Positions 1 to 64,000 of a stretch of 64,000 bases of DNA are shown piece by piece. Position numbers and translations under genes: made by a program. Under the pieces are notes generated by a model, which was not told the origin of the DNA, did not search any database, and worked only from the letters and a program-made list of their open reading frames with translations. The stretch lies in contig NZ_MTQD01000011.1 of the NCBI RefSeq assembly GCF_001974875.1, positions 62,001 to 126,000 of the forward strand. The letters run 5' to 3'. Within the stretch, counting starts at the first letter, position 1, and every line of letters begins with the position of its first letter. The stretch comes from Pseudoalteromonas sp. EB27. GTDB lineage: Bacteria; Pseudomonadota; Gammaproteobacteria; Enterobacterales; Alteromonadaceae.

Positions 1-1
1 A

Positions 2-382
2 AGTGGCATTGCAATGGCTGCTTCAAACTTAGCCTTTTCGTGGATCGCTTTAGTTGGCCCTGATTTAAGGCTATATGCCTTTGCTATTGTTATTGATGGG
101 TTTACGCAAGCATGGTCGTTAGTGGCTATGGTCGCCTTTATATCGATGTTATGCGATAGAGCATTTAGTGCAACGCACTATGCATTACTGGCATCATTAG
201 GAAATTTAGGACGAACATTACTTTCGAGCTACAGTGGTGTCGTCATTGATGATTGGTTAATGGGGAATTGGTCGCTGTTTTTTGTTTTAACAGCCTTAAT
301 GGTTTTACCTTCACTGATATTTTTATATCTGATTAGGCATAAGTTGTATGAGCTTGAGAGAAATTATCATCAAAATATTTAA
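2..382 (+). CDS. AmpG-like MFS permease, C-terminal part (5' end outside window)
   Basis: The open frame runs in from the window edge and gives the last 126 residues of an integral membrane protein. About four hydrophobic helices are visible. The stretch with SATHYALLASLGNLGR followed by WSLFFVLTAL resembles the C-terminal half of AmpG, the inner-membrane MFS permease that imports anhydromuropeptides for cell-wall recycling. The short basic tail after the last helix (RHKLYELERN) is a normal cytoplasmic end. A convergent hairpin terminator follows directly. Assignment to AmpG rather than a related MFS sugar permease rests on this short segment, so the substrate is inferred. Confidence 0.65.
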   Translation, partial: SGIAMAASNLAFSWIALVGPDLRLYAFAIVIDGFTQAWSLVAMVAFISMLCDRAFSATHYALLASLGNLGRTLLSSYSGVVIDDWLMGNWSLFFVLTALMVLPSLIFLYLIRHKLYELERNYHQNI

Positions 383-401
383 TGCATCCCTGCATTAACA
401 T

Positions 402-447
402 ATTGCTTAGCACTATAAGTGCCCCTTAAGTGTACTAAGCAATTTTT
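402..447. terminator. Bidirectional hairpin between ampG-like gene and XRE gene
   Basis: ATTGCTTAG (402-410) pairs with CTAAGCAAT (435-443). The inner CACT/AGTG pairs extend the stem, and a T run follows on the plus strand. It lies between two convergent genes. Confidence 0.7.
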
Positions 448-450
448 GAG

Positions 451-690
451 TTAATCTACTTTTAGCAAGCTAAGTGCTTCATGTGGATCAACTTCAAGAG
501 CTGTACAATAACGAACAAACTCAATTACATCTAAACGGCGTTCTTGATTTTCAATCTTGCCGATAAACGAATGAGGCGTTCCAAGCACTTGTGCTAGGCT
601 TCGCATTGTATGACCCTTTTCGTGGCGTTTACTTTTAAGCCACTTTGTTAGCTTTGCATTTTCTTCAGAAGAAACTGTTTTGCCCATCAT
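451..690 (-). CDS. Small XRE-family HTH transcriptional regulator
   Basis: The 79-residue protein is almost entirely one Cro/C1-type helix-turn-helix: LTKWLKSKRHEKG, MRSLAQVLG, HSFIGKIENQERR, then VIEFVRYCTALEVDP. It should bind DNA as a dimer. The start was set at the ATG at 690 because AGGAGA lies 7 bases upstream; the frame is open further upstream but has no ribosome site there. It is a stand-alone gene with a terminator behind it and a long AT-rich upstream region. Single-domain XRE proteins of this size are often autoregulators or partners of other systems, but no partner gene is visible. The target is unknown. Confidence 0.8.
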   Translation of the reverse strand: MMGKTVSSEENAKLTKWLKSKRHEKGHTMRSLAQVLGTPHSFIGKIENQERRLDVIEFVRYCTALEVDPHEALSLLKVD

Positions 691-1141
691 TTTACATCTC
701 CTACTAGATGATTTGACGTACCTATTAAAGCAGTAGTCTCTATCAATAGCTGTAGGCAAGTAAGTAGTCATACTTACATTCAATAGCAAGCTATTGCTTA
801 ACAAAGCATGTGTTGCTACTCACTCCACCAATATAGCTAAAAGAACTACGCTAATAATATGGTAAAGATTTATTTTTATTGAGAATGAAATTTTGCCCGT
901 CTCATTCTTGGATACATTATATACTATTAACACTTTGGTTAAATAACTAATTACATACTCGGTACAAATATGAACACGAGTGAATATTTATAAACGCTGA
1001 ATACTGACCTAAGTACTCAAAAAATATTAATAAATTATTTCTAGTTATAAAATATTTAAAGGAATATTTATAACAATTTTGTTCCAATTTATCGTCATAT
1101 GTTTATGATTAAGCAATAATTAGCACCAAAAAGGCCGAATA
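691..1141. other. AT-rich intergenic region with inverted repeat
   Basis: This 451-bp stretch without a gene separates the divergent XRE gene and small membrane-protein gene. It must hold both promoters. The only structured element seen is the inverted repeat AGAATGA (882-888) / TCATTCT (902-908), with a 13-base centre, which could be an operator. No tRNA or credible small ORF was seen. Confidence 0.4.
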
Positions 1142-1330
1142 ATGTTCAGACTTCTTTTTTTATTACCTATCGTATTGTGCCTGAGTTGGTACTTTTTTTT
1201 GCACCATAACGGCGTACCAATTAAGCAAGGCAAAAAAGGCTTCATATACATTTTAGCGTTTTCTGCTTTTGTACTTGGCTTTTTTGTATTGATAATGCAA
1301 ATAACCGAATACGCCCCAACCGATTTGTAG
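1142..1330 (+). CDS. Small hypothetical two-helix membrane protein
   Basis: The 62-residue protein has two hydrophobic segments, residues 2-20 and about 34-53, separated by a short basic loop (IKQGKKG). This topology would put both ends on the same side of the inner membrane. AAGG lies 7 bases before the ATG as a weak ribosome site. A convergent terminator immediately follows the stop, which supports a real transcription unit. I do not recognise the family and no function can be assigned. It is a single gene between divergent and convergent neighbours. Confidence 0.6.
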   Translation: MFRLLFLLPIVLCLSWYFFLHHNGVPIKQGKKGFIYILAFSAFVLGFFVLIMQITEYAPTDL

Positions 1331-1335
1331 GCATT

Positions 1336-1362
1336 AAAAAAGCCGCAAAAGCGGCTTTATTC
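1336..1362. terminator. Bidirectional terminator between small membrane gene and erpA
   Basis: AGCCGC (1341-1346) pairs with GCGGCT (1351-1356) over an AAAA loop. A/T runs on both sides serve both convergent genes. Confidence 0.85.
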
Positions 1363-1379
1363 TATTTAGCATTTAGCTG

Positions 1380-1718
1380 TTAAACGCTAAAGCTTGCACC
1401 ACAACCACAGGTTGTTGTTGCATTAGGATTAGATACAAAAAAGCGTGCGCCTTCTAATCCTTCTGTGTAATCAACTTCACCGTCAACCAAATATTGAATG
1501 CTCATTGGATCGATAACGAGTGTTACACCATTTTTTACAATTTCTAAATCGCCAGGATTCGCTTTTTCATCAAAAGTAAAACCATATTGAAAACCCGAAC
1601 AACCACCACCTGTTACGTAAACACGCAGTTTTAAATCTGGATTTTCTTCTTCGTCGATTAACTGTTTAACGCGAACAGCAGCTGCATCGCTGAACTTAAT
1701 TGGTAATTCTTCAGACAT
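1380..1718 (-). CDS. erpA: Iron-sulfur cluster insertion protein ErpA
   Basis: This is an A-type carrier that receives Fe-S clusters from the scaffold and delivers them to target apoproteins in the cytoplasm, notably isoprenoid-synthesis enzymes. At 112 residues it has the usual family length. The three cluster-binding cysteines are present: C40 in VTGGGCSG, and C104 and C106 in TTTCGCG near the C-terminus. The ATG at 1718 is preceded by GAGGG at good spacing. The gene stands alone, with a terminator behind it. The 322-bp upstream region shared with the divergent ClC gene should carry its promoter. Assignment to ErpA rather than IscA or SufA rests on the overall sequence and the absence of an isc/suf operon. 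Confidence 0.93.
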
Positions 1719-2040
1719 TCTAAAACCCTCAATATCGCAATGGCGTGATTATCTAATACCCGAGTGTTTTAATCAAGTATAGTAAAACAACTCTTTACTC
1801 TAAGTTATACCTATAAATAAGTAAAAAAGTGGCTAAACGTTAGCTCACTAAAATAATACTTAAGCAAACTAAAAGCGACCCTTGTAAACTAAAAGTTCGT
1901 TAAAAATTTTAGTTATAAATAATAGGTCTTAATCTTTACTGCAAATTGTTAATATAAATTACAAAAATTTCAAAATCACAACGACTTAGCTAAACTCTTT
2001 TGCTAAAATGCTGCTGAAAAATGCGGCGAGGAAATAATGC
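1719..2040. other. Divergent promoter region, erpA / ClC gene
   Basis: This 322-bp AT-rich gap lies between divergent starts. I see no hairpin, repeat or clear operator. It presumably contains the promoters of both neighbours. Confidence 0.4.
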
Positions 2041-3723
2041 ATGTGGCTTGAGCAACTCAGACGTCGACTGGCAAAACCTAAAACATCTGTACAATTATGC
2101 TTACTGGGCGTAGTTGCCGGACTAATTGCTGCTTTTTTTATTATTTTATTTCGCTTAACTATTTTATTTTTCCAAAGTTTATTTTTAGAAACCCCTGACG
2201 ACTTTACTACTCTACCTACACTTGAACGTGTACTCATGCCTTTAATTGCTGCATTACTAATAGCCACGTTTGCTGCTTTTACTGGGTTTAAACATTACCG
2301 TTTAGGCATTCCTTTTGTTATTCATCGTATTAAACGCCATTATGGGCAAATGCCTTTATACAATACGGTTAATCAATTTGTTGGTGGCGCACTTGCACTC
2401 ATTAGCGGTTTTTCGGTCGGTCGAGAAGGGCCTTCCGTTCATATGGGCGCAACAGGTGCGAGTATTTTAGCAGATAAGCTACATTTACCGCATAACGCCA
2501 TGCGCACTTTAAGTGGTTGTGGTGTTGCCGCAGGTATAGCGGCTTCATTTAATACCCCCCTTGCAGCTGTTATTTTTGTGATGGAAGTGGTACTTCGAGA
2601 ATATAAAGTACACATATTTGTGCCAATCATGCTTGCCGCTGTTACTGGTGCATTAGCTACACAGTTTGTTTTTGGTGAAGGCTCTGAGCTTGCCCTCATT
2701 ACCATAGCGCCATTGAGCGGCTGGCATTACCCTTATTTAATATTATGCGGTATGGCGCTGGGCGCTATAGCATTTAGCTTTAATCAAAACTTAATGCTAA
2801 TTATTAAAACATTTAAACCTTTAAGTATGTTTCCTCGTTTACTAATCGCAGGCTGTATTGCCAGCTTAATAGCTTACGCGGTTCCTCACGCTATGGGCTC
2901 TGGTATGAGTGCAATTACTATCGCGGTTGAATCCCCTGATAACGTAAAGCTACTTACCACCATTTTAATCGCTAAACTACTTGCCACATTGTTTGCTATT
3001 GGTTTGGGTATTCCCGGTGGCTTAATTGGTCCGGTAATTGGGCTTGGCGTATTAATTGGGACATTAATGGCCTTTTTTGCCCAATACATTAGCCCGGGTA
3101 CTGATATTGCGGGTACATATGGTGTTTTGGGTATGGCTGGGTTATTAGCGGCTACACTGCATGCACCACTTGCTGCATTAACAACAGTAATGGAGCTTAC
3201 ATCATCACCTGAAATAATTGTTCCTGCGATGATAGTAATAACCACGGCCTATGTAACTGCATTACAATTTTTTGGAAATCGCTCCATATTTTTACAGCAA
3301 TTAGATTTTCAAGGTTTGCCGTACCATGTGTCCCCTGCAACAGAAGCACTGCAAAAAGTGGGAATAATGGATGATATGGATGAAGACTTTAAATTGCTTT
3401 ATTCAGACGATAAAGAACAAATAAAGAACACGCTTGATGCGATGGATAGTCAAACACCCTTGATTGTTTTTGACGAAGAAAATGGCTATCGCCTCGCTGA
3501 ATACGATTTAACGCTAATGTCTGACGAAGCAATAAATATAAATTACATTAGCTTACAGGGCATCAGCAGCCAAGCCACCCTAGCCGATGCATTCGATATA
3601 CTAAAAGATAAAAGAAGTGGCGCACTTTACGTTTATAACCTTTTAGATAATCAACAAATTATGGGGCTATTACGCTGGGATCAAATTCATCATATTTTAA
3701 CCATTCGTAACAGCTTACTTTAA
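2041..3723 (+). CDS. ClC-family chloride channel/antiporter with C-terminal CBS-like region
   Basis: This inner-membrane anion-conducting protein has 560 residues. About residues 18-410 form the ClC membrane core and about 430-560 a degenerate CBS pair. The gating-glutamate motif GREGP is intact (residues about 128-132). However, the position equivalent to the inner proton glutamate E203 of E. coli ClC-ec1 is valine (FVMEVV where ClC-ec1 has FIIEEM). The selectivity motif GSGIP reads RLGIP, and GGIFAP reads GGLIGP. Known channel-type ClC proteins carry valine at the E203 position, so chloride conductance without tight proton exchange is possible. GAGG lies 9 bases before the ATG. hemJ follows 15 bp downstream and may be co-transcribed. 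Confidence 0.9.
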   Translation: MWLEQLRRRLAKPKTSVQLCLLGVVAGLIAAFFIILFRLTILFFQSLFLETPDDFTTLPTLERVLMPLIAALLIATFAAFTGFKHYRLGIPFVIHRIKRHYGQMPLYNTVNQFVGGALALISGFSVGREGPSVHMGATGASILADKLHLPHNAMRTLSGCGVAAGIAASFNTPLAAVIFVMEVVLREYKVHIFVPIMLAAVTGALATQFVFGEGSELALITIAPLSGWHYPYLILCGMALGAIAFSFNQNLMLIIKTFKPLSMFPRLLIAGCIASLIAYAVPHAMGSGMSAITIAVESPDNVKLLTTILIAKLLATLFAIGLGIPGGLIGPVIGLGVLIGTLMAFFAQYISPGTDIAGTYGVLGMAGLLAATLHAPLAALTTVMELTSSPEIIVPAMIVITTAYVTALQFFGNRSIFLQQLDFQGLPYHVSPATEALQKVGIMDDMDEDFKLLYSDDKEQIKNTLDAMDSQTPLIVFDEENGYRLAEYDLTLMSDEAININYISLQGISSQATLADAFDILKDKRSGALYVYNLLDNQQIMGLLRWDQIHHILTIRNSLL

Positions 3724-3738
3724 GCAATAAGGATTATT

Positions 3739-4173
3739 ATGAGCGCATTATTGATTTATAAAACACTGCACATATTTTTTATGATTGCGTGGTTTGCCGG
3801 TATTTTTTACTTACCACGATTATTTGTATATCACGCAATGAGCGAAGAAAGATCATGCAACTCTATGCTTAAAGTTATGGAGCGCAGACTACTTTACTTC
3901 GTAACCCCATTTGCTGTTTTAACGGCTGTATTTGGTGTATTAACCATTGTTGAATATGGTCGTGATTGGTTTAGATACAGTATGTGGTTACATTACAAAC
4001 TTGTACTGGTAATTATTTTATACGTATACCACGGCTACTGTTTTAAGTTATTGAGTGACTTTAAACATGACCGAAACACTAAAACAGACCGCTTCTACCG
4101 TATTTTTAATGAGCTCCCTGTTATTGCGCTGCTCATCATAGTGGCACTTGCGGTAATAAAACCTAATTTATAA
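3739..4173 (+). CDS. hemJ: HemJ protoporphyrinogen IX oxidase
   Basis: This 144-residue protein has four membrane helices and is of the HemJ (UPF0093) type. It oxidises protoporphyrinogen IX to protoporphyrin IX late in haem synthesis. The family N-terminus is evident: KTLHIFFMIAWFAG with conserved H11, then LPRLFVYHA. The later WLHYKLVLV and RIFNELPV segments also fit. AAGGA lies 7 bases before the ATG. It follows the ClC gene by 15 bp. hemL, an early enzyme of the same pathway, lies two genes downstream, so two tetrapyrrole genes flank pyrB. Organisms of this group often use hemJ instead of hemG or hemY. Confidence 0.88.
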   Translation: MSALLIYKTLHIFFMIAWFAGIFYLPRLFVYHAMSEERSCNSMLKVMERRLLYFVTPFAVLTAVFGVLTIVEYGRDWFRYSMWLHYKLVLVIILYVYHGYCFKLLSDFKHDRNTKTDRFYRIFNELPVIALLIIVALAVIKPNL

Positions 4174-4227
4174 GCTTTGTAGCGCATGTTAAACTGCGCT
4201 GCAATTTACAATACTTGCTAATAACAC

Positions 4228-4262
4228 GCGCGATTGCGTGCTCCATTTATGGATTATCGCGC
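4228..4262 (+). promoter_or_regulatory. Stem-loop in pyrB leader
   Basis: GCGCGAT (4228-4234) pairs with ATCGCGC (4256-4262). A second stem TCCAT (242-246 of this kb) / ATGGA (4249-4253) is nested inside. No T run follows, so it is unlikely to be a simple terminator. It sits 27 bases before the pyrB ATG and would lie in its mRNA leader. Confidence 0.45.
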
Positions 4263-4288
4263 CCATTTGATTGATTAGGAATTACCCC

Positions 4289-5305
4289 ATGTTAAGTTTC
4301 CAAGGCGAACATATACTGTCTGTAAATCAGCTAGACAGAGACTGCATTGAACGTATTTTTGCAGTAGCTAAAAAAATGGAGCCTTATGCTAAAAAGCAAA
4401 AGCAAACAACGGTGCTTAAAGGCGCTATTTTAGCTAATTTGTTTTTTGAACCAAGCACTCGTACACGAGTTAGCTTTGGTACAGCCTTTAACTTACTAGG
4501 CGGTGGCGTACGTGAAACTACAGGTATGCAAAGCTCAGCTCTTGCTAAAGGTGAGTCTCTTTACGATACTGCGCGCGTTATTTCAGCTTACGCCGATGCT
4601 GTTGCTATGCGCCATCCTGACGCAGGCTCAGTAAGTGAATTTGCTGATGGCTGTACTGTGCCGGTTATTAATGGCGGCGACGGTCCAAATGAGCACCCGA
4701 CCCAGGCATTACTTGATTTATTAACCATTGAGCGTGAATTACAGCGTTTTGATCAAAATATTGATGGCATGCATATAGCGCTTGTGGGTGATTTAAAATA
4801 TGGTCGCACAGTGCATTCTCTATCAAAACTATTGTGCCATTATAAAAACGTAAAGTTTTCGATGGTCGCACCTGATGGCCTACAAATGCCAACGAGCATT
4901 TTAGATGCAGTAGAAAATGCAGGACACAAAATTGAGCTAGTAAACAAGATGGAAGGTAATTTAGCAGCCGATATTGTTTACCAAACACGTATTCAAGAAG
5001 AGCGTTTTCCTTCACAAGAAGAAGCAAATAAATATCGTGGCGGTTTTAGAATTAGCCAATCTATTTACAGCGCTCATTGCAAACCTAACTCTGTATTAAT
5101 GCATCCGTTACCACGCGATAGTCGCTTAGAAGCCAATGAGCTTGATAACGACTTGAACAGTAACGACAATTTAGCAATATTCCGCCAAGTACAAAATGGC
5201 GTATTAATTCGTATGGCACTGTTTGCTTTAACACTCGGCGTAGAAAACAAAGTCGATAAGTATGAAGTAGACGTACCTTGGTTTAGCCGCAAACGCGACA
5301 GCTAA
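4289..5305 (+). CDS. pyrB: Aspartate carbamoyltransferase catalytic chain
   Basis: It condenses carbamoyl phosphate with aspartate, the first committed step of pyrimidine synthesis. The protein has 338 residues, about 28 longer than E. coli PyrB. The carbamoyl-phosphate site STRTR is at 56-60, the SSALAKGES loop (partner-subunit lysine K87) at 82-90, HPTQA at 136-140 and HPLPR at 272-276. All key residues are intact. The start was placed at the ATG at 4289 with AGGA upstream; an upstream TTG is less likely. The extra length is a C-terminal tail ending PWFSRKRDS. No pyrI regulatory-subunit gene follows, so allosteric control of the E. coli type is not shown here. A leader hairpin precedes the gene. 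Confidence 0.93.
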   Translation: MLSFQGEHILSVNQLDRDCIERIFAVAKKMEPYAKKQKQTTVLKGAILANLFFEPSTRTRVSFGTAFNLLGGGVRETTGMQSSALAKGESLYDTARVISAYADAVAMRHPDAGSVSEFADGCTVPVINGGDGPNEHPTQALLDLLTIERELQRFDQNIDGMHIALVGDLKYGRTVHSLSKLLCHYKNVKFSMVAPDGLQMPTSILDAVENAGHKIELVNKMEGNLAADIVYQTRIQEERFPSQEEANKYRGGFRISQSIYSAHCKPNSVLMHPLPRDSRLEANELDNDLNSNDNLAIFRQVQNGVLIRMALFALTLGVENKVDKYEVDVPWFSRKRDS

Positions 5306-5338
5306 ACCCTCTTTAAGTGACAATTTATAGGATTTTTC

Positions 5339-6619
5339 ATGACAATTAGCCAAGACTTATTTGAACGCGCTCAAGCCTCTATTCCTGGTGGCGTAAACTC
5401 GCCAGTTCGTGCTTTTAATGGTGTGGGCGGTACGCCGCTATTTATTACAAAAGCAGAAGGCGCGTTTACATTTGATGCCGACGGTAATCGTTATATTGAT
5501 TATGTTGGCTCTTGGGGACCTATGATCATGGGTCATAACCACCCTGCAATTAAACAAGCCGTACACGAAGCAGTAGAAAATGGCCTTAGCTATGGCGCGC
5601 CAACTGAAGCCGAAATATTAATGGCTGAAAAAGTAAAAGAGCTGGTTCCATCAATCGAAAAAGTACGCATGGTTAGCTCAGGCACTGAAGCAACGATGAG
5701 TGCAATTCGTTTAGCACGTGGCTTTACCGGCCGCGATAAAATATTAAAATTTGAAGGTTGTTACCACGGTCACGCTGACTCGTTATTAGTTAAAGCAGGC
5801 TCTGGTGCATTAACAATGGGTGTGCCTAATTCTCCTGGTATTCCTGAAGACTTTGCTAAGCATACACTTACGGTATCGTTTAATAACCTAGATGAAGTAA
5901 AAGCCATTTTTGCAAAATACGCAGACGAAATTGCCTGTATTATTGTAGAACCAGTAGCCGGTAACATGAACTGTATTCCACCAGTGCCAGGCTTTTTAGA
6001 AGGTTTGCGTGATGTGTGTGACGAATATAAATCAGTACTTATTTTTGATGAAGTAATGACGGGCTTTCGTGTTGCACTTGGCGGCGCACAAGCTTATTAC
6101 AATATTAAACCAGACCTTACGTGTTTAGGTAAGGTCATTGGCGGCGGCATGCCTGTTGGCGCATTTGGTGGTAAAACTGAAATAATGGATTACATTGCGC
6201 CTGTGGGCCCTGTTTACCAAGCGGGTACTCTTTCTGGCAACCCTATTGCGATGGCTGCAGGTTTAAAATCACTTGAGCTATTATGTGAGCCAGGTCTACA
6301 CGATAAGTTAGAAGCTATTTCAAAAGCAATTTGTGAAGGCTTTGAAGCTGGCGCTAAAAAAGCAGGCATTGCATTAACAACTAATTATGCTGGCGGCATG
6401 TATGGATTCTTTTTTACTGATGCTGAAAAAGTAACGACATACAAACAAGCGACTGAATGCGACCTAGAGCGCTTCAAACGTTTTTTCCACCTTATGCTTG
6501 AAGAAGGCGTGTACCTTGCTCCATCAGCATTTGAGGCTGGTTTTGTATGTGCTGCGCATACTGAACAAGAAGTAAAAGACACAATAGCGGCAGCAGAACG
6601 CTCGTTTGCTAAACTTTAA
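5339..6619 (+). CDS. hemL: Glutamate-1-semialdehyde 2,1-aminomutase
   Basis: This PLP enzyme makes 5-aminolevulinate from glutamate-1-semialdehyde, an early step of haem synthesis by the C5 pathway. At 426 residues it has normal family length. The PLP lysine is K265 in [12 protein letters not shown]. The cofactor-binding SSGTEA (113-118) and the DEVMTGFR segment (237-244) are present. AGGA precedes the ATG. It is 33 bp from pyrB on the same strand and is closed by a strong terminator, so it may share transcripts with hemJ and pyrB. Confidence 0.96.
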
Positions 6620-6683
6620 GTTAAAATTACTTTTTATATTTTATAAGCGCTTGTTTTTACAGTATGTAATTAAGACTAAAGAT

Positions 6684-6714
6684 TGAAAAAAGCCCGAAAG
6701 GGCTTTTTTTATTT
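6684..6714 (+). terminator. Intrinsic terminator of hemL
   Basis: AGCCC and GGGCT form the GC core (6691-6703), extended by A/T pairs and followed by a run of seven T. Confidence 0.9.
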
Positions 6715-6797
6715 GTAAAGTACTATAAATGAATGATAATTAAGCATAACAAGGTCTATTCACCTTTACCCTAATTACAAAAATACAAGAGAGCCTT

Positions 6798-8639
6798 ATG
6801 TCAGGATTACGCCAATTTTCTTTTCCCGCTATCCAGCTAATGGCAAATTTAAAATACAAAACTAAAATCAGCTTAATGTTTGGAATTTTACTCGTTCCTC
6901 TTGCACTTAGTTTGTTTTTTTTAGTCTCATTATTAAGTGAAAGTATCGCTGTTTCAAAAATGCAGCAACAAGGCTTAAAAGGCTACAGGTCAATACTTTC
7001 AAATCAAACGCAGGGGGAAGCAAATCAAAATATAAAAATAGCTCGCTCACTCGGTTTTGATATAAAAGACGATCAAGAAAATGAAGTACTCGAACTTGTT
7101 TCTATTCAGTCAAACCTAGCATTAGATAGCCAGTTAGCCAGTGCTTATGTAAACCGCTCTTTAGTCACGCCGATTCCTGCACTTATAATGCAAATAAACT
7201 CGACAGCGCAAAGCGCAAACACTGTTTTGGCAAGTAATCGTTTTACGCCCGATACCTTTATAGCGCTTTCAAATTTTAGTAAATCACTTCCTTTGTACGA
7301 AAAACAACTAGATAAAATACTCAATGTAGCCACCAATGCAGATAAATCAGTAAATAAGGCGCTCATGCCTTCGTTAACTAATTTACACAGTGCTGTTGGT
7401 GCATTCAAAAAAGCAATAGATGAAAAACTACTTGAGCCTGACGATATTTTATTAACTCAAGCAGAATTTAATAGGCTAACAAACAATGTTCACAGCAGTA
7501 TTAATCAACTTGTTAGTAAGAGCATTCCAACGCTTGAGAGCCTTATTGAAGCAAAACTGCAAACTCAACAGTGGACTCGAAATCTTGTTTTAGCAGCTTC
7601 ATTGATTAGTTTGTTATTTGCATTTTATTTAATGATTGGTTTTTATTTTGCGGTTGTTGATACCATTAATCGCTTTGCTGATGCGGCGAATAGAGCCGCG
7701 AATGGCGACTTAAATGCAACGATTGATTCAAGCACCAATGATGAAATGGGTATTATTGCATCGCGCTACAACGCATTACTTAATGCATTTTCACACTTAT
7801 TATTTGATGTTAAAGCAAGTACAGAAGAGCTATGCGGCGCAACTAAATCGCTATCGCATGCGAGTAGCCAAACAAGCAATGATGTTTCAAAACAGCAAAC
7901 TCGAGTAAATGCCATTTATAATGCACTAAGCGAAATGGCTCAAAACGCACTTGCAGTTGAAGAGTCAGCCCATCAAGCAACGCTTACCGCGCAAGATGCT
8001 GCTGCACATGTAAAACAAGGTTCAGACAATACAATGGAGCTTGCTAAATATATGCAAGATCTACAAATTGAATTTGCAGAGAGCCAACAAGCACTCGATA
8101 AGCTAGCGCAAGATAGCCAAGAAATTAGCAAAGTTAGTAAAGGCATTAGTGAAATAGCCGATCAAACAAACTTGCTTGCACTCAATGCCGCTATTGAAGC
8201 TGCACGAGCTGGCGAGCATGGCCGAGGCTTTGCCGTTGTAGCTGATGAAGTAAGAACTCTTGCTCAGCGTACACAAACACAAACTCAAGAAATTCACCAA
8301 ATTATTAGCTCCTTACAACAAGCATCTGACGACACTCAACAAAAAATGCGCTCAAGTGTTGAAAAAATGGAGCAATCAGTAAAAGCAGCCAATCAAACTA
8401 ATGATGTATTGCAAAGCGCAGAGCAAAGTATGGGCGATATTAAACATCAGGGCGAAGTTATTGCCGAGCGTGTTAAACAGCAGTCAAATGCGACAACACA
8501 AGCATTGAATGATTCGCAAGAGGTGAGTAATTTAGCAGATCAAACGCTAACATCGGCCCAATCAACGCTGCAAGATGCACAGCAGCTAAGTCGCTTATCT
8601 AATGATTTAACCAAATCAATGCAGTTTTTTAAATCTTAA
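6798..8639 (+). CDS. Methyl-accepting chemotaxis protein
   Basis: This is a 613-residue inner-membrane chemoreceptor. A first membrane helix lies at about residues 26-47. A mostly helical periplasmic sensor of about 210 residues follows, then a second helix at about 262-288, a HAMP linker and a long coiled-coil signalling domain. The conserved CheA/CheW tip ([31 protein letters not shown]) spans about residues 452-490. The sensor is rich in Asn, Gln and Ser and looks four-helix-bundle-like; the ligand cannot be told. The gene is monocistronic, with a terminator before it and a MITE-like repeat starting directly at its stop codon. No che genes are nearby. Confidence 0.93.
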
Positions 8640-8846
8640 TACCAATTCGCTTAATTAAGTGATCTATTTTGAGGGAAGAAAATCGTGTCGATAACAAGGC
8701 AAAAATTTCGTTATTTAGTTGTTCTCGGCAATTGCTCCTGCATTGCTCTACCTCCTGCATCCATGCAGTTGTATATCAGAAATTTTTAACGTAGTTAACG
8801 TCAGATTTAACCCCTCAAATTGATTAAGTATTATTACGGATTGGTA
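8640..8846 (+). repeat. MITE-like interspersed repeat, copy 1 (full length, 207 bp)
   Basis: It begins TACCAATTCG and ends CGGATTGGTA, an imperfect terminal inverted repeat of about 30 bp per end. Each end continues through a CTTAAT-type block to a TTTGAGGG block. The interior has no ORF of useful length. The same sequence recurs in inverted orientation at 57379-57569, including the interior block TTCGTTATTTAGTTG. TA flanks both ends. It starts at the MCP stop codon. Confidence 0.85.
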
Positions 8847-8862
8847 TAATTACGCTAACTAT

Positions 8863-8909
8863 ACTTTAAACAACAAAGCCGCTAAATAAGCGGCTTTGTT
8901 GTTTAAAGT
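8863..8909. terminator. Long perfect hairpin between MCP gene and mrcB
   Basis: Two perfect 21-base arms (8863-8883 and 8889-8909) with a 5-base loop contain the GCCGCT/AGCGGC core typical of terminators here. It lies just past the mrcB stop. The usual U run is incorporated in the stem (TTGTTGTTTAAAG), so termination strength is less certain. Confidence 0.75.
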
Positions 8910-8918
8910 AATCTCAAA

Positions 8919-11261
8919 TTAACGAATACATTGTGGTCTTGGCTCAAACTCACTCGCTCTAAGCGGTAGCTGAATCACCTTGCCACAACCTGGTGGTGCC
9001 TGCTTACCCGTTTGCTCATTTACAAATGCCCAGCGTATTGAAGGTGGACGAGTATCAGCTATTGCTTGTGGGTTAAGCGGCTTTAAGTAACGAATATACG
9101 CTTCTAATGCGCCTACGCTGCCTGTTAAACCCGTGCTTTTGTTGTCGTCTCGGCCAAGCCACGCAACAGTCACTGTATTTTGATCAAAGCCTGCAAACCA
9201 ACTATCACGTAAATCGTTACTAGTTCCTGTTTTACCAGCTAGTTGAATTGACGGAAAGTGTAAATTCAATCGTTTAGCTGTACCGTCTTTCGTTACGCGT
9301 TTCATTGCGTATTTAGTCATATACATTGCAGATTTATCAAAACGAGGCTCTGCATTTACTGTATGTTTATAAAGCACTTTACCAACTGAGTCAGTTAATG
9401 CCGAAATTGCAGTGAGCTTTTTATATTCGCCATCTGCAGCAATTGTTGTATAAAGCTGAGCAACTTCAAAGCTCGACATTTCAACAGCTCCTAAAAGCAA
9501 CGATGGGTAATCGTCTATTGCCCCTGTTGCACCTAAACCTTTTAGTGTATTTACTACCTTATCAACACCTACATCGAGGCCTAAATTAACCGCTGGAATA
9601 TTAATACTGTTACTAAATGCTTTATAAAGAGGGATTGCACCACGGTATTGATGATCAAAGTTCTCTGGTTGCCACACTTTTCCCTGCTCATTTGTAACCT
9701 GTACTGGCGAGTCATCAAGCAAAGTAGCTAAATTATAATGTGGTAATTGCAAGGCGGTTAAATACACAGCTGGTTTTACCAGCGAGCCGATATTACGCTT
9801 TGTATCTAAAACACGATTAAACCCTGAGTAACGAACATCGCGCCCTGCAACAAGTGCGGATACACCGCCCTTTTCTACATTTACAGAGATCATGGCCGCT
9901 TCTAGATTTTCGGTTCTAGGGCGATTTTCTAGGTACGGTAAGCTTTTTTCAACAGACTCTTCCATTGCAGTTTGCTTTTGCAAATCAAAATAAGTAAATA
10001 CTCTTACGCCTGCATCAAGTGTGTGCTGATCTGGCAGTAATTTATTTAGCTCCCTGTTTACTAGCTCTAAATACCCAGGGTATGATTTTTGTAAGCTGGC
10101 TTTCATAGGCGCAATATCAATTGGGCGGTTAAGCGATGCACGGTACTCTTTTGTACTAAGTAGCTTGTTTTCAACCATAAGGCGAAGCACTAAGTCTCGG
10201 CGCTCCATTGTGCGCTCTTTATAGCGACGTGGGTTGTAATAAGATGGACCTTTAACCATTGCCACCAGCAAAGCAATTTGATCGTACTCAAGCTCATCTA
10301 CCGGCTTTGAAAAGTAAAAATCAGCAGCAAGCCCCATTCCATGCACACCTTGGTTATATGACTGACCTAGGTATACTTCATTTAAGTAAGCTTCTAATAT
10401 CTGATCTTTTGAATAACGATAATCTAAAATAAGGGCAATAAAGGCCTCATTTATTTTTCGTACCAAAGAACGCTCACGCGTTAGGTAAATATTTTTAGCT
10501 AATTGCTGAGTAAGCGTACTACCACCTTGAACGGTGCGCCCGGCTTTAATATTAGAATAAAGCGCGCGTAAAATAGAAAACACGGATACACCATGATGTT
10601 CGTAAAAATCACGGTCTTCAACCACCAATAGCGTATCTTTTAGCATCGCTGGAAACTTATCTAGTGGTACAAATTCTCTATCTTGTTTAGAGTCGTTACC
10701 AATACGCGCTATTTGCACAGGCTCTAAACGAGCGGTGTTTAAACGTCTGCCAAACTTATCTTTAATAGTCGCAACTTTTTGTCCTGCAAAGCGAAGTTCA
10801 ATAATATGTGATTCTTCAAGCCCATCATAAAATTCAAAATCACGACGATAAATCTTAATGCTATCTGCTGTTTTAACAAATTGCCCTGTTCGGCTTAATC
10901 TATTAACAGATGAATAATTTAAACGCTCAAGTTCAAACACAACCTCTTCACTTGATAAAAATTGCCCCGGATAAAACGCCATTGAACGAGCATACACTTG
11001 CGCAGGAAGCTGCCATTTATTCCCTTCAAATTGACGTGTTATTTTTGAATCTAAATAAATGAAGTACATTGCCATTGCAATAAAAACAGCCAAGCTTAAT
11101 TTCCAAAACACTGACCATGTTTTTCTCATAAAAGAACGTTTAACAGTAGCTTTCACTGTTTTTTTACTGCCCTTTGAGGTGCTTTTTTTTGTCGTGCTTG
11201 ACGATTTACTTGCACGTTTAGTTGCAGGTTTACTGGTAGCTGTTTTTTTATTGTCGGCCAT
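8919..11261 (-). CDS. mrcB: Penicillin-binding protein 1B, bifunctional peptidoglycan synthase
   Basis: This class A PBP polymerises lipid II and cross-links peptidoglycan on the periplasmic face. In 780 residues it has a Lys/Ser/Thr-rich cytoplasmic tail (1-44), a membrane anchor at about 48-68, a UB2H-like region, a GT51 glycosyltransferase domain and a transpeptidase domain. The GT51 motifs EDRDFYEHHG (about 215), QGGSTLTQQLAKN and RKINEA are present. The transpeptidase has SLVK (about 493), SNS (in AFSNSINIP) and KTGTS (about 678). All catalytic motifs are intact. The UB2H domain in E. coli PBP1b is where LpoB acts; no lpoB is in the window. Monocistronic. Confidence 0.95.
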   Translation of the reverse strand: MADNKKTATSKPATKRASKSSSTTKKSTSKGSKKTVKATVKRSFMRKTWSVFWKLSLAVFIAMAMYFIYLDSKITRQFEGNKWQLPAQVYARSMAFYPGQFLSSEEVVFELERLNYSSVNRLSRTGQFVKTADSIKIYRRDFEFYDGLEESHIIELRFAGQKVATIKDKFGRRLNTARLEPVQIARIGNDSKQDREFVPLDKFPAMLKDTLLVVEDRDFYEHHGVSVFSILRALYSNIKAGRTVQGGSTLTQQLAKNIYLTRERSLVRKINEAFIALILDYRYSKDQILEAYLNEVYLGQSYNQGVHGMGLAADFYFSKPVDELEYDQIALLVAMVKGPSYYNPRRYKERTMERRDLVLRLMVENKLLSTKEYRASLNRPIDIAPMKASLQKSYPGYLELVNRELNKLLPDQHTLDAGVRVFTYFDLQKQTAMEESVEKSLPYLENRPRTENLEAAMISVNVEKGGVSALVAGRDVRYSGFNRVLDTKRNIGSLVKPAVYLTALQLPHYNLATLLDDSPVQVTNEQGKVWQPENFDHQYRGAIPLYKAFSNSINIPAVNLGLDVGVDKVVNTLKGLGATGAIDDYPSLLLGAVEMSSFEVAQLYTTIAADGEYKKLTAISALTDSVGKVLYKHTVNAEPRFDKSAMYMTKYAMKRVTKDGTAKRLNLHFPSIQLAGKTGTSNDLRDSWFAGFDQNTVTVAWLGRDDNKSTGLTGSVGALEAYIRYLKPLNPQAIADTRPPSIRWAFVNEQTGKQAPPGCGKVIQLPLRASEFEPRPQCIR

Positions 11262-11354
11262 TTAAGTGTAATTTATTCCAAGGGTTATTCACGAGTGTGA
11301 GCTTAGCATATTGGGCATACCCTAACATCCGAAAAGTTAACCCTCCCTGAAACA

Positions 11355-11384
11355 AAAAAGCCCTACCGAAGTAGGGCTTTGTGT
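11355..11384 (-). terminator. Terminator of glnK-amtB operon
   Basis: AAAGCCCTAC (11357-11366) pairs with GTAGGGCTTT (11371-11380). The minus-strand product ends in a T run. Confidence 0.88.
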
Positions 11385-11410
11385 AAACACACTATTATTT
11401 AAATAAACTA

Positions 11411-12640
11411 TTAGCTATTTCGAACAGAAACAAACTCTGGGTAGGCTTCAATACCACAATCGTGTTGATCCATACCGTTTAGTTCTTCTTCTTCGGTTAC
11501 TCGTATACCCATTGTTTTGTTAAGCACAGTCCAAACAATAAATGATGCTACAAATACAAAGGCAAGAATACATACTAGACCAATTAACTGATTAACAAAG
11601 CTTGCGTCGCCATTTGTTAGCGGTACTAACATAATACCTAATGCGCCACACGTACCGTGAACAGAGATAGCGCCCACTGGATCGTCAATCTTAACTTTAT
11701 CAAGTGCTATGATACTAAATATAACAAGTGCACCACCAAGTAGACCAAGTAGACATGCCATTAATGGTGATGGTGATAAAGGGTCTGCTGTAATAACAAC
11801 TAAGCCAGCTAACGCACCATTTAATACCATGGTTAAATCTGATTTACCCCAAAGTACTTTGCACACAAACAGTGCTGCAATAGCACCCATTGCAGCGGCA
11901 GCATTAGTATTAAGTAATATTTGGCCTACTGCAGTTGCGTTTTCTTTATCAGAAAGTAATAATTGAGAACCACCGTTAAAGCCAAACCAACCCATCCATA
12001 AAATAAATGTACCTAGTGTAGCAAGTGGTAAGTTTGAACCTGGAATCGGGTATATTTCACCGTTCTTACCGTATTTACCTTTACGAGCACCTAGAATTAA
12101 CACACCTGCTAATGCAGCTGCTGCGCCTGCGCCATGTACAATTGCAGAACCTGCAAAATCAACAAAGCCCATTTCAGATAAGAAACCACCACCCCATGTC
12201 CAGTAACCTTCAATAGGGTAGATAAAACCAGTTAGTACTACAGCAAAACCTAGGAAAGCCCACAGTTTCATACGCTCAGCAACAGCACCCGATACAATCG
12301 ACATAGCGGTTGCAACAAATACTACTTGGAAGAAAAAGTCAGATTCTAAAGAATGGTCAGCATCGGCAGCTTGCGTACCAATTAAAGCGCCTATTGAAGG
12401 AATGAAACCACCTTCGGCATTGTCTACATACATAATGTTGTAGCCAACTAATAAAAACATCGTACATGCAATTGAATATAGCGCGACATTTTTAGTTAAA
12501 ATTTCAGCTGTGTTTTTAGAGCGAACTAAGCCCGCCTCTAACATGGCAAAACCTGCTGCCATCCACATTACTAATATACCTGATATTAAAAAATAGAAGG
12601 TATCGAGTGAAAACTTTAGTTCTATTATTGTATTTTCCAT
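11411..12640 (-). CDS. amtB: Ammonium transporter AmtB
   Basis: This inner-membrane ammonium channel has 409 residues and 11 predicted helices. It imports ammonium under nitrogen limitation. The Amt signature region is clear: DFAGSAIVHGAGAAAA, with the conserved Asp and the first pore histidine, and AISVHGTCGALG with the second pore histidine. GFAMLEAGLVRSKN near the N-terminus is also typical. It starts 9 bp after glnK and the pair is closed by a terminator, so they form one operon. In this family GlnK docks on AmtB and blocks it when nitrogen is plentiful. A cleaved signal peptide like that of E. coli AmtB is not evident. Confidence 0.95.
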   Translation of the reverse strand: MENTIIELKFSLDTFYFLISGILVMWMAAGFAMLEAGLVRSKNTAEILTKNVALYSIACTMFLLVGYNIMYVDNAEGGFIPSIGALIGTQAADADHSLESDFFFQVVFVATAMSIVSGAVAERMKLWAFLGFAVVLTGFIYPIEGYWTWGGGFLSEMGFVDFAGSAIVHGAGAAAALAGVLILGARKGKYGKNGEIYPIPGSNLPLATLGTFILWMGWFGFNGGSQLLLSDKENATAVGQILLNTNAAAAMGAIAALFVCKVLWGKSDLTMVLNGALAGLVVITADPLSPSPLMACLLGLLGGALVIFSIIALDKVKIDDPVGAISVHGTCGALGIMLVPLTNGDASFVNQLIGLVCILAFVFVASFIVWTVLNKTMGIRVTEEEELNGMDQHDCGIEAYPEFVSVRNS

Positions 12641-12649
12641 GAGACCCCC

Positions 12650-12988
12650 TTAAATTGCTTCTTCGTCAAGTTCGCCAGTACGGATACGAACAATTTGATC
12701 TAAGTCGTACACGAAAATTTTACCGTCACCAATTTTACCTGTTGATGCAATTTTAGTAATTGCTTCAACAACGCGTTGACAATTTTCAGTACGCGTTGCA
12801 ATTTCAAGTTTGATCTTAGGAATAAAATCTACTTGGTATTCTGCACCACGATATAACTCAGTATGACCTCGTTGACGTCCAAAACCTTTAACATCAACTA
12901 CTGTCATCCCCTCAATTCCTAAATCAGCGAGTGCTTCACGCACGTCATCTAATTTAAATGGTTTTATGATTGCACTAATCATTTTCAT
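12650..12988 (-). CDS. glnK: Nitrogen regulatory protein PII (GlnK)
   Basis: This 112-residue PII signal protein integrates 2-oxoglutarate, ATP/ADP and glutamine status. The T-loop is intact, with the uridylylation site Y51 in RGAEYQVDF. The two PII signatures are seen: YRGAEYQVDF at 46-55, and the C-terminal segment TGKIGDGKIFVYDLDQIVRIRTGE. GAGGGGG stands 5 bases before the ATG. Its position directly before amtB marks it as GlnK rather than GlnB. A probable sigma-54 promoter lies 47-62 bases upstream, which would place the operon under NtrC. Confidence 0.95.
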   Translation of the reverse strand: MKMISAIIKPFKLDDVREALADLGIEGMTVVDVKGFGRQRGHTELYRGAEYQVDFIPKIKLEIATRTENCQRVVEAITKIASTGKIGDGKIFVYDLDQIVRIRTGELDEEAI

Positions 12989-13034
12989 AGCGGCCCCCTC
13001 GGACTCTTTATTGTTATCTTATTGGGTTAAACAA

Positions 13035-13050
13035 TCCAACCTTTGTGCCA
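13035..13050 (-). promoter_or_regulatory. Probable sigma-54 promoter of glnK-amtB
   Basis: On the minus strand the sequence reads TGGCACAAAGGTTGGA. The -24 element TGGCAC is perfect. The -12 element TTGGA differs by one base from TTGCA, and the spacing is standard. The glnK ATG is 47 bases downstream of the -12 edge. NtrC sites were not identified by eye. Confidence 0.75.
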
Positions 13051-13102
13051 CTATTTTTATATTTTTAAAAACAACAAGTTAATACAAAACACAAACTCAA
13101 GA

Positions 13103-13131
13103 TCAAAAAAAACGCACCAATTAGGTGCGTT
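13103..13131 (-). terminator. Terminator of REC-REC-GGDEF gene
   Basis: AACGCACC (13111-13118) pairs with GGTGCGTT (13124-13131). The minus-strand transcript ends in a long U run (A run at 13105-13112 on the plus strand). Confidence 0.85.
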
Positions 13132-13207
13132 AATTTAACAAGTCAGCTACATTGGTGCGTGGTATATCTCTATATATTTATCGCGTACCTAGCTTTATTA
13201 AGAAAGG

Positions 13208-14431
13208 TTATACCACACAGTTTCTGCCTTGGCTTTTAGCTTGATATAATGCTTTGTCAGCAACACGCATTGCCTGCGTTAAACTAGTGTCTTGAAAGTC
13301 AGCTAAGCCTATACTCGTGGTAATTTTAATCGATTTATCGCTAATAGAAAAATCGTAACTAGCCATCTTTTTCCTGAATGCTTCAAAGTATTCGCGACCG
13401 CGTTCTAACTCTATTTCAGGTAATATTATGGCAAACTCTTCTCCGCCAACGCGTGCAACCGTAAAGTTGGAAAATGTAGATCGTATTAAAGAACCAACCT
13501 GCTTTAAGGCCTGGTCGCCGCCTTCATGGCCGAACGTATCATTAATATTTTTGAAAAAATCGATATCAAGCAATGCAAGAGTATTTTTCTGGTTTTTACC
13601 TTTAAGAAGCTTTTCTGCATATTGATAAAAATAGCGTCGGTTATGAAGCCCTGTTAAATGATCCCTATGTGCACTTTCCTTAATATCTGAAATTAACGAC
13701 AGCTGCTCCATTGTTTGAAGTACACGACAATGAAACTCCTCATTCATAAATGGCTTTGTTAAAAAGTCATTAGCGCCGTATTTAATAAATCGCGCGGATA
13801 ACCCATGTTTCCCAGCGCCCGATAAACCAATAATTGCTAAATCGTCTCGGCCTCTAAAATTACGCACAGCTTTAACCAGCTCAAAGCCATCCATAGAGGG
13901 CATAGCGTAATCAGTCATTAGTAGCTTTATATCAGGATTAGCTTTTAATATTTCGAGTGCTTGCTGACCGTCATGGGCATCTGTTACATCAAACAATTGC
14001 TTTTCAAGCATTTGCTTCATTAACGAGCGACTTAGTAATGAGTCATCTGCTATTAATGCCTTACACCCCTGGTTTCTTAGTAATTGCGCAACGAGTTTAA
14101 CGGCGTAATGGTAAGAATCGCGGTTATCTTTAATGACATAATCAACCACACCCAATTCAAGCATTTGTTGGCGCTTGTACTCATCTATTTTTGAGGTTAA
14201 AACAACGGTAGGAATTTTTTTAGATAAAGTATATTTTGCTACTTCACCGTGCGGAGCATCTGGCAAAGTTAAATCAACTAACGCAAGCGTATAATCGTAC
14301 TTTTCTACATAAGTCGCGCATTCAGCTAAAGACCAAGCAAAATCGACAGCTACATCGAGGTATTGTGCCGTTAAGTGGCGAAGTACCTGCTGCACGACTT
14401 TACTGTCTTCAACCACTAATACTCTTTGCAT
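13208..14431 (-). CDS. Response regulator diguanylate cyclase, REC-REC-GGDEF (PleD architecture)
   Basis: This cytoplasmic protein of 407 residues is expected to make c-di-GMP when phosphorylated. Receiver 1 (residues 3-118) has phospho-Asp D53 in LVDLTLPD, Thr/Ser in VLTSK and K101. Receiver 2 (124-243) also looks competent, with D129/D130, D174 in MTDYAMP and K226. The GGDEF domain (about 256-407) has the active signature GGEEF at 329-333. The RxxD inhibitory site expected at 320-323 reads FSNF, so the usual product-inhibition site is absent. No kinase is adjacent on this strand. A perfect 21-bp palindrome lies 50 bases upstream of the start. Its product could feed PelD, encoded about 24 kb away; that link is inferred. 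Confidence 0.9.
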   Translation of the reverse strand: MQRVLVVEDSKVVQQVLRHLTAQYLDVAVDFAWSLAECATYVEKYDYTLALVDLTLPDAPHGEVAKYTLSKKIPTVVLTSKIDEYKRQQMLELGVVDYVIKDNRDSYHYAVKLVAQLLRNQGCKALIADDSLLSRSLMKQMLEKQLFDVTDAHDGQQALEILKANPDIKLLMTDYAMPSMDGFELVKAVRNFRGRDDLAIIGLSGAGKHGLSARFIKYGANDFLTKPFMNEEFHCRVLQTMEQLSLISDIKESAHRDHLTGLHNRRYFYQYAEKLLKGKNQKNTLALLDIDFFKNINDTFGHEGGDQALKQVGSLIRSTFSNFTVARVGGEEFAIILPEIELERGREYFEAFRKKMASYDFSISDKSIKITTSIGLADFQDTSLTQAMRVADKALYQAKSQGRNCVV

Positions 14432-14480
14432 AAAGCTTCTCTTTACCTTTAATTAATTTTGTAACAAAACAAAAAATACA

Positions 14481-14501
14481 ATGCTATTACCGTAATAGCA
14501 T
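14481..14501. promoter_or_regulatory. Perfect 21-bp palindrome upstream of diguanylate cyclase gene
   Basis: ATGCTATTAC (14481-14490) and GTAATAGCAT (14492-14501) form perfect 10-bp arms around a single C. It begins 50 bases upstream of the minus-strand start at 14431 and has no T run. An operator for a dimeric regulator is more likely than a terminator. Confidence 0.5.
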
Positions 14502-14664
14502 TTATCAATAAACATCCGGTGTAGAGTGCACTTATGTGCTTGAAAGCGTAATCCATTAGATTTTTTGGTGATAGCTTGTATATAAAATCAATACAAGCAG
14601 GCCCGCAATATACCTGAATTTTGTAATTAACTAAATAAAGAAACCCAACCCAAAATAACTATAG

Positions 14665-14702
14665 AAGTGATTAATACGCATCTACAAGTGTATTAATCAC
14701 TT
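14665..14702. other. Inverted repeat with 13-bp perfect arms upstream of S10 peptidase gene
   Basis: AAGTGATTAATAC (14665-14677) pairs with GTATTAATCACTT (14690-14702) around a 12-base loop. It lies 95 bases before the peptidase start, in the 365-bp gap between divergent genes. The stem is AT-rich and lacks a T run, so regulatory or transcript-protecting roles are both possible. Confidence 0.45.
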
Positions 14703-14796
14703 ACTTAACTAGTATTATCGGCCACTAGTCTCAATACTTTTGTTATTTAGCTCATTAATGTCTTTAATGGTGTATCAACAACAATAAGGACACCTA

Positions 14797-16314
14797 ATGA
14801 AGCTTAGTCGTATTATCAGTTTACCGATAACCGTTATTGCATTAATAATCAGTACAAGCACACTTGCCGATAACCAACGTCGTATTGATGTAGACAGCAA
14901 AGTTGTTACTCAACATAAAGCTAAAATCAACGGTCAACGTTTTAACTACACTGTTGCTACAGGTACACAACCTGTATGGGATGATAAAGGCGACGCGGTT
15001 GCTACACTGCAATACACCTACTACACCCGCGACAAAGTTGACGACAGAACAACCCGCCCGTTACTTATTTCATTTAATGGCGGGCCAGGTTCGGCTTCGG
15101 TATGGATGCACCTTGCTTATACTGGTCCTCGTGTATTAAAAATTGATGACGAAGGCTACCCTATTCAACCATACGGGGTAAAAGACAACCCTTATTCTGT
15201 ACTTGATATTGCCGATATTGTTTATGTAAACCCTGTAAATACAGGCTATTCTCGCGTACTTGAAAACGAAAAAGGCGAACTTCCTTCTAAAGCAAAACAA
15301 AAAGAGCTATTTTTTGGTGTTAATGCTGATATTAAATACCTTGCTGAGTGGTTAAATACCTTTGTAAATAGAGCTGAGCGCTGGCGCTCACCTAAGTTTT
15401 TAATAGGTGAAAGCTACGGTACAACACGCGTGTCAGGTCTTGCTCATGAGCTTCAAAATAGTCAATGGATGTACATAAACGGTGTTGTACTAGTATCCCC
15501 TACTGATATTGGTATTAAACGCGATGGTCCGATTAAAGCCGCTAACCGCTTACCTTACTTTGCAGCCACTGCTTGGTATCACAAAGCACTTAAAGCCGAT
15601 TTACAAGCTAAAGACCTAGACGAGTTATTGCCTGAAGTTGAAGAGTTTACTGTAAACGAGTTAATCCCAGCGCTTGCTAAGGGCGGCTTTATTAATGCTG
15701 AAGAAAAACGTCGAATTATTACAAAAATGGCGCACTACGCTGGCTTATCAGAAAAATTTGTTGAACAAAATAACTTAGATGTTCCAACTCAATTTTTCTG
15801 GAAAGAGCTACTGCGTGATCGCGGTCAAACTGTGGGGCGCTTAGATTCTCGTTATTTAGGAATGGATAAACGCGACGCGGGTGAATCCCCAGACTACTGG
15901 GCTGAACTTACCTCTTGGTTACACTCTTTCACTCCTGCAATTAATCACTACTTGCGTGAAGAGCTAAACTATAAAACGGATGTAAAATATAATTTATTTG
16001 GTAATGTTCAACCATGGGATAGAACCGGTAATAATACGGGCGAAAATCTACGTTTAGCTATGGCGCAAAACCCTTACTTAAACGTGATGATTCAATCAGG
16101 ATACTTTGATGGTGCAACCAATTACTTTGACGCTAAATATACGTTATGGCAATTAGACCCAAGCGGTAAAATGAAAGACCGTTTGAGCTTTAAAGGCTAC
16201 AGAAGTGGGCATATGATGTACCTTCGCCACGCTGACTTAGAAAGCTCTAACAACGATTTACGTGACTTTATAGAGCATGCTTTACCTAAGAAAGAACAAG
16301 CAGCTAAATACTAA
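14797..16314 (+). CDS. Secreted S10-family serine carboxypeptidase-like peptidase
   Basis: This 505-residue protein has a signal peptide ending near residue 24 (STSTLA before DNQRR) and is exported to the periplasm or beyond. The S10 alpha/beta-hydrolase motifs are all visible: NGGPGSAS at about 95-102 (oxyanion region), the nucleophile in GESYG at about 204-208, and the catalytic histidine in SGHMMY at about 470. Family members release C-terminal residues from peptides at acidic to neutral pH. The gene is single, with its own upstream region, and shares a bidirectional terminator with the convergent kinase gene. Substrate is unknown. Confidence 0.9.
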   Translation: MKLSRIISLPITVIALIISTSTLADNQRRIDVDSKVVTQHKAKINGQRFNYTVATGTQPVWDDKGDAVATLQYTYYTRDKVDDRTTRPLLISFNGGPGSASVWMHLAYTGPRVLKIDDEGYPIQPYGVKDNPYSVLDIADIVYVNPVNTGYSRVLENEKGELPSKAKQKELFFGVNADIKYLAEWLNTFVNRAERWRSPKFLIGESYGTTRVSGLAHELQNSQWMYINGVVLVSPTDIGIKRDGPIKAANRLPYFAATAWYHKALKADLQAKDLDELLPEVEEFTVNELIPALAKGGFINAEEKRRIITKMAHYAGLSEKFVEQNNLDVPTQFFWKELLRDRGQTVGRLDSRYLGMDKRDAGESPDYWAELTSWLHSFTPAINHYLREELNYKTDVKYNLFGNVQPWDRTGNNTGENLRLAMAQNPYLNVMIQSGYFDGATNYFDAKYTLWQLDPSGKMKDRLSFKGYRSGHMMYLRHADLESSNNDLRDFIEHALPKKEQAAKY

Positions 16315-16327
16315 AATATTTAAAACA

Positions 16328-16358
16328 TAAAAAATGGCTCTTTAGGAGCCATTTTTTA
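16328..16358. terminator. Bidirectional terminator, S10 peptidase / hybrid kinase
   Basis: AAAATGGCTC (16331-16340) pairs with GAGCCATTTT (16346-16355) over a TTTAG loop, with a T run. It touches the stop codon of the minus-strand kinase gene. Confidence 0.88.
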
Positions 16359-18587
16359 TGTGCGTCTTTCATATCGTAAACAATAGCTTTTAAGTTGTGT
16401 TACTACATCGTTAAAGCAGAACTCGAGGCTTTGCATTTCATTGTCATCAATAGATTCATTTTCTGCATGCGTTTCAATCTGCTGGCATATCTCAGCCAGT
16501 CTAATAGCCCCAACCGACTTTGAAGACGACTTTAAGGCATGGGCCTGAAAAGCTAAATCAACATAGTTTTTACTCTTAGCATACGCATTAGCTAATTTAA
16601 TTTGCTCACCTGCCGTTTGTAAAAACGCATTAAACACCATGCAGTGCACAGTAGGATCATCACCAAGCATTGCTTTTAGCAGCGTAATATCGAGTTGATC
16701 AAAACTATCTGAAGCTATATTTTCACTATCAGATTTTTCGGAACATGTATTAACTATTGTTTGAGAGTGCTCCATTAATAGCGACTTTAACTTAACAAGC
16801 TCAATGGGTTTGGTTAAAAAGCCGTTCATTCCACAACTGTAACAATTATCTATATTGTTTTTGGTAATATTGGCAGTAATTGCAATTATGATCAGTTTAT
16901 CAAAACGGGTGTTTTCGCGTATTTTTTTAGCTAACCCTAACCCATCGAGTAAAGGCATTTGAATATCGGTTAGTAAAATATCAAAGTGTTTATTTTGCAG
17001 AGTTTCCCAAGCTTGTTCGCCATTACTTACAAAAGTAGAACACACTCCAAGCATGGTTAATTGCTGTTTTAATACTTGCTGATTTGTAACCTGATCTTCT
17101 GCAACTAAAACCTCAAGCGTAGGAAGAGTTACTGTATCTAAGCTTTGCAGTGTTATTTGAGGAGATTGCACTTGTGCTGGCAAGTCAGCTTCATCAAAGC
17201 TGTTAAAGTTTAGTGTAAAACAAGAACCTTTGTGCTGCTCACTTTGCGCGCTTAAAGAACCCTGCATACGTTCTACCAGTTGCTTAGTTATCACTAAACC
17301 AATACCCGTGCCATTTACTTTACTGGTTTCAGCTCCTAAACGGTCAAAAGGTTTAAATAAGCGAGAAATATCATCTGGAGCAAATCCACATCCTGTATCT
17401 ATTACATCTATTTCGCACTGTTTATTACTTAATACCCGGCAATTAATATTAATACTGCCGTTTGGTTTGTTGTATTTAATCGCATTTGAAAGCAAGTTAA
17501 GCATCACTTGTTTAAAGCGGCGCTGGTCAATATAAACCCTTAGCCCTTCTAAGGACTCAAACCCTTGTGTTTTCAACGTTATTGATTGTCCTTTAATAAG
17601 CTCAGTGACGAGCTCTACAGACTCCTCTAATACGCTTTTAATAGGCACATAAGAAAAACTAAACTGCATATTACCCGACTCAATAGCCGTTAAATCAAGT
17701 ACATCGTCTATAAGTAATAGTAAATGTTCTCCAGCTTGATAAATGCTTTTCGCGTTTTCTTTTTGTACTTTGTTCGCACTTTCATCATATCCATACAGCT
17801 GGGCTAAGCCCAAAATTGCATTTAATGGGGTTCTTAATTCGTGGCTCATACTGGCCATAAAGTCTGATTTAGCTTTACTTGCCGACTCTGCTTGAATACG
17901 TAATATATTCAATTTTTGATGGTTATTAGCAACCTCATCAACCATGTTATTAAATGCACTTATTACGCTGCCTACTTCATTTTGTTGTTGCTTATCTATA
18001 TGGCAATCAAAGTCACCTTTGGCTAAACGTGAAAACCCCAGTTTTAGCGTCCTCAAAGGCGATGTAACCCTGTAATCCACCAGCCAAGCTAAGCCAATAA
18101 AAACAATAACTAAAATAATAAATTGTATATATATTAGGGTGTAATGAAGTTTTGAAGATTCGTTTATTTCATTCGTAAAATTAACAACCAAGCTAATATT
18201 AGCCAGCGGTTTATCTAAAAACACCACCTGCTGAGATAACAGCATGTCACCGTTTTCATTTGCTCCAACCCAGTTTTCAAGCGGGTATAATTGGTTATTT
18301 GAATCCACATCAACAATTTTAATACTTTTCCAATTAGGGCGAGTTTGTAGTTGGCTGTCTATTTCTTCATACAGCTCTGCATACTGCCTAGTTAACAACG
18401 GAGTCGTTATAGAGGTCGATAACTGCGCTAAAGAACGCTGTGCAGCCTTTGAAAGCCCATCGTTTACCCAACGCGCTTGCTCAGGTAAGGCGTAAAACAT
18501 AAAAAGACAGGCCATAAGCAAGCCACAAAGCAATACAACAATAAAGCTTTGTGCCCTTAGACTACGAAACCCTCTAATTTTCAACAT
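16356..18587 (-). CDS. Hybrid sensor histidine kinase (HAMP-HisKA-HATPase-REC-Hpt)
   Basis: This 743-residue inner-membrane kinase begins with a membrane helix at about 14-33. A short periplasmic region follows, then a second helix at about 150-170 and HAMP at about 171-224. The kinase core has H249 in SHELRTPLN, the ATP-binding N box around LLSNAIKYN and G boxes DTGCGF and GTGIGL. A receiver has D541 in LLTDIQMP, and a C-terminal Hpt has H683 in AHALKSSSK. It can therefore run a full internal phosphorelay. Its ATG overlaps the end of the upstream PhnD-like binding-protein gene by 14 bases, so the binding protein is probably its periplasmic sensor. No output response regulator is adjacent. 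Confidence 0.93.
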   Translation of the reverse strand: MLKIRGFRSLRAQSFIVVLLCGLLMACLFMFYALPEQARWVNDGLSKAAQRSLAQLSTSITTPLLTRQYAELYEEIDSQLQTRPNWKSIKIVDVDSNNQLYPLENWVGANENGDMLLSQQVVFLDKPLANISLVVNFTNEINESSKLHYTLIYIQFIILVIVFIGLAWLVDYRVTSPLRTLKLGFSRLAKGDFDCHIDKQQQNEVGSVISAFNNMVDEVANNHQKLNILRIQAESASKAKSDFMASMSHELRTPLNAILGLAQLYGYDESANKVQKENAKSIYQAGEHLLLLIDDVLDLTAIESGNMQFSFSYVPIKSVLEESVELVTELIKGQSITLKTQGFESLEGLRVYIDQRRFKQVMLNLLSNAIKYNKPNGSININCRVLSNKQCEIDVIDTGCGFAPDDISRLFKPFDRLGAETSKVNGTGIGLVITKQLVERMQGSLSAQSEQHKGSCFTLNFNSFDEADLPAQVQSPQITLQSLDTVTLPTLEVLVAEDQVTNQQVLKQQLTMLGVCSTFVSNGEQAWETLQNKHFDILLTDIQMPLLDGLGLAKKIRENTRFDKLIIIAITANITKNNIDNCYSCGMNGFLTKPIELVKLKSLLMEHSQTIVNTCSEKSDSENIASDSFDQLDITLLKAMLGDDPTVHCMVFNAFLQTAGEQIKLANAYAKSKNYVDLAFQAHALKSSSKSVGAIRLAEICQQIETHAENESIDDNEMQSLEFCFNDVVTQLKSYCLRYERRT

Positions 18588-19383
18588 AAAATGAGCGCAA
18601 GCCCCACTGAGTCAACTGCTGATACTCTGCTAAAGTTGCAATACTAGGTTTAATAATTGGGATACCTGCAAGTAAATGTTTATGCTCTGGGCTTTGCCCA
18701 ATATCTAAAATAGCTTGTTGCACATTTAACTGTATTGCGGGATCAACCCTAGGGTGGGCTACAATTGGATGGCGACTAATTTCACGCGTTTTATAAAGAA
18801 TTTTAAGCTTATTTTGTAAGCTTTCTGGTTGCTGTTTAAATGTGCCCATTACACCACCACCCGCCATTGTTGAATGCAGTGCTACATTTAAATATACCGA
18901 TGGGTGGGTTTGGACATATACAGGCTTTATTGTAAGCCCGTATAACAGTGCTAAATCAGCTCTCATTAATAATGATGCCCCTAATGCATTAGGGGCAGGG
19001 AATGCTATTTCGGCGCCATCTAGCTGGCTTAAATTATCAATATTACTGTTTTTATTTACGAGCAAAATACCTTGCAGCTTTCGCCCTGCATCTTTTATTA
19101 GTGGCAAATATCCCTGTTTTTCGTACGCTACAACACTATGCCAAGGGTTCATGTACGCAAAGTCGTACTCGCCTTCAGCAAAGGCTTTTTCAAATACCGG
19201 AATAGACTCAACTGTAATTAGCTTTATTGATACCCCTGTTTGCTTACTTACTTGCTTTAACAAAGGTTGCCAAATAGCATTTAATTTTTGCGGCTCATAT
19301 TGCGGCACTACACCAAAGGTATATTCTTGAGCCAATAAGAGTGAGCTGTGCATCAAACATAATATAGCCACTAAATACTTCAT
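18574..19383 (-). CDS. Periplasmic PhnD-like substrate-binding protein, probable sensor partner of kinase
   Basis: This 269-residue exported protein has a signal peptide (LVAILCLMHSSLLLA) and the PhnD / type 2 periplasmic-binding fold. Typical elements are FGVVPQYEP near the mature N-terminus, YDFAYMNPWHSV in the middle, and LNVALHSTMAGGGVMGTF in place of the usual NxxAxxxGxxDxG segment. The real start is the ATG at 19383 with GGAG 5 bases upstream; a TTG one codon earlier is not needed. It overlaps the kinase gene. No phosphonate ABC permease or ATPase is nearby, so it is read as a ligand sensor, not a transporter part. The ligand is unknown; phosphonate is only a family association. Confidence 0.88.
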   Translation of the reverse strand: MKYLVAILCLMHSSLLLAQEYTFGVVPQYEPQKLNAIWQPLLKQVSKQTGVSIKLITVESIPVFEKAFAEGEYDFAYMNPWHSVVAYEKQGYLPLIKDAGRKLQGILLVNKNSNIDNLSQLDGAEIAFPAPNALGASLLMRADLALLYGLTIKPVYVQTHPSVYLNVALHSTMAGGGVMGTFKQQPESLQNKLKILYKTREISRHPIVAHPRVDPAIQLNVQQAILDIGQSPEHKHLLAGIPIIKPSIATLAEYQQLTQWGLRSFYVEN

Positions 19384-19539
19384 CAATTCTCCAAATAATA
19401 GCGTGTCATTATTGTTTAAGCGTAGTTAAAGACTACTCAACACACCATAAAATTATTATATATTCGATATTTAGCACTGACCTGCTTTGATTACAGGTAG
19501 TTTTGGAGTGTATTTTTATGTGTGAGCATATGAACTAAA

Positions 19540-19792
19540 TTAATAAAGTTGTTGTAAGTACTTTTTAGGCAGACTTTGTTGCTTAGCCAAGTAGGGATTG
19601 ATCCATGAGGCAAAGCTGGTTGGTATTTCGTTCATCTGCGCTTTTACTTCAAAAATATTATCACTGTGGCTTTGATAATACACACTTACGCCATTTTTGT
19701 TTTTATACAAATGCCATGTTGGCTCAGCGTAAGTGTTAAAAAATAACGGATAAGCACTTTTGTAACTGAATTTTATTACAAAAGCGCATCAT
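19540..19792 (-). pseudogene. Frameshifted small gene downstream of CYTH-CHAD gene
   Basis: A minus-strand frame stays open from an in-frame TGA at 19789-19791 to the stop at 19540-19542 and reads like protein: YAEPTWHLYKNKNGVSVYYQ, then FEVKAQMNEIPTSFASWINP, ending KKYLQQLY. It has no ATG at its head. ATGATG directly after the CYTH-CHAD stop (19787-19792) starts in another frame and dies after 19 codons. Removing one T from the four-T run (plus-strand A run 19780-19783) joins that ATG to the long frame, giving about 83 residues. The W-x-L-Y-K-x-K-x-G-V pattern is reminiscent of the start of bacterial START-like domains, but this is weak. A natural frameshift or a sequencing error are both possible. 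Confidence 0.6.
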
Positions 19793-21316
19793 TTATTTTT
19801 GCCAGTAAGGTTCTATGTCAAATGAAGCAAGGCGACTTTGCTCCATGGCACTCACCAAATATTCAGACTTTTGTTCAAGCCATGACTGGATTTTAGCAAG
19901 CTGTTCGTCTTCTTGCCCTGCACATAGCTGCTTTAAATATTCAAGCGTACTTAACTCATAAATACCATGAGAAATATCAAGCCAAGGCAATCTAAACTCT
20001 AGGCGTTCTTCTTTATCAAATAACGATCCTAAGCAGTTACCGCTCAGTAAACTATTTTCAAGTTGAGTGCGCAGGTTTAAATACGAAGCGACATCGAGTG
20101 TTTGTTCTTTAGGGAGTAATTCGTGCAGGTTTTTCCAGTCTTTATTAAAAAGCCTACTCGCAATCGACGACACGTTTTGCTCAGCCGCTTGAAGCTCTAT
20201 TTGCCCCCAATCTTTACGCCACTGTTTATCAATTAACCACGTAGTTAACGACAGTAATAAACGATTATAACGCGCACTATGAAACAGTGCATTTATATCG
20301 TCAATGCTTGGCTGCAACTCTTTTAAATCACCAATGACTTGAGTAAGTGCTGGAGCAGCATTAATTTTTTTATAAAAAGCATGGCGTTTAGACGTGTACG
20401 TTTTTAATTGAATTGCGTTTTCTACCCACGCTAATTCACTTAATAACCATTTAAGCTCTGTACGTAAATGCTCTGTACTTTCTTTGGATACTATATCGTC
20501 ATACAACCAAAAAGTATGGCGTATTAGGCTAATGCCATCAGTTACGCGTTTAAGCGTTTTTAAACTTGGCTTATCGAAATAGCATTGCTCGTGCTTTTGC
20601 ACAAAGCGAATGCCAAAATTCATGGCTTCAACTAAAGCACGTTCTTGGGTAGTCGACTTTGGTAATTGAACAAAACCAATAGATTTGCTTGGTGTTAAAG
20701 GTTTTTCATCAGCAAGGCGATAACCACGCGCAGCCTTAGAGTATAATCCTAAACGGATACAGTTTTGGCTAACCAGTACATCTGCAAACGCAAACAACTC
20801 ATTACGACTGCCCTCAACAAGCTCAATTTCAAGCTCGCTAATAATTTCAATTTTACCCGAAGCCGCAATTTCACCTTTATCGAGTACAACTTCAATTTTA
20901 GCGCCACTTTCGGTTTCAATTAACCAAGTACGACGAATAAAGTTAGTACTAAATATTGGATACAAGTTTTTTGAGATTGCGCTTATTTGCATGCCATGAG
21001 GCCAAATATCAGCATCAAACGCCATTAAATTAGGGCGACTTGATTCAATTGGTAAATTATACTCTGGACGTTGGTGTAAACCACCGACAACTTCACCTGC
21101 AAGCTTTATAGTTTGCTCGCATTCGCTATCAGAACAACGCGTTCTAAAGCCTATATCAAGCGCTCTAAGCTCTCGACTTGGCGTGTCGTAGTATGCATTT
21201 TGTAAGCTGCGTGACGGTTTATTCTTCACCGTTTTTGCAAATTGAGTAATTAACGAGGGGATCAGTGGAATAACGGCATCTGATACCAAAAATTTCAGTT
21301 CTATCTCAGTATCCAT
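19793..21316 (-). CDS. CYTH and CHAD domain protein, probable inorganic triphosphatase (YgiF-like)
   Basis: This cytoplasmic protein has 507 residues. The N-terminal CYTH domain (1 to about 205) opens with the signature EIELK at residues 4-8 and continues with paired acidic and basic strands such as RTWLIETESGAKIEVVLDKGEI. CYTH enzymes of the YgiF type hydrolyse tripolyphosphate using divalent metal. The C-terminal part (about 225-500) is helical and His/Arg/Lys-rich, as in CHAD domains, which bind polyphosphate. It is divergent from an SH3-domain gene, reproducing the known ygiF/ygiM neighbourhood of enterics. A small frameshifted frame follows its stop without a gap. Confidence 0.9.
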   Translation of the reverse strand: MDTEIELKFLVSDAVIPLIPSLITQFAKTVKNKPSRSLQNAYYDTPSRELRALDIGFRTRCSDSECEQTIKLAGEVVGGLHQRPEYNLPIESSRPNLMAFDADIWPHGMQISAISKNLYPIFSTNFIRRTWLIETESGAKIEVVLDKGEIAASGKIEIISELEIELVEGSRNELFAFADVLVSQNCIRLGLYSKAARGYRLADEKPLTPSKSIGFVQLPKSTTQERALVEAMNFGIRFVQKHEQCYFDKPSLKTLKRVTDGISLIRHTFWLYDDIVSKESTEHLRTELKWLLSELAWVENAIQLKTYTSKRHAFYKKINAAPALTQVIGDLKELQPSIDDINALFHSARYNRLLLSLTTWLIDKQWRKDWGQIELQAAEQNVSSIASRLFNKDWKNLHELLPKEQTLDVASYLNLRTQLENSLLSGNCLGSLFDKEERLEFRLPWLDISHGIYELSTLEYLKQLCAGQEDEQLAKIQSWLEQKSEYLVSAMEQSRLASFDIEPYWQK

Positions 21317-21529
21317 TCGGTTTGCGGATTACCTTTAAAATAAATAAGTGCTCAAAATAAACAAAGCACACTAACAATGCAAATTTTTTAGTCTTATTTC
21401 TCTTGTCATATCAGGGGCGAGTTACAATATCAGTCTTGCTATTGAGCTATATAATCCATACTATCTAGCTACTTATGTGAAATAAAATCACGTTCATAAT
21501 GGACGCAGTTAGATCAACAAGGTAGATAA

Positions 21530-22135
21530 ATGCTAAAACATTGTTTATTAGGGCTACTTTTGACAGCCACCACATTTATGAGTTATGCAGAAGAAGCAAA
21601 ACCTGCAAATTCAACTGATGCAAACACCGCTTATATTATCGATAATTTATATACTTTTATGCGCTCTGGTGCGAGTAAGAATTATCGACTACTCGGCTCT
21701 GTAGATGCTGGAACAAAATTAACCTTGTTATCTGCTGAAGAAAACGGCTTTATAAAAATTAAAGATGATAAAGACCGTGAAGGTTGGATAGAAACTAAGT
21801 TTGTTACCAAAACGGCAGGCTTACACCAACAGTACAAAACACTAAGTAGCGAAATGAGCACTATGCAAGAAAACCTGCGCCAAGCTCAAATAGAACTTCC
21901 GCAGCTACAAGAGCAAAACCAAACTTTAACTGATCAAAACCTGCAGTTATCGGGCCAAATTACTAAGCTTAAAACGACGCTAGAACAAGAGCGCACCCAA
22001 AAAGAAGCTGCTAGCTCAAAAGAGAAGCGCCAGCTACTCACTTACGGTGGTGCTATTGCGTTTTTAGGCCTATTTTTAGGTATTATATTAACGATAGTGT
22101 TGTCGCGTCGTAAGCGCTACGAAGGTTGGGCATAA
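21530..22135 (+). CDS. SH3 domain protein with signal peptide, coiled coil and C-terminal anchor (YgiM-like)
   Basis: This 201-residue envelope protein has a signal peptide (1 to about 20, ending SYA). A bacterial SH3 domain spans about 32-92 (YIIDNLYTFMRSGASKNYR to EGWIETKFV). A coiled coil follows at about 95-160 with many Gln, Leu and Glu heptads, and one C-terminal membrane helix at about 168-191 is followed by basic RRKRYEG. This is the TIGR04211/YgiM architecture. It should be held in the inner membrane with its SH3 domain in the periplasm, probably contacting peptidoglycan or other envelope proteins. It is divergent from the CYTH-CHAD gene over 213 bp and is closed by a terminator. Confidence 0.88.
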   Translation: MLKHCLLGLLLTATTFMSYAEEAKPANSTDANTAYIIDNLYTFMRSGASKNYRLLGSVDAGTKLTLLSAEENGFIKIKDDKDREGWIETKFVTKTAGLHQQYKTLSSEMSTMQENLRQAQIELPQLQEQNQTLTDQNLQLSGQITKLKTTLEQERTQKEAASSKEKRQLLTYGGAIAFLGLFLGIILTIVLSRRKRYEGWA

Positions 22136-22152
22136 CCCTCCTTTCTATTGAA

Positions 22153-22184
22153 TACAAAAAAGCCGCTTTATAGCGGCTTTTTAT
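22153..22184. terminator. Bidirectional terminator inside the 3' end of the CNNM-like gene
   Basis: AAAAAGCCGCT (22156-22166) pairs with AGCGGCTTTTT (22172-22182) over a 5-base loop. The stop codon of the convergent minus-strand gene (22168-22170) lies in the loop, so the 3' arm also encodes the last residues of that protein. Confidence 0.88.
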
Positions 22185-23229
22185 TCTCTGTATTTTCATG
22201 CAGTTCGAGTTTTGGTGCACTCATACCTTTGAGTAACCGACCAAATATATCAGCGCCGGTAATAATGCGCTTCACATCACTCCACACTAACACCACATCG
22301 TGATCAATGGCCCCATCAAACGATTTATCTAAAGAATGACTAGCCCGTATTTTTAAAATAACTTCACTCAGGCGCATAGCTTCATCAGCAACAATAATAG
22401 GTCTATGACAATAATGATAAGGGTCGAACGACTCTGGTTCAAACAAGGCTGAACGTAAAAAGCCGTCAGCATCTACCACTAATAAAGGCCAACCGTCTTC
22501 ATTGGTAATGATCACCCAGTTATAACCTGACTTATGTAGTTTTCGTAAAAACTCATTATCAGTCGTTAATGTAAGGTCTGGGAAAATAGGTAAATCAAGC
22601 TTAGTCGGCAAAGAAATAATAGAGTCTGGGTCAATTATCTCCCCTTCTTTGGTTACGCTTATTTCATCTAAACTAAAAAAGTTAAGTGCGCCAATTCCCT
22701 CAACGTGCTGAACATCAGCCTCTTCCGCTTCTATGTGTTTGCGAATAATACCTCTGAGCTCACTTTCAGCAAAGTACGTAATCCCTTCTTTACCTAGCCA
22801 TGCATCGAGAATTAAAGCCGTTGGCTTAGCAACTATATAAAACAGAATTTGATAAAACTTAATGAGTGGTGAAAGTAGGCTCGCCATTTTAAGTGCATTA
22901 CGCGAAAAATAAGCTTGCGGCGTAATTTCACCAATAATAGTAATCGCGATAGTTGAGAATAAAAACGAACTGGCGCCCATTAATACAGAATCAGAGAGTA
23001 GCGTAAGCAGTACGTTTATACCTACGTTACCCCATAAAATAGTCGATAATAAAAAGTTAGAGTCGTTTCGAAGTGCCATCACTTTTATGGCAGCTTCGTT
23101 CCCTTTTGTGCTTTCCATTTCGAGCTGGAGTCTGCTTAGCGAAAAAAACGCTAAGTTTAAGCCCGAAAATATTGCCGATTGTGAAATACACAAAGCAATT
23201 GCACACCAAATCATGACTTCAAAGGTCAT
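22168..23229 (-). CDS. CNNM/DUF21 and CBS domain membrane protein (CorC/HlyC-like)
   Basis: This 353-residue inner-membrane protein has a DUF21/CNNM transmembrane domain at about 1-150 (SGLNLAFFSLSRLQLE, then IIGEITPQAYFSRNA). The second half, about 180-335, holds a CBS-like pair. Family members are linked to magnesium or cobalt homeostasis and Mg2+ export. Directly upstream on the same strand lies mgtE, a magnesium channel, which supports a shared divalent-cation role. A 30-bp palindromic repeat remnant sits in the 55-bp gap between them. The C-terminal codons are part of the shared terminator hairpin. The C-terminal CorC_HlyC domain appears weak or absent. Confidence 0.82.
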   Translation of the reverse strand: MTFEVMIWCAIALCISQSAIFSGLNLAFFSLSRLQLEMESTKGNEAAIKVMALRNDSNFLLSTILWGNVGINVLLTLLSDSVLMGASSFLFSTIAITIIGEITPQAYFSRNALKMASLLSPLIKFYQILFYIVAKPTALILDAWLGKEGITYFAESELRGIIRKHIEAEEADVQHVEGIGALNFFSLDEISVTKEGEIIDPDSIISLPTKLDLPIFPDLTLTTDNEFLRKLHKSGYNWVIITNEDGWPLLVVDADGFLRSALFEPESFDPYHYCHRPIIVADEAMRLSEVILKIRASHSLDKSFDGAIDHDVVLVWSDVKRIITGADIFGRLLKGMSAPKLELHENTENKKPL

Positions 23230-23248
23230 TGTATTTTCCTGTAAGTAA

Positions 23249-23278
23249 TACCAATCCGCTTAATTAAGCGAATTGGTA
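23249..23278. repeat. MITE-like repeat, copy 2: collapsed 30-bp palindrome
   Basis: TACCAATCCGCTTAATTAAG followed by CGAATTGGTA is an almost perfect palindrome. It consists of the two terminal repeats of the element at 8640-8846 joined without the interior. It lies between mgtE and the CNNM-like gene and can form a hairpin in their transcript. Confidence 0.8.
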
Positions 23279-23284
23279 TAAGGC

Positions 23285-24637
23285 TTATAAAAGCAGTAAA
23301 CTGCCTAAACCTAAAAAGGTAACAAACCCAACAATATCAGTAACAGTAGTTAAAATTACCGAGCCAGATAACGCAGGATCAATTTTCATTTTGTCTAAAA
23401 TAGACGGAATAACAACACCTGCTAGTGACGCCGCGACTAAATTCAATAAAATGGCTACCGTTATTGTAATGCTGAGCATTAAATCGTTAAACCATAAGAA
23501 TGTAAGCAGACCTATTACAAACGCCCATACCAAGCCATTTACAGCGCCAACACGTAGCTCTTTTTTAAGTAACGCATTGCGGTTTGAATCTGTAACCTGT
23601 CCAAGCGCTAAACCACGCACAATAACGGTTAATGTTTGACTACCTGCAATCCCCCCCATAGAAGCAACAACTGGCATTAATACAGCTAGTGCTACAACCT
23701 GCTCTATAGTTGCGCCAAATAAACCGATGAACCAAGACGCTAAAAAGGCAGTAGCTAAGTTAATACCTAACCATATACCACGGTTTTTAGCACTTTTTCG
23801 AACACTTGCGAACAGGTCTTCGTCTTCACGTAAACCACCCGCTTTAGCGGCTGCTTCATCAGCAATTTCTTGGCGTAATTCATACGCTGAGGCAATGGTT
23901 AATCGCCCGAGTAATTTATTGTCTGCGTTAACCACTGGCAGTGCCATTTTTTCACTGTGGATCACCACTTCTGCCGCTTCATATAAATCATCATCAGCAT
24001 GGAGCGATGAAAAGTCATGATTTGCCAATGTCATTAAGTTATCGGTGTCGCTGGCTTTTATTAAATCATTTACCGCAACCTCACCTATTAAGCTGCCCTT
24101 ACGGCTTACTAAATAAATAACTTCACTGTATTGCGGTAAACCTTTATGTAGCAATTTTTTAGCGCCACCGGCGGTTAGCTTCTCTGATACTTTTAAAAAG
24201 TCAAAACCTAACCAGTGACCTAATTGTTCTGGCGGATATTGCTGCGCTAAATCATATTGTTTGGTTTGCGCTTCATCGAGTTGCCTTTTTGCATACTCAA
24301 CAAATCGCTCTGGTATAACTTCTTCAAGTTCCAGTAACTCTTCTACATTCACTTCATCAAGAAGCTTAAAAGCCTCTGTGTCTTCTAGTGTTTGCAGTAA
24401 CCACAGACAACTGTCTTCACTTAAATTAACAAAAATTTCGTGTTGCGTGTCTTCGTCAAGTAACTGCCAAATTTCAAGTCGCTGTTCTTTTGGTATCGCC
24501 TCAAAAAGTAATGACAGGTGCTCTGTAGAAAGCGTCAACTGCGCATCTGTTAATAATTTATTTTTACGTTCTGTTGTATCGCATTGCAATAAATCATTTA
24601 TGAGTTGTGGAAGTTGGTCTACCGGATACTCAATCAT
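23285..24637 (-). CDS. mgtE: Magnesium transporter MgtE
   Basis: This 450-residue inner-membrane Mg2+ channel is gated by intracellular magnesium. It has an N-terminal acidic superhelical MgtE_N domain (about 15-125), a CBS pair (about 130-255), a plug helix and five membrane helices (about 285-450). The conserved pore-helix region is seen in MPVVASMGGIAGSQTLTVIVRGLALGQ. The C-terminal LSGSVILTTVTDIVGFVTFLGLG contains the conserved metal-site Asp of the family. It precedes the CNNM-like gene by 55 bp on the same strand, so the two may form a divalent-cation operon. A 14-bp perfect palindrome lies 84 bases upstream of the start. Confidence 0.93.
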   Translation of the reverse strand: MIEYPVDQLPQLINDLLQCDTTERKNKLLTDAQLTLSTEHLSLLFEAIPKEQRLEIWQLLDEDTQHEIFVNLSEDSCLWLLQTLEDTEAFKLLDEVNVEELLELEEVIPERFVEYAKRQLDEAQTKQYDLAQQYPPEQLGHWLGFDFLKVSEKLTAGGAKKLLHKGLPQYSEVIYLVSRKGSLIGEVAVNDLIKASDTDNLMTLANHDFSSLHADDDLYEAAEVVIHSEKMALPVVNADNKLLGRLTIASAYELRQEIADEAAAKAGGLREDEDLFASVRKSAKNRGIWLGINLATAFLASWFIGLFGATIEQVVALAVLMPVVASMGGIAGSQTLTVIVRGLALGQVTDSNRNALLKKELRVGAVNGLVWAFVIGLLTFLWFNDLMLSITITVAILLNLVAASLAGVVIPSILDKMKIDPALSGSVILTTVTDIVGFVTFLGLGSLLLL

Positions 24638-24949
24638 CTTAAAACCTTAAATTTAAAAGCGTACATTACTCACAGTTTACTTGAACAATAAAAAATTGCA
24701 GAAAAAACGTGAACTTATTAAGCATGCGCATGCTATTTTTGCGCATTGTATGGGCAAACTAAATGCAGTACTAATATTTATTTTAAAAAATTAAAAAAAC
24801 AGTAAAAGGAATTATTTTTAAGAGATTAAACGACAAGTAAGCAAACCAAAGGGATTACTTATAATAAAAAAATCCCATATTAGCCAGGCTAATATGGGCA
24901 AAATCACACAATGAATTAGGTGTTTTTAAATTGCGGTTTGTGCTTTAAA
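24638..24949. other. Intergenic region upstream of mgtE with 14-bp palindrome and terminator
   Basis: This 312-bp stretch without a gene carries the perfect palindrome AGCATGCGCATGCT (24721-24734), probably an operator for mgtE. The terminator of the upstream kinase gene lies at its far end. An M-box magnesium riboswitch was looked for and not recognised. Confidence 0.45.
24865..24900 (-). terminator. Terminator of RIO-like kinase gene
   Basis: CCCATATTAGCC (24874-24885) pairs with GGCTAATATGGG (24887-24898). A U run follows in the minus-strand transcript (plus-strand A run 24865-24872). Confidence 0.85.
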
Positions 24950-25699
24950 TTAAAGTCTATCGGTAATATTTCGTACTAAATCAGAATCTACAAACTGAGT
25001 GATAAGTGCAGCGCCCCATGCATAGCCACGCTGTATTGGGTAACCTTTAAAAATCCAGCGTTTACGCACGTGATTAAAGCGCTCTAAATAGTCTTGCTTT
25101 TTTTGAGGCAGAGGTTGCTCGCCCAATTTATTCCATGCTTTATATACACCTGACATGTCAGACCCTCGCATAAAGCGTTGCAACCAGCGCGGAAAACGTG
25201 AAAAGCTAATAGTGGACTGAAAATCAATAAAATAAGGTTTACCGTCTGCGCCACATAAAATGTTACCCATATTACGCAAGTCTAAATGCACGATGCCTTT
25301 ACGATGCATTTTCGCTACTTGACGCTCAAGCTCACTAAAAAAGCTTACTGGTAGCTTTTTGTTTTCATGAATTAAAACGCGCAGTGGCGTGCCTTCAATA
25401 TAGTTATAAGCTACGGCTATCGGCGATAATCTACAAAAGCGGTTAGCGACGGCATCAAGCTCAGCTAAACGGCTCAATCCTTTATACTCTTGATTTACAG
25501 ATAGTCGTGCAAATGTTTTGCGGATAAACCACGGGCTTTGGCTAAAGTCTTTAACAATTAAATCAAATTCATTATCTTTATATCGATACACAATCGCGTT
25601 AGCAAAACGCCCCTTATGGACAACACTTAAGTGATGTTGCATAAAAGTATGTTCTGGATATTGCTGCTGTAATTGTACTAACAAATTATTTTCAATCAT
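24950..25699 (-). CDS. RIO-like / LPS-kinase-like protein kinase fold protein
   Basis: This 249-residue cytoplasmic protein has a minimal kinase fold. K50 in LIVKDFS is the probable ATP lysine. The catalytic loop is HLDLRNMGN (138-146, D140 and N146) and the metal Asp is D159 in FIDFQ, as in RIO and Kdo/heptose-kinase-like families. The catalytic set looks complete. Substrate is unknown: in bacteria such short kinases may modify lipopolysaccharide sugars or small molecules rather than proteins. The basic C-terminal segment (about 207-225) is unassigned. A MarR-box-like palindrome lies 29-40 bases upstream and a MarR gene is immediately upstream on the same strand, so repression by that regulator is likely. 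Confidence 0.75.
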   Translation of the reverse strand: MIENNLLVQLQQQYPEHTFMQHHLSVVHKGRFANAIVYRYKDNEFDLIVKDFSQSPWFIRKTFARLSVNQEYKGLSRLAELDAVANRFCRLSPIAVAYNYIEGTPLRVLIHENKKLPVSFFSELERQVAKMHRKGIVHLDLRNMGNILCGADGKPYFIDFQSTISFSRFPRWLQRFMRGSDMSGVYKAWNKLGEQPLPQKKQDYLERFNHVRKRWIFKGYPIQRGYAWGAALITQFVDSDLVRNITDRL

Positions 25700-25727
25700 A
25701 ACAAACCTAACAAGATGATAACTTTAA

Positions 25728-25739
25728 TTGCCTAGGCAA
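25728..25739. promoter_or_regulatory. MarR-box-like operator upstream of RIO-like kinase gene
   Basis: TTGCCTAGGCAA is a perfect 12-bp palindrome that matches the E. coli MarR half-site pattern TTGCC-NN-GGCAA. It sits 29 bases before the kinase ATG, where a bound dimer would block transcription. The adjacent upstream gene encodes a MarR-family protein. Confidence 0.65.
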
Positions 25740-25832
25740 CTATATTATCAAAGTTAGATTCTACGCACAATCAGATCAACTAATTAGCACGCTAACTTTC
25801 TGTTGAAACAGTATCGCTATTTTATTGATAAT

Positions 25833-26318
25833 CTATTTTTGAGGCGATTCTGGCAGTGAATCAAGATTATTTATAGCTTTGAATAGTAAGTCGATTATTT
25901 GTTTTTTTTCTGGCTCTGAAAAACCATTTAATGCTTGCGCATAGACTTCGTTCACTACAGGCATTATTTCTGGACAAAGAGCTTTACCCTTTTCACTTAA
26001 ACACAAAATGGTTGAGCGCTTATCAAGCTCGCATTGCGTTTTAATAATGAGTCCTTTTTCTTCAAGTCGGTTTAGTAAACGGCTCATAGCGCCACGATCA
26101 TAAACCATATACTCGCAAAGTCCTGCAAGCGTATTAACCGACTCTCTCGCAAGTAGTACTACCACAATATATTGCGCTGAAGTTAAGTCCATAGGAAGTA
26201 ACTTGGCATCAACATGAATGGCTAATCTCGAGCGTAAAAAAGACACTAGACGCCCCAAGTCTTGCTCTGGCGCTAACTCTTCGCGAGTACAACGTTTAAT
26301 TGATGGCATGTTTTGCAT
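25833..26318 (-). CDS. MarR-family transcriptional regulator
   Basis: This 161-residue winged-helix dimer regulator has recognition and wing regions at about residues 55-110 (NTLAGLCEYMVYDRGAMSRLLNRLEEKGLI then DKRSTILCLSEKG), as in MarR. MarR proteins usually repress neighbouring genes and let go on binding small aromatic ligands or oxidants. The start was put at the ATG at 26318; the frame extends 21 codons upstream without a ribosome site. It lies 133 bp upstream of the RIO-like kinase gene on the same strand, with a MarR-like box in the gap. A cysteine near the N-terminus (KRCTREE) and others exist, but redox sensing cannot be claimed. Confidence 0.88.
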   Translation of the reverse strand: MQNMPSIKRCTREELAPEQDLGRLVSFLRSRLAIHVDAKLLPMDLTSAQYIVVVLLARESVNTLAGLCEYMVYDRGAMSRLLNRLEEKGLIIKTQCELDKRSTILCLSEKGKALCPEIMPVVNEVYAQALNGFSEPEKKQIIDLLFKAINNLDSLPESPQK

Positions 26319-26418
26319 GGTTATTCCACTGTATAGGTATATTTGCATGCTGATAGACCTTAACGCATACAAAAAATTCAATAATTTTTATAAAAACTAA
26401 GCAGCTAAAACTAAGCCA

Positions 26419-26453
26419 CAAAAATAAAGCCGCAATCAGCGGCTTTATTTTAT
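26419..26453 (-). terminator. Terminator of Cache chemoreceptor gene
   Basis: AAAATAAAGCCGC (26421-26433) pairs perfectly with GCGGCTTTATTTT (26439-26451) over AATCA. It lies just past the chemoreceptor stop. Confidence 0.88.
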
Positions 26454-26469
26454 ATAGTTTAAAATTTTG

Positions 26470-28137
26470 CTAAATTTTAAACTGACCAACAAGCTGGCCT
26501 AGGTTTTCACCACGCGCCGCTAAATGCTGACCAACAGTAGACGTGGTTTTACTTGAAATAGTTAACTCATTAACTATTTCTTTAATGGCAAATACATTAC
26601 GATTTATTTCTTCTGTAACACTACTTTGCTCCAGGGCTGCCGTTGCAATTTGCGTACTCATGTCGTTAATTGATCTAACTGAGGTTGTTACCGCACCTAA
26701 ACTTTCTGAAATAGCACGAGACGATTCAACCGAGCGATTACAACTACTTTGGCTTGCTTGCATTGCAGCTACGGCATCTGATACTAAATTATGTAACTCA
26801 CTTAACATCTCACTGATCTCTAGTGTGCTAACTTGAGTACGACTTGCTAGGCTTCTTACTTCATCGGCAACAACAGCAAATCCTCGGCCTTGCTCACCTG
26901 CTCGTGCAGCTTCTATCGCAGCATTTAGTGCAAGTAAGTTTGTTTGCTCGGCAATTCCACCAATTACGCTTAGTACACTATTAATCTTTTTAGATTGATC
27001 ACTGAGTGAATCAACTTGTTCAGCGGCTAGGTTTATCTCGCCCATTAGGTTGGACACCTCACTGAGTGAAATATCAACACACTCTTGAGCCTTAGCAACT
27101 TCTTGCGTTGCCGTTTGGGTTGATTCTGCCACTTGATTCGTATTTTGGGCCACCTCATGAGAAGTAGCTGACATTTCGGTAATTGCCGTCGCAACTAGGT
27201 CTGTTTCATGGTTGTGATTAAGTAGCTTGTCTTCAATTAATCGTGTTTGTGTATTTATATCACTAGAGGCTATTTTTACATCGTGTGTTACATCAACCAC
27301 ATTGGCAATTATACCGTGAAGCTTACTTACAAACATATTAAATGCTTCGCCAAGTTGGCCTATTTCATCGTTAGTATCAATATCTAAACGTTTGGTTAAA
27401 TCGCCCTCACCCTTTGCAATATCGTCAAGGCTTTGCGCCATGCGTTGTATTGGTTTTACCATTGTATTTGCAGCAACTAACGCACATATAATTGTTAACA
27501 CAACCCAAAACAAAGCAATTAGCAACAAGGTCATTACCTTATCATTCATGTGCTCTTGCATTGCCGTTTGGTATTTAAGTAGTTCAGCGTCTATATCATC
27601 CATATATGCGCCAGTACCAATCATCCAATTTGTTCCTGGGATCATTGCTGCGTAGCCCATCTTTTCAACTAAGCCTGTGGTATTTGGTTTTTGAAAATGA
27701 TAGTTAAAAGCGCCGCCGCCATTTCGAGCCTGTTCTAGTAAACCCACTATGATTTTTTTACCGTTAGGGTCAGTCATTCCTATTTTATTTTGCCCTTCAA
27801 TAGCATCACCTAATAGTGCATGAAAAACACTAACGCCATTTGTGTCGTATATAAAAAAGTAACCGCCTTGACCAAACGTTAAGTCTCTTAAAGCGTTTTT
27901 AGCATCTTGCTCAGAGCCATTTGCTATTTGATAGCGCACAATTTTACTGGCAATTTCCACCTCGGTGCTTAGCAACGTTTGTTTGTCACTTATTAGTTTA
28001 GTTTGAAATGCTTCAAAATTTTGTTGCTGATTTTTATTCTCTAAATAATAAGAGCTCAGCATCAAGCTAATCAAAAGTAGCATTAAGGGCAATATAGCTA
28101 ATAACAACAGTTTGTTTTTTAAGCTTAAATTACTCAT
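26470..28137 (-). CDS. Methyl-accepting chemotaxis protein with single Cache sensor
   Basis: This 555-residue inner-membrane chemoreceptor has a first helix at about 9-29 and a periplasmic single Cache (sCache_2) domain at about 35-185. The Cache domain contains [18 protein letters not shown] and [14 protein letters not shown]. The second helix is at about 197-222, then HAMP and a signalling coiled coil with the conserved tip ([33 protein letters not shown]). sCache_2 receptors often sense small carboxylates, but the ligand here is not known. The start was put at the ATG at 28137 because GGAG precedes it; an upstream in-frame ATG has no such site. Its 516-bp upstream region is shared with the divergent pel operon. 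Confidence 0.92.
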
Positions 28138-28653
28138 TTTTTCTCCGGGTAAATAAAGACGTAGATGCAGCAACAACTAAAACCTAGCAAAAACAATATA
28201 GTTTGCAGTTTTACTTATTTGCCCAAAAATAACTTCACTCATTTATATCGCTTTTAACTTATATAAGAAAAGCATAAATAAAAACAGGTAGGACCAAGTT
28301 TGTAAGAGGTCAGCTTAGCCACATTATAGTCCCAACTCGACCTTTTAGACACCAATAGCACAGAGACCTTAGTCTTAATCAAAAAATAATTTACCCAACA
28401 TTTGTCCGTTATTTAAAACACTATCTATTGAATAGTATTCATGTAGGTTTACTGCCTGTATTTTAGGTTAATTTGTAGCAAGTTAGAGTATTTAGCAAGT
28501 GAGTATAAATATTGACCACAAGGTAAAATCAATATGTAGAGATTAATTTTTCATTAACATATAATAATCCTATCCTCCTAAGACCAAATAACCAGATAGA
28601 TTAAAACATATTGTTTTGAGCCACTGTTATGAATTAATAAAAATGAATTACTA
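28138..28653. other. Divergent control region, Cache MCP / pel operon
   Basis: A 516-bp gene-free region. The part nearest pelA1 (from about 28530) is duplicated in front of pelA2. AGACCTTAGTC at 28364-28374 recurs in the acs-porin intergenic region. No terminator is evident, and no small ORF other than a 3-codon frame at 28643-28654. Confidence 0.5.
28560..28565 (+). promoter_or_regulatory. Candidate -10 element of pelA1 (duplicated before pelA2)
   Basis: TATAAT lies within a block, ATTAACATATAATAA, that is conserved in both pelA leaders. It would give a leader of roughly 85 bases. No convincing -35 element is seen, which would fit an activator-dependent promoter. Confidence 0.4.
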
Positions 28654-31359
28654 ATGAAATATATTTTATACCTCGTGCTTTTAATCTCTAGTCAAGTATT
28701 TGCAAAGCCTGTAAATAATAGTATTGCATTTTACTATTCGTACCCGATGCCTCTAGCCGAAATGACTTTTTATTCTCGCGTTGTAGTTCAGCCCGAACAC
28801 GTCACTGATCACGAACTTAATTGGTTTAAACAACGTAATATTGCTGTTTATGCTTATTTAAGTGTTGGCGAGTCCTTTAATAAAAATAAGTCATCACTTA
28901 GTATAAACCCCAACTGGGATAGTCATATTGCCGATTTAGCATCAGCACATTGGCAACAACATATTAAAAGTAGCGCTGCGGCATTAAAAGCACGCGGCTT
29001 TAATGGCTTATTTTTAGATACCCTAGATAGCTATCAGCTATTAGATGCTAAACACAGTAAACCAGATCAACAAACTGGGTTAGTCACCATAATAAGTTCA
29101 CTCTCTGAGACTTTTGATAAGCACCTTATCCTCAACCGGGGCTTTGAGCTATTGCCTAAACTCACTAATTTAGCCAACGACTTAGTTGCAGAGGGTTTGT
29201 ATAGCCACTTCAACCCTAACGACAATAGCTATACACTGACTAACAAAAACGACCAAAATTGGCTAAGCGCACAATTAAAAAAAGCACAAAACTTAGGCCT
29301 CAACGTCCAAATTATTGATTATGCAAAGCCCGATAACCGCCTCGCTATGGCACAAAAGATTATAGACGCAGGTTTTAATCCATGGGTGACAGATGGCCAC
29401 TTGCAAACATGGGGTACATCATCAATAAAACCGGTGCCTAGGCGAATATTAATTCCTTATAATAGCGATATTTCACCATTAGTTAAAAAATCTGTTCATT
29501 CAAAGCTTGCTACAATCATAGAATACTTAGGGTATATTCCTGATTATGTAGACATTGCTAAAGAAAGGTTACCTAGAATAGATCCGAGTTTACATGCCGG
29601 CATTATTTCTTGGACTACTAGTAATATATTTTATAGTACTGAGATTATTAAATGGCTAGAAGAAGGTTTAGAAATAGTACCGGAACTAATATTAGGGGAA
29701 TTACCTCAATCAAATAAATTACTAGCTAGTTTAGGCGTAGAAAATATAAATGTTGCGCAAGCTGGACCTTATAAAGTTGAATACTTTGCCGATTGGCTAA
29801 AAGGTGAAACTACAAAAGCACCTGTAATAATCCGACCAAACTTCCTTAAATTAACCTCAGACGCCACAGCGTTAATTAGCATTACTTCAGCAAACGGCAG
29901 AACACTAGCGCAAGGAAGTAAGACTAAACTGGGTGGCATAATAGTAGCCCCTTGGCTAATTGATAATTTACCACTGGAAGGCAGTAAATGGGTGATCGAC
30001 CCTAAGAAATTGTTAAAGAAAGTACTAAATTTACCCACAATATTAGCTCCTGATACAACGACTCTAAGCGGAAGGCGTATGTTAACTTTGCATATAGATG
30101 GCGATGGATTTAGTAGCGTTGCGCACTTCAAAGGTAAGCCATACAACTCAGAGGTAATTCGCGATGAGGTAATAAAAAGGTACAAATTGCCATTAACCTC
30201 CTCCATAATACAAGCAGACATAGAGCCTAACGGCTTACATTCAAAACAAAGTGAAGAACTTGAGCAAGTTGCAAGAGATATATTTGAACTACCTTATGTA
30301 GAGGTTGCATCGCACACATATAGCCACCCTTACTTTTGGAAAGTGCTATCAGGAATACAAAACATAGATGAAGATGATACAAAATACGGACTTAATTTAA
30401 ATATTCCTGGGTATCTCTCTGTCGATTTAGAAAAAGAAATTTCAGGGTCAATTCAATATATTAATGAACGACTGACGCCAAAGAATAAAAAAACAGTATT
30501 AATTCTATGGTCAGGCGATGCAGTTCCAGGACCAAAGGCTTTAGCCATAGCAAGAAAAGCTGGCGTGCTCAACGTGAATGGTGGTAATACTTCAGTAAAA
30601 GCTGATAACCCAACACTTACAAATGTATCGCCAATTGGACGACCTGAAGGTGACTTGTTATACCAAATTTATGCACCCATCATTAACGAGAACGTATATA
30701 CCAACTTGTGGCATGGGCCTTATTATGGTTTTAAGCGCCTAATCGAAACATTTGAAATTACAGAAAAACCATACAGATTAAAACCCTATAGTATTTACTT
30801 TCATTTTTATTCTGGTGAACTACCTGCTGGACTTGATGCCCTGAAATATAATATAGACTACGTACTTGCAAGACCGAATACGCCAGTACATTTAAGCCAG
30901 TATGCAAAAATAGCTAAAGACTTTTATTTTTCAGCTCTTGCTAAAAACAGCAATAACGAATGGTTATTTAGCTCTCAAAGCATTCGAACATTACGTATTC
31001 CCAATGATTTTGATGTTCCTAATGTAGCTCAAAGTTCAGGAATATCTGGCGTCACTCAAAAGGGTGATTACATTCATATAACTGATGATTTAGCAAAGCT
31101 TAGCTTTGAGCACAGCCAAGAAAACAATGTACCGTATTTAGCTTCAGCTAATGTCTCCATGGATAATTGGCAAGTGAATGGAGCTGTCAGTTTTAAAGCA
31201 TGGGTGCCTGCTAAAATTGATTTAGTTAATGGCCGTTCTTGTGAGTTTGTTTCTAATGATGGCAAGCGCTTTAAAGGTAAATCAAATGCTGATATCACAC
31301 AGTTTAGTCTGCCAAAAGGTCAATTCTATGGTTACTTAAAATGTAAAAGGGCTGCTTGA
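28654..31359 (+). CDS. pelA: PelA copy 1: Pel polysaccharide hydrolase/deacetylase
   Basis: This 901-residue exported protein has a signal peptide at 1-17. The N-terminal GH166 endo-alpha-1,4-polygalactosaminidase domain (about 20-260) carries D122 (LFLDTLD) and E180 (LVAEGLY), spaced 58 apart like D160/E218 of P. aeruginosa PelA. A linking region follows at about 265-465. The CE18 deacetylase domain has D482 and D484 (HIDGDGF) and H554/H558 (SHTYSHP), spaced as in P. aeruginosa (528/530/600/604). PelA trims and deacetylates Pel in the periplasm before export. All expected residues are present. It is followed, after 304 bp, by a second copy. No Shine-Dalgarno is visible; a 3-codon frame ends on the start codon (TAATG). 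Confidence 0.93.
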   Translation: MKYILYLVLLISSQVFAKPVNNSIAFYYSYPMPLAEMTFYSRVVVQPEHVTDHELNWFKQRNIAVYAYLSVGESFNKNKSSLSINPNWDSHIADLASAHWQQHIKSSAAALKARGFNGLFLDTLDSYQLLDAKHSKPDQQTGLVTIISSLSETFDKHLILNRGFELLPKLTNLANDLVAEGLYSHFNPNDNSYTLTNKNDQNWLSAQLKKAQNLGLNVQIIDYAKPDNRLAMAQKIIDAGFNPWVTDGHLQTWGTSSIKPVPRRILIPYNSDISPLVKKSVHSKLATIIEYLGYIPDYVDIAKERLPRIDPSLHAGIISWTTSNIFYSTEIIKWLEEGLEIVPELILGELPQSNKLLASLGVENINVAQAGPYKVEYFADWLKGETTKAPVIIRPNFLKLTSDATALISITSANGRTLAQGSKTKLGGIIVAPWLIDNLPLEGSKWVIDPKKLLKKVLNLPTILAPDTTTLSGRRMLTLHIDGDGFSSVAHFKGKPYNSEVIRDEVIKRYKLPLTSSIIQADIEPNGLHSKQSEELEQVARDIFELPYVEVASHTYSHPYFWKVLSGIQNIDEDDTKYGLNLNIPGYLSVDLEKEISGSIQYINERLTPKNKKTVLILWSGDAVPGPKALAIARKAGVLNVNGGNTSVKADNPTLTNVSPIGRPEGDLLYQIYAPIINENVYTNLWHGPYYGFKRLIETFEITEKPYRLKPYSIYFHFYSGELPAGLDALKYNIDYVLARPNTPVHLSQYAKIAKDFYFSALAKNSNNEWLFSSQSIRTLRIPNDFDVPNVAQSSGISGVTQKGDYIHITDDLAKLSFEHSQENNVPYLASANVSMDNWQVNGAVSFKAWVPAKIDLVNGRSCEFVSNDGKRFKGKSNADITQFSLPKGQFYGYLKCKRAA

Positions 31360-31663
31360 TGGTGAGTAATAAAAAACTAAGCTCTTATTATAAGTAACAT
31401 ATTGATACATTCTTTTATCGTTTTCTAAGTATAGGTTTGTAGGTTGCTCTTAATAACTCGAGTGGCAAACCTATGGGTTTTATTGTGGTGAGTAAATCAA
31501 ACCAGCATGTTATTATACCCCTTAAGTATATGGTTGAATTAACATGTAGAAATTAATCTTCCATTAACATATAATAACCCTATATTACTAATACCAAATA
31601 GCTAGATAAATTGGAACGCATTACTTTGAGCCACAGTTATAAATTAATTGAAATGAATTACTA
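31360..31663 (+). other. pelA1-pelA2 intergenic region with duplicated leader
   Basis: This 304-bp region contains the stem ATAGGTTTG (31431-31439) / CAAACCTAT (31466-31474), followed by GGGTTTTATT, a possible weak terminator. From about 31540 it repeats the pelA1 leader, including the TATAAT-containing block (31570-31575) and the 3-codon frame whose stop overlaps the pelA2 ATG. Confidence 0.6.
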
Positions 31664-34372
31664 ATGAAATATTTTTTATACCTAGTGCTTTTAATTTCTA
31701 GTCAAGTATTTGCAAAGCCTGTAAATAATAGTATCGCTTTTTACTACTCAGCGCCGATGCCATTAGCCGAAATGACCTTTTATTCTCGCGTTGTAGTTCA
31801 GCCCGAATTAGTCACTGAGCACGAACTTAATTGGTTTAAACAGCGTAATATTGCTGTCTATGCTTATTTAAGTGTTGGTGAGTCGTTTATTGAAAGTAAG
31901 TCTTCACTCGCAGTTAACCCTAACTGGAATAGCCATATTGCCGATTTGGCATCAGCACATTGGCAACAACATATTAAAAGTAGCGCTGTGGCATTAAAAG
32001 CACGCGGCTTTAGCGGCTTATTTTTAGATACCCTAGATAGCTATCAGCTATTAGATGCTACACACAGTAAACCCGATCAACAAGCTGGGTTAGTCACCAT
32101 AATAAGCTCACTATCTGAGACTTTTGATAAGCACCTTATCCTCAATCGGGGATTTGAGTTATTGCCTAAACTCGCTAATTTAGCAAGTGACTTAGTTGCT
32201 GAGGGTTTGTATAGCCACTTCAATCCAACCGACAATAGCTATAAAGTGACCAACAAAAACGACCAAGATTGGCTAAGCGCACAATTAAAAACAGCACAAA
32301 GTTTAGGCCTCAACGTCCAAGTTATTGATTATGCAAAGCCCGGTAATCGCCTTACTATGGCACAAAATATTATAGACGCAGGTTTCAATCCGTGGGTGAC
32401 CGACGGTCACTTGCAAACGTGGGGCACATCATCAATTATGCCGATCCCTAGGCGCATTTTAATCCCTTATAACAGTAACGTAAAACCACTCATATACACT
32501 ACCGTACACTTAAAGCTTGCGACCATGATTGAGTATTTGGGGTACATACCTGATTACATAGATATGGCAAAACGCGACTTACCTTTGGTTGACCCTAGCT
32601 TACATGCCGGTATTATTTCGTGGACCTCAAGCGATGCATTTTACACCCCAGCACTTACCAATTGGCTTGAAGCTAATTTAGGTGTTGTGCCAGAACTTAT
32701 TTTAGGCGAGTTACCACAGTCAACTAAATTACTATTTAACATGGGTATTGAGGCGTTAAACACACTACCTGAAGGTCCATATAAACAAGATAGCTTTGCA
32801 CCTTGGCTCAAAGGAGAATCCACAACACCTCCCCCTATCGTTAAACCATATTTACTAAAATTAGCAACTAATGCGACTCCTTTAATTACAATAAAATCAG
32901 CTGATAACACGATAATTGTACAAGCGGCTAAAACTAAATATGGTGCAGTCGTGGTTGCTCCTTGGCTAATTGATACATTTCCGATGGAGGGCAGCAAATG
33001 GGTTATTGATCCACGTACATTACTAACTCAGGCTATGGAACTACCACCTATATTAGTGCCAGATACAACCACCGAAAGCGGTAGGCGAATGCTTACGCTG
33101 CATATAGATGGAGATGGATTTACAAGTGTTGCCCACTATGCGGGTAGGCCTTATTCAGCAGAAGTAATTCGAGATGAAATAATTAAACACTACAAACTAC
33201 CGTTAACGTCCTCAGTGATCCAAGCTGACATTGAAGAAGGCGGTATTCACTCTAAACAAAGTGCCAAACTCGAAGACATTGCGCGTAGTATTTTTAAGCT
33301 GCCTTACGTAGAAGTTGCTTCACACACCTATAGCCACCCCTATTTTTGGACTGCTCTATCTGGGCGAAAAAAAATAGATGAAGACGACACTGATTACGGT
33401 TTTCATCTAGATGTACCTGGCTACAACACCATCAGCCTTAAAAAAGAAATTACAGATTCGATAAAATATATTGATGAAAAACTCACACCTAAAAATAAAA
33501 AAACAGTGATGATGTTATGGTCAGGCGATGCAACACCTGGTCCTAAAGCGCTTGAACTGGCTCGTGATGCTGGTGTGCTAAACGTAAATGGCGGCAACAC
33601 TGATGTAAATTCCGATAACCCTAGCCTTACACATATATCACCTATTGGCCGCCCTGAAAGAGATTTGCTGTATCAAATTTATGCCCCCATATTAAATGAA
33701 AATGTTTACACTAACTTATGGCATGGCCCTTATTATGGCTTTAGACGCTTAACTGAAACTTTCGAAATTACAGAAAAGCCATATAGGTTAAAACCTTACA
33801 CTATTTATTATCACTTTTATTCAGGTGAAGTTCTTGCGGGACTAGACGCTCTTAAACACAATATAGATTATGTTTTAGCAAGACCAAATACACCTGTGCA
33901 TTTAAGCCATTATGCAAAAGTAGCAAAGGATTTTTACTTTTCTGCACTTGCAAAAAACAGTAATAATGAATGGTTATTTAGCTCAAAGTACATTCATACT
34001 TTGCGAATACCTACCGATTTTGATGTGCCAAACATAGCTCAAAGTGAAGGTGTATCCGGTGTAACTGAAAAAGGTGACTACATACATATTATAAATAACA
34101 TAGCTCGCCTTAGCTTTGATCATAGCCAAAATAGTAAAAAACCTTATTTAGCGTCTGCAAATGTTGTTATTAATAACTGGCAAGTTAACGGGCCTGTTAG
34201 TTTTAAAGCGTGGGTACCTGCTTCGCTTGATTTAATGAATGCACGCTCTTGTGAGTTTGTATCTGGTTTGGGTGAGCGCTTTAAAGGTATTAACCGAGGC
34301 AAATTAACACATTTCAAAATACCTGCAGGTGATTTTTATGGTTACCTTAACTGCGACGGAGCCGCACTATAA
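31664..34372 (+). CDS. pelA: PelA copy 2: Pel polysaccharide hydrolase/deacetylase
   Basis: A tandem paralogue of 902 residues with the same signal peptide and domain order as copy 1. The catalytic residues fall at identical positions: D122 and E180 (GH166), D482, D484, H554 and H558 (CE18). DNA identity to copy 1 is very high through the leader and the first 255 codons or so, then drops sharply; the proteins stay clearly homologous to the end. Its stop overlaps the pelB ATG (TAATG), so this copy is translationally coupled to the rest of the operon, as a normal pelA would be. This suggests copy 2 is the ancestral operon member and copy 1 the inserted duplicate. Functional division between the two is unknown. 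Confidence 0.93.
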   Translation: MKYFLYLVLLISSQVFAKPVNNSIAFYYSAPMPLAEMTFYSRVVVQPELVTEHELNWFKQRNIAVYAYLSVGESFIESKSSLAVNPNWNSHIADLASAHWQQHIKSSAVALKARGFSGLFLDTLDSYQLLDATHSKPDQQAGLVTIISSLSETFDKHLILNRGFELLPKLANLASDLVAEGLYSHFNPTDNSYKVTNKNDQDWLSAQLKTAQSLGLNVQVIDYAKPGNRLTMAQNIIDAGFNPWVTDGHLQTWGTSSIMPIPRRILIPYNSNVKPLIYTTVHLKLATMIEYLGYIPDYIDMAKRDLPLVDPSLHAGIISWTSSDAFYTPALTNWLEANLGVVPELILGELPQSTKLLFNMGIEALNTLPEGPYKQDSFAPWLKGESTTPPPIVKPYLLKLATNATPLITIKSADNTIIVQAAKTKYGAVVVAPWLIDTFPMEGSKWVIDPRTLLTQAMELPPILVPDTTTESGRRMLTLHIDGDGFTSVAHYAGRPYSAEVIRDEIIKHYKLPLTSSVIQADIEEGGIHSKQSAKLEDIARSIFKLPYVEVASHTYSHPYFWTALSGRKKIDEDDTDYGFHLDVPGYNTISLKKEITDSIKYIDEKLTPKNKKTVMMLWSGDATPGPKALELARDAGVLNVNGGNTDVNSDNPSLTHISPIGRPERDLLYQIYAPILNENVYTNLWHGPYYGFRRLTETFEITEKPYRLKPYTIYYHFYSGEVLAGLDALKHNIDYVLARPNTPVHLSHYAKVAKDFYFSALAKNSNNEWLFSSKYIHTLRIPTDFDVPNIAQSEGVSGVTEKGDYIHIINNIARLSFDHSQNSKKPYLASANVVINNWQVNGPVSFKAWVPASLDLMNARSCEFVSGLGERFKGINRGKLTHFKIPAGDFYGYLNCDGAAL

Positions 34373-37300
34373 TGAATACTACAAAGCGCCCTCAGTTAAT
34401 TTCAGTAAAAACAATATTAGCGATATTAGCCGTAAGTTGTTTTGCACTTTATGCATTATTTCCACATACCTTATTTTTTGAAGATGATGCACTTTCACAA
34501 GACTATACCTTTGAGAAGTCTTACCTTAATGCAGCGCTCAATACAGAGCCCGACAACGAAAAGCTACGCGCAAAATTAGTTGAGCTACATATAGGGCTTA
34601 GTGAGTATTCACAAGCTACTAACGAGCTTGAAAAGCTACCTAGAGGTGAGCGCAAAGCAACACTTGAAATAAAGCTGCTCTACTCATTATGGCTAGCAAG
34701 CGGTGCTAAAGTTGACGACCGCTTTGAAGAGTTATCTTTAAAAATTGGTGCTCATAAAAACTGGAACGAACAAATATTAACTATTGCAAAAGCAGTTGGG
34801 TTAAATGCAAAAGTTGCTCAGTACTATCAAAAAAATAAACAGCCTCTCCTTGCAGCCGATTACTGGTTAAGCGCAGGCGAACCAGACAAAGCATTCGCTA
34901 TTTATAAAACAAATATAAATGCTGATTTTGCAGCTAAAGCGATTGAAACTGCACTTGGTGCAAATCACCCGATACAAGCTTATGCATGGTGGAAAACCTA
35001 TGGCGACCAAGCCAATATTAAACGCACACTTTATTTGGCTAACTTAGCAGGCAATACGGAAGATGCAGCTCAAGCCATTGAAAGTTTATTAAAAGCTGAG
35101 CCAAATAACACAGAGTACTTAACACAAGCGATGCACCTGCGTTTGGCAAATGCAAATGCAAAAGGGGCAGAGCAATTACTCGCAAAGTTATTACTACAAA
35201 GCCCAGCTGACAAAGAGCTACATTTATTAAATTGGAAGATAAAGCGCTGGCAAAACAAGCCTGAAGAAGCACTTCGAGAGTTTAAATGGCTAATGTCTAA
35301 CAAAGCTGTAACTCCTGCGATGCTTACCGATAGTATTAACGATGCCACCGCTTTATATTTATACCAAGACGCTAATGATATATACGAATATAAAGCCCAA
35401 AATAGAAATCTAAAAGGTAATGGCTTTGCTAATTGGATGCAAGCTAACGAATTTATTGGTAACACAAAGCAAGAATTAAATAATATTGAACGCTTTGAGC
35501 AAATAAATGGTAAAAGTGCATTATCACAATATTGGAAAGCAAAAGTACTTCACGATACTGGTAATTTAAAAGCATTAAGGGCTTTGTGGCCTACATATAA
35601 AGGGCCTAAAAATGAAGAAGATTTACTTTGGATTGCCCGCGCATTTTGGCTAGAAGATGACTTTTCTACAGCTCTGCAAGTACTAAAAAATAAACATGAA
35701 AGTTCTGACGATGAATTTTGGAGCGCCAATATTGACATGGCAATGCGAGTTAAGGACAAAGCTCATGAGCTATATGCATTAGAGAAGTTACAAAAAATAA
35801 GTCCTTTGAGCGTAGGCGACATGCTGCACTACCAACAACTGCGCTTTGAAGGTCGGCCTCAGGAGCTTCTTGATTATTTATGGAAAAGCGACTCGCAAAC
35901 TGACCGTCAATTGATTCAAATTGCATTATTAAGCACACAAGTAAATGATGCTAAATCAGTTGCACGTATTCATGCTGAACTTGATAAACAACGATATAAT
36001 AAAGCTCTCTATCCTGCTTGGTTAATTCTTTCTAATTGGTATCAAAACCAAAGTGATTTAAATTCAGCTTATACAACTTTAAACCGCGCCGCTAAATTAA
36101 GTGAATATGACTCTGATGTTGTGCTGGCACAAGGTTGGTTAGCGCTGCAAATGCACGACACCGTGATGATCAGCCGCATTTTAGCTCGCTATTCTCAAAG
36201 CGACCCTTCCTATGCGTGGACCCAGCTATTAGCAAGCTTATCTATTCACGAAAAGTCATATAACAGTGCTTACTTTTATTTGCGTAAATTAGCCATTGCA
36301 GATCCAAGCGATTTAACAACACTGGTTAACTTAGCCGATGTAATGAAGCAACTTGGTTATTATGCAAATGCTGCTGAACTTAATCACTATTTACTGCAAC
36401 ACTTACCTAAAGATAAATATGCATACAGAGGCTTAATGTTCCGCTGGGCGGGCGCGATGGCTGTTCCTCATTTAATGCAATTAAACACAATGGAAGAACT
36501 TGCCCCCGACACTATTGGTGAGCCCCAAACAAACTGGTGGTTAGCGCGCAGGGCTGCACAAAAATTAGAGCCATGGCAAAAACTACAACTTTATATGACC
36601 AACGGCGAATTTAATAAAGCGAAACAACTATTAGCAGAAGGCTCACTAAGCAAATTAGATGAACTAAACGCCCTACTCTATCTAAAGCAGCCATACGCAA
36701 CAATGCAGCGTTGGTATGAAGAACTGACTGGTGAGCTTGACGAATCACAATTGAGCTTACTTAGAAATGCACGTGCATCCTACTTTAGGGCGCTTGAAAT
36801 TAACCTATCGCCAGAGGCTGGTTTAAACAGTAGCCAGTACGATGTAAACGTTTATTTTCCTTATGCTAATGGGCAATGGAAATTAAGTTTAAGTAATCAG
36901 CAAAATCTTGATAACAACGGATTACTGTTTGCGATAGAAGATAAAATGACATTTGGTCGTTGGTATTTTGATGCAAAAATAGATTCTCACCAAGGCAGCT
37001 TAGTTAGCCGCCAAGGTCTTAGCTTAGACTCTCGTTATCAATGGGATTCGCGTACACAGATAGGTTTAAAGCTTGAATATAATGTTGAAAACCGCCAATC
37101 AGAAGCGCTACTTAGTTATGCTCAACTAGATAAAGCCACGGCCTATGTTAACTACAACATTGATGGTAGACAAAACGTACAACTATCAGCAGCAGCGATG
37201 TCTTTTTCTCGAAGAGACGATGGCAGCTCACTCATTAATGGCCAAGAATATAATGCACGTTACCAGTACAGCATTTTAAAAGATCGCCCAATTTGGAACG

Positions 37301-37653
37301 CTTATTTTAGTGCACAATGGCAAGACTTTGAACGTGTAAATGCATTAATAAATACAGACACAAGACCTCTAAGAGTTGACCTTCAACCATTTAGGCGCTT
37401 TGCACTAGGTACCTCATTTGCCTCAACGGGTTCGTTAGAGCCGCCTTATTTAGGCGCAAACCCTTCATGGCTATTCGATATAAGTACTGGCTATCAAACA
37501 CTTAACGATACAGTAGATGTATCTGTTTCGAGTGGCGCAGGTTGGTCTGTACTAGGCGATGATTTATTTAAATTACAGCTGGGTTACCAAAGTAGTAATA
37601 AAGTGGGTAACTCAGATACACAATTACAATTAGGTTATTACGTACATTTTTAA
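34372..37653 (+). CDS. pelB: PelB: TPR scaffold and outer-membrane porin for Pel export
   Basis: This protein of 1093 residues is a little shorter than the P. aeruginosa protein (about 1190). It has an N-terminal membrane anchor at about 13-31 (TILAILAVSCFALYAL). A long helical TPR-like array follows (about 50-790), and a C-terminal beta-barrel (about 815-1093) is rich in alternating strands and ends in a typical outer-membrane aromatic residue (LGYYVHF). The barrel is the export pore for Pel, and the TPR part binds PelA and guides polymer. The start overlaps the pelA2 stop by one base and its stop is followed 14 bp later by pelC, consistent with a single pel operon. Confidence 0.9.
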   Translation: MNTTKRPQLISVKTILAILAVSCFALYALFPHTLFFEDDALSQDYTFEKSYLNAALNTEPDNEKLRAKLVELHIGLSEYSQATNELEKLPRGERKATLEIKLLYSLWLASGAKVDDRFEELSLKIGAHKNWNEQILTIAKAVGLNAKVAQYYQKNKQPLLAADYWLSAGEPDKAFAIYKTNINADFAAKAIETALGANHPIQAYAWWKTYGDQANIKRTLYLANLAGNTEDAAQAIESLLKAEPNNTEYLTQAMHLRLANANAKGAEQLLAKLLLQSPADKELHLLNWKIKRWQNKPEEALREFKWLMSNKAVTPAMLTDSINDATALYLYQDANDIYEYKAQNRNLKGNGFANWMQANEFIGNTKQELNNIERFEQINGKSALSQYWKAKVLHDTGNLKALRALWPTYKGPKNEEDLLWIARAFWLEDDFSTALQVLKNKHESSDDEFWSANIDMAMRVKDKAHELYALEKLQKISPLSVGDMLHYQQLRFEGRPQELLDYLWKSDSQTDRQLIQIALLSTQVNDAKSVARIHAELDKQRYNKALYPAWLILSNWYQNQSDLNSAYTTLNRAAKLSEYDSDVVLAQGWLALQMHDTVMISRILARYSQSDPSYAWTQLLASLSIHEKSYNSAYFYLRKLAIADPSDLTTLVNLADVMKQLGYYANAAELNHYLLQHLPKDKYAYRGLMFRWAGAMAVPHLMQLNTMEELAPDTIGEPQTNWWLARRAAQKLEPWQKLQLYMTNGEFNKAKQLLAEGSLSKLDELNALLYLKQPYATMQRWYEELTGELDESQLSLLRNARASYFRALEINLSPEAGLNSSQYDVNVYFPYANGQWKLSLSNQQNLDNNGLLFAIEDKMTFGRWYFDAKIDSHQGSLVSRQGLSLDSRYQWDSRTQIGLKLEYNVENRQSEALLSYAQLDKATAYVNYNIDGRQNVQLSAAAMSFSRRDDGSSLINGQEYNARYQYSILKDRPIWNAYFSAQWQDFERVNALINTDTRPLRVDLQPFRRFALGTSFASTGSLEPPYLGANPSWLFDISTGYQTLNDTVDVSVSSGAGWSVLGDDLFKLQLGYQSSNKVGNSDTQLQLGYYVHF

Positions 37654-37667
37654 TGTTAGGAGAGAGT

Positions 37668-38183
37668 ATGTTTCGTTTAATTATACCGTGTTTGGTATTA
37701 CTATTATCAGCATGTACCACCAGCAGAGTTGCTGATGATGTAGAGCTTAGCCCTTTAAAAACAGTGGCATTAATGCCACTTGTTAATCATGCTCAAACAC
37801 CGCTTGCAGGTGAGCGTGCTGAAGATATTTTAGCCAGTATTTGGCAACAAAATAAATTACCAACTCTTATACGTGCACCTCGCGTTAACACCAAAGAGCT
37901 TCCACCGCTGGACGATCAATACCGCTTAGACAATGCTATGCAGTGGTTAAACACTCAACAAGCTGACTATGTATTAACAGGCAGTATTGAAGAGTGGCGC
38001 TATAAAGCTGGCCTTGATGGCGAACCCGTTGTTGCACTTACATTATCACTCACTGTAACTGGACAAACAACACCGATTTGGACCGGTACTATTGCTAAAA
38101 GTGGTTGGGGCCGCGATAGCATTGCAGCAACAGCACAAGATGTGATTGCCGATTTAATTTCTTATATAGAGGTTAGTGAGTGA
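37668..38183 (+). CDS. pelC: PelC: outer-membrane lipoprotein of Pel export
   Basis: This 171-residue lipoprotein has lipobox LLLSAC with lipidated C16. The length is nearly that of P. aeruginosa PelC (172). PelC forms a ring at the periplasmic face of the outer membrane that funnels Pel toward the PelB barrel. The start was taken as the ATG at 37668, with AGGAGAG just upstream; an in-frame ATG five codons earlier overlaps the pelB stop but would spoil the signal peptide. The stop overlaps the pelD GTG start (GTGA). Confidence 0.9.
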   Translation: MFRLIIPCLVLLLSACTTSRVADDVELSPLKTVALMPLVNHAQTPLAGERAEDILASIWQQNKLPTLIRAPRVNTKELPPLDDQYRLDNAMQWLNTQQADYVLTGSIEEWRYKAGLDGEPVVALTLSLTVTGQTTPIWTGTIAKSGWGRDSIAATAQDVIADLISYIEVSE

Positions 38184-39478
38184 AAACACATTTCCTTAGA
38201 CCAAGAGACGTTCCTGAGCTACAAATATGGGCTGAGGTATTTATATTTACCGCGCTTGCTTTAGGGCTGCCTGTATTATTTAACGCAGAGGACCCATTTT
38301 GGACTGAGGGAGGGTTTTCGTGGCCTGTACTTGGCCCACTTTTAGTTTCTCTACGTTATGGCTTTTCAAAAGGCTTTATTAGTATTTTATGTTTGCTTGT
38401 TGGCCAACTTTTTTTACTTCAAACAAATATTTTATCACCACAAAGCGACTTCAATATTAACGCTATGATTGGCTACATTATTGTAATTATGATCACAGGT
38501 GAATTTAGGGATGTGTGGGAGCGCACTAATCAACAACAAAGTATTCAGCTTGAGTACGTAACCGACCGCCTTGAAACATTTACTCGTCAGTATCACTTAA
38601 TTAATTCATCTCACGATAGAATAGAGCAAATGTTAGCTGGCCATACGTTAAGTTTGCGTGAATCGCTACAAGCAGTAAGAACCTCTATCGGGCTATTAAA
38701 AGAAAGAAGACTTGATAGCGCAGCGCAAAAAATAATCGACCTGTTCGTTGAATATGGTTTATTAGAAAGAGCGGGTTTATATAAAGTTGAAAATGACACT
38801 GTTTTAGAGCCACCACTTGCCTCTATTGGCAAAATGAGTCAAATAGCTGAAAACGATCCTCTTATATTAGCGATGATTGAAGAAAAAGAATTAGTATCAG
38901 TAAAAGACGCAAAAATGGCATCAGGTATAAGTAAATACCATATGGCGATTCCACTTATCGACGTAAATAACACAATTTATGGCGCTATTTTAGTTGAAAG
39001 AGTACAATTTTTTGCACTTAAAAATACCACTCTTACACTACTTGCAGTTATGGCTGGGCATATTGGCGACCTACTGCGCCATGAAATAACAAACCCAGTA
39101 ATGACTTATGAAGAGTATCCATACTTTATTCGCCAAGTTAAACGTGCGAATAAAGAAGCAAAACGATACAACATTCCATCGCAGCTACTAAAAATAAAAG
39201 CTAATAATATTACTGATAAATCCACTCAACTTATGAGTTATTTAAGTGAAGCCCGTCGTGGTTTAGACATTTATTTGTACGATAATCAAAATCAGGTATT
39301 ACTGCTATTGATGCCATTAGCTGATGAACTTGAAAAAGCAGGGTTTATCGCCCGAATGAACACTTGGTGTAAAGAGCGCACTGGTAGCACTTTAGCTGAG
39401 CTTGATATTGTTATTGAGCAGCAACTTGCACTACCTATAAGCTCAGATGACATAAAGAGATTGGTTTCACTTTCATGA
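38180..39478 (+). CDS. pelD: PelD: c-di-GMP receptor controlling Pel synthesis
   Basis: This 432-residue inner-membrane protein has hydrophobic helices at about 15-110 and a coiled linker. A GAF domain (about 150-300) and a degenerate GGDEF domain (about 310-430) without the catalytic signature follow. The c-di-GMP-binding inhibitory-type site RxxD is present as R360-G-L-D363, preceded by R359. In P. aeruginosa the equivalent R367/D370 is required for c-di-GMP binding and Pel production. It starts with GTG overlapping the pelC stop, and its own stop overlaps pelE (ATGA). This is the point where the operon should sense c-di-GMP. Confidence 0.9.
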   Translation: MKTHFLRPRDVPELQIWAEVFIFTALALGLPVLFNAEDPFWTEGGFSWPVLGPLLVSLRYGFSKGFISILCLLVGQLFLLQTNILSPQSDFNINAMIGYIIVIMITGEFRDVWERTNQQQSIQLEYVTDRLETFTRQYHLINSSHDRIEQMLAGHTLSLRESLQAVRTSIGLLKERRLDSAAQKIIDLFVEYGLLERAGLYKVENDTVLEPPLASIGKMSQIAENDPLILAMIEEKELVSVKDAKMASGISKYHMAIPLIDVNNTIYGAILVERVQFFALKNTTLTLLAVMAGHIGDLLRHEITNPVMTYEEYPYFIRQVKRANKEAKRYNIPSQLLKIKANNITDKSTQLMSYLSEARRGLDIYLYDNQNQVLLLLMPLADELEKAGFIARMNTWCKERTGSTLAELDIVIEQQLALPISSDDIKRLVSLS

Positions 39479-40458
39479 TTATAATTATTGTAGCGGCTAT
39501 ATTAGGGTTTATTTGTCAGTACTTTGCACTAATAGAAGTACTGGAAACACCTAATTGGTTTTTAGCTATATTATTGCATGCTATTGCTAGCATCTTTTTT
39601 GCTATTGTTAGTTATGTTTTTATACCTAAAAAATACAAAACGACTCCTTATAGCTCTTTGCTACTCATGTTTTTATTATTGCTTACATTACCAGTACTTG
39701 GAATTATAGGTGTTGTAGTAGCACTTACATTTGCTCTTTGTAAACCTCTCAAGAATGACGAGATAGAAATAGAGGAGCATAAAATACCTGAGCTTCCTTT
39801 TGAAGCCAGAGCAATATCAGCAAATCCAACCTATTCAATTGGCGGACTTAAAGCAATTTTGAAGCACGCTAATGAGCCAAACAAGCGTTTAAGTGCTGTA
39901 ATGGCGGCTCGTCACATGAGTGACTCACAAGCTATTCCTATTTTAAAGCTAGCACTTAAAGATTTAGAAGATGATATTCGACTACTCGCCTACTCAACCC
40001 TTGATGGTAAAGAAACCAAACTTAACGAAAAAATCAGTTTGTACCAGCAAGAAATAGCCATTACGACTAAGCAGCCAAAGTTAAGTAATTTACAAAAACA
40101 ACTAGCCGAACTTTATTGGGAACTTAGCTACTTAGGTTTAGCACAAGGTGCGCTTCGTGAATACGTTTTAGAAAAAGCCGAAGCACTTGCACAGCAAAGT
40201 ATTGAGCACGTAAAAACACCTGCAACCTTTATATTTTTAGGGCGTATATCTTTAGCCTTAAACAAATACGAAATAGCCCATGAGTACCTACTCAAAGCAA
40301 CTGAGTCGGGCATGGCAAGGCGTCATGTTCTCCCTTATAAAGCCGAAGTTGCCTTTTGTATGAACAAGTTTGACGACTGTAAACGCTACTTAAAAGAACT
40401 CCCAGAACAACCTAAGGGCAGTGAATTACGTCATTTACAGGAGTATTGGCATGAGTAA
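39475..40458 (+). CDS. pelE: PelE: inner-membrane TPR component of Pel synthase
   Basis: This 327-residue protein has two or three hydrophobic helices near the N-terminus (about 2-20, 27-48 and 62-84) and a cytoplasmic helical TPR-like region (about 110-327). Length agrees with P. aeruginosa PelE (329). PelE joins PelD, PelF and PelG in the inner-membrane synthase complex. Start and stop both overlap neighbours (pelD by four bases, pelF by eight), as expected for co-translated complex subunits. Confidence 0.88.
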   Translation: MIIIIVAAILGFICQYFALIEVLETPNWFLAILLHAIASIFFAIVSYVFIPKKYKTTPYSSLLLMFLLLLTLPVLGIIGVVVALTFALCKPLKNDEIEIEEHKIPELPFEARAISANPTYSIGGLKAILKHANEPNKRLSAVMAARHMSDSQAIPILKLALKDLEDDIRLLAYSTLDGKETKLNEKISLYQQEIAITTKQPKLSNLQKQLAELYWELSYLGLAQGALREYVLEKAEALAQQSIEHVKTPATFIFLGRISLALNKYEIAHEYLLKATESGMARRHVLPYKAEVAFCMNKFDDCKRYLKELPEQPKGSELRHLQEYWHE

Positions 40459-41968
40459 CAAAAATGCAGACATTTTACTGCTTTTAGAAGGCACTTACCC
40501 TTATGTGCGTGGTGGCGTATCTAGCTGGGTTCATCAAATAATTGAAGGGTTACCTCATTATAACTTTGAGCTTGTTTTTATAGGTGGAGCACCAGAGCAT
40601 TATGGCGAGATTCAATATACTTTGCCTAAAAATGTTACCAAGCTGCATGTACATTATTTAGTGGAAAATGACACTTCTGAAATAAAAGCTAAGCATGGCG
40701 TTAAATATAAAAAAGAGCTCTTTGATTTTTGGCAGCAACTACAAAATTATTTTAGAGATTGTGATGAGCCCATCCCAACTGAGTTATTAAAGTTTGCATT
40801 TGAGACTTTGGCTAAAAAAGACGGTATTAACGAAGCCGACTTTTTATATAGTGAATCATCGTGGCAAGTACTCACTAATTATTATTCAACTTTTTGTGAT
40901 GAATCTTCTTTTATTGACTTTTTTTGGTCATATCGCAATTTATATAAACCGCTATTTAAAATAGCCGAAATTGCACGAGGGCTTCCTAAAGTTAAACTTA
41001 TTCACTCAATATCTACCGGGTATGCGGGTATTTTAGGATCCGGCGCCAGTGTAATAAGTAATACTCCCTTTTTGTTGACCGAGCATGGTATTTACACCAA
41101 AGAGAGAAAAATAGATCTTATTCAAGCCAGTTGGATCAAAGAGTCAGAACAAAGCCTAGGTAAAAACTTAAATACCGAGATGGGCTTTATTCGCCGTATG
41201 TGGATCAGCTTTTTTGAGCAAATTGGCCGAACAACATACCAAGAAGCAGATAAGATCATTTCGCTATACGACGGTAACAGGCAGCGCCAAATAAAGGATG
41301 GTGCAGCGCCAGAAAAAGCATTTGTTGTACCTAATGGAATTAAAACAGTGCGCTTTATTGAAGCGCTTGAGCAGCGTCCAAAACAGATACCACCAGTTGT
41401 TGGATTAATTGGACGTGTAGTGCCTATAAAAGATATTAAAACCTTTATACGTGCGATTAAAGAGGCGCAATCGATGCTGCCTGAAGTAGAAGGCTGGATC
41501 ATCGGCCCTTATGAAGAAGATCCGCAATATTACAAAGAGTGTGAACTACTTGTAGGCAGTCTTGATTTACAAAGCAGTGTAAAGTTTTTAGGTATGCAAG
41601 ATATTACCAAAATTTTGCCTAAGCTCGGAATTGTAGCTTTAACCTCGATTTCCGAAGCGCAGCCTTTAGTACTTTTAGAAGCAATGGCGGCCGGTGTGCC
41701 TGTACTTGCTAGTGATGTTGGCTCGTGCCGCGAAATAATCGAAGGCGGAACCGATGAAGATAAAGCATTAGGTAAAGCCGGTGAAGTTGTCTCAATTGCT
41801 TCACCTAGCGAAACAGCACAACAAATATCAAACATGCTAACAAATGAGCAAGTTTGGCTTGAGTATCAAAAAAGTGGTTTAGACCGCGTACAAAAATTTT
41901 ATGACGAGAGCCACATGTTTGCCCGTTACGATAAACTTTATAAGGATACAATGGCATGGCCGGAATAG
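40451..41968 (+). CDS. pelF: PelF: cytoplasmic GT4 glycosyltransferase polymerising Pel
   Basis: This 505-residue GT4-family retaining glycosyltransferase (507 in P. aeruginosa) has an N-terminal segment LLLEGTYPYVRGGVSSWVHQ that is distinctive for PelF. The C-terminal nucleotide-sugar site has the E-x7-E motif in SISEAQPLVLLEAMAAGVP. It polymerises amino-sugar nucleotides on the cytoplasmic side. The start was set at the ATG at 40451 (CAGGAG upstream), overlapping the pelE stop; an upstream in-frame ATG lies deep inside pelE. Its end overlaps pelG by 13 bases. Confidence 0.94.
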   Translation: MSNKNADILLLLEGTYPYVRGGVSSWVHQIIEGLPHYNFELVFIGGAPEHYGEIQYTLPKNVTKLHVHYLVENDTSEIKAKHGVKYKKELFDFWQQLQNYFRDCDEPIPTELLKFAFETLAKKDGINEADFLYSESSWQVLTNYYSTFCDESSFIDFFWSYRNLYKPLFKIAEIARGLPKVKLIHSISTGYAGILGSGASVISNTPFLLTEHGIYTKERKIDLIQASWIKESEQSLGKNLNTEMGFIRRMWISFFEQIGRTTYQEADKIISLYDGNRQRQIKDGAAPEKAFVVPNGIKTVRFIEALEQRPKQIPPVVGLIGRVVPIKDIKTFIRAIKEAQSMLPEVEGWIIGPYEEDPQYYKECELLVGSLDLQSSVKFLGMQDITKILPKLGIVALTSISEAQPLVLLEAMAAGVPVLASDVGSCREIIEGGTDEDKALGKAGEVVSIASPSETAQQISNMLTNEQVWLEYQKSGLDRVQKFYDESHMFARYDKLYKDTMAWPE

Positions 41969-43320
41969 GTTTTGAGATACGAAAAATTCTCAAAAAAAAT
42001 ACCCTGCTCTCAGTTTTTGAAGCATACGGCTACGCGGGCTTAATAGGCTCAGGTCCTTGGCTGCTCTCTATTGTAGCGTTAATGCTAATTGGTATTTTAA
42101 GTTTAGGCGTTGTATTACCTAAAGTACTTATTATTCAGTTTTTAACGCTTGTTACCTACATGATGGCAGCTTCACTTATTTTAACGGGTGGCTTGCAGTT
42201 ATTATTAACTCGATTTATTGCTGATTTGTTTTTTCAAAAAGAAGAGGCAAAAGTACTTCCTAATTTACTTGGTGCGCAACTTATAACAACAATAGCCGCA
42301 TTATTGGTGGGCTTGGCTGTATGGCCTATGCTCCCTATACCCGTTGTTACTAAGATTATAATTTTAGGTGCCTTTGTAAGCTTATGTAATCAGTGGCTTG
42401 GCGCTATTTTTCTATCGGGTATGAAAGAATACCGGTTGATTTTGATTACCATGCTAAGTGGTTATGCCTTTATGGTACTGCTTGCATATTTATTAAGAGA
42501 CTGGCAGTTAGACGGCTTGTTTTTTGCATTTTTCGCTGGCGAAGCACTGCTCTTTTTTAGCTTTTTATTTATGATTATTCGCCGCTACCCTGGTGAAAAA
42601 CTTATAAGCTTTGACTTTTTAAGCAATAAAAAAGTGTATTACAGCCTGTTCTTTTGTGGTCTGTTTTACAATATTGGCGTGTGGGCTGATAAAATCATTT
42701 TTTGGTATTCTCCAAGCACATCAATCCAAATTATTGGCACGTTAAGAGCCAGCCCAATTTATGACTTACCTATATTTTTGGCCTATTTATCTATTATTCC
42801 TGGTATGGCAGTATTTTTAGTAAAAATGGAAACCGACTTTGTAGAAGAGTACGACCGTTTTTACACCGCTATTCGTGGTGGCTCATCTCTTGAAGAGATA
42901 TACATATTAAAAGACAGTATGATCCAGACTGCGCGTGCTGGTTTATACGATATATTTAAAATTCAGGGTATTACCGTTGCCTGCTTATTATTATGGGGTG
43001 AGCAAATACTTACCTTTATTGGTATTGATCCAAACTACAAAACGCTGTTATTTATTGATGTAGTAGGTGTAGGGGTGCAAGTTATATTTTTGTCTATTTT
43101 GAATATTTTGTTTTATTTAGATAAACGCTCAACAGTCCTATTTTTAGCTGGACTATTTTTGGTAATAAATGTGGTTTTAACTTTGCTATCAATAGCTTTT
43201 GGGCCGCAGTTCTATGGATATGGCTTTGCATTAGCAACCATTATTACCTCGGTAGTAGGGTTATTCTGGCTTTCAAAGCAATTTGAAGATTTAGAATATG
43301 AAACGTTTATGCTGCAATAG
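41956..43320 (+). CDS. pelG: PelG: inner-membrane Pel transporter
   Basis: A 454-residue MATE/Wzx-like membrane protein with about 12 helices (456 residues in P. aeruginosa). It opens with the PelG-typical MAGIGFEIRKIL followed by YAGLIGSGPWLLS, and has the conserved stretch FYNIGVWADKIIFW near residue 240. It moves Pel across the inner membrane together with PelD and PelE. It is the last gene of the pelA1A2BCDEFG run. No strong terminator follows, so transcription may run into the small gene 81 bp downstream. Confidence 0.93.
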   Translation: MAGIGFEIRKILKKNTLLSVFEAYGYAGLIGSGPWLLSIVALMLIGILSLGVVLPKVLIIQFLTLVTYMMAASLILTGGLQLLLTRFIADLFFQKEEAKVLPNLLGAQLITTIAALLVGLAVWPMLPIPVVTKIIILGAFVSLCNQWLGAIFLSGMKEYRLILITMLSGYAFMVLLAYLLRDWQLDGLFFAFFAGEALLFFSFLFMIIRRYPGEKLISFDFLSNKKVYYSLFFCGLFYNIGVWADKIIFWYSPSTSIQIIGTLRASPIYDLPIFLAYLSIIPGMAVFLVKMETDFVEEYDRFYTAIRGGSSLEEIYILKDSMIQTARAGLYDIFKIQGITVACLLLWGEQILTFIGIDPNYKTLLFIDVVGVGVQVIFLSILNILFYLDKRSTVLFLAGLFLVINVVLTLLSIAFGPQFYGYGFALATIITSVVGLFWLSKQFEDLEYETFMLQ

Positions 43321-43401
43321 ACTATTTAAAACTCAATAGAAAATACATTATTTACCAAAAACTACACGCGTAGAGCTCTTTTATGACTAACGGAGAATAA
43401 T

Positions 43402-43710
43402 ATGGAAGTAGACTATTTAAATTATTCACTGCAAGAGCTACATGAAGCTTGGATAACAATTGATGATTACGCTTACCCAGAGCGTGCGATCAAGGTTTAT
43501 CAGCTTTTGAAAAATGCTGAGGCTAAAGCGACAGAAGATAATTCTTCCAGTGCATCTTTTACGTGGGTCGCGTCCGTGCTACGTAATTTCAGTAGGCCTA
43601 GATTATATAACCCAAGCTTTAGCGATATATTACTGGAAGAAAGTAGTGCAACGATGAAAGAGCAACGTGTGATAAAACTCATCGCAAAAAGAGAAAGTAT
43701 TGACCACTAG
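43402..43710 (+). CDS. Hypothetical protein downstream of pelG
   Basis: This 102-residue soluble, helical-looking protein has no signal peptide or membrane helix. GGAG lies 7 bases before the ATG, so translation is credible. Its opening, LQELHEAWITIDDYAYPERAIKVYQLL, resembles a short helical motif with a YPER core seen at the N-termini of some membrane proteins; that is only a resemblance. It follows pelG by 81 bp without a clear terminator and could be part of the same transcript. I do not recognise a family and assign no function. Confidence 0.65.
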   Translation: MEVDYLNYSLQELHEAWITIDDYAYPERAIKVYQLLKNAEAKATEDNSSSASFTWVASVLRNFSRPRLYNPSFSDILLEESSATMKEQRVIKLIAKRESIDH

Positions 43711-43809
43711 CAAGTGCTCAATACTTTTAAATAAAGTGAAGCTCAACACTATCCATTAGTCTGCACTTGCATAATCCCTGTGTAACTAAAAATAGTTAAG
43801 TTGATGTAA

Positions 43810-44823
43810 CTACTTACTCACCCAACGCGCTTTAAAACCTCTCGTATCAACATGTATAAATGCGCCCCTGTGCGACTTAGGCCCATAAATACCTAAACCA
43901 CCTAACAAACCTTTAAATGATTCACGTCTAGCTAACGACTCCACTATATCAGCCATAGCTTTAGCGTCACCAATTGAATAGTTACCGTCATTATTTATGT
44001 CATCCATGCGGTAGTTGCCATCGTTATCTATAAAAATATCGGCAGCATCACCAAATACGTGTCGGCTAAGTTTTACATTGCCAATTGATTTATTGTAGTA
44101 CGGAGTTCGGTAACCGCTCATAACCACCATATTACTGACAGGTATGTTTTCTAAAATGAGCTCTTTGCGTATTTTTTCTAGTTTAAGTAGCAACTTGTTT
44201 TGTAAAAATAAATACTTTGGGTGCTTACTTCGCTGCTTACTAACAAACTCTTTTAGTGAAAAGTGAGGTGATATTTTTACGTTTTCATTTTCAGGCGTTA
44301 CCTCAACAAATCCATCGGGCACTATGTAATGTGCAGTGTCTTTAATCTGTGAAGGCTTAGGGTAGTGGCCAATGTGGTAATACTTGAGCTTTCCTCCTTC
44401 AACGTGGTCTGCGGGTACTTTTACAAAAACGTTAATTTTCATACGCTGTTTTTTATCGGGCGACTCAATAATTACCGTTGTTAAACCAGGCTCTTTGGGT
44501 GCTTGCCATTGCCAGCGGTTAGTGTCCGTAAGCTCGGACTTTCCTTGAGTATTAATTAAATTGTAGGCTTTTTTTGATTGCGCAAAAAGCACTTCAAACT
44601 CAACCTGCTCTTGGGGCATTACAAACACCGAAAACACCGAGTATGGCATAACTATATCGTTAATTTTCAAGCTAAATTCTGCATCTTCAAAGTTAGCTTT
44701 ATTTTTTATATCAACCACCTGATGCGCAGCTTTTGTGGGCGCTGCAGCAAATACATTATTGCTAAATATAAGTGTGAATACGGCGATAGAAATATAATGA
44801 ATAAATTGCATAAACCCTCTCAT
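43810..44823 (-). CDS. Exported peptidase M15-type (DUF882/YcbK-like) protein
   Basis: This 337-residue protein has a signal peptide (about 8-26, ending VFA). A beta-rich N-terminal region of about 150 residues follows, then a C-terminal M15-type metallopeptidase domain. The zinc ligands are suggested by SRHVFGDAADIF and FIHVDTRG. Within that domain is an acidic insert, DNDGNYRMDDINNDGNYSIGD, with two calcium-loop-like D-x-D/N-x-G units as in dockerin or EF-hand repeats. Likely acts on peptidoglycan peptides. Its ATG overlaps the stop of the upstream L,D-transpeptidase gene (TAATG), which implies coupling; an ATG four codons later (44811) is an alternative start. Confidence 0.82.
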   Translation of the reverse strand: MRGFMQFIHYISIAVFTLIFSNNVFAAAPTKAAHQVVDIKNKANFEDAEFSLKINDIVMPYSVFSVFVMPQEQVEFEVLFAQSKKAYNLINTQGKSELTDTNRWQWQAPKEPGLTTVIIESPDKKQRMKINVFVKVPADHVEGGKLKYYHIGHYPKPSQIKDTAHYIVPDGFVEVTPENENVKISPHFSLKEFVSKQRSKHPKYLFLQNKLLLKLEKIRKELILENIPVSNMVVMSGYRTPYYNKSIGNVKLSRHVFGDAADIFIDNDGNYRMDDINNDGNYSIGDAKAMADIVESLARRESFKGLLGGLGIYGPKSHRGAFIHVDTRGFKARWVSK

Positions 44824-46148
44824 TATTTATTTTTTAACAAAGCGGCAATCACCAATTGTTCATCATTTTTTAATAATGCTTTTTTATCGCGTTGATAAAT
44901 GTCATCTCTAAAGTTAACCAGCTTATTTTCATCAACCCATGCAGTCCAATAAACTAAATGAATAGGAAGAGGCTCGTCTAAATGAAACGTTTGAGTACTG
45001 TTTTGAGTACGTGCGCTGTCTATATGATTAAGTGTTTGTGCCTCTCCTTCGTGCTTAATAATTTCACGCGCTAACGAAAAGGGTTGCTCTATCCTTATAC
45101 AGCCATGCGATAAAGCACGATTTGATTGGCTAAAACGCTGTTTTGCTGGTGTATCGTGAACATAAATTGCTTCGGCGTTAGGAAATAAATACTTAACCTC
45201 TCCTAGAGGGTTTTCTTCACCAGCACGTTTAACTAAAAAGTGATCAAATTGATATGGCTTAATAGAATCCCAATCAATATTGCTAGGATTAACAGTTTGT
45301 GAGTCTAGGTAGCTGTTTTTTCTAATTTCAATGTTATTTTTTACAAGGTAGTCAGGATCCTCGGCTACCTTTGGAGCAATTTCTTTAGTAGCGATTGAGG
45401 TGGGTATACGCCATTCAGGGTTAACTACAAACTTTTCTATTTCGTCGCTAAATGCAGGTGTTTCCCAACTTGGTTTACCTACAATTACGTTATTTTTTAA
45501 TTTCACATCGCCCGCTTTTACAAACCGTAAGCTATATTCAGGAATATTTACATACACATATTGCTCATCACTTGCGCCTGCAAAGTTAGTTATTCTATAA
45601 AAGTTAAGTTTTAATTTATCGAGTTTTTGCTTTGCGGGCACATTAAGTGAAGCAAAAGTTCGCTTACCCACTCGGCCATCAACTTTTAAACCATGGCGGC
45701 TTTGAAATTGCTTAACGGCTTGTTCTATATGTTTATCAAACGTACATATAGACTCGTCACACACATTATTTTTTAAGTCACGCTCTTGGTATAAACGCTG
45801 TGCAAGTAAGTTTACCTCTTTATTATTGCTGCCTAGTTCAAGCAATTCATCGTTATATAAGTGAGTAAAACCTCCTTTATTAACAACTTCTTGATACCAA
45901 TTAATGGCCTTTTCTGTACGTTCAATTAACTGCGATGAATATTGATCAAAGTAGTAGCTGTCATCAGCTTGCATGTACTTTTGTGAGTTGTAAGTAGTTA
46001 GTGAAGAGTTAGCGAGCACTACACTCTCAAGCTCATTAGCAGCGAGAGCAGGTGCTGAGCATAAGCCGCTCATGCTAATAAACAATGCAGTTTTTAAAGT
46101 AAAACGCTTTGCTTTAGTAAACCCTTGATTTGAAAATGACCCCTTCAC
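44823..46148 (-). CDS. L,D-transpeptidase, YcbB/LdtD-like
   Basis: This 441-residue exported protein forms 3-3 cross-links in peptidoglycan or related bonds. It has a signal region in the first 37 residues or so (ending APALAANE). A peptidoglycan-binding domain of PG_binding_1 type lies at about 120-170 (IEQAVKQFQSRHGLKVDGRVGK), followed by the YkuD catalytic domain with SHGCIRIEQP holding the nucleophilic cysteine and an upstream HDTPAK. The start is GTG with a strong GAGGAGG 6 bases before it. It is directly coupled to the M15-type peptidase gene, so the pair probably act together on the cell wall. Confidence 0.9.
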   Translation of the reverse strand: MKGSFSNQGFTKAKRFTLKTALFISMSGLCSAPALAANELESVVLANSSLTTYNSQKYMQADDSYYFDQYSSQLIERTEKAINWYQEVVNKGGFTHLYNDELLELGSNNKEVNLLAQRLYQERDLKNNVCDESICTFDKHIEQAVKQFQSRHGLKVDGRVGKRTFASLNVPAKQKLDKLKLNFYRITNFAGASDEQYVYVNIPEYSLRFVKAGDVKLKNNVIVGKPSWETPAFSDEIEKFVVNPEWRIPTSIATKEIAPKVAEDPDYLVKNNIEIRKNSYLDSQTVNPSNIDWDSIKPYQFDHFLVKRAGEENPLGEVKYLFPNAEAIYVHDTPAKQRFSQSNRALSHGCIRIEQPFSLAREIIKHEGEAQTLNHIDSARTQNSTQTFHLDEPLPIHLVYWTAWVDENKLVNFRDDIYQRDKKALLKNDEQLVIAALLKNK

Positions 46149-46358
46149 TGTGTACCTCCTCGCTAAATATCGTTGATAAATGCTTTTGTACTTACCACTA
46201 AGTAGTACACTGGAGGTGCAACGGTAATGCCAAATTAAAATTTAACAGTAAACGTTTGAAATTTAATGACTTTTTAAAAACTCGTTTTTTAAACGTTAAT
46301 AAATTAGATTAGTGAATATGTAATTAGTATGCTTAAGTGTGTAAAGTTGCTATGGCAA

Positions 46359-47336
46359 TTAATCTTTTAAAAAAGCTAAAAAACCACGTTCATAACGACT
46401 CAAGTACTTCGTTTTTCGTGGTAATGAAAGCGACTCTCTCCACGCAGTTTGAGTATCTTCATCTTCTTTGCACAGCATAATTAAATCGGGATGCACATAA
46501 GATTTACGTGCTATAGCTGGAGTATTACCCAGTTGCTGGGAGACACTATCAAGCATACTTTTTAAAGTAAGCGCTCCTTTCGCTTTAGCTAATTGTTTAA
46601 ATGCAATTACGCTTGCTCGCCAGGTTCTAAAGTGTTTTGCACTAAACTCCTCACCCATTATTTGCTGAATATATTGATTTATTTCACTTGATGTAACATT
46701 AGTGCACTCACCCTCATTTATATACTGAAACAAATGCTGGCCGGGTAAATCTTGTAAGTCTTTTATTACATGACTAAGCACTCTATCGGTTACATTTACT
46801 TCACGCTCCTTGCCTGATTTAGCACGATACTTTAGCTGAATATTTTTACCCGTGAGTTTTGCATGGCGTGTGCGTAATGTTGTAGCACCAAAACTTTTAT
46901 TTTGCTTTACGTTACGCTCGTTACCTACCCTCAGCGCACCTAAATCCATAAGCCTTACAACTGCCGCTAAAGTACGTTCAATATTAAGCTCATCACCTTG
47001 TAAGTCTGTTTCTAAACGAGCTCTTAACAAAGGAAGTTTATTACCAAACACTCCACATGCTTGGTATTTTTTAGCCTCTTGTTGCGCTCTAAATTCAGGA
47101 TGATAGCGGTATTGTTTTCGCCCTTTACTATCAAACCCTGTCGCTAAAATATGCCCATTTTCTTCTGGGCAAAACCAGGCGTTTTTATAGGCAGGCGGAA
47201 ATGCCAATCCATTTAAACGATCAATCACATTTTGCTCTTTTATTTGCTTTCCTATTGGATCGAAGTAAAGCCAACTTTTGTGCTTAAGTTTACGAGTGAT
47301 CCCTGGCAAATTATCGTCTACATAAATTAGTTTCAT
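46359..47336 (-). CDS. DNA topoisomerase IB (poxvirus-type)
   Basis: This 325-residue enzyme relaxes supercoils through a 3'-phosphotyrosyl intermediate. It has an N-terminal beta domain (about 1-80, FDPIGKQI... FPPAYKNAWFCP) and a catalytic domain. Catalytic residues fit the family: R136 in LRVGNE, K around 160-168, R237/R240 in FRTWRAS and the nucleophile Y280 in RKSYVHP. GGAGGG precedes the ATG. It is monocistronic. Bacterial members are widespread but not universal and are often regarded as acquired. Confidence 0.92.
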   Translation of the reverse strand: MKLIYVDDNLPGITRKLKHKSWLYFDPIGKQIKEQNVIDRLNGLAFPPAYKNAWFCPEENGHILATGFDSKGRKQYRYHPEFRAQQEAKKYQACGVFGNKLPLLRARLETDLQGDELNIERTLAAVVRLMDLGALRVGNERNVKQNKSFGATTLRTRHAKLTGKNIQLKYRAKSGKEREVNVTDRVLSHVIKDLQDLPGQHLFQYINEGECTNVTSSEINQYIQQIMGEEFSAKHFRTWRASVIAFKQLAKAKGALTLKSMLDSVSQQLGNTPAIARKSYVHPDLIMLCKEDEDTQTAWRESLSLPRKTKYLSRYERGFLAFLKD

Positions 47337-47645
47337 TTACCCTCCAGTTATATTTAAGTATGCGTCGAAATATAAAATGTATCACTTTAAAATAACCTTA
47401 AACTGAACAAGATTATTGATATATAATAAAAAACTAATAACAACTATAAATACTTAATATATATTAATAATTCTATTTAGGTTTTTGTAAAAGTAGGACG
47501 CACTTACGCGCAAGCAAAAAGTCTATTACGATTAAACTCAATGCACTTCGCGCTAAAAACTACTTGAGATAGATTTATTATCCTAAGTTCAGATTAATTA
47601 CACTTTTGTCCCCCGTAATGGGGTGCTGTTTAAATGGAGAATTCA
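47337..47645. other. Intergenic region upstream of orphan membrane-protein gene
   Basis: This 309-bp AT-rich gap lies between divergent genes. A small hairpin CCCC-GTAAT-GGGG (47611-47623) sits 22 bases before the downstream start. Nothing else was recognised. Confidence 0.35.
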
Positions 47646-49532
47646 ATGGCTTTTGATTATGGATCGATTGATCTTGGACTAAAAAACCCCTTCAAACTAG
47701 AAGGTAAAGTAACAGCGCTAAGAGGACTCATTGAGTCTATAGCGGGTATTAGTTTACTTGTTATTGCTGCGGGCTCAGTGAAAGAAGATACAACCGCTGG
47801 ATGGATTTTAATGGTGTTTGGCATGCTTATTTTAGCATTCGGCATTCGCTCACTTTCAAGTGGTATTTATGCAACTCTTAAGTATTTTGTAGGCAGAAAC
47901 CACCCTACTTCACTTGCTTATAACTACAGCAAATCACAAGCATCAACCGCTCAAGAAGAACAAAAAGAAGTAGCCTATACAGCGCAATCACTAGAAGAAA
48001 TGTTGGTTGGTCGTAAAAATAGTACATTTAAAGAGCCTAATGGTTTTTTATCACGTTTACTACACAGTTTAATCCCTAAGTTATTATTCCTACCTTATCC
48101 TATTCGTAATGTTGCTCAGCGCTTATTTGGCTCATGGGTAAGTACCCTTGTTGCACTTATTGCTTATGGCCTTGTAGCATTTGTATCTTTATCGGGTTTT
48201 ACCGGTGAAGCAGGCGAATTAGCATTTCCTGTTTATAGTGCCATATTAATGTTCTACGTGCTTTTTTCGTGGCGCTCTACGGGTAAACCTATTTCTAGAA
48301 ACGCTGAAAAAAATATTGAAGCACTTGGTACCGGTGCACTCGCTAAAATTATTTCTTTATCTTTTATTCTACCAATCGCTATTGGTCTTTCTATGTCATG
48401 GCTGATGAAAGAACAACACATTAGCAAACAAGAAATAGATGGCTGGATTGAGCAACTACCTAGTCTTCATGCTGGCATGTACTTAATTGCGATTATTGTA
48501 TTAGCTACTCTGAGCTGCGCAATTGCTTTTATTATGATTAAAGCGCGTTTAAATGCAGTTACACCTTCGGCTGAAGTATCAGAACTACGTGAAAACTGGC
48601 AAGAGTCTGTTCATCCAGACGAAATTTTTATAAACCTTGATAACTTAGTAATGGCTAATCGTCGTTATAAAGAGGTACCTAACAGAGTTTACAGAGAATT
48701 AGACCCTAAACTTCAAGAACAAATTGAAGGTAAAGGCGGTTTTAAAGGTGAAATGATCCAAGAAATTCAGCCTAAATTGCACTCAATGGATTTAGGTAAA
48801 AACTTCTCGTTAGCAAGGCTAATTTCTTTAGTGAGCGGTAACTTACTTTATATTGTAGCGTTGGCGTTTACTGTGTTTTTAGCGTATTCGTTTATCAATA
48901 TTTATCATTACGTTGACGCGGCAAATATTAGTAGCTTTAAACAAGCATTTAATAACCAACATGTTGTTCAATTTAGTGAGCTATTAATGACAAGCTTTCA
49001 CTTATTGCTAATAGGTATACTTATTAAAGCATTTGCGCAATTGCTAACAAACACAGCTCATTTATTTTTTGCTGAAATGCAATTTGAATCACTATTGGTA
49101 TATTTTAAATGTGAAGGCACATTTACTGAGTCTAAAATATCAACTGGTACGGGTATTCATGATAGTACCCGCTCAGAAAATACGTTAGTACGCAGTAGCA
49201 TAACGCCTTGGATTATTGTTTCTCGTGTTGTTTCTACTACGTTTGCAGCAACAGGCATGAAAAACCTTGAACATCCTCGCCATATTATGGAAATGCATAA
49301 AGACGAAGGGCAATTACAAGCAATCAAAAAAGACGTTATCGCGTTCTTGAAAGACCGTGAATCTATCGCCTCAATCACCAGTGAGCGTGATTTAGGTAAT
49401 GCGTCACAAATACATCAATTAAACCAACAAACGCGCGCAATACCTACTCAGCAAGCGATAGCTAAAGATGACGAAGAAGCTGCTGGGTATTTAAGACAAG
49501 AAGAAAACTTATCTCCTGAACCTAAGGGTTAA
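47646..49532 (+). CDS. Large hypothetical multi-pass membrane protein
   Basis: This 628-residue protein has about eight hydrophobic helices: two near the N-terminus (about 30-75), a cluster at about 160-210, two or more at about 235-300, and two in the C-terminal half (about 390-415 and 445-475). Soluble segments lie between and a cytoplasmic-looking acidic C-terminus (DDEEAAGYLRQEENLSPEPKG) ends it. The start was chosen at the ATG at 47646 because GGAGA precedes it; an in-frame ATG four codons earlier overlaps that site. I recognise no named domain and assign no function. Monocistronic, with its own terminator. Confidence 0.8.
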   Translation: MAFDYGSIDLGLKNPFKLEGKVTALRGLIESIAGISLLVIAAGSVKEDTTAGWILMVFGMLILAFGIRSLSSGIYATLKYFVGRNHPTSLAYNYSKSQASTAQEEQKEVAYTAQSLEEMLVGRKNSTFKEPNGFLSRLLHSLIPKLLFLPYPIRNVAQRLFGSWVSTLVALIAYGLVAFVSLSGFTGEAGELAFPVYSAILMFYVLFSWRSTGKPISRNAEKNIEALGTGALAKIISLSFILPIAIGLSMSWLMKEQHISKQEIDGWIEQLPSLHAGMYLIAIIVLATLSCAIAFIMIKARLNAVTPSAEVSELRENWQESVHPDEIFINLDNLVMANRRYKEVPNRVYRELDPKLQEQIEGKGGFKGEMIQEIQPKLHSMDLGKNFSLARLISLVSGNLLYIVALAFTVFLAYSFINIYHYVDAANISSFKQAFNNQHVVQFSELLMTSFHLLLIGILIKAFAQLLTNTAHLFFAEMQFESLLVYFKCEGTFTESKISTGTGIHDSTRSENTLVRSSITPWIIVSRVVSTTFAATGMKNLEHPRHIMEMHKDEGQLQAIKKDVIAFLKDRESIASITSERDLGNASQIHQLNQQTRAIPTQQAIAKDDEEAAGYLRQEENLSPEPKG

Positions 49533-49560
49533 TTAACCTAAACTCTGGATAAGTAGTATT

Positions 49561-49595
49561 AATGCCACCTTGTTAAATTAGGTGGCATTTTTTTA
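49561..49595 (+). terminator. Terminator of orphan membrane-protein gene
   Basis: AATGCCACCT (49561-49570) pairs with AGGTGGCATT (49580-49589), followed by a T run. Confidence 0.9.
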
Positions 49596-49727
49596 ACCTC
49601 TATTCAATACTTTTTAACTTTATTACCTCTTTTATACTCAACAACATGATTAATATTGGATTAGTCCACAAAGCCCTTGCTTTATATGCCAAAACACAAA
49701 TAATGAGGTATTAATCACGGGGTAAGA

Positions 49728-50567
49728 ATGAGGACAATGAGCTATATATTAACCACCCAATGTGCTGACGACGTAGGCTTAATAGCTAAAATCACAGGGC
49801 TTTGTCATAAAAACAATTTAAACATTACGCGTAACAACGAGTTTGTAGATAAAGACGCGCAGCGATTTTTCATGCGTACAGAGCTTACAGGTGAGCCACA
49901 AAGCGACTTTTTAGACCAACTGCGTGCATTGCTACCACAAGGCGCTAAACTTGCCCTGCATTGCGGCGCAAAAACTAAAGTAGTTTTACTGGCAACTAAA
50001 GAAGCCCATTGTTTAGGTGGCATGTTATTAAAGCAATTTGAACAAACTCTTAATATTGAAGTATTAGCTGTAATTGCTAACTATGCTGATTTAAAGCCAC
50101 TAGCAAAAGGGTTTGGTGTGCCGTTTCATGTTGTATCGCATGAAGGGTTAACCCGTAGCGAGCACGATCAGAAAGTAGGTGATTTAATTGCCAGCTACAA
50201 CCCTGATATTATTGGCCTTGCCAAATACATGCGTATTTTGAGCCCTGAATTTGTGGGTCGCTTTGAAGGCAAAATAATTAATATTCATCACTCATTTTTA
50301 CCAGCATTTATTGGTGCTAAACCTTATCATCAAGCATTTGAGCGCGGCGTAAAGATCATTGGCGCCACCGCTCACTTTGTGAACAACGAGCTTGATGAAG
50401 GCCCTATTATTTTGCAGGATGTAACCAGCGTGACGCACGCTAATACAGCTGAAATGATGGCAAAAATGGGTAAAGATGTTGAGAAAACAGTGTTTTGTAA
50501 AGCACTGCAACTTGCCTCAGAGCACAAGCTATTTATTAATGGTAATAAAACCGTAGTGTTTTCTTAG
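49728..50567 (+). CDS. purU: Formyltetrahydrofolate deformylase
   Basis: This enzyme hydrolyses 10-formyl-tetrahydrofolate to formate and tetrahydrofolate, balancing one-carbon pools. In 279 residues it has an N-terminal ACT domain (about 4-75, TTQCADDVGLIAKITGLCHKNN) and a formyltransferase domain (about 84-279). The catalytic Asn/His are in INIHHSFLPAF and the Asp in NNELDEGPIILQ. The ACT domain of E. coli PurU responds to methionine and glycine. GGGG lies 5 bases before the first ATG; an ATG three codons later (49737) is an alternative. Monocistronic. Confidence 0.94.
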   Translation: MRTMSYILTTQCADDVGLIAKITGLCHKNNLNITRNNEFVDKDAQRFFMRTELTGEPQSDFLDQLRALLPQGAKLALHCGAKTKVVLLATKEAHCLGGMLLKQFEQTLNIEVLAVIANYADLKPLAKGFGVPFHVVSHEGLTRSEHDQKVGDLIASYNPDIIGLAKYMRILSPEFVGRFEGKIINIHHSFLPAFIGAKPYHQAFERGVKIIGATAHFVNNELDEGPIILQDVTSVTHANTAEMMAKMGKDVEKTVFCKALQLASEHKLFINGNKTVVFS

Positions 50568-50586
50568 CATTAATTATTCTACACAT

Positions 50587-50621
50587 AAAAATATGCCAGC
50601 ATTGTTGCTGGCATTTTTTTG
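50587..50621. terminator. Bidirectional terminator, purU / LuxR-type regulator
   Basis: ATGCCAGC (50593-50600) pairs with GCTGGCAT (50607-50614), flanked by A and T runs. Confidence 0.9.
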
Positions 50622-50655
50622 CTCATAAATAAGCAAGTGACTTTTTAAATGTAAA

Positions 50656-51306
50656 TTATGCCTGCTCTATTGGCTCGAGTTTTAATTTAGCGGCAATTAA
50701 AACGGCTTGGGTACGATTGTACACGCCGAGTTTTCTAAATATGGCTGTAATGTGTGCTTTTACTGTCGCTTCTGATATGTGCAGTTCATAAGCAATTTGC
50801 TTATTAAGTAAACCTTCGTGCAGATATTGCAGTACTCGGTATTGTTGAGGTGTTAATGAGGCAACTTGCGCTGCTATTTCTCGGTCTTCACCTTCAATTT
50901 CAGCTACTTTGTTTTTTAGCTCTTTTGGTAGCCATGTATCGCCTTCAAGTATTTGGTTAATTGCACTGGCAATATCATCAGACGATGACGATTTAGGAAT
51001 AAAACCCATAGCGCCGTAACCCATTACTTTTGAAACTATATTAGCGTCTTCACTACCCGAAACAACGGCAATTGGTAAGCTTGGGTATTCTTCTCTAATA
51101 CGAATAAGACCATATAAATCACCATTACCTGGCATGTGAAGGTCTAGCAGTAATATATCAAGATCCTCTTGCTCGCTTAACACTTGCAGTGTGCTGTCAA
51201 AATCGGATGATTCAAAAACCTCTAAACCTTCAAATTTTGCGCTCAATGCGCCCTTTAGTGCTTCACGAAATAACGGATGATCGTCCGCTATTAAAAACTG
51301 ACTCAT
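50656..51306 (-). CDS. LuxR/NarL-family response regulator, CrbR-like candidate regulator of acs
   Basis: This 216-residue two-component output protein has a receiver at about 2-120 (D8/D9, phospho-Asp D55 in LLLDLHMPG, Lys in FIPKSS). A C-terminal LuxR helix-turn-helix (about 150-210) contains LTPQQYRVLQYLHEGLLNKQIA and SEATVKAHITAIFRKLG. AGGAG precedes the ATG. It lies 104 bp downstream of acs on the same strand. In Vibrio, Pseudomonas and Shewanella the CrbS/CrbR system activates acs through a regulator of this family, so a CrbR role is a good inference. The sensor kinase CrbS is not in the window. Confidence 0.82.
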   Translation of the reverse strand: MSQFLIADDHPLFREALKGALSAKFEGLEVFESSDFDSTLQVLSEQEDLDILLLDLHMPGNGDLYGLIRIREEYPSLPIAVVSGSEDANIVSKVMGYGAMGFIPKSSSSDDIASAINQILEGDTWLPKELKNKVAEIEGEDREIAAQVASLTPQQYRVLQYLHEGLLNKQIAYELHISEATVKAHITAIFRKLGVYNRTQAVLIAAKLKLEPIEQA

Positions 51307-51410
51307 GGTTCACTCCTAATGAATTCGGCTGCCAGTTAGGTATAAAACCCTTACTGACAGCCGATATACTACGTTTAGAATCAACTTGTAATCAAGTTTT
51401 TAACGCACAT

Positions 51411-53351
51411 TTAACGATTTAATCTGTTCTCGATTAGTTCATCAACTACAGATGGATCTGCAAGCGTTGACGTATCACCGAGTTGTTGGTGCTCATTTGC
51501 AGCGATTTTACGTAAAATACGACGCATAATCTTGCCTGAGCGCGTTTTAGGTAAACCCGGTGACCATTGAATCATATCTGGTGATGCTATTGGGCTAAGC
51601 TCTTTACGAACCCAGTTACGTACCTCTTTTGTTAACTCATCGCTTACTGTTACACCTTCGTTAGGCGTAATATAAACATAAATACCTTGGCCTTTAATAT
51701 CATGCGGGTAACCCACTACTGCAGCTTCGGCTACTGCTTCGTGCGCAACTAAAGCACTTTCAATTTCGGCTGTACCAAGGCGATGGCCTGATACGTTAAG
51801 TACATCGTCCACACGTCCTGTGATCCAGTAATACCCGTCTTCATCACGACGACAACCGTCACCTGTAAAGTAAACACCTGGGTAGGCGCTAAAATAAGTT
51901 TGTTCAAAACGTTCATGGTCGTTGTAAACAGTTCGCGCTTGCGATGGCCAGCTATCTAAAATAACTAAATTACCGTCCACAGCACCCTCAAGGTTATTCC
52001 CCTCAGCATCAAATAATGCAGGCGCAATACCAAAAAATGGATGTGTCGCAGAACCAGGTTTTGTATCAGTAGCACCTGGTAATGGCGTGATCATAATGCC
52101 ACCGGTTTCTGTTTGCCACCACGTATCAACAATCGGACAATTAGATTTACCAATACTCTCGTAATACCACGTCCATGCTTCTGGATTTATTGGCTCACCT
52201 ACCGAACCTAAAATACGTAAACTATCACGGTTTGATGAAGCAATTGGCTCATCACCTTTCGCCATTAATGCACGAATTGCTGTAGGCGCAGTATATAAAA
52301 TAGTTACACCGTGTTTATCAACAATTTCACCCATACGCCCGGCTGTTGGGTATGTAGGTACACCTTCAAATAAAACTTGCGTACAACCGTTTACTAATGG
52401 CCCGTATGCAATGTAGCTGTGTCCTGTGATCCAACCTACATCGGCACTACACCAATACACATCGTCTTCTTTTAAATCAAACACGTATTCATGTGTCATT
52501 GATGAGTAAACTAAGTAGCCTCCTGTGGTATGCACAACACCCTTCGGCTGACCTGTTGAACCTGACGTATACAAAATAAACAATGGATCTTCAGCATTCA
52601 TTGGCTCTGGCTCGCACTGCGCTGGTAAATCTGCAACTAAGTCATGCCACCAAATGTCATGTTCATTCCAATCAACTTCGCCGCCTGTTAATTGATGTAC
52701 TATAACGTGTTCAATTGAAGTCACTGTATCTTGTGCAACAGCTTCATCAACGTTTGCTTTTAGTGGTACACAATTACCTGCTCTGCGTCCTTCATCTGAT
52801 GTAATAACAATCTTGGCACCCGAATCTCTAATACGATCGGCAATAGCTGAAGGTGAAAAACCACCAAATACAACAGAATGAATAGCACCAATACGTGCAC
52901 AAGCTTGCATTGCATACACAGCCTGTGGCGTCATAGGCATATAAATCGCTACGCGGTCACCTTTTTGCACACCTAATTTTTTTAAGCCATTAGCAAACTT
53001 AGCAACTTCATCATGCAGCTGCTGATAAGTAATACTCTCGCTTTGAGATGGACTATCACCTTCCCAAATAAGCGCAACCTTATCGGCTTTGGTTTTTAGA
53101 TGGCGGTCAATACAATTATACGAAGCATTAAGGTAGCCATCTTCATACCATTTAATATTTATGTGACCTTTATCAAAAGACGTATTTTTAACTTTGGTAT
53201 AAGGAGTAGACCAATCAAGACGTTTGCCATGCTCACGCCAAAAACTTTCTGGGTCATCAATAGATTGCTTGTAAAGCGTATTATATTTACTTTTATCAAT
53301 GAGAGTCGCATCTTTAATATGCGCAGGAACTGGATAGATACTTTGTGACAT
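51411..53351 (-). CDS. acs: Acetyl-CoA synthetase
   Basis: This AMP-forming enzyme activates acetate to acetyl-CoA via acetyl-AMP. At 646 residues it is close to E. coli Acs (652). The adenylation motif [11 protein letters not shown] is at about residue 263, WWQTETGG in the core, and the C-terminal catalytic and regulatory lysine in [16 protein letters not shown] at about 608. In enterics that lysine is acetylated to switch the enzyme off. The start was set at the ATG at 53351 with GGAG upstream; an upstream ATG overlaps that site. A LuxR-type regulator follows on the same strand and a porin gene is divergent, suggesting an acetate-use locus. Confidence 0.96.
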
Positions 53352-53791
53352 CTTAGTCTCCATTTAAATTACTTGCCTTAAGCTTTTATCAAGGATTACT
53401 CAGCAGTGCTACATTAAGTATTAGACCTTAGTTGTACACCCCTTCAATTTCCTCATTTGTAGTTTATAATCCTTCTGCTTTCAATTTTTTTACATAAATA
53501 ATACAACGCGTTAAATGTAAGTGAATACAAACTAATCTGTTCTCAAACCTTAGTCTTATAGACCAATAGGTAATTGAGTAAATATTGCACATATTCAACA
53601 GTGTTCTCGTACTCTAAATAAAGATATTTTGTTGTACTTACTAAAATGCTTTATTTAACGAATGAAAATAGAAAGTGAATTGAAAGCCAAATTAACAACC
53701 CTTTTTATTCGTAAGTAATACTCGTAGCAAGTAATACAACCTTACATGAAAAAAAGTAACAAATAACAAGTAGCCTATAAAGGACACCACA
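53352..53791. other. Divergent control region, acs / DcaP-like porin
   Basis: A 440-bp gene-free region that must hold both promoters. AGACCTTAGT (53423-53432) and AAACCTTAGTC (53545-53555) are two copies of a motif also found at 28364-28374. No terminator or small ORF was seen. Confidence 0.5.
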
Positions 53792-54958
53792 ATGAAATTT
53801 ACCCCATTAAAAACATTGGCAGCAAGCGCTGTACTATGTGCACTATCAAGTACTGCTTATGCAGCGACTGCCGCAAAAATTGGTGATACCGAATTTACTT
53901 ACGGTGGATACATTAAGCTCGACTCTATGTGGAGTGATTATTCAGCGGGTGCGCCTGCAGGTTCAAACGTAGGTCGTGACTTTTACGTACCAAGTACACT
54001 TACAGTTGGCGACGATAACAGCTCAGATGCCGTGTTTGATATGCATGCTCGCGAGTCACGCTTTAACTTTGGCACAGCTACTGTTATGGATAACGGTAAG
54101 ACCGTTAACACTAAAATTGAGATTGATTTTTTAGCCTCAGCTGCTGGCGGTAATGAACGTGTATCAAACTCTTATGCTCCACGTATTCGCCATGCGTTTG
54201 TGACATACGACGGTTGGTTATTTGGTCAAACATGGTCTAACTTTCAAAACGTGGGTGCCCTTGCTGAAACGCTTGATTTTGTAGGCCCAGCTGAAGGCAC
54301 TATATTTGTTCGCCAATCGCAAATTAAGTATACCACTGGCGCATGGTCTTTCTCATTAGAAAACCCAGAAAGTACAATTTCTACTACAAGCGGTATGGTA
54401 GTAACTGATGATGCATCATTACCTGACTTTACAGCTCGTTACACGCATAAAGCTGATTGGGGTAACATTGTTGTTGCAGCGCTTGCTCGCCAACTAACTT
54501 ATAAAGTAGGCAGTGTTGATGCAGATGAAACATCTTTTGGTATTAGCGCATCAGGTAAAATAAACCTTGGTGAAGACAACCTTAAATTTATGCTTACTCA
54601 AGGTAAAGGCTTAGGCCGTTACGTAGGCTTAAACGTTGCTCACGGCGCAGTACTTAATGGCGATGAACTAGATGCCATTGATTCGACTTCTGGTTTTGTT
54701 GCTTACCAGCACAAGTGGACAAGCCAATGGCGTTCAACGTTCTTATACTCATTCTTCTCTGCTGATAACAACACTGATCTATTAGTTATTTCTGGCGATC
54801 CGACAGAATCAAGCCAAAGCTATAGCGCTAACATTTTATATTCCCCTGTTAAACGCCTAACATTTGGAGCTGAGCTAAAACATGCTGAGCGTGAAACTGA
54901 AAGCGGCGTAGATGGCAATTTAGATCGTTTACAGTTCTCTGTTAAATACTCTTTTTAA
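53792..54958 (+). CDS. DcaP-like outer-membrane porin
   Basis: This 388-residue exported protein has a signal peptide ending at about residue 24 (SSTAYA before ATAAK). The mature part is a beta-barrel: alternating strands, an N-terminal GYIKLDSMW strand, the conserved RHAFVTYDGWLFGQTWSNF segment, and a C-terminal strand ending in Phe (QFSVKYSF). These features fit the DcaP-like porin family, which takes up negatively charged small molecules such as dicarboxylates. Divergent position to acs suggests a role in organic-acid uptake, but this is inference. AAGGA precedes the ATG and a terminator follows. Confidence 0.85.
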   Translation: MKFTPLKTLAASAVLCALSSTAYAATAAKIGDTEFTYGGYIKLDSMWSDYSAGAPAGSNVGRDFYVPSTLTVGDDNSSDAVFDMHARESRFNFGTATVMDNGKTVNTKIEIDFLASAAGGNERVSNSYAPRIRHAFVTYDGWLFGQTWSNFQNVGALAETLDFVGPAEGTIFVRQSQIKYTTGAWSFSLENPESTISTTSGMVVTDDASLPDFTARYTHKADWGNIVVAALARQLTYKVGSVDADETSFGISASGKINLGEDNLKFMLTQGKGLGRYVGLNVAHGAVLNGDELDAIDSTSGFVAYQHKWTSQWRSTFLYSFFSADNNTDLLVISGDPTESSQSYSANILYSPVKRLTFGAELKHAERETESGVDGNLDRLQFSVKYSF

Positions 54959-54978
54959 TAACTAAAAAGCTAACTACT

Positions 54979-55011
54979 TAAAAAAAAGCGGCCTTGGCCG
55001 CTTTTTTTATA
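54979..55011 (+). terminator. Terminator of porin gene
   Basis: AAGCGGCC (54986-54993) pairs with GGCCGCTT (54996-55003), extended by A/T runs and followed by T residues. Confidence 0.9.
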
Positions 55012-55118
55012 AGCGATATTAAGTTCTATATAATTCATCAATTCGTACCCATAATCTCTATATATGACGCTAAAATCCAACAAAATAGAATAATAATAGG
55101 TAAAAAACATACAACTCA

Positions 55119-55137
55119 ATTGCAAATCGCTATCATT
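55119..55137. promoter_or_regulatory. Fur-box-like operator upstream of TonB receptor gene
   Basis: Read on the minus strand, TGATAGC-G-ATTTGCA (55121-55135) matches the Fur 7-1-7 pattern TGATAAT-N-ATTATCA at 10 of 14 positions. It lies 45-60 bases before the start of a siderophore-receptor gene, where iron-dependent repression is expected. Confidence 0.6.
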
Positions 55138-55181
55138 TAGATTAAGTTACGCACTTCTTTTTGAACTAACTGGAAAAACTT

Positions 55182-57305
55182 ATGTCGTCCCCTCAAGTTT
55201 TGCGTTTATCTAAACTAAGCTTTGCTACTTCTTTAATTCTATCTGGTTATGCACTTGCTGATGAAGCAACTGTAAAAAATGAACCTCTCGAAAAAATTGC
55301 GGTATATGGTCAGCATCACAAAAACTACATAACAGAAGAGGCACAATCGGCTACCAAACTTGGTTTAACAATTAAAGAAACACCACAGTCAATCTCGGTA
55401 GTATCACGCGCACTCATGGACGACTTTTCATTAGACGATATAAACTCAGTACTTGAGAGCACGCCAGGCGTAACAGTAGAGCAAATAGAAACCGACCGTA
55501 CTTACTTTAAAGCTCGTGGTTTTGAAATTACGAACTTTCAAGTTGATGGCTTAGGTATTCCACAAAGCTCAGGGTCAATTCAAGGCAGTCTTGATACTTC
55601 AATTTACGACCGTGTAGAAATTGTTCGTGGCGCTAATGGCTTAATGACCGGCGCGGGTAATCCTTCTGCAACTGTAAATATGGTTTTAAAGAAACCAACA
55701 TATAACACACAAGCTAATGCGTCTGTGTCATATGGTTCGTGGAATAAAAAACGATTAGATTTAGATGTATCTACGCCAATAAATGAAGAACACGCCGTAC
55801 GTGCTGTATTTACAAAACAAAAAGCTGATTCATACTTAGATCGTTACGAAACAGATAAAACAATTATTTACTTAGCCTACGAAGGTAAATTAACGGACAG
55901 CACACTATTAAGTGTTAACTACGTTAATCAGCAAAAAGATGCTGACAGCCCGCTTTGGGGAGCGCTGCCTCTTTATTATACTGACGGCACACCAACTGAC
56001 TACGATGAGTCAACAAGCACGGCTTCTGATTGGTCATACTGGAATAACAGTGCAGAGCAAGTATATGTAACGCTCGAACAAAACTTATCAGCAACATGGG
56101 TGGCTAGAGCACGCTATGCTCACATCGAAAACGAGCAAGACTCAGAGTTGTTTTACGTATACGGTACACCAGATAGAGAAACAGAGCTTGGCTTAACCGG
56201 TTATGCAAGCCGTTATGACTACGAAGATAAGCACGACTTATTTGATTTGTATGCGAGCGGGAAGTTTGATTTATTTGGCCAAGAGCATGACTTGGCATTT
56301 GGTGTTAGCCAAGCAAAAATGGATTACACCGAGCAGTCTCTTTACGATTACACCACAGGCAATGGCTTTCCGGCAATGCCATCACTTAAAACGTGGGATG
56401 GGGTAATGCCACAAGCAACACTTGCTGATGGCGTAAATGGAAGCGATATAACGAATGAGCAAAAGTCGGCGTATATATCAACTCGTATCAGATTAAGTGA
56501 GCCACTAAGTATACTTGCTGGCGCGCGTTATACGGATTGGGAAACAAAAGGTACAGCGTACGGTGTTGCTCAAACTCGCAATGACTCAGAGCTAATACCT
56601 TACATTGGTACTGTATACGACTTTACCGAGTCTTTCTCTGCTTACGCTAGCTACACTGAAACATTTGTCCCGCAAAAAGAACTTGATATAAATGCAAATC
56701 AACTCCCTGCAATTACAGGGAAAAGTAGTGAAATAGGGATTAAAGCGCAGCTTCTTGACGATCAACTATTTGTGACATTCGCTTATTTTGATGCAAAACA
56801 AGACGGCCTTGCTATTGCTATACCTAACTCATTACCAGATGATACTCGCTACTACGCCGCAGATGGAATTAATAGTGATGGCTTTGAAGTAGAGCTAAGC
56901 GGTAAATTTACAGATGATTTAAGTGCAAGTATTAGCTTTAGTAATTTAAATATTGATGGTGATGATTTAGTAAAAGATTACACACCAGAAAACCAACTTA
57001 AAATAGCAGCAACTTACCAAGTACCTTTAATTGATGGTTTATCATTTGGTGCAAATTACCGCTGGCAGGATTCAACTAGCCGAGTACAAGTTAGCGATGC
57101 TAATGGTATTGCAAGTGTGACGACCCATCAAGATGCCTACGGGTTACTTGATTTAATGGCCACTTACGAAATTACAGACAACGTAGGCGTTACATTTAAT
57201 GTGAATAACACCACTGGTGAAAAATATTTGCACAGCCTATACTGGGCTCAAGGCTACTACGGTGCGCCACGTAACTACGCGCTATCAGTTAACTGGCAAC
57301 TATAA
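55182..57305 (+). CDS. TonB-dependent siderophore receptor (FhuE/FoxA-like)
   Basis: This 707-residue outer-membrane receptor has a signal peptide ending near residue 26 (GYALA before DEATV). A plug domain (about 40-165) contains IKETPQSISVVSRALM, LESTPGVTVEQ and RVEIVRGANGLMTGAGNPSA, and a 22-strand barrel ends in NYALSVNWQL. The plug motifs are those of the ferric-siderophore subgroup (FhuE, FoxA, FpvA). An EKIAVYG segment after the signal peptide is the probable TonB box region. The siderophore cannot be named, and no biosynthesis or ABC genes are adjacent. A Fur-box-like site upstream implies iron regulation. Monocistronic. Confidence 0.9.
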   Translation: MSSPQVLRLSKLSFATSLILSGYALADEATVKNEPLEKIAVYGQHHKNYITEEAQSATKLGLTIKETPQSISVVSRALMDDFSLDDINSVLESTPGVTVEQIETDRTYFKARGFEITNFQVDGLGIPQSSGSIQGSLDTSIYDRVEIVRGANGLMTGAGNPSATVNMVLKKPTYNTQANASVSYGSWNKKRLDLDVSTPINEEHAVRAVFTKQKADSYLDRYETDKTIIYLAYEGKLTDSTLLSVNYVNQQKDADSPLWGALPLYYTDGTPTDYDESTSTASDWSYWNNSAEQVYVTLEQNLSATWVARARYAHIENEQDSELFYVYGTPDRETELGLTGYASRYDYEDKHDLFDLYASGKFDLFGQEHDLAFGVSQAKMDYTEQSLYDYTTGNGFPAMPSLKTWDGVMPQATLADGVNGSDITNEQKSAYISTRIRLSEPLSILAGARYTDWETKGTAYGVAQTRNDSELIPYIGTVYDFTESFSAYASYTETFVPQKELDINANQLPAITGKSSEIGIKAQLLDDQLFVTFAYFDAKQDGLAIAIPNSLPDDTRYYAADGINSDGFEVELSGKFTDDLSASISFSNLNIDGDDLVKDYTPENQLKIAATYQVPLIDGLSFGANYRWQDSTSRVQVSDANGIASVTTHQDAYGLLDLMATYEITDNVGVTFNVNNTTGEKYLHSLYWAQGYYGAPRNYALSVNWQL

Positions 57306-57333
57306 AATTAATTAAAAAATTTTAATTAATTTT
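57304..57333. repeat. AT-only perfect inverted repeat after TonB receptor gene
   Basis: Two 14-base arms composed only of A and T (57304-57317 and 57320-57333) are separated by two bases. They begin at the stop codon and immediately precede the GC-containing terminator hairpin. Probably a transcript-end structure. Confidence 0.6.
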
Positions 57334-57365
57334 AAAAACGACACATACTATGTGTCGTTTTTATT
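57334..57365 (+). terminator. Terminator of TonB receptor gene
   Basis: AAACGACACA (57336-57345) pairs with TGTGTCGTTT (57351-57360), followed by a T-rich run. Confidence 0.9.
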
Positions 57366-57378
57366 TTTATGGCTGTAA

Positions 57379-57569
57379 TACTAACCCGCAATAATACTTT
57401 ATCAATTATAAGGGTTAAACCTGACGCTAATTGCGTTAAAGTTTCGAATTTACTAATGCATAGCAGTACAAAAAAAATTGCCGATATCAACTAAATAACG
57501 AAGTTTTTCTCTCGTTATCAACAAGGTTTTCTTTTCTTAAAGTAGATTACTTAATTAAGCTGATTGGTA
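57379..57569 (-). repeat. MITE-like interspersed repeat, copy 3 (full length, 191 bp, inverted)
   Basis: The reverse complement follows copy 1 (8640-8846) along its length. It begins TACCAATCAGCTTAATTAAG, shares CTTCGTTATTTAGTTG and TCGGCAATT in the middle, and ends in a block related to GGGTTAAACCTGACG. The distal end TACTAACCCG (57379-57388) is more diverged. It fills the gap between the convergent TonB receptor and recA genes. Confidence 0.82.
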
Positions 57570-57601
57570 TAATTATTATCAACTTAATAAAAGCTTAAAA
57601 A

Positions 57602-57639
57602 CAAAAAAGCGCTAATCATTACTGATTAGCGCTTTTTAA
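57602..57639 (-). terminator. Terminator of recA
   Basis: AAAAAGCGCTAATCA (57604-57618) pairs perfectly with TGATTAGCGCTTTTT (57623-57637) over TTAC. Confidence 0.92.
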
Positions 57640-57680
57640 AGCTCGGGTCAAATCAAGCTTAAAAACTCATTTTTAGGCTG

Positions 57681-58724
57681 TTAAAGGTCAGCGTCATCGC
57701 CTAACTTATCTTCACCATCTTCTGGTTCAATAGTTGCTTTTAGTAAAAGCATTTCGCGTAACTTGCCTTCAATCTCATCTGCAATTTCTGGATTTTCTTT
57801 CAAAAACTTAATTGAGTTAGATTTACCTTGGCCAACTTTGTTGCCGCAGTAGCTATACCAAGCACCTGCTTTTTCAACAATTTTGTGCTTAACACCTAAA
57901 TCAATTAACTCGCCTTGCTTAGAAATACCTTCACCATACATGATGATAAATTCAGCTTGTTTAAACGGAGGAGCAACTTTGTTTTTAACAATTTTAACGC
58001 GAGTTTCGTTACCAACAACCTCGTCACCTTCTTTTACAGAACCAATACGACGAATATCAATACGTACCGATGCGTAAAACTTAAGTGCATTACCACCCGT
58101 TGTTGTTTCTGGGTTACCAAACATAACACCAATTTTCATACGGATTTGGTTAATGAAAATACATAACGTGTTAGAGCGTTTAATGTTACCAGTAAGCTTA
58201 CGTAATGCTTGTGACATTAAACGTGCTTGTAAGCCCATGTGCGAGTCGCCCATGTCGCCTTCAATTTCAGCTTTTGGTGTAAGTGCAGCAACCGAGTCAA
58301 TAATAACAACGTCTACCGCGCTTGAGCGTACTAACATGTCACAAATTTCTAGTGCTTGCTCACCTGTATCTGGCTGCGATACAAAAAGCTCGTCAATATT
58401 AACACCAAGCTTTTGTGCATAAATTGGATCTAGAGCATGCTCAGCATCGATAAAGGCACATGTTTTGCCTTCTTTTTGAGCTTCGGCGATAACTTGTAAA
58501 GTAAGTGTTGTTTTACCTGATGATTCAGGACCATACACTTCAACAATACGTCCCATAGGTAAACCACCTATGCCTAAGGCAATATCGATGCCTAATGAAC
58601 CTGTAGATACAGATTCAATATTTAACGCTTTGTTATCACCCAATTTCATAATTGAGCCTTTACCAAATTGACGTTCAATTTGTGATAGTGCAGCGTCCAA
58701 CGCCTTTTGTTTGTTATCGTTCAT
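57681..58724 (-). CDS. recA: Recombinase RecA
   Basis: This 347-residue ATP-dependent strand-exchange protein is also the SOS co-protease. Walker A GPESSGKT is at 65-72. The conserved [14 protein letters not shown] and [17 protein letters not shown] segments (L2 loop region) are intact, and the tail is acidic ([15 protein letters not shown]). The start was set at the ATG at 58724, with GGAG 6 bases upstream; an in-frame ATG four codons earlier overlaps that site. A LexA box fills the spacer of its promoter. recX is not adjacent; recA is closed by its own terminator. Confidence 0.98.
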
Positions 58725-58754
58725 TTTATTCTCCAAATCCAGCTAATGGAACCA

Positions 58755-58782
58755 AGTATACTGTATGAAATCACAGTATCAA
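58755..58782 (-). promoter_or_regulatory. recA promoter with LexA (SOS) box in the spacer
   Basis: On the minus strand, TTGATA (58782-58777) and TATACT (58760-58755) are separated by exactly 16 bases. Those bases are a LexA box (plus strand CTGTATGAAATCACAG, 58761-58776) with perfect CTGT-N8-ACAG ends. LexA bound here would exclude RNA polymerase. Confidence 0.92.
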
Positions 58783-58792
58783 GTTAATTTTT

Positions 58793-59281
58793 TCATTTTA
58801 TCTCATCAATTACACTTTTTAATGAAAATACAATAGCTTGCAGTCTAACTTGAGCCCTATCACCGGTAAATACTTGCTTTAATGCAAGTTGCTTGTCGTT
58901 AATTTGTATACCAAACCACACTAAACCAACTGGTTTATCTTCGGTGGCACCACCGGGTCCTGCAATACCCGATATAGCTATAGCAATATTGGCGTTCGCA
59001 GCCTTAATTGCACCTAATGCCATTTCGCGCACGGTTTGCTCGCTCACAGCACCAAATTGCGTTAATGTACTGGCACTTACATTTAGCAAATCCTGCTTTG
59101 CTTGGTTGCTGTAAGTGACAAATGCACGGTCAATATAAGCAGAGCTTCCAGGGGTATCTGTAAGGGCATAACTCACTCCGCCACCAGTACATGACTCAGC
59201 ACTAGTGATCCATAAGCATTTATCCGTTAAAATAGCGCCTAATTGCGCAGCAAGTGTTTTAATCTCTTGATGTAATTCCAT
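58793..59281 (-). CDS. pncC: Nicotinamide-nucleotide amidase (CinA C-terminal type)
   Basis: This 162-residue protein consists of the CinA C-terminal amidohydrolase domain alone. It hydrolyses NMN to nicotinate mononucleotide in pyridine-nucleotide recycling. Conserved elements are [16 protein letters not shown] (about 27-42) and [12 protein letters not shown], with [18 protein letters not shown] further on. The start was taken as the ATG at 59281; the frame is open 21 codons upstream into mutS but has no ribosome site there. Its start is only 21 bp from the divergent mutS start. It lies between recA and mutS as in many gammaproteobacteria. Confidence 0.93.
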
Positions 59282-59302
59282 ATTCAGCCTTTGGGTAAAT
59301 AC

Positions 59303-61888
59303 ATGTCGTTTGATCTTTATGCACCACACACTATAAAACAACAAACCCCTATGATGCAGCAGTATCTAAAAATAAAATCAGAGCATCGCGATATTTTATT
59401 GTTTTATCGTATGGGCGACTTTTACGAACTCTTTTTTGATGACGCTAAACGCGCCGCTCAATTACTCGATATTTCGCAAACTCATCGCGGCAAAGCCGGT
59501 GGCGATCCTATCCCTATGGCGGGCGTACCTTATCATGCAGTAGAAAACTACCTAGCACGTCTAGTTCAAATGGGCGAATCAGTGGCTATTTGTGAACAAG
59601 TTGGGGATCCCGCAACGAGTAAAGGCCCTGTCGATCGTAAAGTTGTTCGTATTGTAACGCCAGGTACTATTTCTGACGAAGCGCTTTTACAAGAACGACA
59701 AGACAACCTACTTACCAGCGTTTGGCAAAGTAAAAAAGGTTTATACGGTATTGCGTACCTTGATATTAACTCTGGTCGCTTTAACGTTGTAGAGGTTAGT
59801 ACCGATGAAGCTTTTAGCTCAACTATTCAACGCTTAGCTCCGGCAGAATTGCTATATAGCGAAAGCTTTGAAAACTTCCATTTAATTGAGCATATAAAAG
59901 GTGCTCGTCGTCGCCCAGAGTGGGAGTTCGACTTAGATACGGCTCAGCACTTATTATGCGATCAGTTTGGTACTAAAGATTTAGTTGGCTTTGGTGTTGA
60001 TAAAGCTCACAGCGCACTTGTTGCTGCTGGTTGCCTGATGCAATACGTAAAAGATACACAGCGTATTGCACTGCCACATATTCGTGCAATTACACTTGAG
60101 CACAACGAACACGCTGTTATTTTAGATGCCGCAACCCGTAAAAATTTAGAACTTACCGTTAATTTATCAGGCGGGTTTGAAAATACACTTGCCCAGGTAC
60201 TTGATAAAACAGCAACGCCAATGGGTTCTCGTTTACTTAAGCGCCATATTCATACACCTGTACGTAATAAAGACGAGCTAAATTCACGCTTAAATGCAAT
60301 TAGTGCCATTTTAGATGTACAACTGTGCGGTGAATTACACGAATCATTAAAAGAGATTGGTGATGTAGAGCGTGTTATTGCACGCCTAGCTTTATGCACA
60401 GCTCGCCCGCGCGATTTAACTCGCCTGCGCAGTGCATTACAAGCACTTGCACCACTGCATTCTTTGTTAGGTGATGCTAACGATCCTCGTATAGCGGGTA
60501 TTATCAAGCACTCGCCTGAGCTCCCTGATTTACAAGAGTTATTAGAACGTGCAGTGATAGAAAACCCACCGGTACTAATTCGTGACGGTGGTGTTATTGC
60601 CCCTGGTTACAACAGCGAACTAGATGAGTGGCGTAACTTAAGTAAAGGTGCAACCGACGTACTTGATCAACTAGAGTTGCGTGAACGCGAACGCACGGGT
60701 ATTAGTACGCTTAAAATTGGTTATAACCGCGTACATGGCTTTTTTATTGAAGTAAGCCGCGCCAATGCTCACTTAGTGCCAGCCGACTACATTCGTCGTC
60801 AAACACTTAAAAATAACGAACGCTATATTATTCCTGAGCTTAAAGAGCACGAAGATAAAGTACTTGGTAGCCAATCAAAAGCCTTAGCGCTTGAAAAGCA
60901 ACTATACGAAGAGTTGTTTAGATTTATTGCTCCACACATAGAGCAACTTCAAATGATGGCAGCAGCACTGGCCGATTTAGACGTGTTAAATAACTTGGCC
61001 GAACGTGCACTTGCACTCAATTATGCAAAACCAGAACTGTGCGATAACGACAATATAAGCATTAAGCAAGGTCGTCACCCTGTTGTTGAACAAGTAATGA
61101 AAGAACCATTTATTGCCAACCCTGTTGAATTAAACAGCCAACGTAAAATGTTGATTATTACGGGTCCAAACATGGGCGGTAAATCAACCTATATGCGCCA
61201 AACAGCACTTATTGTATTAATGGCTCACATTGGCAGTTATGTACCTGCAGACAGCGCTAAAATAGGCAATATCGATCGCATATTTACACGTATTGGTGCT
61301 AGCGATGATTTAGCATCAGGTCGCTCAACCTTCATGGTAGAAATGACCGAAACAGCAACTATTTTAAATAATGCCACGGCGCAGTCTTTAGTATTAATGG
61401 ATGAAATTGGTCGCGGTACAAGTACCTACGATGGGCTCTCGCTTGCGTATGCAACAGCCGATCATTTAGCGTCAAAAATATCAGCTAAAACATTATTTGC
61501 TACTCACTACTTTGAGTTAACAGAACTTGCTGAACAAACAACAGGTCTTGTAAACGTGCACCTTGATGCAATAGAACATAACGATACAATCGCCTTTATG
61601 CATACAGTACTTGATGGCGCAGCAAGTAAGAGCTTTGGCTTACAGGTAGCTGCTCTTGCGGGTGTGCCAAAAGCTGTAATAGCACAAGCAAAGCAAAAAC
61701 TTAAGTTACTTGAAAATCATCAAAGCGTTACTGCACCAAGTACAGAGCAACAAGCCTTTACTTTTAATAACGAAGCTGCGCAAAGTACACCTTCTGAAGT
61801 GGAAGAGCAGTTAAGCGCTATCGACCCTGATAATCTATCGCCACGCCAAGCGCACGATTTATTATATAAACTAAAAGCATTGTTGTAA
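59303..61888 (+). CDS. mutS: DNA mismatch repair protein MutS
   Basis: This 861-residue mismatch-recognition ATPase (853 in E. coli) has the N-terminal mismatch-binding motif [14 protein letters not shown] with the intercalating Phe near residue 38. Connector, lever and clamp domains follow, then the ATPase with Walker [10 protein letters not shown] at about 620, Walker [13 protein letters not shown] and the C-terminal dimer helices. The start is the ATG at 59303; a TTG four codons earlier is less likely. It is divergent from pncC with 21 bp between starts, so its promoter must lie inside pncC. It shares a bidirectional terminator with rpoS. Confidence 0.97.
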
Positions 61889-61911
61889 TTTATATCTTCT
61901 AATTTGCAAGC

Positions 61912-61949
61912 ATAAAAAAAGCCGAAGAATAAATTCTTCGGCTTTTTAA
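61912..61949. terminator. Bidirectional terminator, mutS / rpoS
   Basis: AAAAAGCCGAAGAAT (61916-61930) pairs perfectly with ATTCTTCGGCTTTTT (61933-61947) between convergent genes. Confidence 0.93.
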
Positions 61950-61979
61950 CACACATAATCTCTTAAATTATTTAAGCTA

Positions 61980-62954
61980 TTACGAAAACTGATTAAACAA
62001 GCTATCCGTACTTAAACCTTCTTGTTGCAAAATGTCTTTTAAACGACGTAATGCTTCTACCTGAATTTGTCTTACACGCTCACGTGTTAAGCCAATTTCA
62101 CGACCTACATCTTCAAGTGTCGATGGCTCGTAGCCAAGCAGTCCAAATCGACGAGCTAACACTTCGCGTTGTTTAGGGTTCAATTCACCTAACCAATCTA
62201 CAATGTGCTTATTAATATCATTGTTTTGTACTTCGCCTTCAGGGCCTGCACTTTTTTCATCTGGGATGATATCAAGTAGTACACTGTCGTTTTCACCACC
62301 AATCGGCATATCAACCGATGCTATTCTCTCGTTTAAACGTAGCATTTTAGTTACGTCTTCAACGGGTCTGTCTAGGCACGCTGCAATTTCGTCAGCTGTT
62401 GGTTCATGGTCAAGCTTTTGAGTTAATTCACGTGCTGTACGTAAGTAAACATTAAGCTCTTTTACAACATGTATTGGCAAGCGAATGGTGCGAGTTTGAT
62501 TCATAATGGCACGTTCAATTGTTTGACGTATCCACCAGGTAGCGTAAGTAGAAAATCTAAAGCCACGTTCCGGGTCAAATTTTTCAACCGCGCGAATTAA
62601 GCCTAAGTTACCTTCTTCAATTAAATCGAGTAGAGCAAGGCCACGGTTGTTGTAACGGCGTGCTATTTTAACAACTAAACGTAGGTTACTTTCGATCATA
62701 CGTTTACGTGAGGCTTCACAACCTCGAAGTGATTTACGAGAAAAAAACACTTCTTCTTCAGCACTAAGCAAAGGAGAAAAACCAATTTCGCCTAAATAAA
62801 GTTGGGTTGCATCAAGGTTTTTAGTTACTTCTTCTTTTGCAAAAATTTCATCGTCTTCTACTTTTTCTAGTAGCGTTGTACTTTCATCAGCATCGATGTC
62901 ATCGAATTTTTCATCAGTCGTAGTATGTTTGTCAAGTTTTGCTGCGTTAGCCAT
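61980..62954 (-). CDS. rpoS: RNA polymerase sigma factor RpoS (sigma-38)
   Basis: This 324-residue stationary-phase and general-stress sigma factor has region 1.2 with [21 protein letters not shown] (split here from longer text). Region 2 contains [18 protein letters not shown] and [13 protein letters not shown]. Region 3 and region 4 follow, with [19 protein letters not shown]. The start was set at the ATG at 62954 with GGAGAAGG upstream; an upstream TTG is unlikely. It follows nlpD by 35 bp, and in enterics the main rpoS promoter lies within nlpD. The same neighbourhood, nlpD-rpoS facing mutS, is conserved in gammaproteobacteria. Confidence 0.97.
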
Positions 62955-62989
62955 AAGCCTTCTCCCGAGCAATTATCAATACCTAAAAA

Positions 62990-63814
62990 TTAAGGTAGGT
63001 ATTTAGCAGGATTGACAGATTGCCCTCGGTAGCGAATTTCAAAACGAAGCGCGGTGACCGGAGATTCTGAATTACCAATTTCTGCTATTTTTTGTCCTGC
63101 CTTAACCTTCTGCTTTTCTTTAACAAGTAATTTCGAGTTATGTGCATAAGCACTTAGGTAATCATCATTATGTTTCAATATGATTAAACTACCGTATCCT
63201 CGAAGAGCGTTACCCGCGTATACCACTGTTCCTTGTGCCGCGGCTAAGACTGAAGCCCCTTTGCGATTAGTAATCTGTAAACCTTTATAACCGTTTTCCT
63301 TATTAGAAAAGCGTTTGGTAATTTTGCCCTTTGCAGGCCAAAACCACTTAACTTTACTGCTCGACAAACGTTTAGCATTACTAACTTTGTTACTGGCTTG
63401 TTTCTGAACATACTCTCGTTGTTTTGGAGGATCAAGCTCTTTCTTTAATATTATGTTATTTTTTTGTGTGTTTTTTATAGACTTTTTACTCGAATTCGTA
63501 TACTTTCCATCCCTTTTTGTTTTTTCAGGCTTGGAGATTAAGGAGATGTTTTGCCCAGGAAAAATTGTGTAAGGTGATGGAATTGAATTGTTTTTTGCAA
63601 GTAATCTAAAATCTTGACCGGCGCTAAAGGCTATAGAGTAGAGCGTATCACCTTTTTGCACCTTATAAATATCGCCATTTATGTTAATGGTGTGACCTAA
63701 ATCATTAACATTATTATTTAGGCTGCTAACAGGCGCTGGAATATGGCGAGAAGAGCAACCAGAGAGAAAAACACCAACAAATATAGTCACATACAGTAAA
63801 AACTGTTTATTCAT
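62990..63814 (-). CDS. nlpD: NlpD: LysM and LytM-domain outer-membrane lipoprotein, amidase activator
   Basis: This 274-residue lipoprotein has a signal peptide and lipobox ending LSGC (Cys at about 20). A LysM domain spans about 47-92 (YKVQKGDTLYSIA), then a basic low-complexity linker and a C-terminal LytM/M23 domain (about 165-274). The M23 zinc residues are degenerate: TALRFEIR stands where active enzymes have H-x-H, so it is probably catalytically dead like E. coli NlpD, which activates AmiC. The start was set at the ATG at 63814 with GGGAGAA 7 bases upstream; the longer frame would hide the signal peptide. It is followed by rpoS. Confidence 0.94.
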   Translation of the reverse strand: MNKQFLLYVTIFVGVFLSGCSSRHIPAPVSSLNNNVNDLGHTININGDIYKVQKGDTLYSIAFSAGQDFRLLAKNNSIPSPYTIFPGQNISLISKPEKTKRDGKYTNSSKKSIKNTQKNNIILKKELDPPKQREYVQKQASNKVSNAKRLSSSKVKWFWPAKGKITKRFSNKENGYKGLQITNRKGASVLAAAQGTVVYAGNALRGYGSLIILKHNDDYLSAYAHNSKLLVKEKQKVKAGQKIAEIGNSESPVTALRFEIRYRGQSVNPAKYLP

Positions 63815-63855
63815 TGTATTTTTCTCCCAAATTAGACAATTGATATTTTTAACGC

Positions 63856-63999
63856 TTAACGCAATAAAAAGTACGCTAGCGCAATTAATACCACTAATCC
63901 CCAACCAAGTATTTCAATATATTGACGTAATTTTGCTTCCATTTTAGCCCCGCCCCACTTCATTAAGGCTGAAACTAAAAAGAATCGCGCACCACGTCC
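63856..63999 (-). CDS. yqaA: YqaA-like DedA-family membrane protein, C-terminal 47 residues (continues past window)
   Basis: The minus-strand frame entering from the window edge reads GRGARFFLVSALMKWGG, then a final membrane helix LGWGLVVLIALAYFLLR and a stop at 63856-63858. This matches the C-terminus of YqaA, a small inner-membrane protein of the DedA/VTT superfamily. Its gene commonly lies upstream of nlpD in the surE-pcm-yqaA-nlpD-rpoS order. Only the end is visible, so the assignment leans partly on gene order. It ends 41 bp before nlpD and may be co-transcribed. Confidence 0.8.
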   Translation of the reverse strand, partial: GRGARFFLVSALMKWGGAKMEAKLRQYIEILGWGLVVLIALAYFLLR

Positions 64000-64000
64000 A

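Follow-up and report, generated by a model that had tools for sequence, protein, structure and literature searches.

Two tandem mosaic pelA genes in one pel operon of Pseudoalteromonas sp. EB27

The pel locus of Pseudoalteromonas sp. EB27 carries two intact pelA genes head to tail, followed by pelBCDEFG, all on the + strand, as found by open reading frame analysis of the window (the whole stretch of 64,000 nucleotides that was analysed). The two copies form a mosaic pair, alike in their leaders and hydrolase parts and different in the rest of the protein. Sequence comparisons indicate that the second copy, pelA2, is the resident ortholog, in step with pelB and the other genes of the locus, and that the first, pelA1, is an extra gene, apparently an old divergent relative and not a fresh copy of the resident. 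Every part belongs to a known family, and the tandem mosaic pair is a new arrangement as far as we have noticed.

Layout of the pel locus

The genome of this strain is a 4.5 Mb draft of 36 contigs, with a listed completeness of 100 and contamination of 0.04, and the pel locus lies on a contig of 194 kb. Genome-wide, we found two PelA matches and one PelG match, which indicates one pel system served by two PelAs. The features are given below; G005 and G015 are Pseudoalteromonas genomes with a single pelA.

28537–28653, + strand: leader 1, with a promoter-like element (28537–28565) and the presumed pelA1 5′ untranslated region; 96 of 117 bases identical to leader 2
28654–31359, + strand: pelA1, 901 residues, intact, the putative extra divergent copy; open reading frame without internal stop, matching structure 9CGY
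28654–29439, + strand: pelA1 signal peptide and GH166 hydrolase part, codons 1–262; Pfam Glyco_hydro_114 at 45–252; resembles pelA2 and the G005 pelA in trees and windows
29409–29463, + strand: break of identity between pelA1 and pelA2, best codon 258, with codons 252–270 within 2 lnL in a two-rate fit
29440–31356, + strand: pelA1 mixed alpha/beta (~263–463), CE21-type deacetylase (~464–759) and beta-rich (~760–901) domains; deep-branching in the genus
31357–31377, + strand: pelA1 stop codon and pelB-start-like vestige; best matches are the pelA–pelB junctions of G016 and G064
31378–31546, + strand: spacer with no terminator-like site and no useful genus match
31547–31663, + strand: leader 2, the presumed resident pelA leader; 89% identity with the G005 pelA leader (127 bases)
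31664–34372, + strand: pelA2, 902 residues, intact, the apparent resident ortholog by identity to G005 and G015 and by synteny; open reading frame without internal stop, its stop overlapping the pelB start
34372–37653, + strand: pelB (TPR and barrel); Pfam PelB_C, 2.6e-28
37653–43320, + strand: pelC, pelD, pelE, pelF and pelG; PelD_GGDEF, PelF NF038011 and PelG PF16933

The genes from pelA to pelG are contiguous, as in a complete Gram-negative pel operon, with pelC and pelE assigned by order, size and homology (neither had a match above the curated cut-off). This agrees with the first-pass annotation, which described two tandem PelAs of 901 and 902 residues with the same domain order in an otherwise complete pel operon: both frames are intact, and all six remaining genes lie downstream of both copies. 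No Rfam family was found in 28000–44000.

Both proteins match the four-domain PelA structure of P. thermotolerans (9CGY) nearly end to end, pelA1 over residues 22–891 (E 4.2e-161) and pelA2 over residues 22–888 (E 3.5e-155), and this ties both copies by sequence to a solved PelA. Lining them up with the P. aeruginosa (Pa) and P. thermotolerans (Pt) residues given in PMC12022489, we found D122, E180, H480, D482, D484, H554, H558, E679 and H717 in both. The hydrolase residues D122/E180 correspond to Pa D160/E218 and Pt D149/E207, and the seven deacetylase residues correspond to Pa H526, D528, D530, H600, H604, E723 and H761; E679 and H717 lie two columns past aligned positions and were placed by counting. 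The GH166 pair and the four deacetylase residues first proposed as conserved (D482, D484, H554, H558) are indeed kept, and H480, E679 and H717 can be added to them. The CE18 label first given to the deacetylase is outdated, since PelA is described in PMC12022489 as the founding member of family CE21. Both PelAs are probably active enzymes, and we infer that each is made from its own promoter and exported in active form.

A similar leader of its own before each pelA had also been proposed, and it is borne out by the 82% identity between leaders 1 and 2 and by a common promoter-like element, TAGARA-17-TATAAT, with a 10/12 match in leader 1. Consensus sites of this kind are no rarer in shuffled sequence (10 in the region vs. 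15.0 on average in shuffles). The G005 pelA leader shows its 89% identity to leader 2, vs. 77% to leader 1. We found no terminator between the two copies, and hairpin stability there is ordinary, with z of −1.3 for 31410–31500 and 0.2 for 31357–31500.

Occurrence of a second pelA

The expectation that known pel operons have one pelA was borne out by our survey of related loci. We saw no second full-length pelA in the 64 other genomes that gave a strong pelA match, from genus to phylum, where at most two candidates per genome were scored beyond the family, or in the 58 named loci, which were covered up to 8 kb on either side and some over much shorter stretches. The two samples overlap, with one genome per species, and a second copy could be missed in the alignment searches at order, class and phylum level, which scored the best two candidates or fewer per genome.

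Within the genus, 21 of 108 genomes had a match: the present one with its two copies, 18 with one pelA, G037, which keeps only a 147-residue fragment, and G014, with a weak 25% match. Among the 18, the gene has a frame change in G065 and an internal stop in G070, and it is of a much more distant type in G055, G070, G077 and G079. Six further genomes of the family gave one strong match (395 genomes, searched with the C-part query only). At E < 1e-100, further single-match genomes numbered 14 of 394 in the order, 15 of 369 in the class and 11 of 398 in the phylum. Some of these genes are atypical: that of G700 is without the hydrolase part, that of G656 starts at position 122, and that of G1033 has an internal stop.

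Distant genomes also carry split PelA genes, and several have two deacetylase matches. We inspected four split loci from two genomes, plus one tandem case; in the latter, L107, two PelA-type deacetylase genes stand in tandem, and one of them is without the active-site segment.

The named Pseudoalteromonas loci MMG007, TB64, P. fuliginea KMM 216 and H71 also have pelB, pelF and pelG, with one pelA each, which is broken by a frame change in H71. Duplications of the pel operon or its loci have been described in Nitrosospira multiformis and Leptospirillum ferrooxidans in a 2020 survey (PMC7112194), where duplication of loci inside an operon tended to outnumber that of entire operons across exopolysaccharide systems except cellulose. 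Those cases share with ours more than one pelA per genome, but as described there they are operon duplications or rearrangements, and the main-text portions of that survey concerned with pel describe no tandem mosaic pelA pair. Among the papers listed by our literature searches, we noticed no report of two pelA genes, tandem mosaic or otherwise; table S5 of PMC7112194 might list one.

Mosaic identity and exchange of the hydrolase segment

Over the whole protein, pelA1 and pelA2 are identical at 687 of 902 columns (76%). In the two-rate fit, with a gain of 74 in lnL, DNA identity is 90.4% before codon 258 vs. 69.6% after it. This break is near the end of the hydrolase domain, at about residue 262, a border with the alpha/beta domain that was transferred from PtPelA (residues 292/293; numbering offset 10). 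At the protein level, the hydrolase part is 89% identical (217 of 244, residues 19–262), followed by 60% in the mixed alpha/beta domain, 79% in the deacetylase and 70% in the beta-rich domain. Synonymous divergence is 0.34 in codons 1–260 and undefined, 3.1 and 1.6 in the three later segments; synonymous sites after the hydrolase part are near or beyond saturation. The first-pass annotation had overlooked this unevenness, roughly 90% in DNA up to codon 258 and 70% beyond.

The resident gene was recognised by comparison with G005 and G015. The pelA2 protein is 93% identical to the pelA product of G005 and 92% to that of G015; for the beginning of the pelB product next to it, the values are 94% and 96%, respectively. 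Against the 13 single pelAs of the genus that come closest, pelA1 reaches 70–77%. Both genomes have the same flank order: MgtE transporter, a 249-residue protein without Pfam match, MarR regulator, chemoreceptor, one pelA, and pelB. The G015 stretch continues through pelG to an M15 peptidase gene, and the G005 stretch ends inside pelB. In the stretches compared, the flanking and pel genes except pelA have 94–99.6% protein identity to those of the window. Between the chemoreceptor gene and pelA, both relatives have only about 475 bases, in which a search for a pelA-like remnant gave no match; pelA1 occupies this place in the present genome, between the upstream chemoreceptor gene and pelA2.

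After codon 262, pelA1 branches deep in the trees, close to the root of the pelA clade of the genus. Grouping this C-part with that of pelA2 as sisters was rejected (AU p 3.6e-6), and placing it within the clade that pelA2 forms with its four nearest relatives was weakly rejected (AU p 0.037, SH p 0.05). Two other AU constraints were left unused: pelA1 alone against all others, which by its construction constrains nothing, and pelA1 grouped with the G016 clade, which equals the best tree. The codon alignment was made without L016, L017 and L021–L023, and the break and invariant-column fits and the segment trees without L018–L020. L019 and L020 began at an inner start codon in the codon alignment, and G070, with its internal stop, was excluded from the genus trees.

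The hydrolase part groups differently. In codons 101–255, pelA1, pelA2 and the G005 pelA form one group with 92–93% DNA identity; G015 is 78–79% identical to these three and groups with G084 and G086. In codons 271–901, pelA2, G005 and G015 are mutually 92–93% identical in DNA (93% between G005 and G015). Grouping pelA2, G005 and G015 without pelA1 in the GH core was rejected (AU p 6e-41), so the GH166 segment seems to have moved between genes or species. The GH166 type of the resident pelA2 is not the one found in G015, its close relative. Codons 1–100 form a finer patchwork in trees and windows. The locus points to exchange of the pelA GH166 part between genes and species, as a segment ending near the domain border.

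The sequence around pelA1 offers hints on its past. About 20 bases just after its stop codon resemble the pelA–pelB junctions of other species, with a score reached by none of 457 other intergenic windows and by 3 of 2000 shuffles (best score) or 5 of 2000 (mean score). From this pelB-start-like vestige, pelA1 appears to have been followed directly by a pelB at one time. The stretch 31357–31545 had no match in the other 107 genomes of the genus, save 28 bases in G080. Upstream of leader 1, the region weakly resembles the intergenic region of G005 and of the G007-type relatives L003, L006, L007 and L008, whereas the spacer between the copies has no resemblance to the intergenic regions of these relatives.

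Possible origin and role of the extra copy

Our favoured reading, held with moderate confidence, is that a divergent pelA was inserted ahead of the resident one and that recombination then made the hydrolase halves alike, whereas the deacetylase and PelB-docking halves stayed different. The incoming gene would most likely derive from another, unsampled Pseudoalteromonas lineage, where it would have stood directly before a pelB. Later recombination, in either direction, would have made the leader and GH166 halves of both genes alike, leaving the alpha/beta, deacetylase and beta-rich domains distinct. The deep branching and the pelB-start vestige fit horizontal acquisition without proving it. 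Our searches for a donor of the pelA1 C-part gave a best identity of 74% (GTDB contigs, the 395 family genomes and plasmids). That no closer donor was found counts against this reading, as do two features of pelA1. Base composition of pelA1 is only slightly unlike that of pelA2. Besides, among 15 genus sequences, pelA1 is unlike the rest at 28 of 490 columns that are invariant in the other 14, the most of any (followed by G101 and G035, with 15 each), including 11 of 92 alpha/beta columns and 13 of 197 deacetylase columns; these departures could reflect relaxed constraint.

The direction of the exchange may have been from pelA1 to pelA2. In a variant compatible with the favoured reading, and one that we judge a real possibility somewhat short of even, the GH166 part that came in with pelA1 replaced that of pelA2, leaving the resident as the mosaic. 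The pelA2 GH166 part is only 81% identical in protein to that of G015, compared with 96% for the C-part and 94–99% for the other genes compared, and a deep placement of the common GH166 type was not rejected (AU p 0.12), so overwriting may have run either way. Nevertheless, in the best trees the common type lies closer to the native clade, a placement favoured by 11.7 log units, and G005 has this GH166 type without a pelA1. That same sharing with G005 could instead be the trace of a former pelA1 there, if a duplication of pelA early in the genus was followed by loss of pelA1 from every sampled lineage but this one, with gene conversion keeping the 5′ halves alike. The basal position of the pelA1 C-part and the lack of a donor closer than 74% agree with such ancient paralogues; we find them rather unlikely, as the 18 other genus genomes with pelA have one each, so many losses would be needed, and as the short chemoreceptor–pelA interval of G005 and G015 matches no pelA remnant.

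The first-pass annotation had proposed a tandem duplication of pelA. The tandem position, the similar leaders and the 90% identity of the first 258 codons would agree with a lineage-specific doubling of the resident gene, after which one copy diverged fast. However, the copies are not mutually closest over their length: the GH166 part forms its trio with G005, the sister grouping of the C-parts was rejected, and synonymous divergence rises from 0.34 in the 5′ part to undefined, 3.1 and 1.6 by segment. We regard such an origin as very improbable. A recent tandem duplication is ruled out by the trees, the AU test and synonymous saturation, and fast divergence of one copy by selection is unlikely because synonymous sites are saturated too. 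An assembly artefact would be in line with a 36-contig draft and with 258 codons 90% alike, yet it is hardly credible at all, given some hundreds of differences between the copies, the low listed contamination and the long contig.

At the functional level, the locus keeps the order of P. aeruginosa pelABCDEFG, with full-length matches to its PelA architecture (GH166, mixed alpha/beta, CE21 deacetylase and beta-rich domains) and all the active-site residues checked; the difference is the presence of two pelA genes, each with a promoter-like leader, about 300 bases apart. In P. aeruginosa, the secreted form of Pel is generated by the hydrolase activity of PelA (PMC9894940). According to PMC12022489, the alpha/beta and deacetylase domains are modelled as PelB-docking parts and the hydrolase is not, and PelB boosts deacetylation with no effect on hydrolysis in that study's own tests, which argues against a simple "unleashed hydrolase" idea; earlier work cited there reported decreased hydrolysis with PelB.

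Under the favoured reading, PelA2 would work with PelB as in P. aeruginosa, and PelA1 would add hydrolase dose and a second deacetylase and docking half, which may compete for the same PelB or dock differently and lead to more cleaved, secreted Pel. We can only infer such effects on hydrolase dose, secretion or docking, and redundancy is a serious rival. The first-pass annotation had suggested that two active copies could shift the balance of hydrolysis and deacetylation, or give one copy a part in biofilm release or against competitor biofilms; nothing that came up here points to the competitor-biofilm role. A passenger gene, active or nearly so, that adds nothing and will be lost is possible, if somewhat doubtful: two copies occur in only one species among those examined, at conserved columns pelA1 is more derived than the other 14 genus sequences, and L107 offers a parallel in its tandem deacetylase gene without active-site segment, but pelA1 keeps an open frame, the nine catalytic-site residues and a promoter-like element despite its synonymously saturated C-part. 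A bolder idea, distinctly speculative and on balance unlikely, is a two-enzyme tailoring of Pel: two PelAs on one secretion complex, with near-identical hydrolases and different deacetylase and PelB-docking halves, whose ratio would let the cell set cleaved and secreted against retained and deacetylated Pel, recombination keeping only the hydrolase halves in step.

The share of Pel that is cut loose rather than kept on the cell depends on PelA, and the balance among hydrolase, deacetylase and PelB docking is unsettled. A natural strain with one hydrolase type and two docking and deacetylase halves would separate these functions without engineering.

In a strain with raised PelA, the cell-associated signal was poor by lectin blot and parent-like by antibody blot, as given in PMC9894940; we counted this discrepancy against the favoured reading. 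As for regulation, pelA–D of P. fuliginea are not among the CsrA targets in the portions of PMC11882849 that cover them. Finally, the split PelA loci (PelADA in B. cereus, as described in the literature, and L112 and L113) have separate hydrolase and deacetylase genes, whereas here both are fused in each copy; these loci suggest that the border between hydrolase and deacetylase is a natural module border.

Apparent exchange of the GH166 segment of pelA

The hydrolase (GH166) segment of pelA appears, from sequence comparison, to be recombining across species, since one close relative with a single pelA at the matching site (G005, loci L003/L102) shares the window type although the rest of its gene is 93% identical to the pelA of a second single-copy relative (G015). 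In the G005 gene, codons 101-255 carry the same GH166 segment type as the two pelA copies of the window; the G015 segment is of another type.

Other observations at pel sites

After pelG, the window contains a small ORF:
43402-43710, ORF of 102 aa
Searches of Pfam and NCBIfam at E 0.001 gave zero matches for it.

In the relative G037 (L104, 3391-5924), all that is left of the pel locus is the start of pelA, approximately 140 codons long, together with the second half of pelG, and this remnant adjoins the same chemoreceptor and mgtE genes as the pel site of the window. For Pseudoalteromonas sp. H71 (L027) / G065 (L016), a frame change near codon 92 disrupts the sole pelA.

PelA-type deacetylase genes in distant genomes

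Two tandem PelA-type deacetylase genes adjoin a hydrolase gene in G1202, a genome of the same phylum (L107, 7396-12332). They are 79% alike across the longer aligned part, and the one nearer the hydrolase gene lacks a segment that, in the other copy, bears active-site motifs. Two further genomes each contain two separate PelA-type deacetylase loci: G1235 (L108 and L109) and G1205 (L110 and L111).
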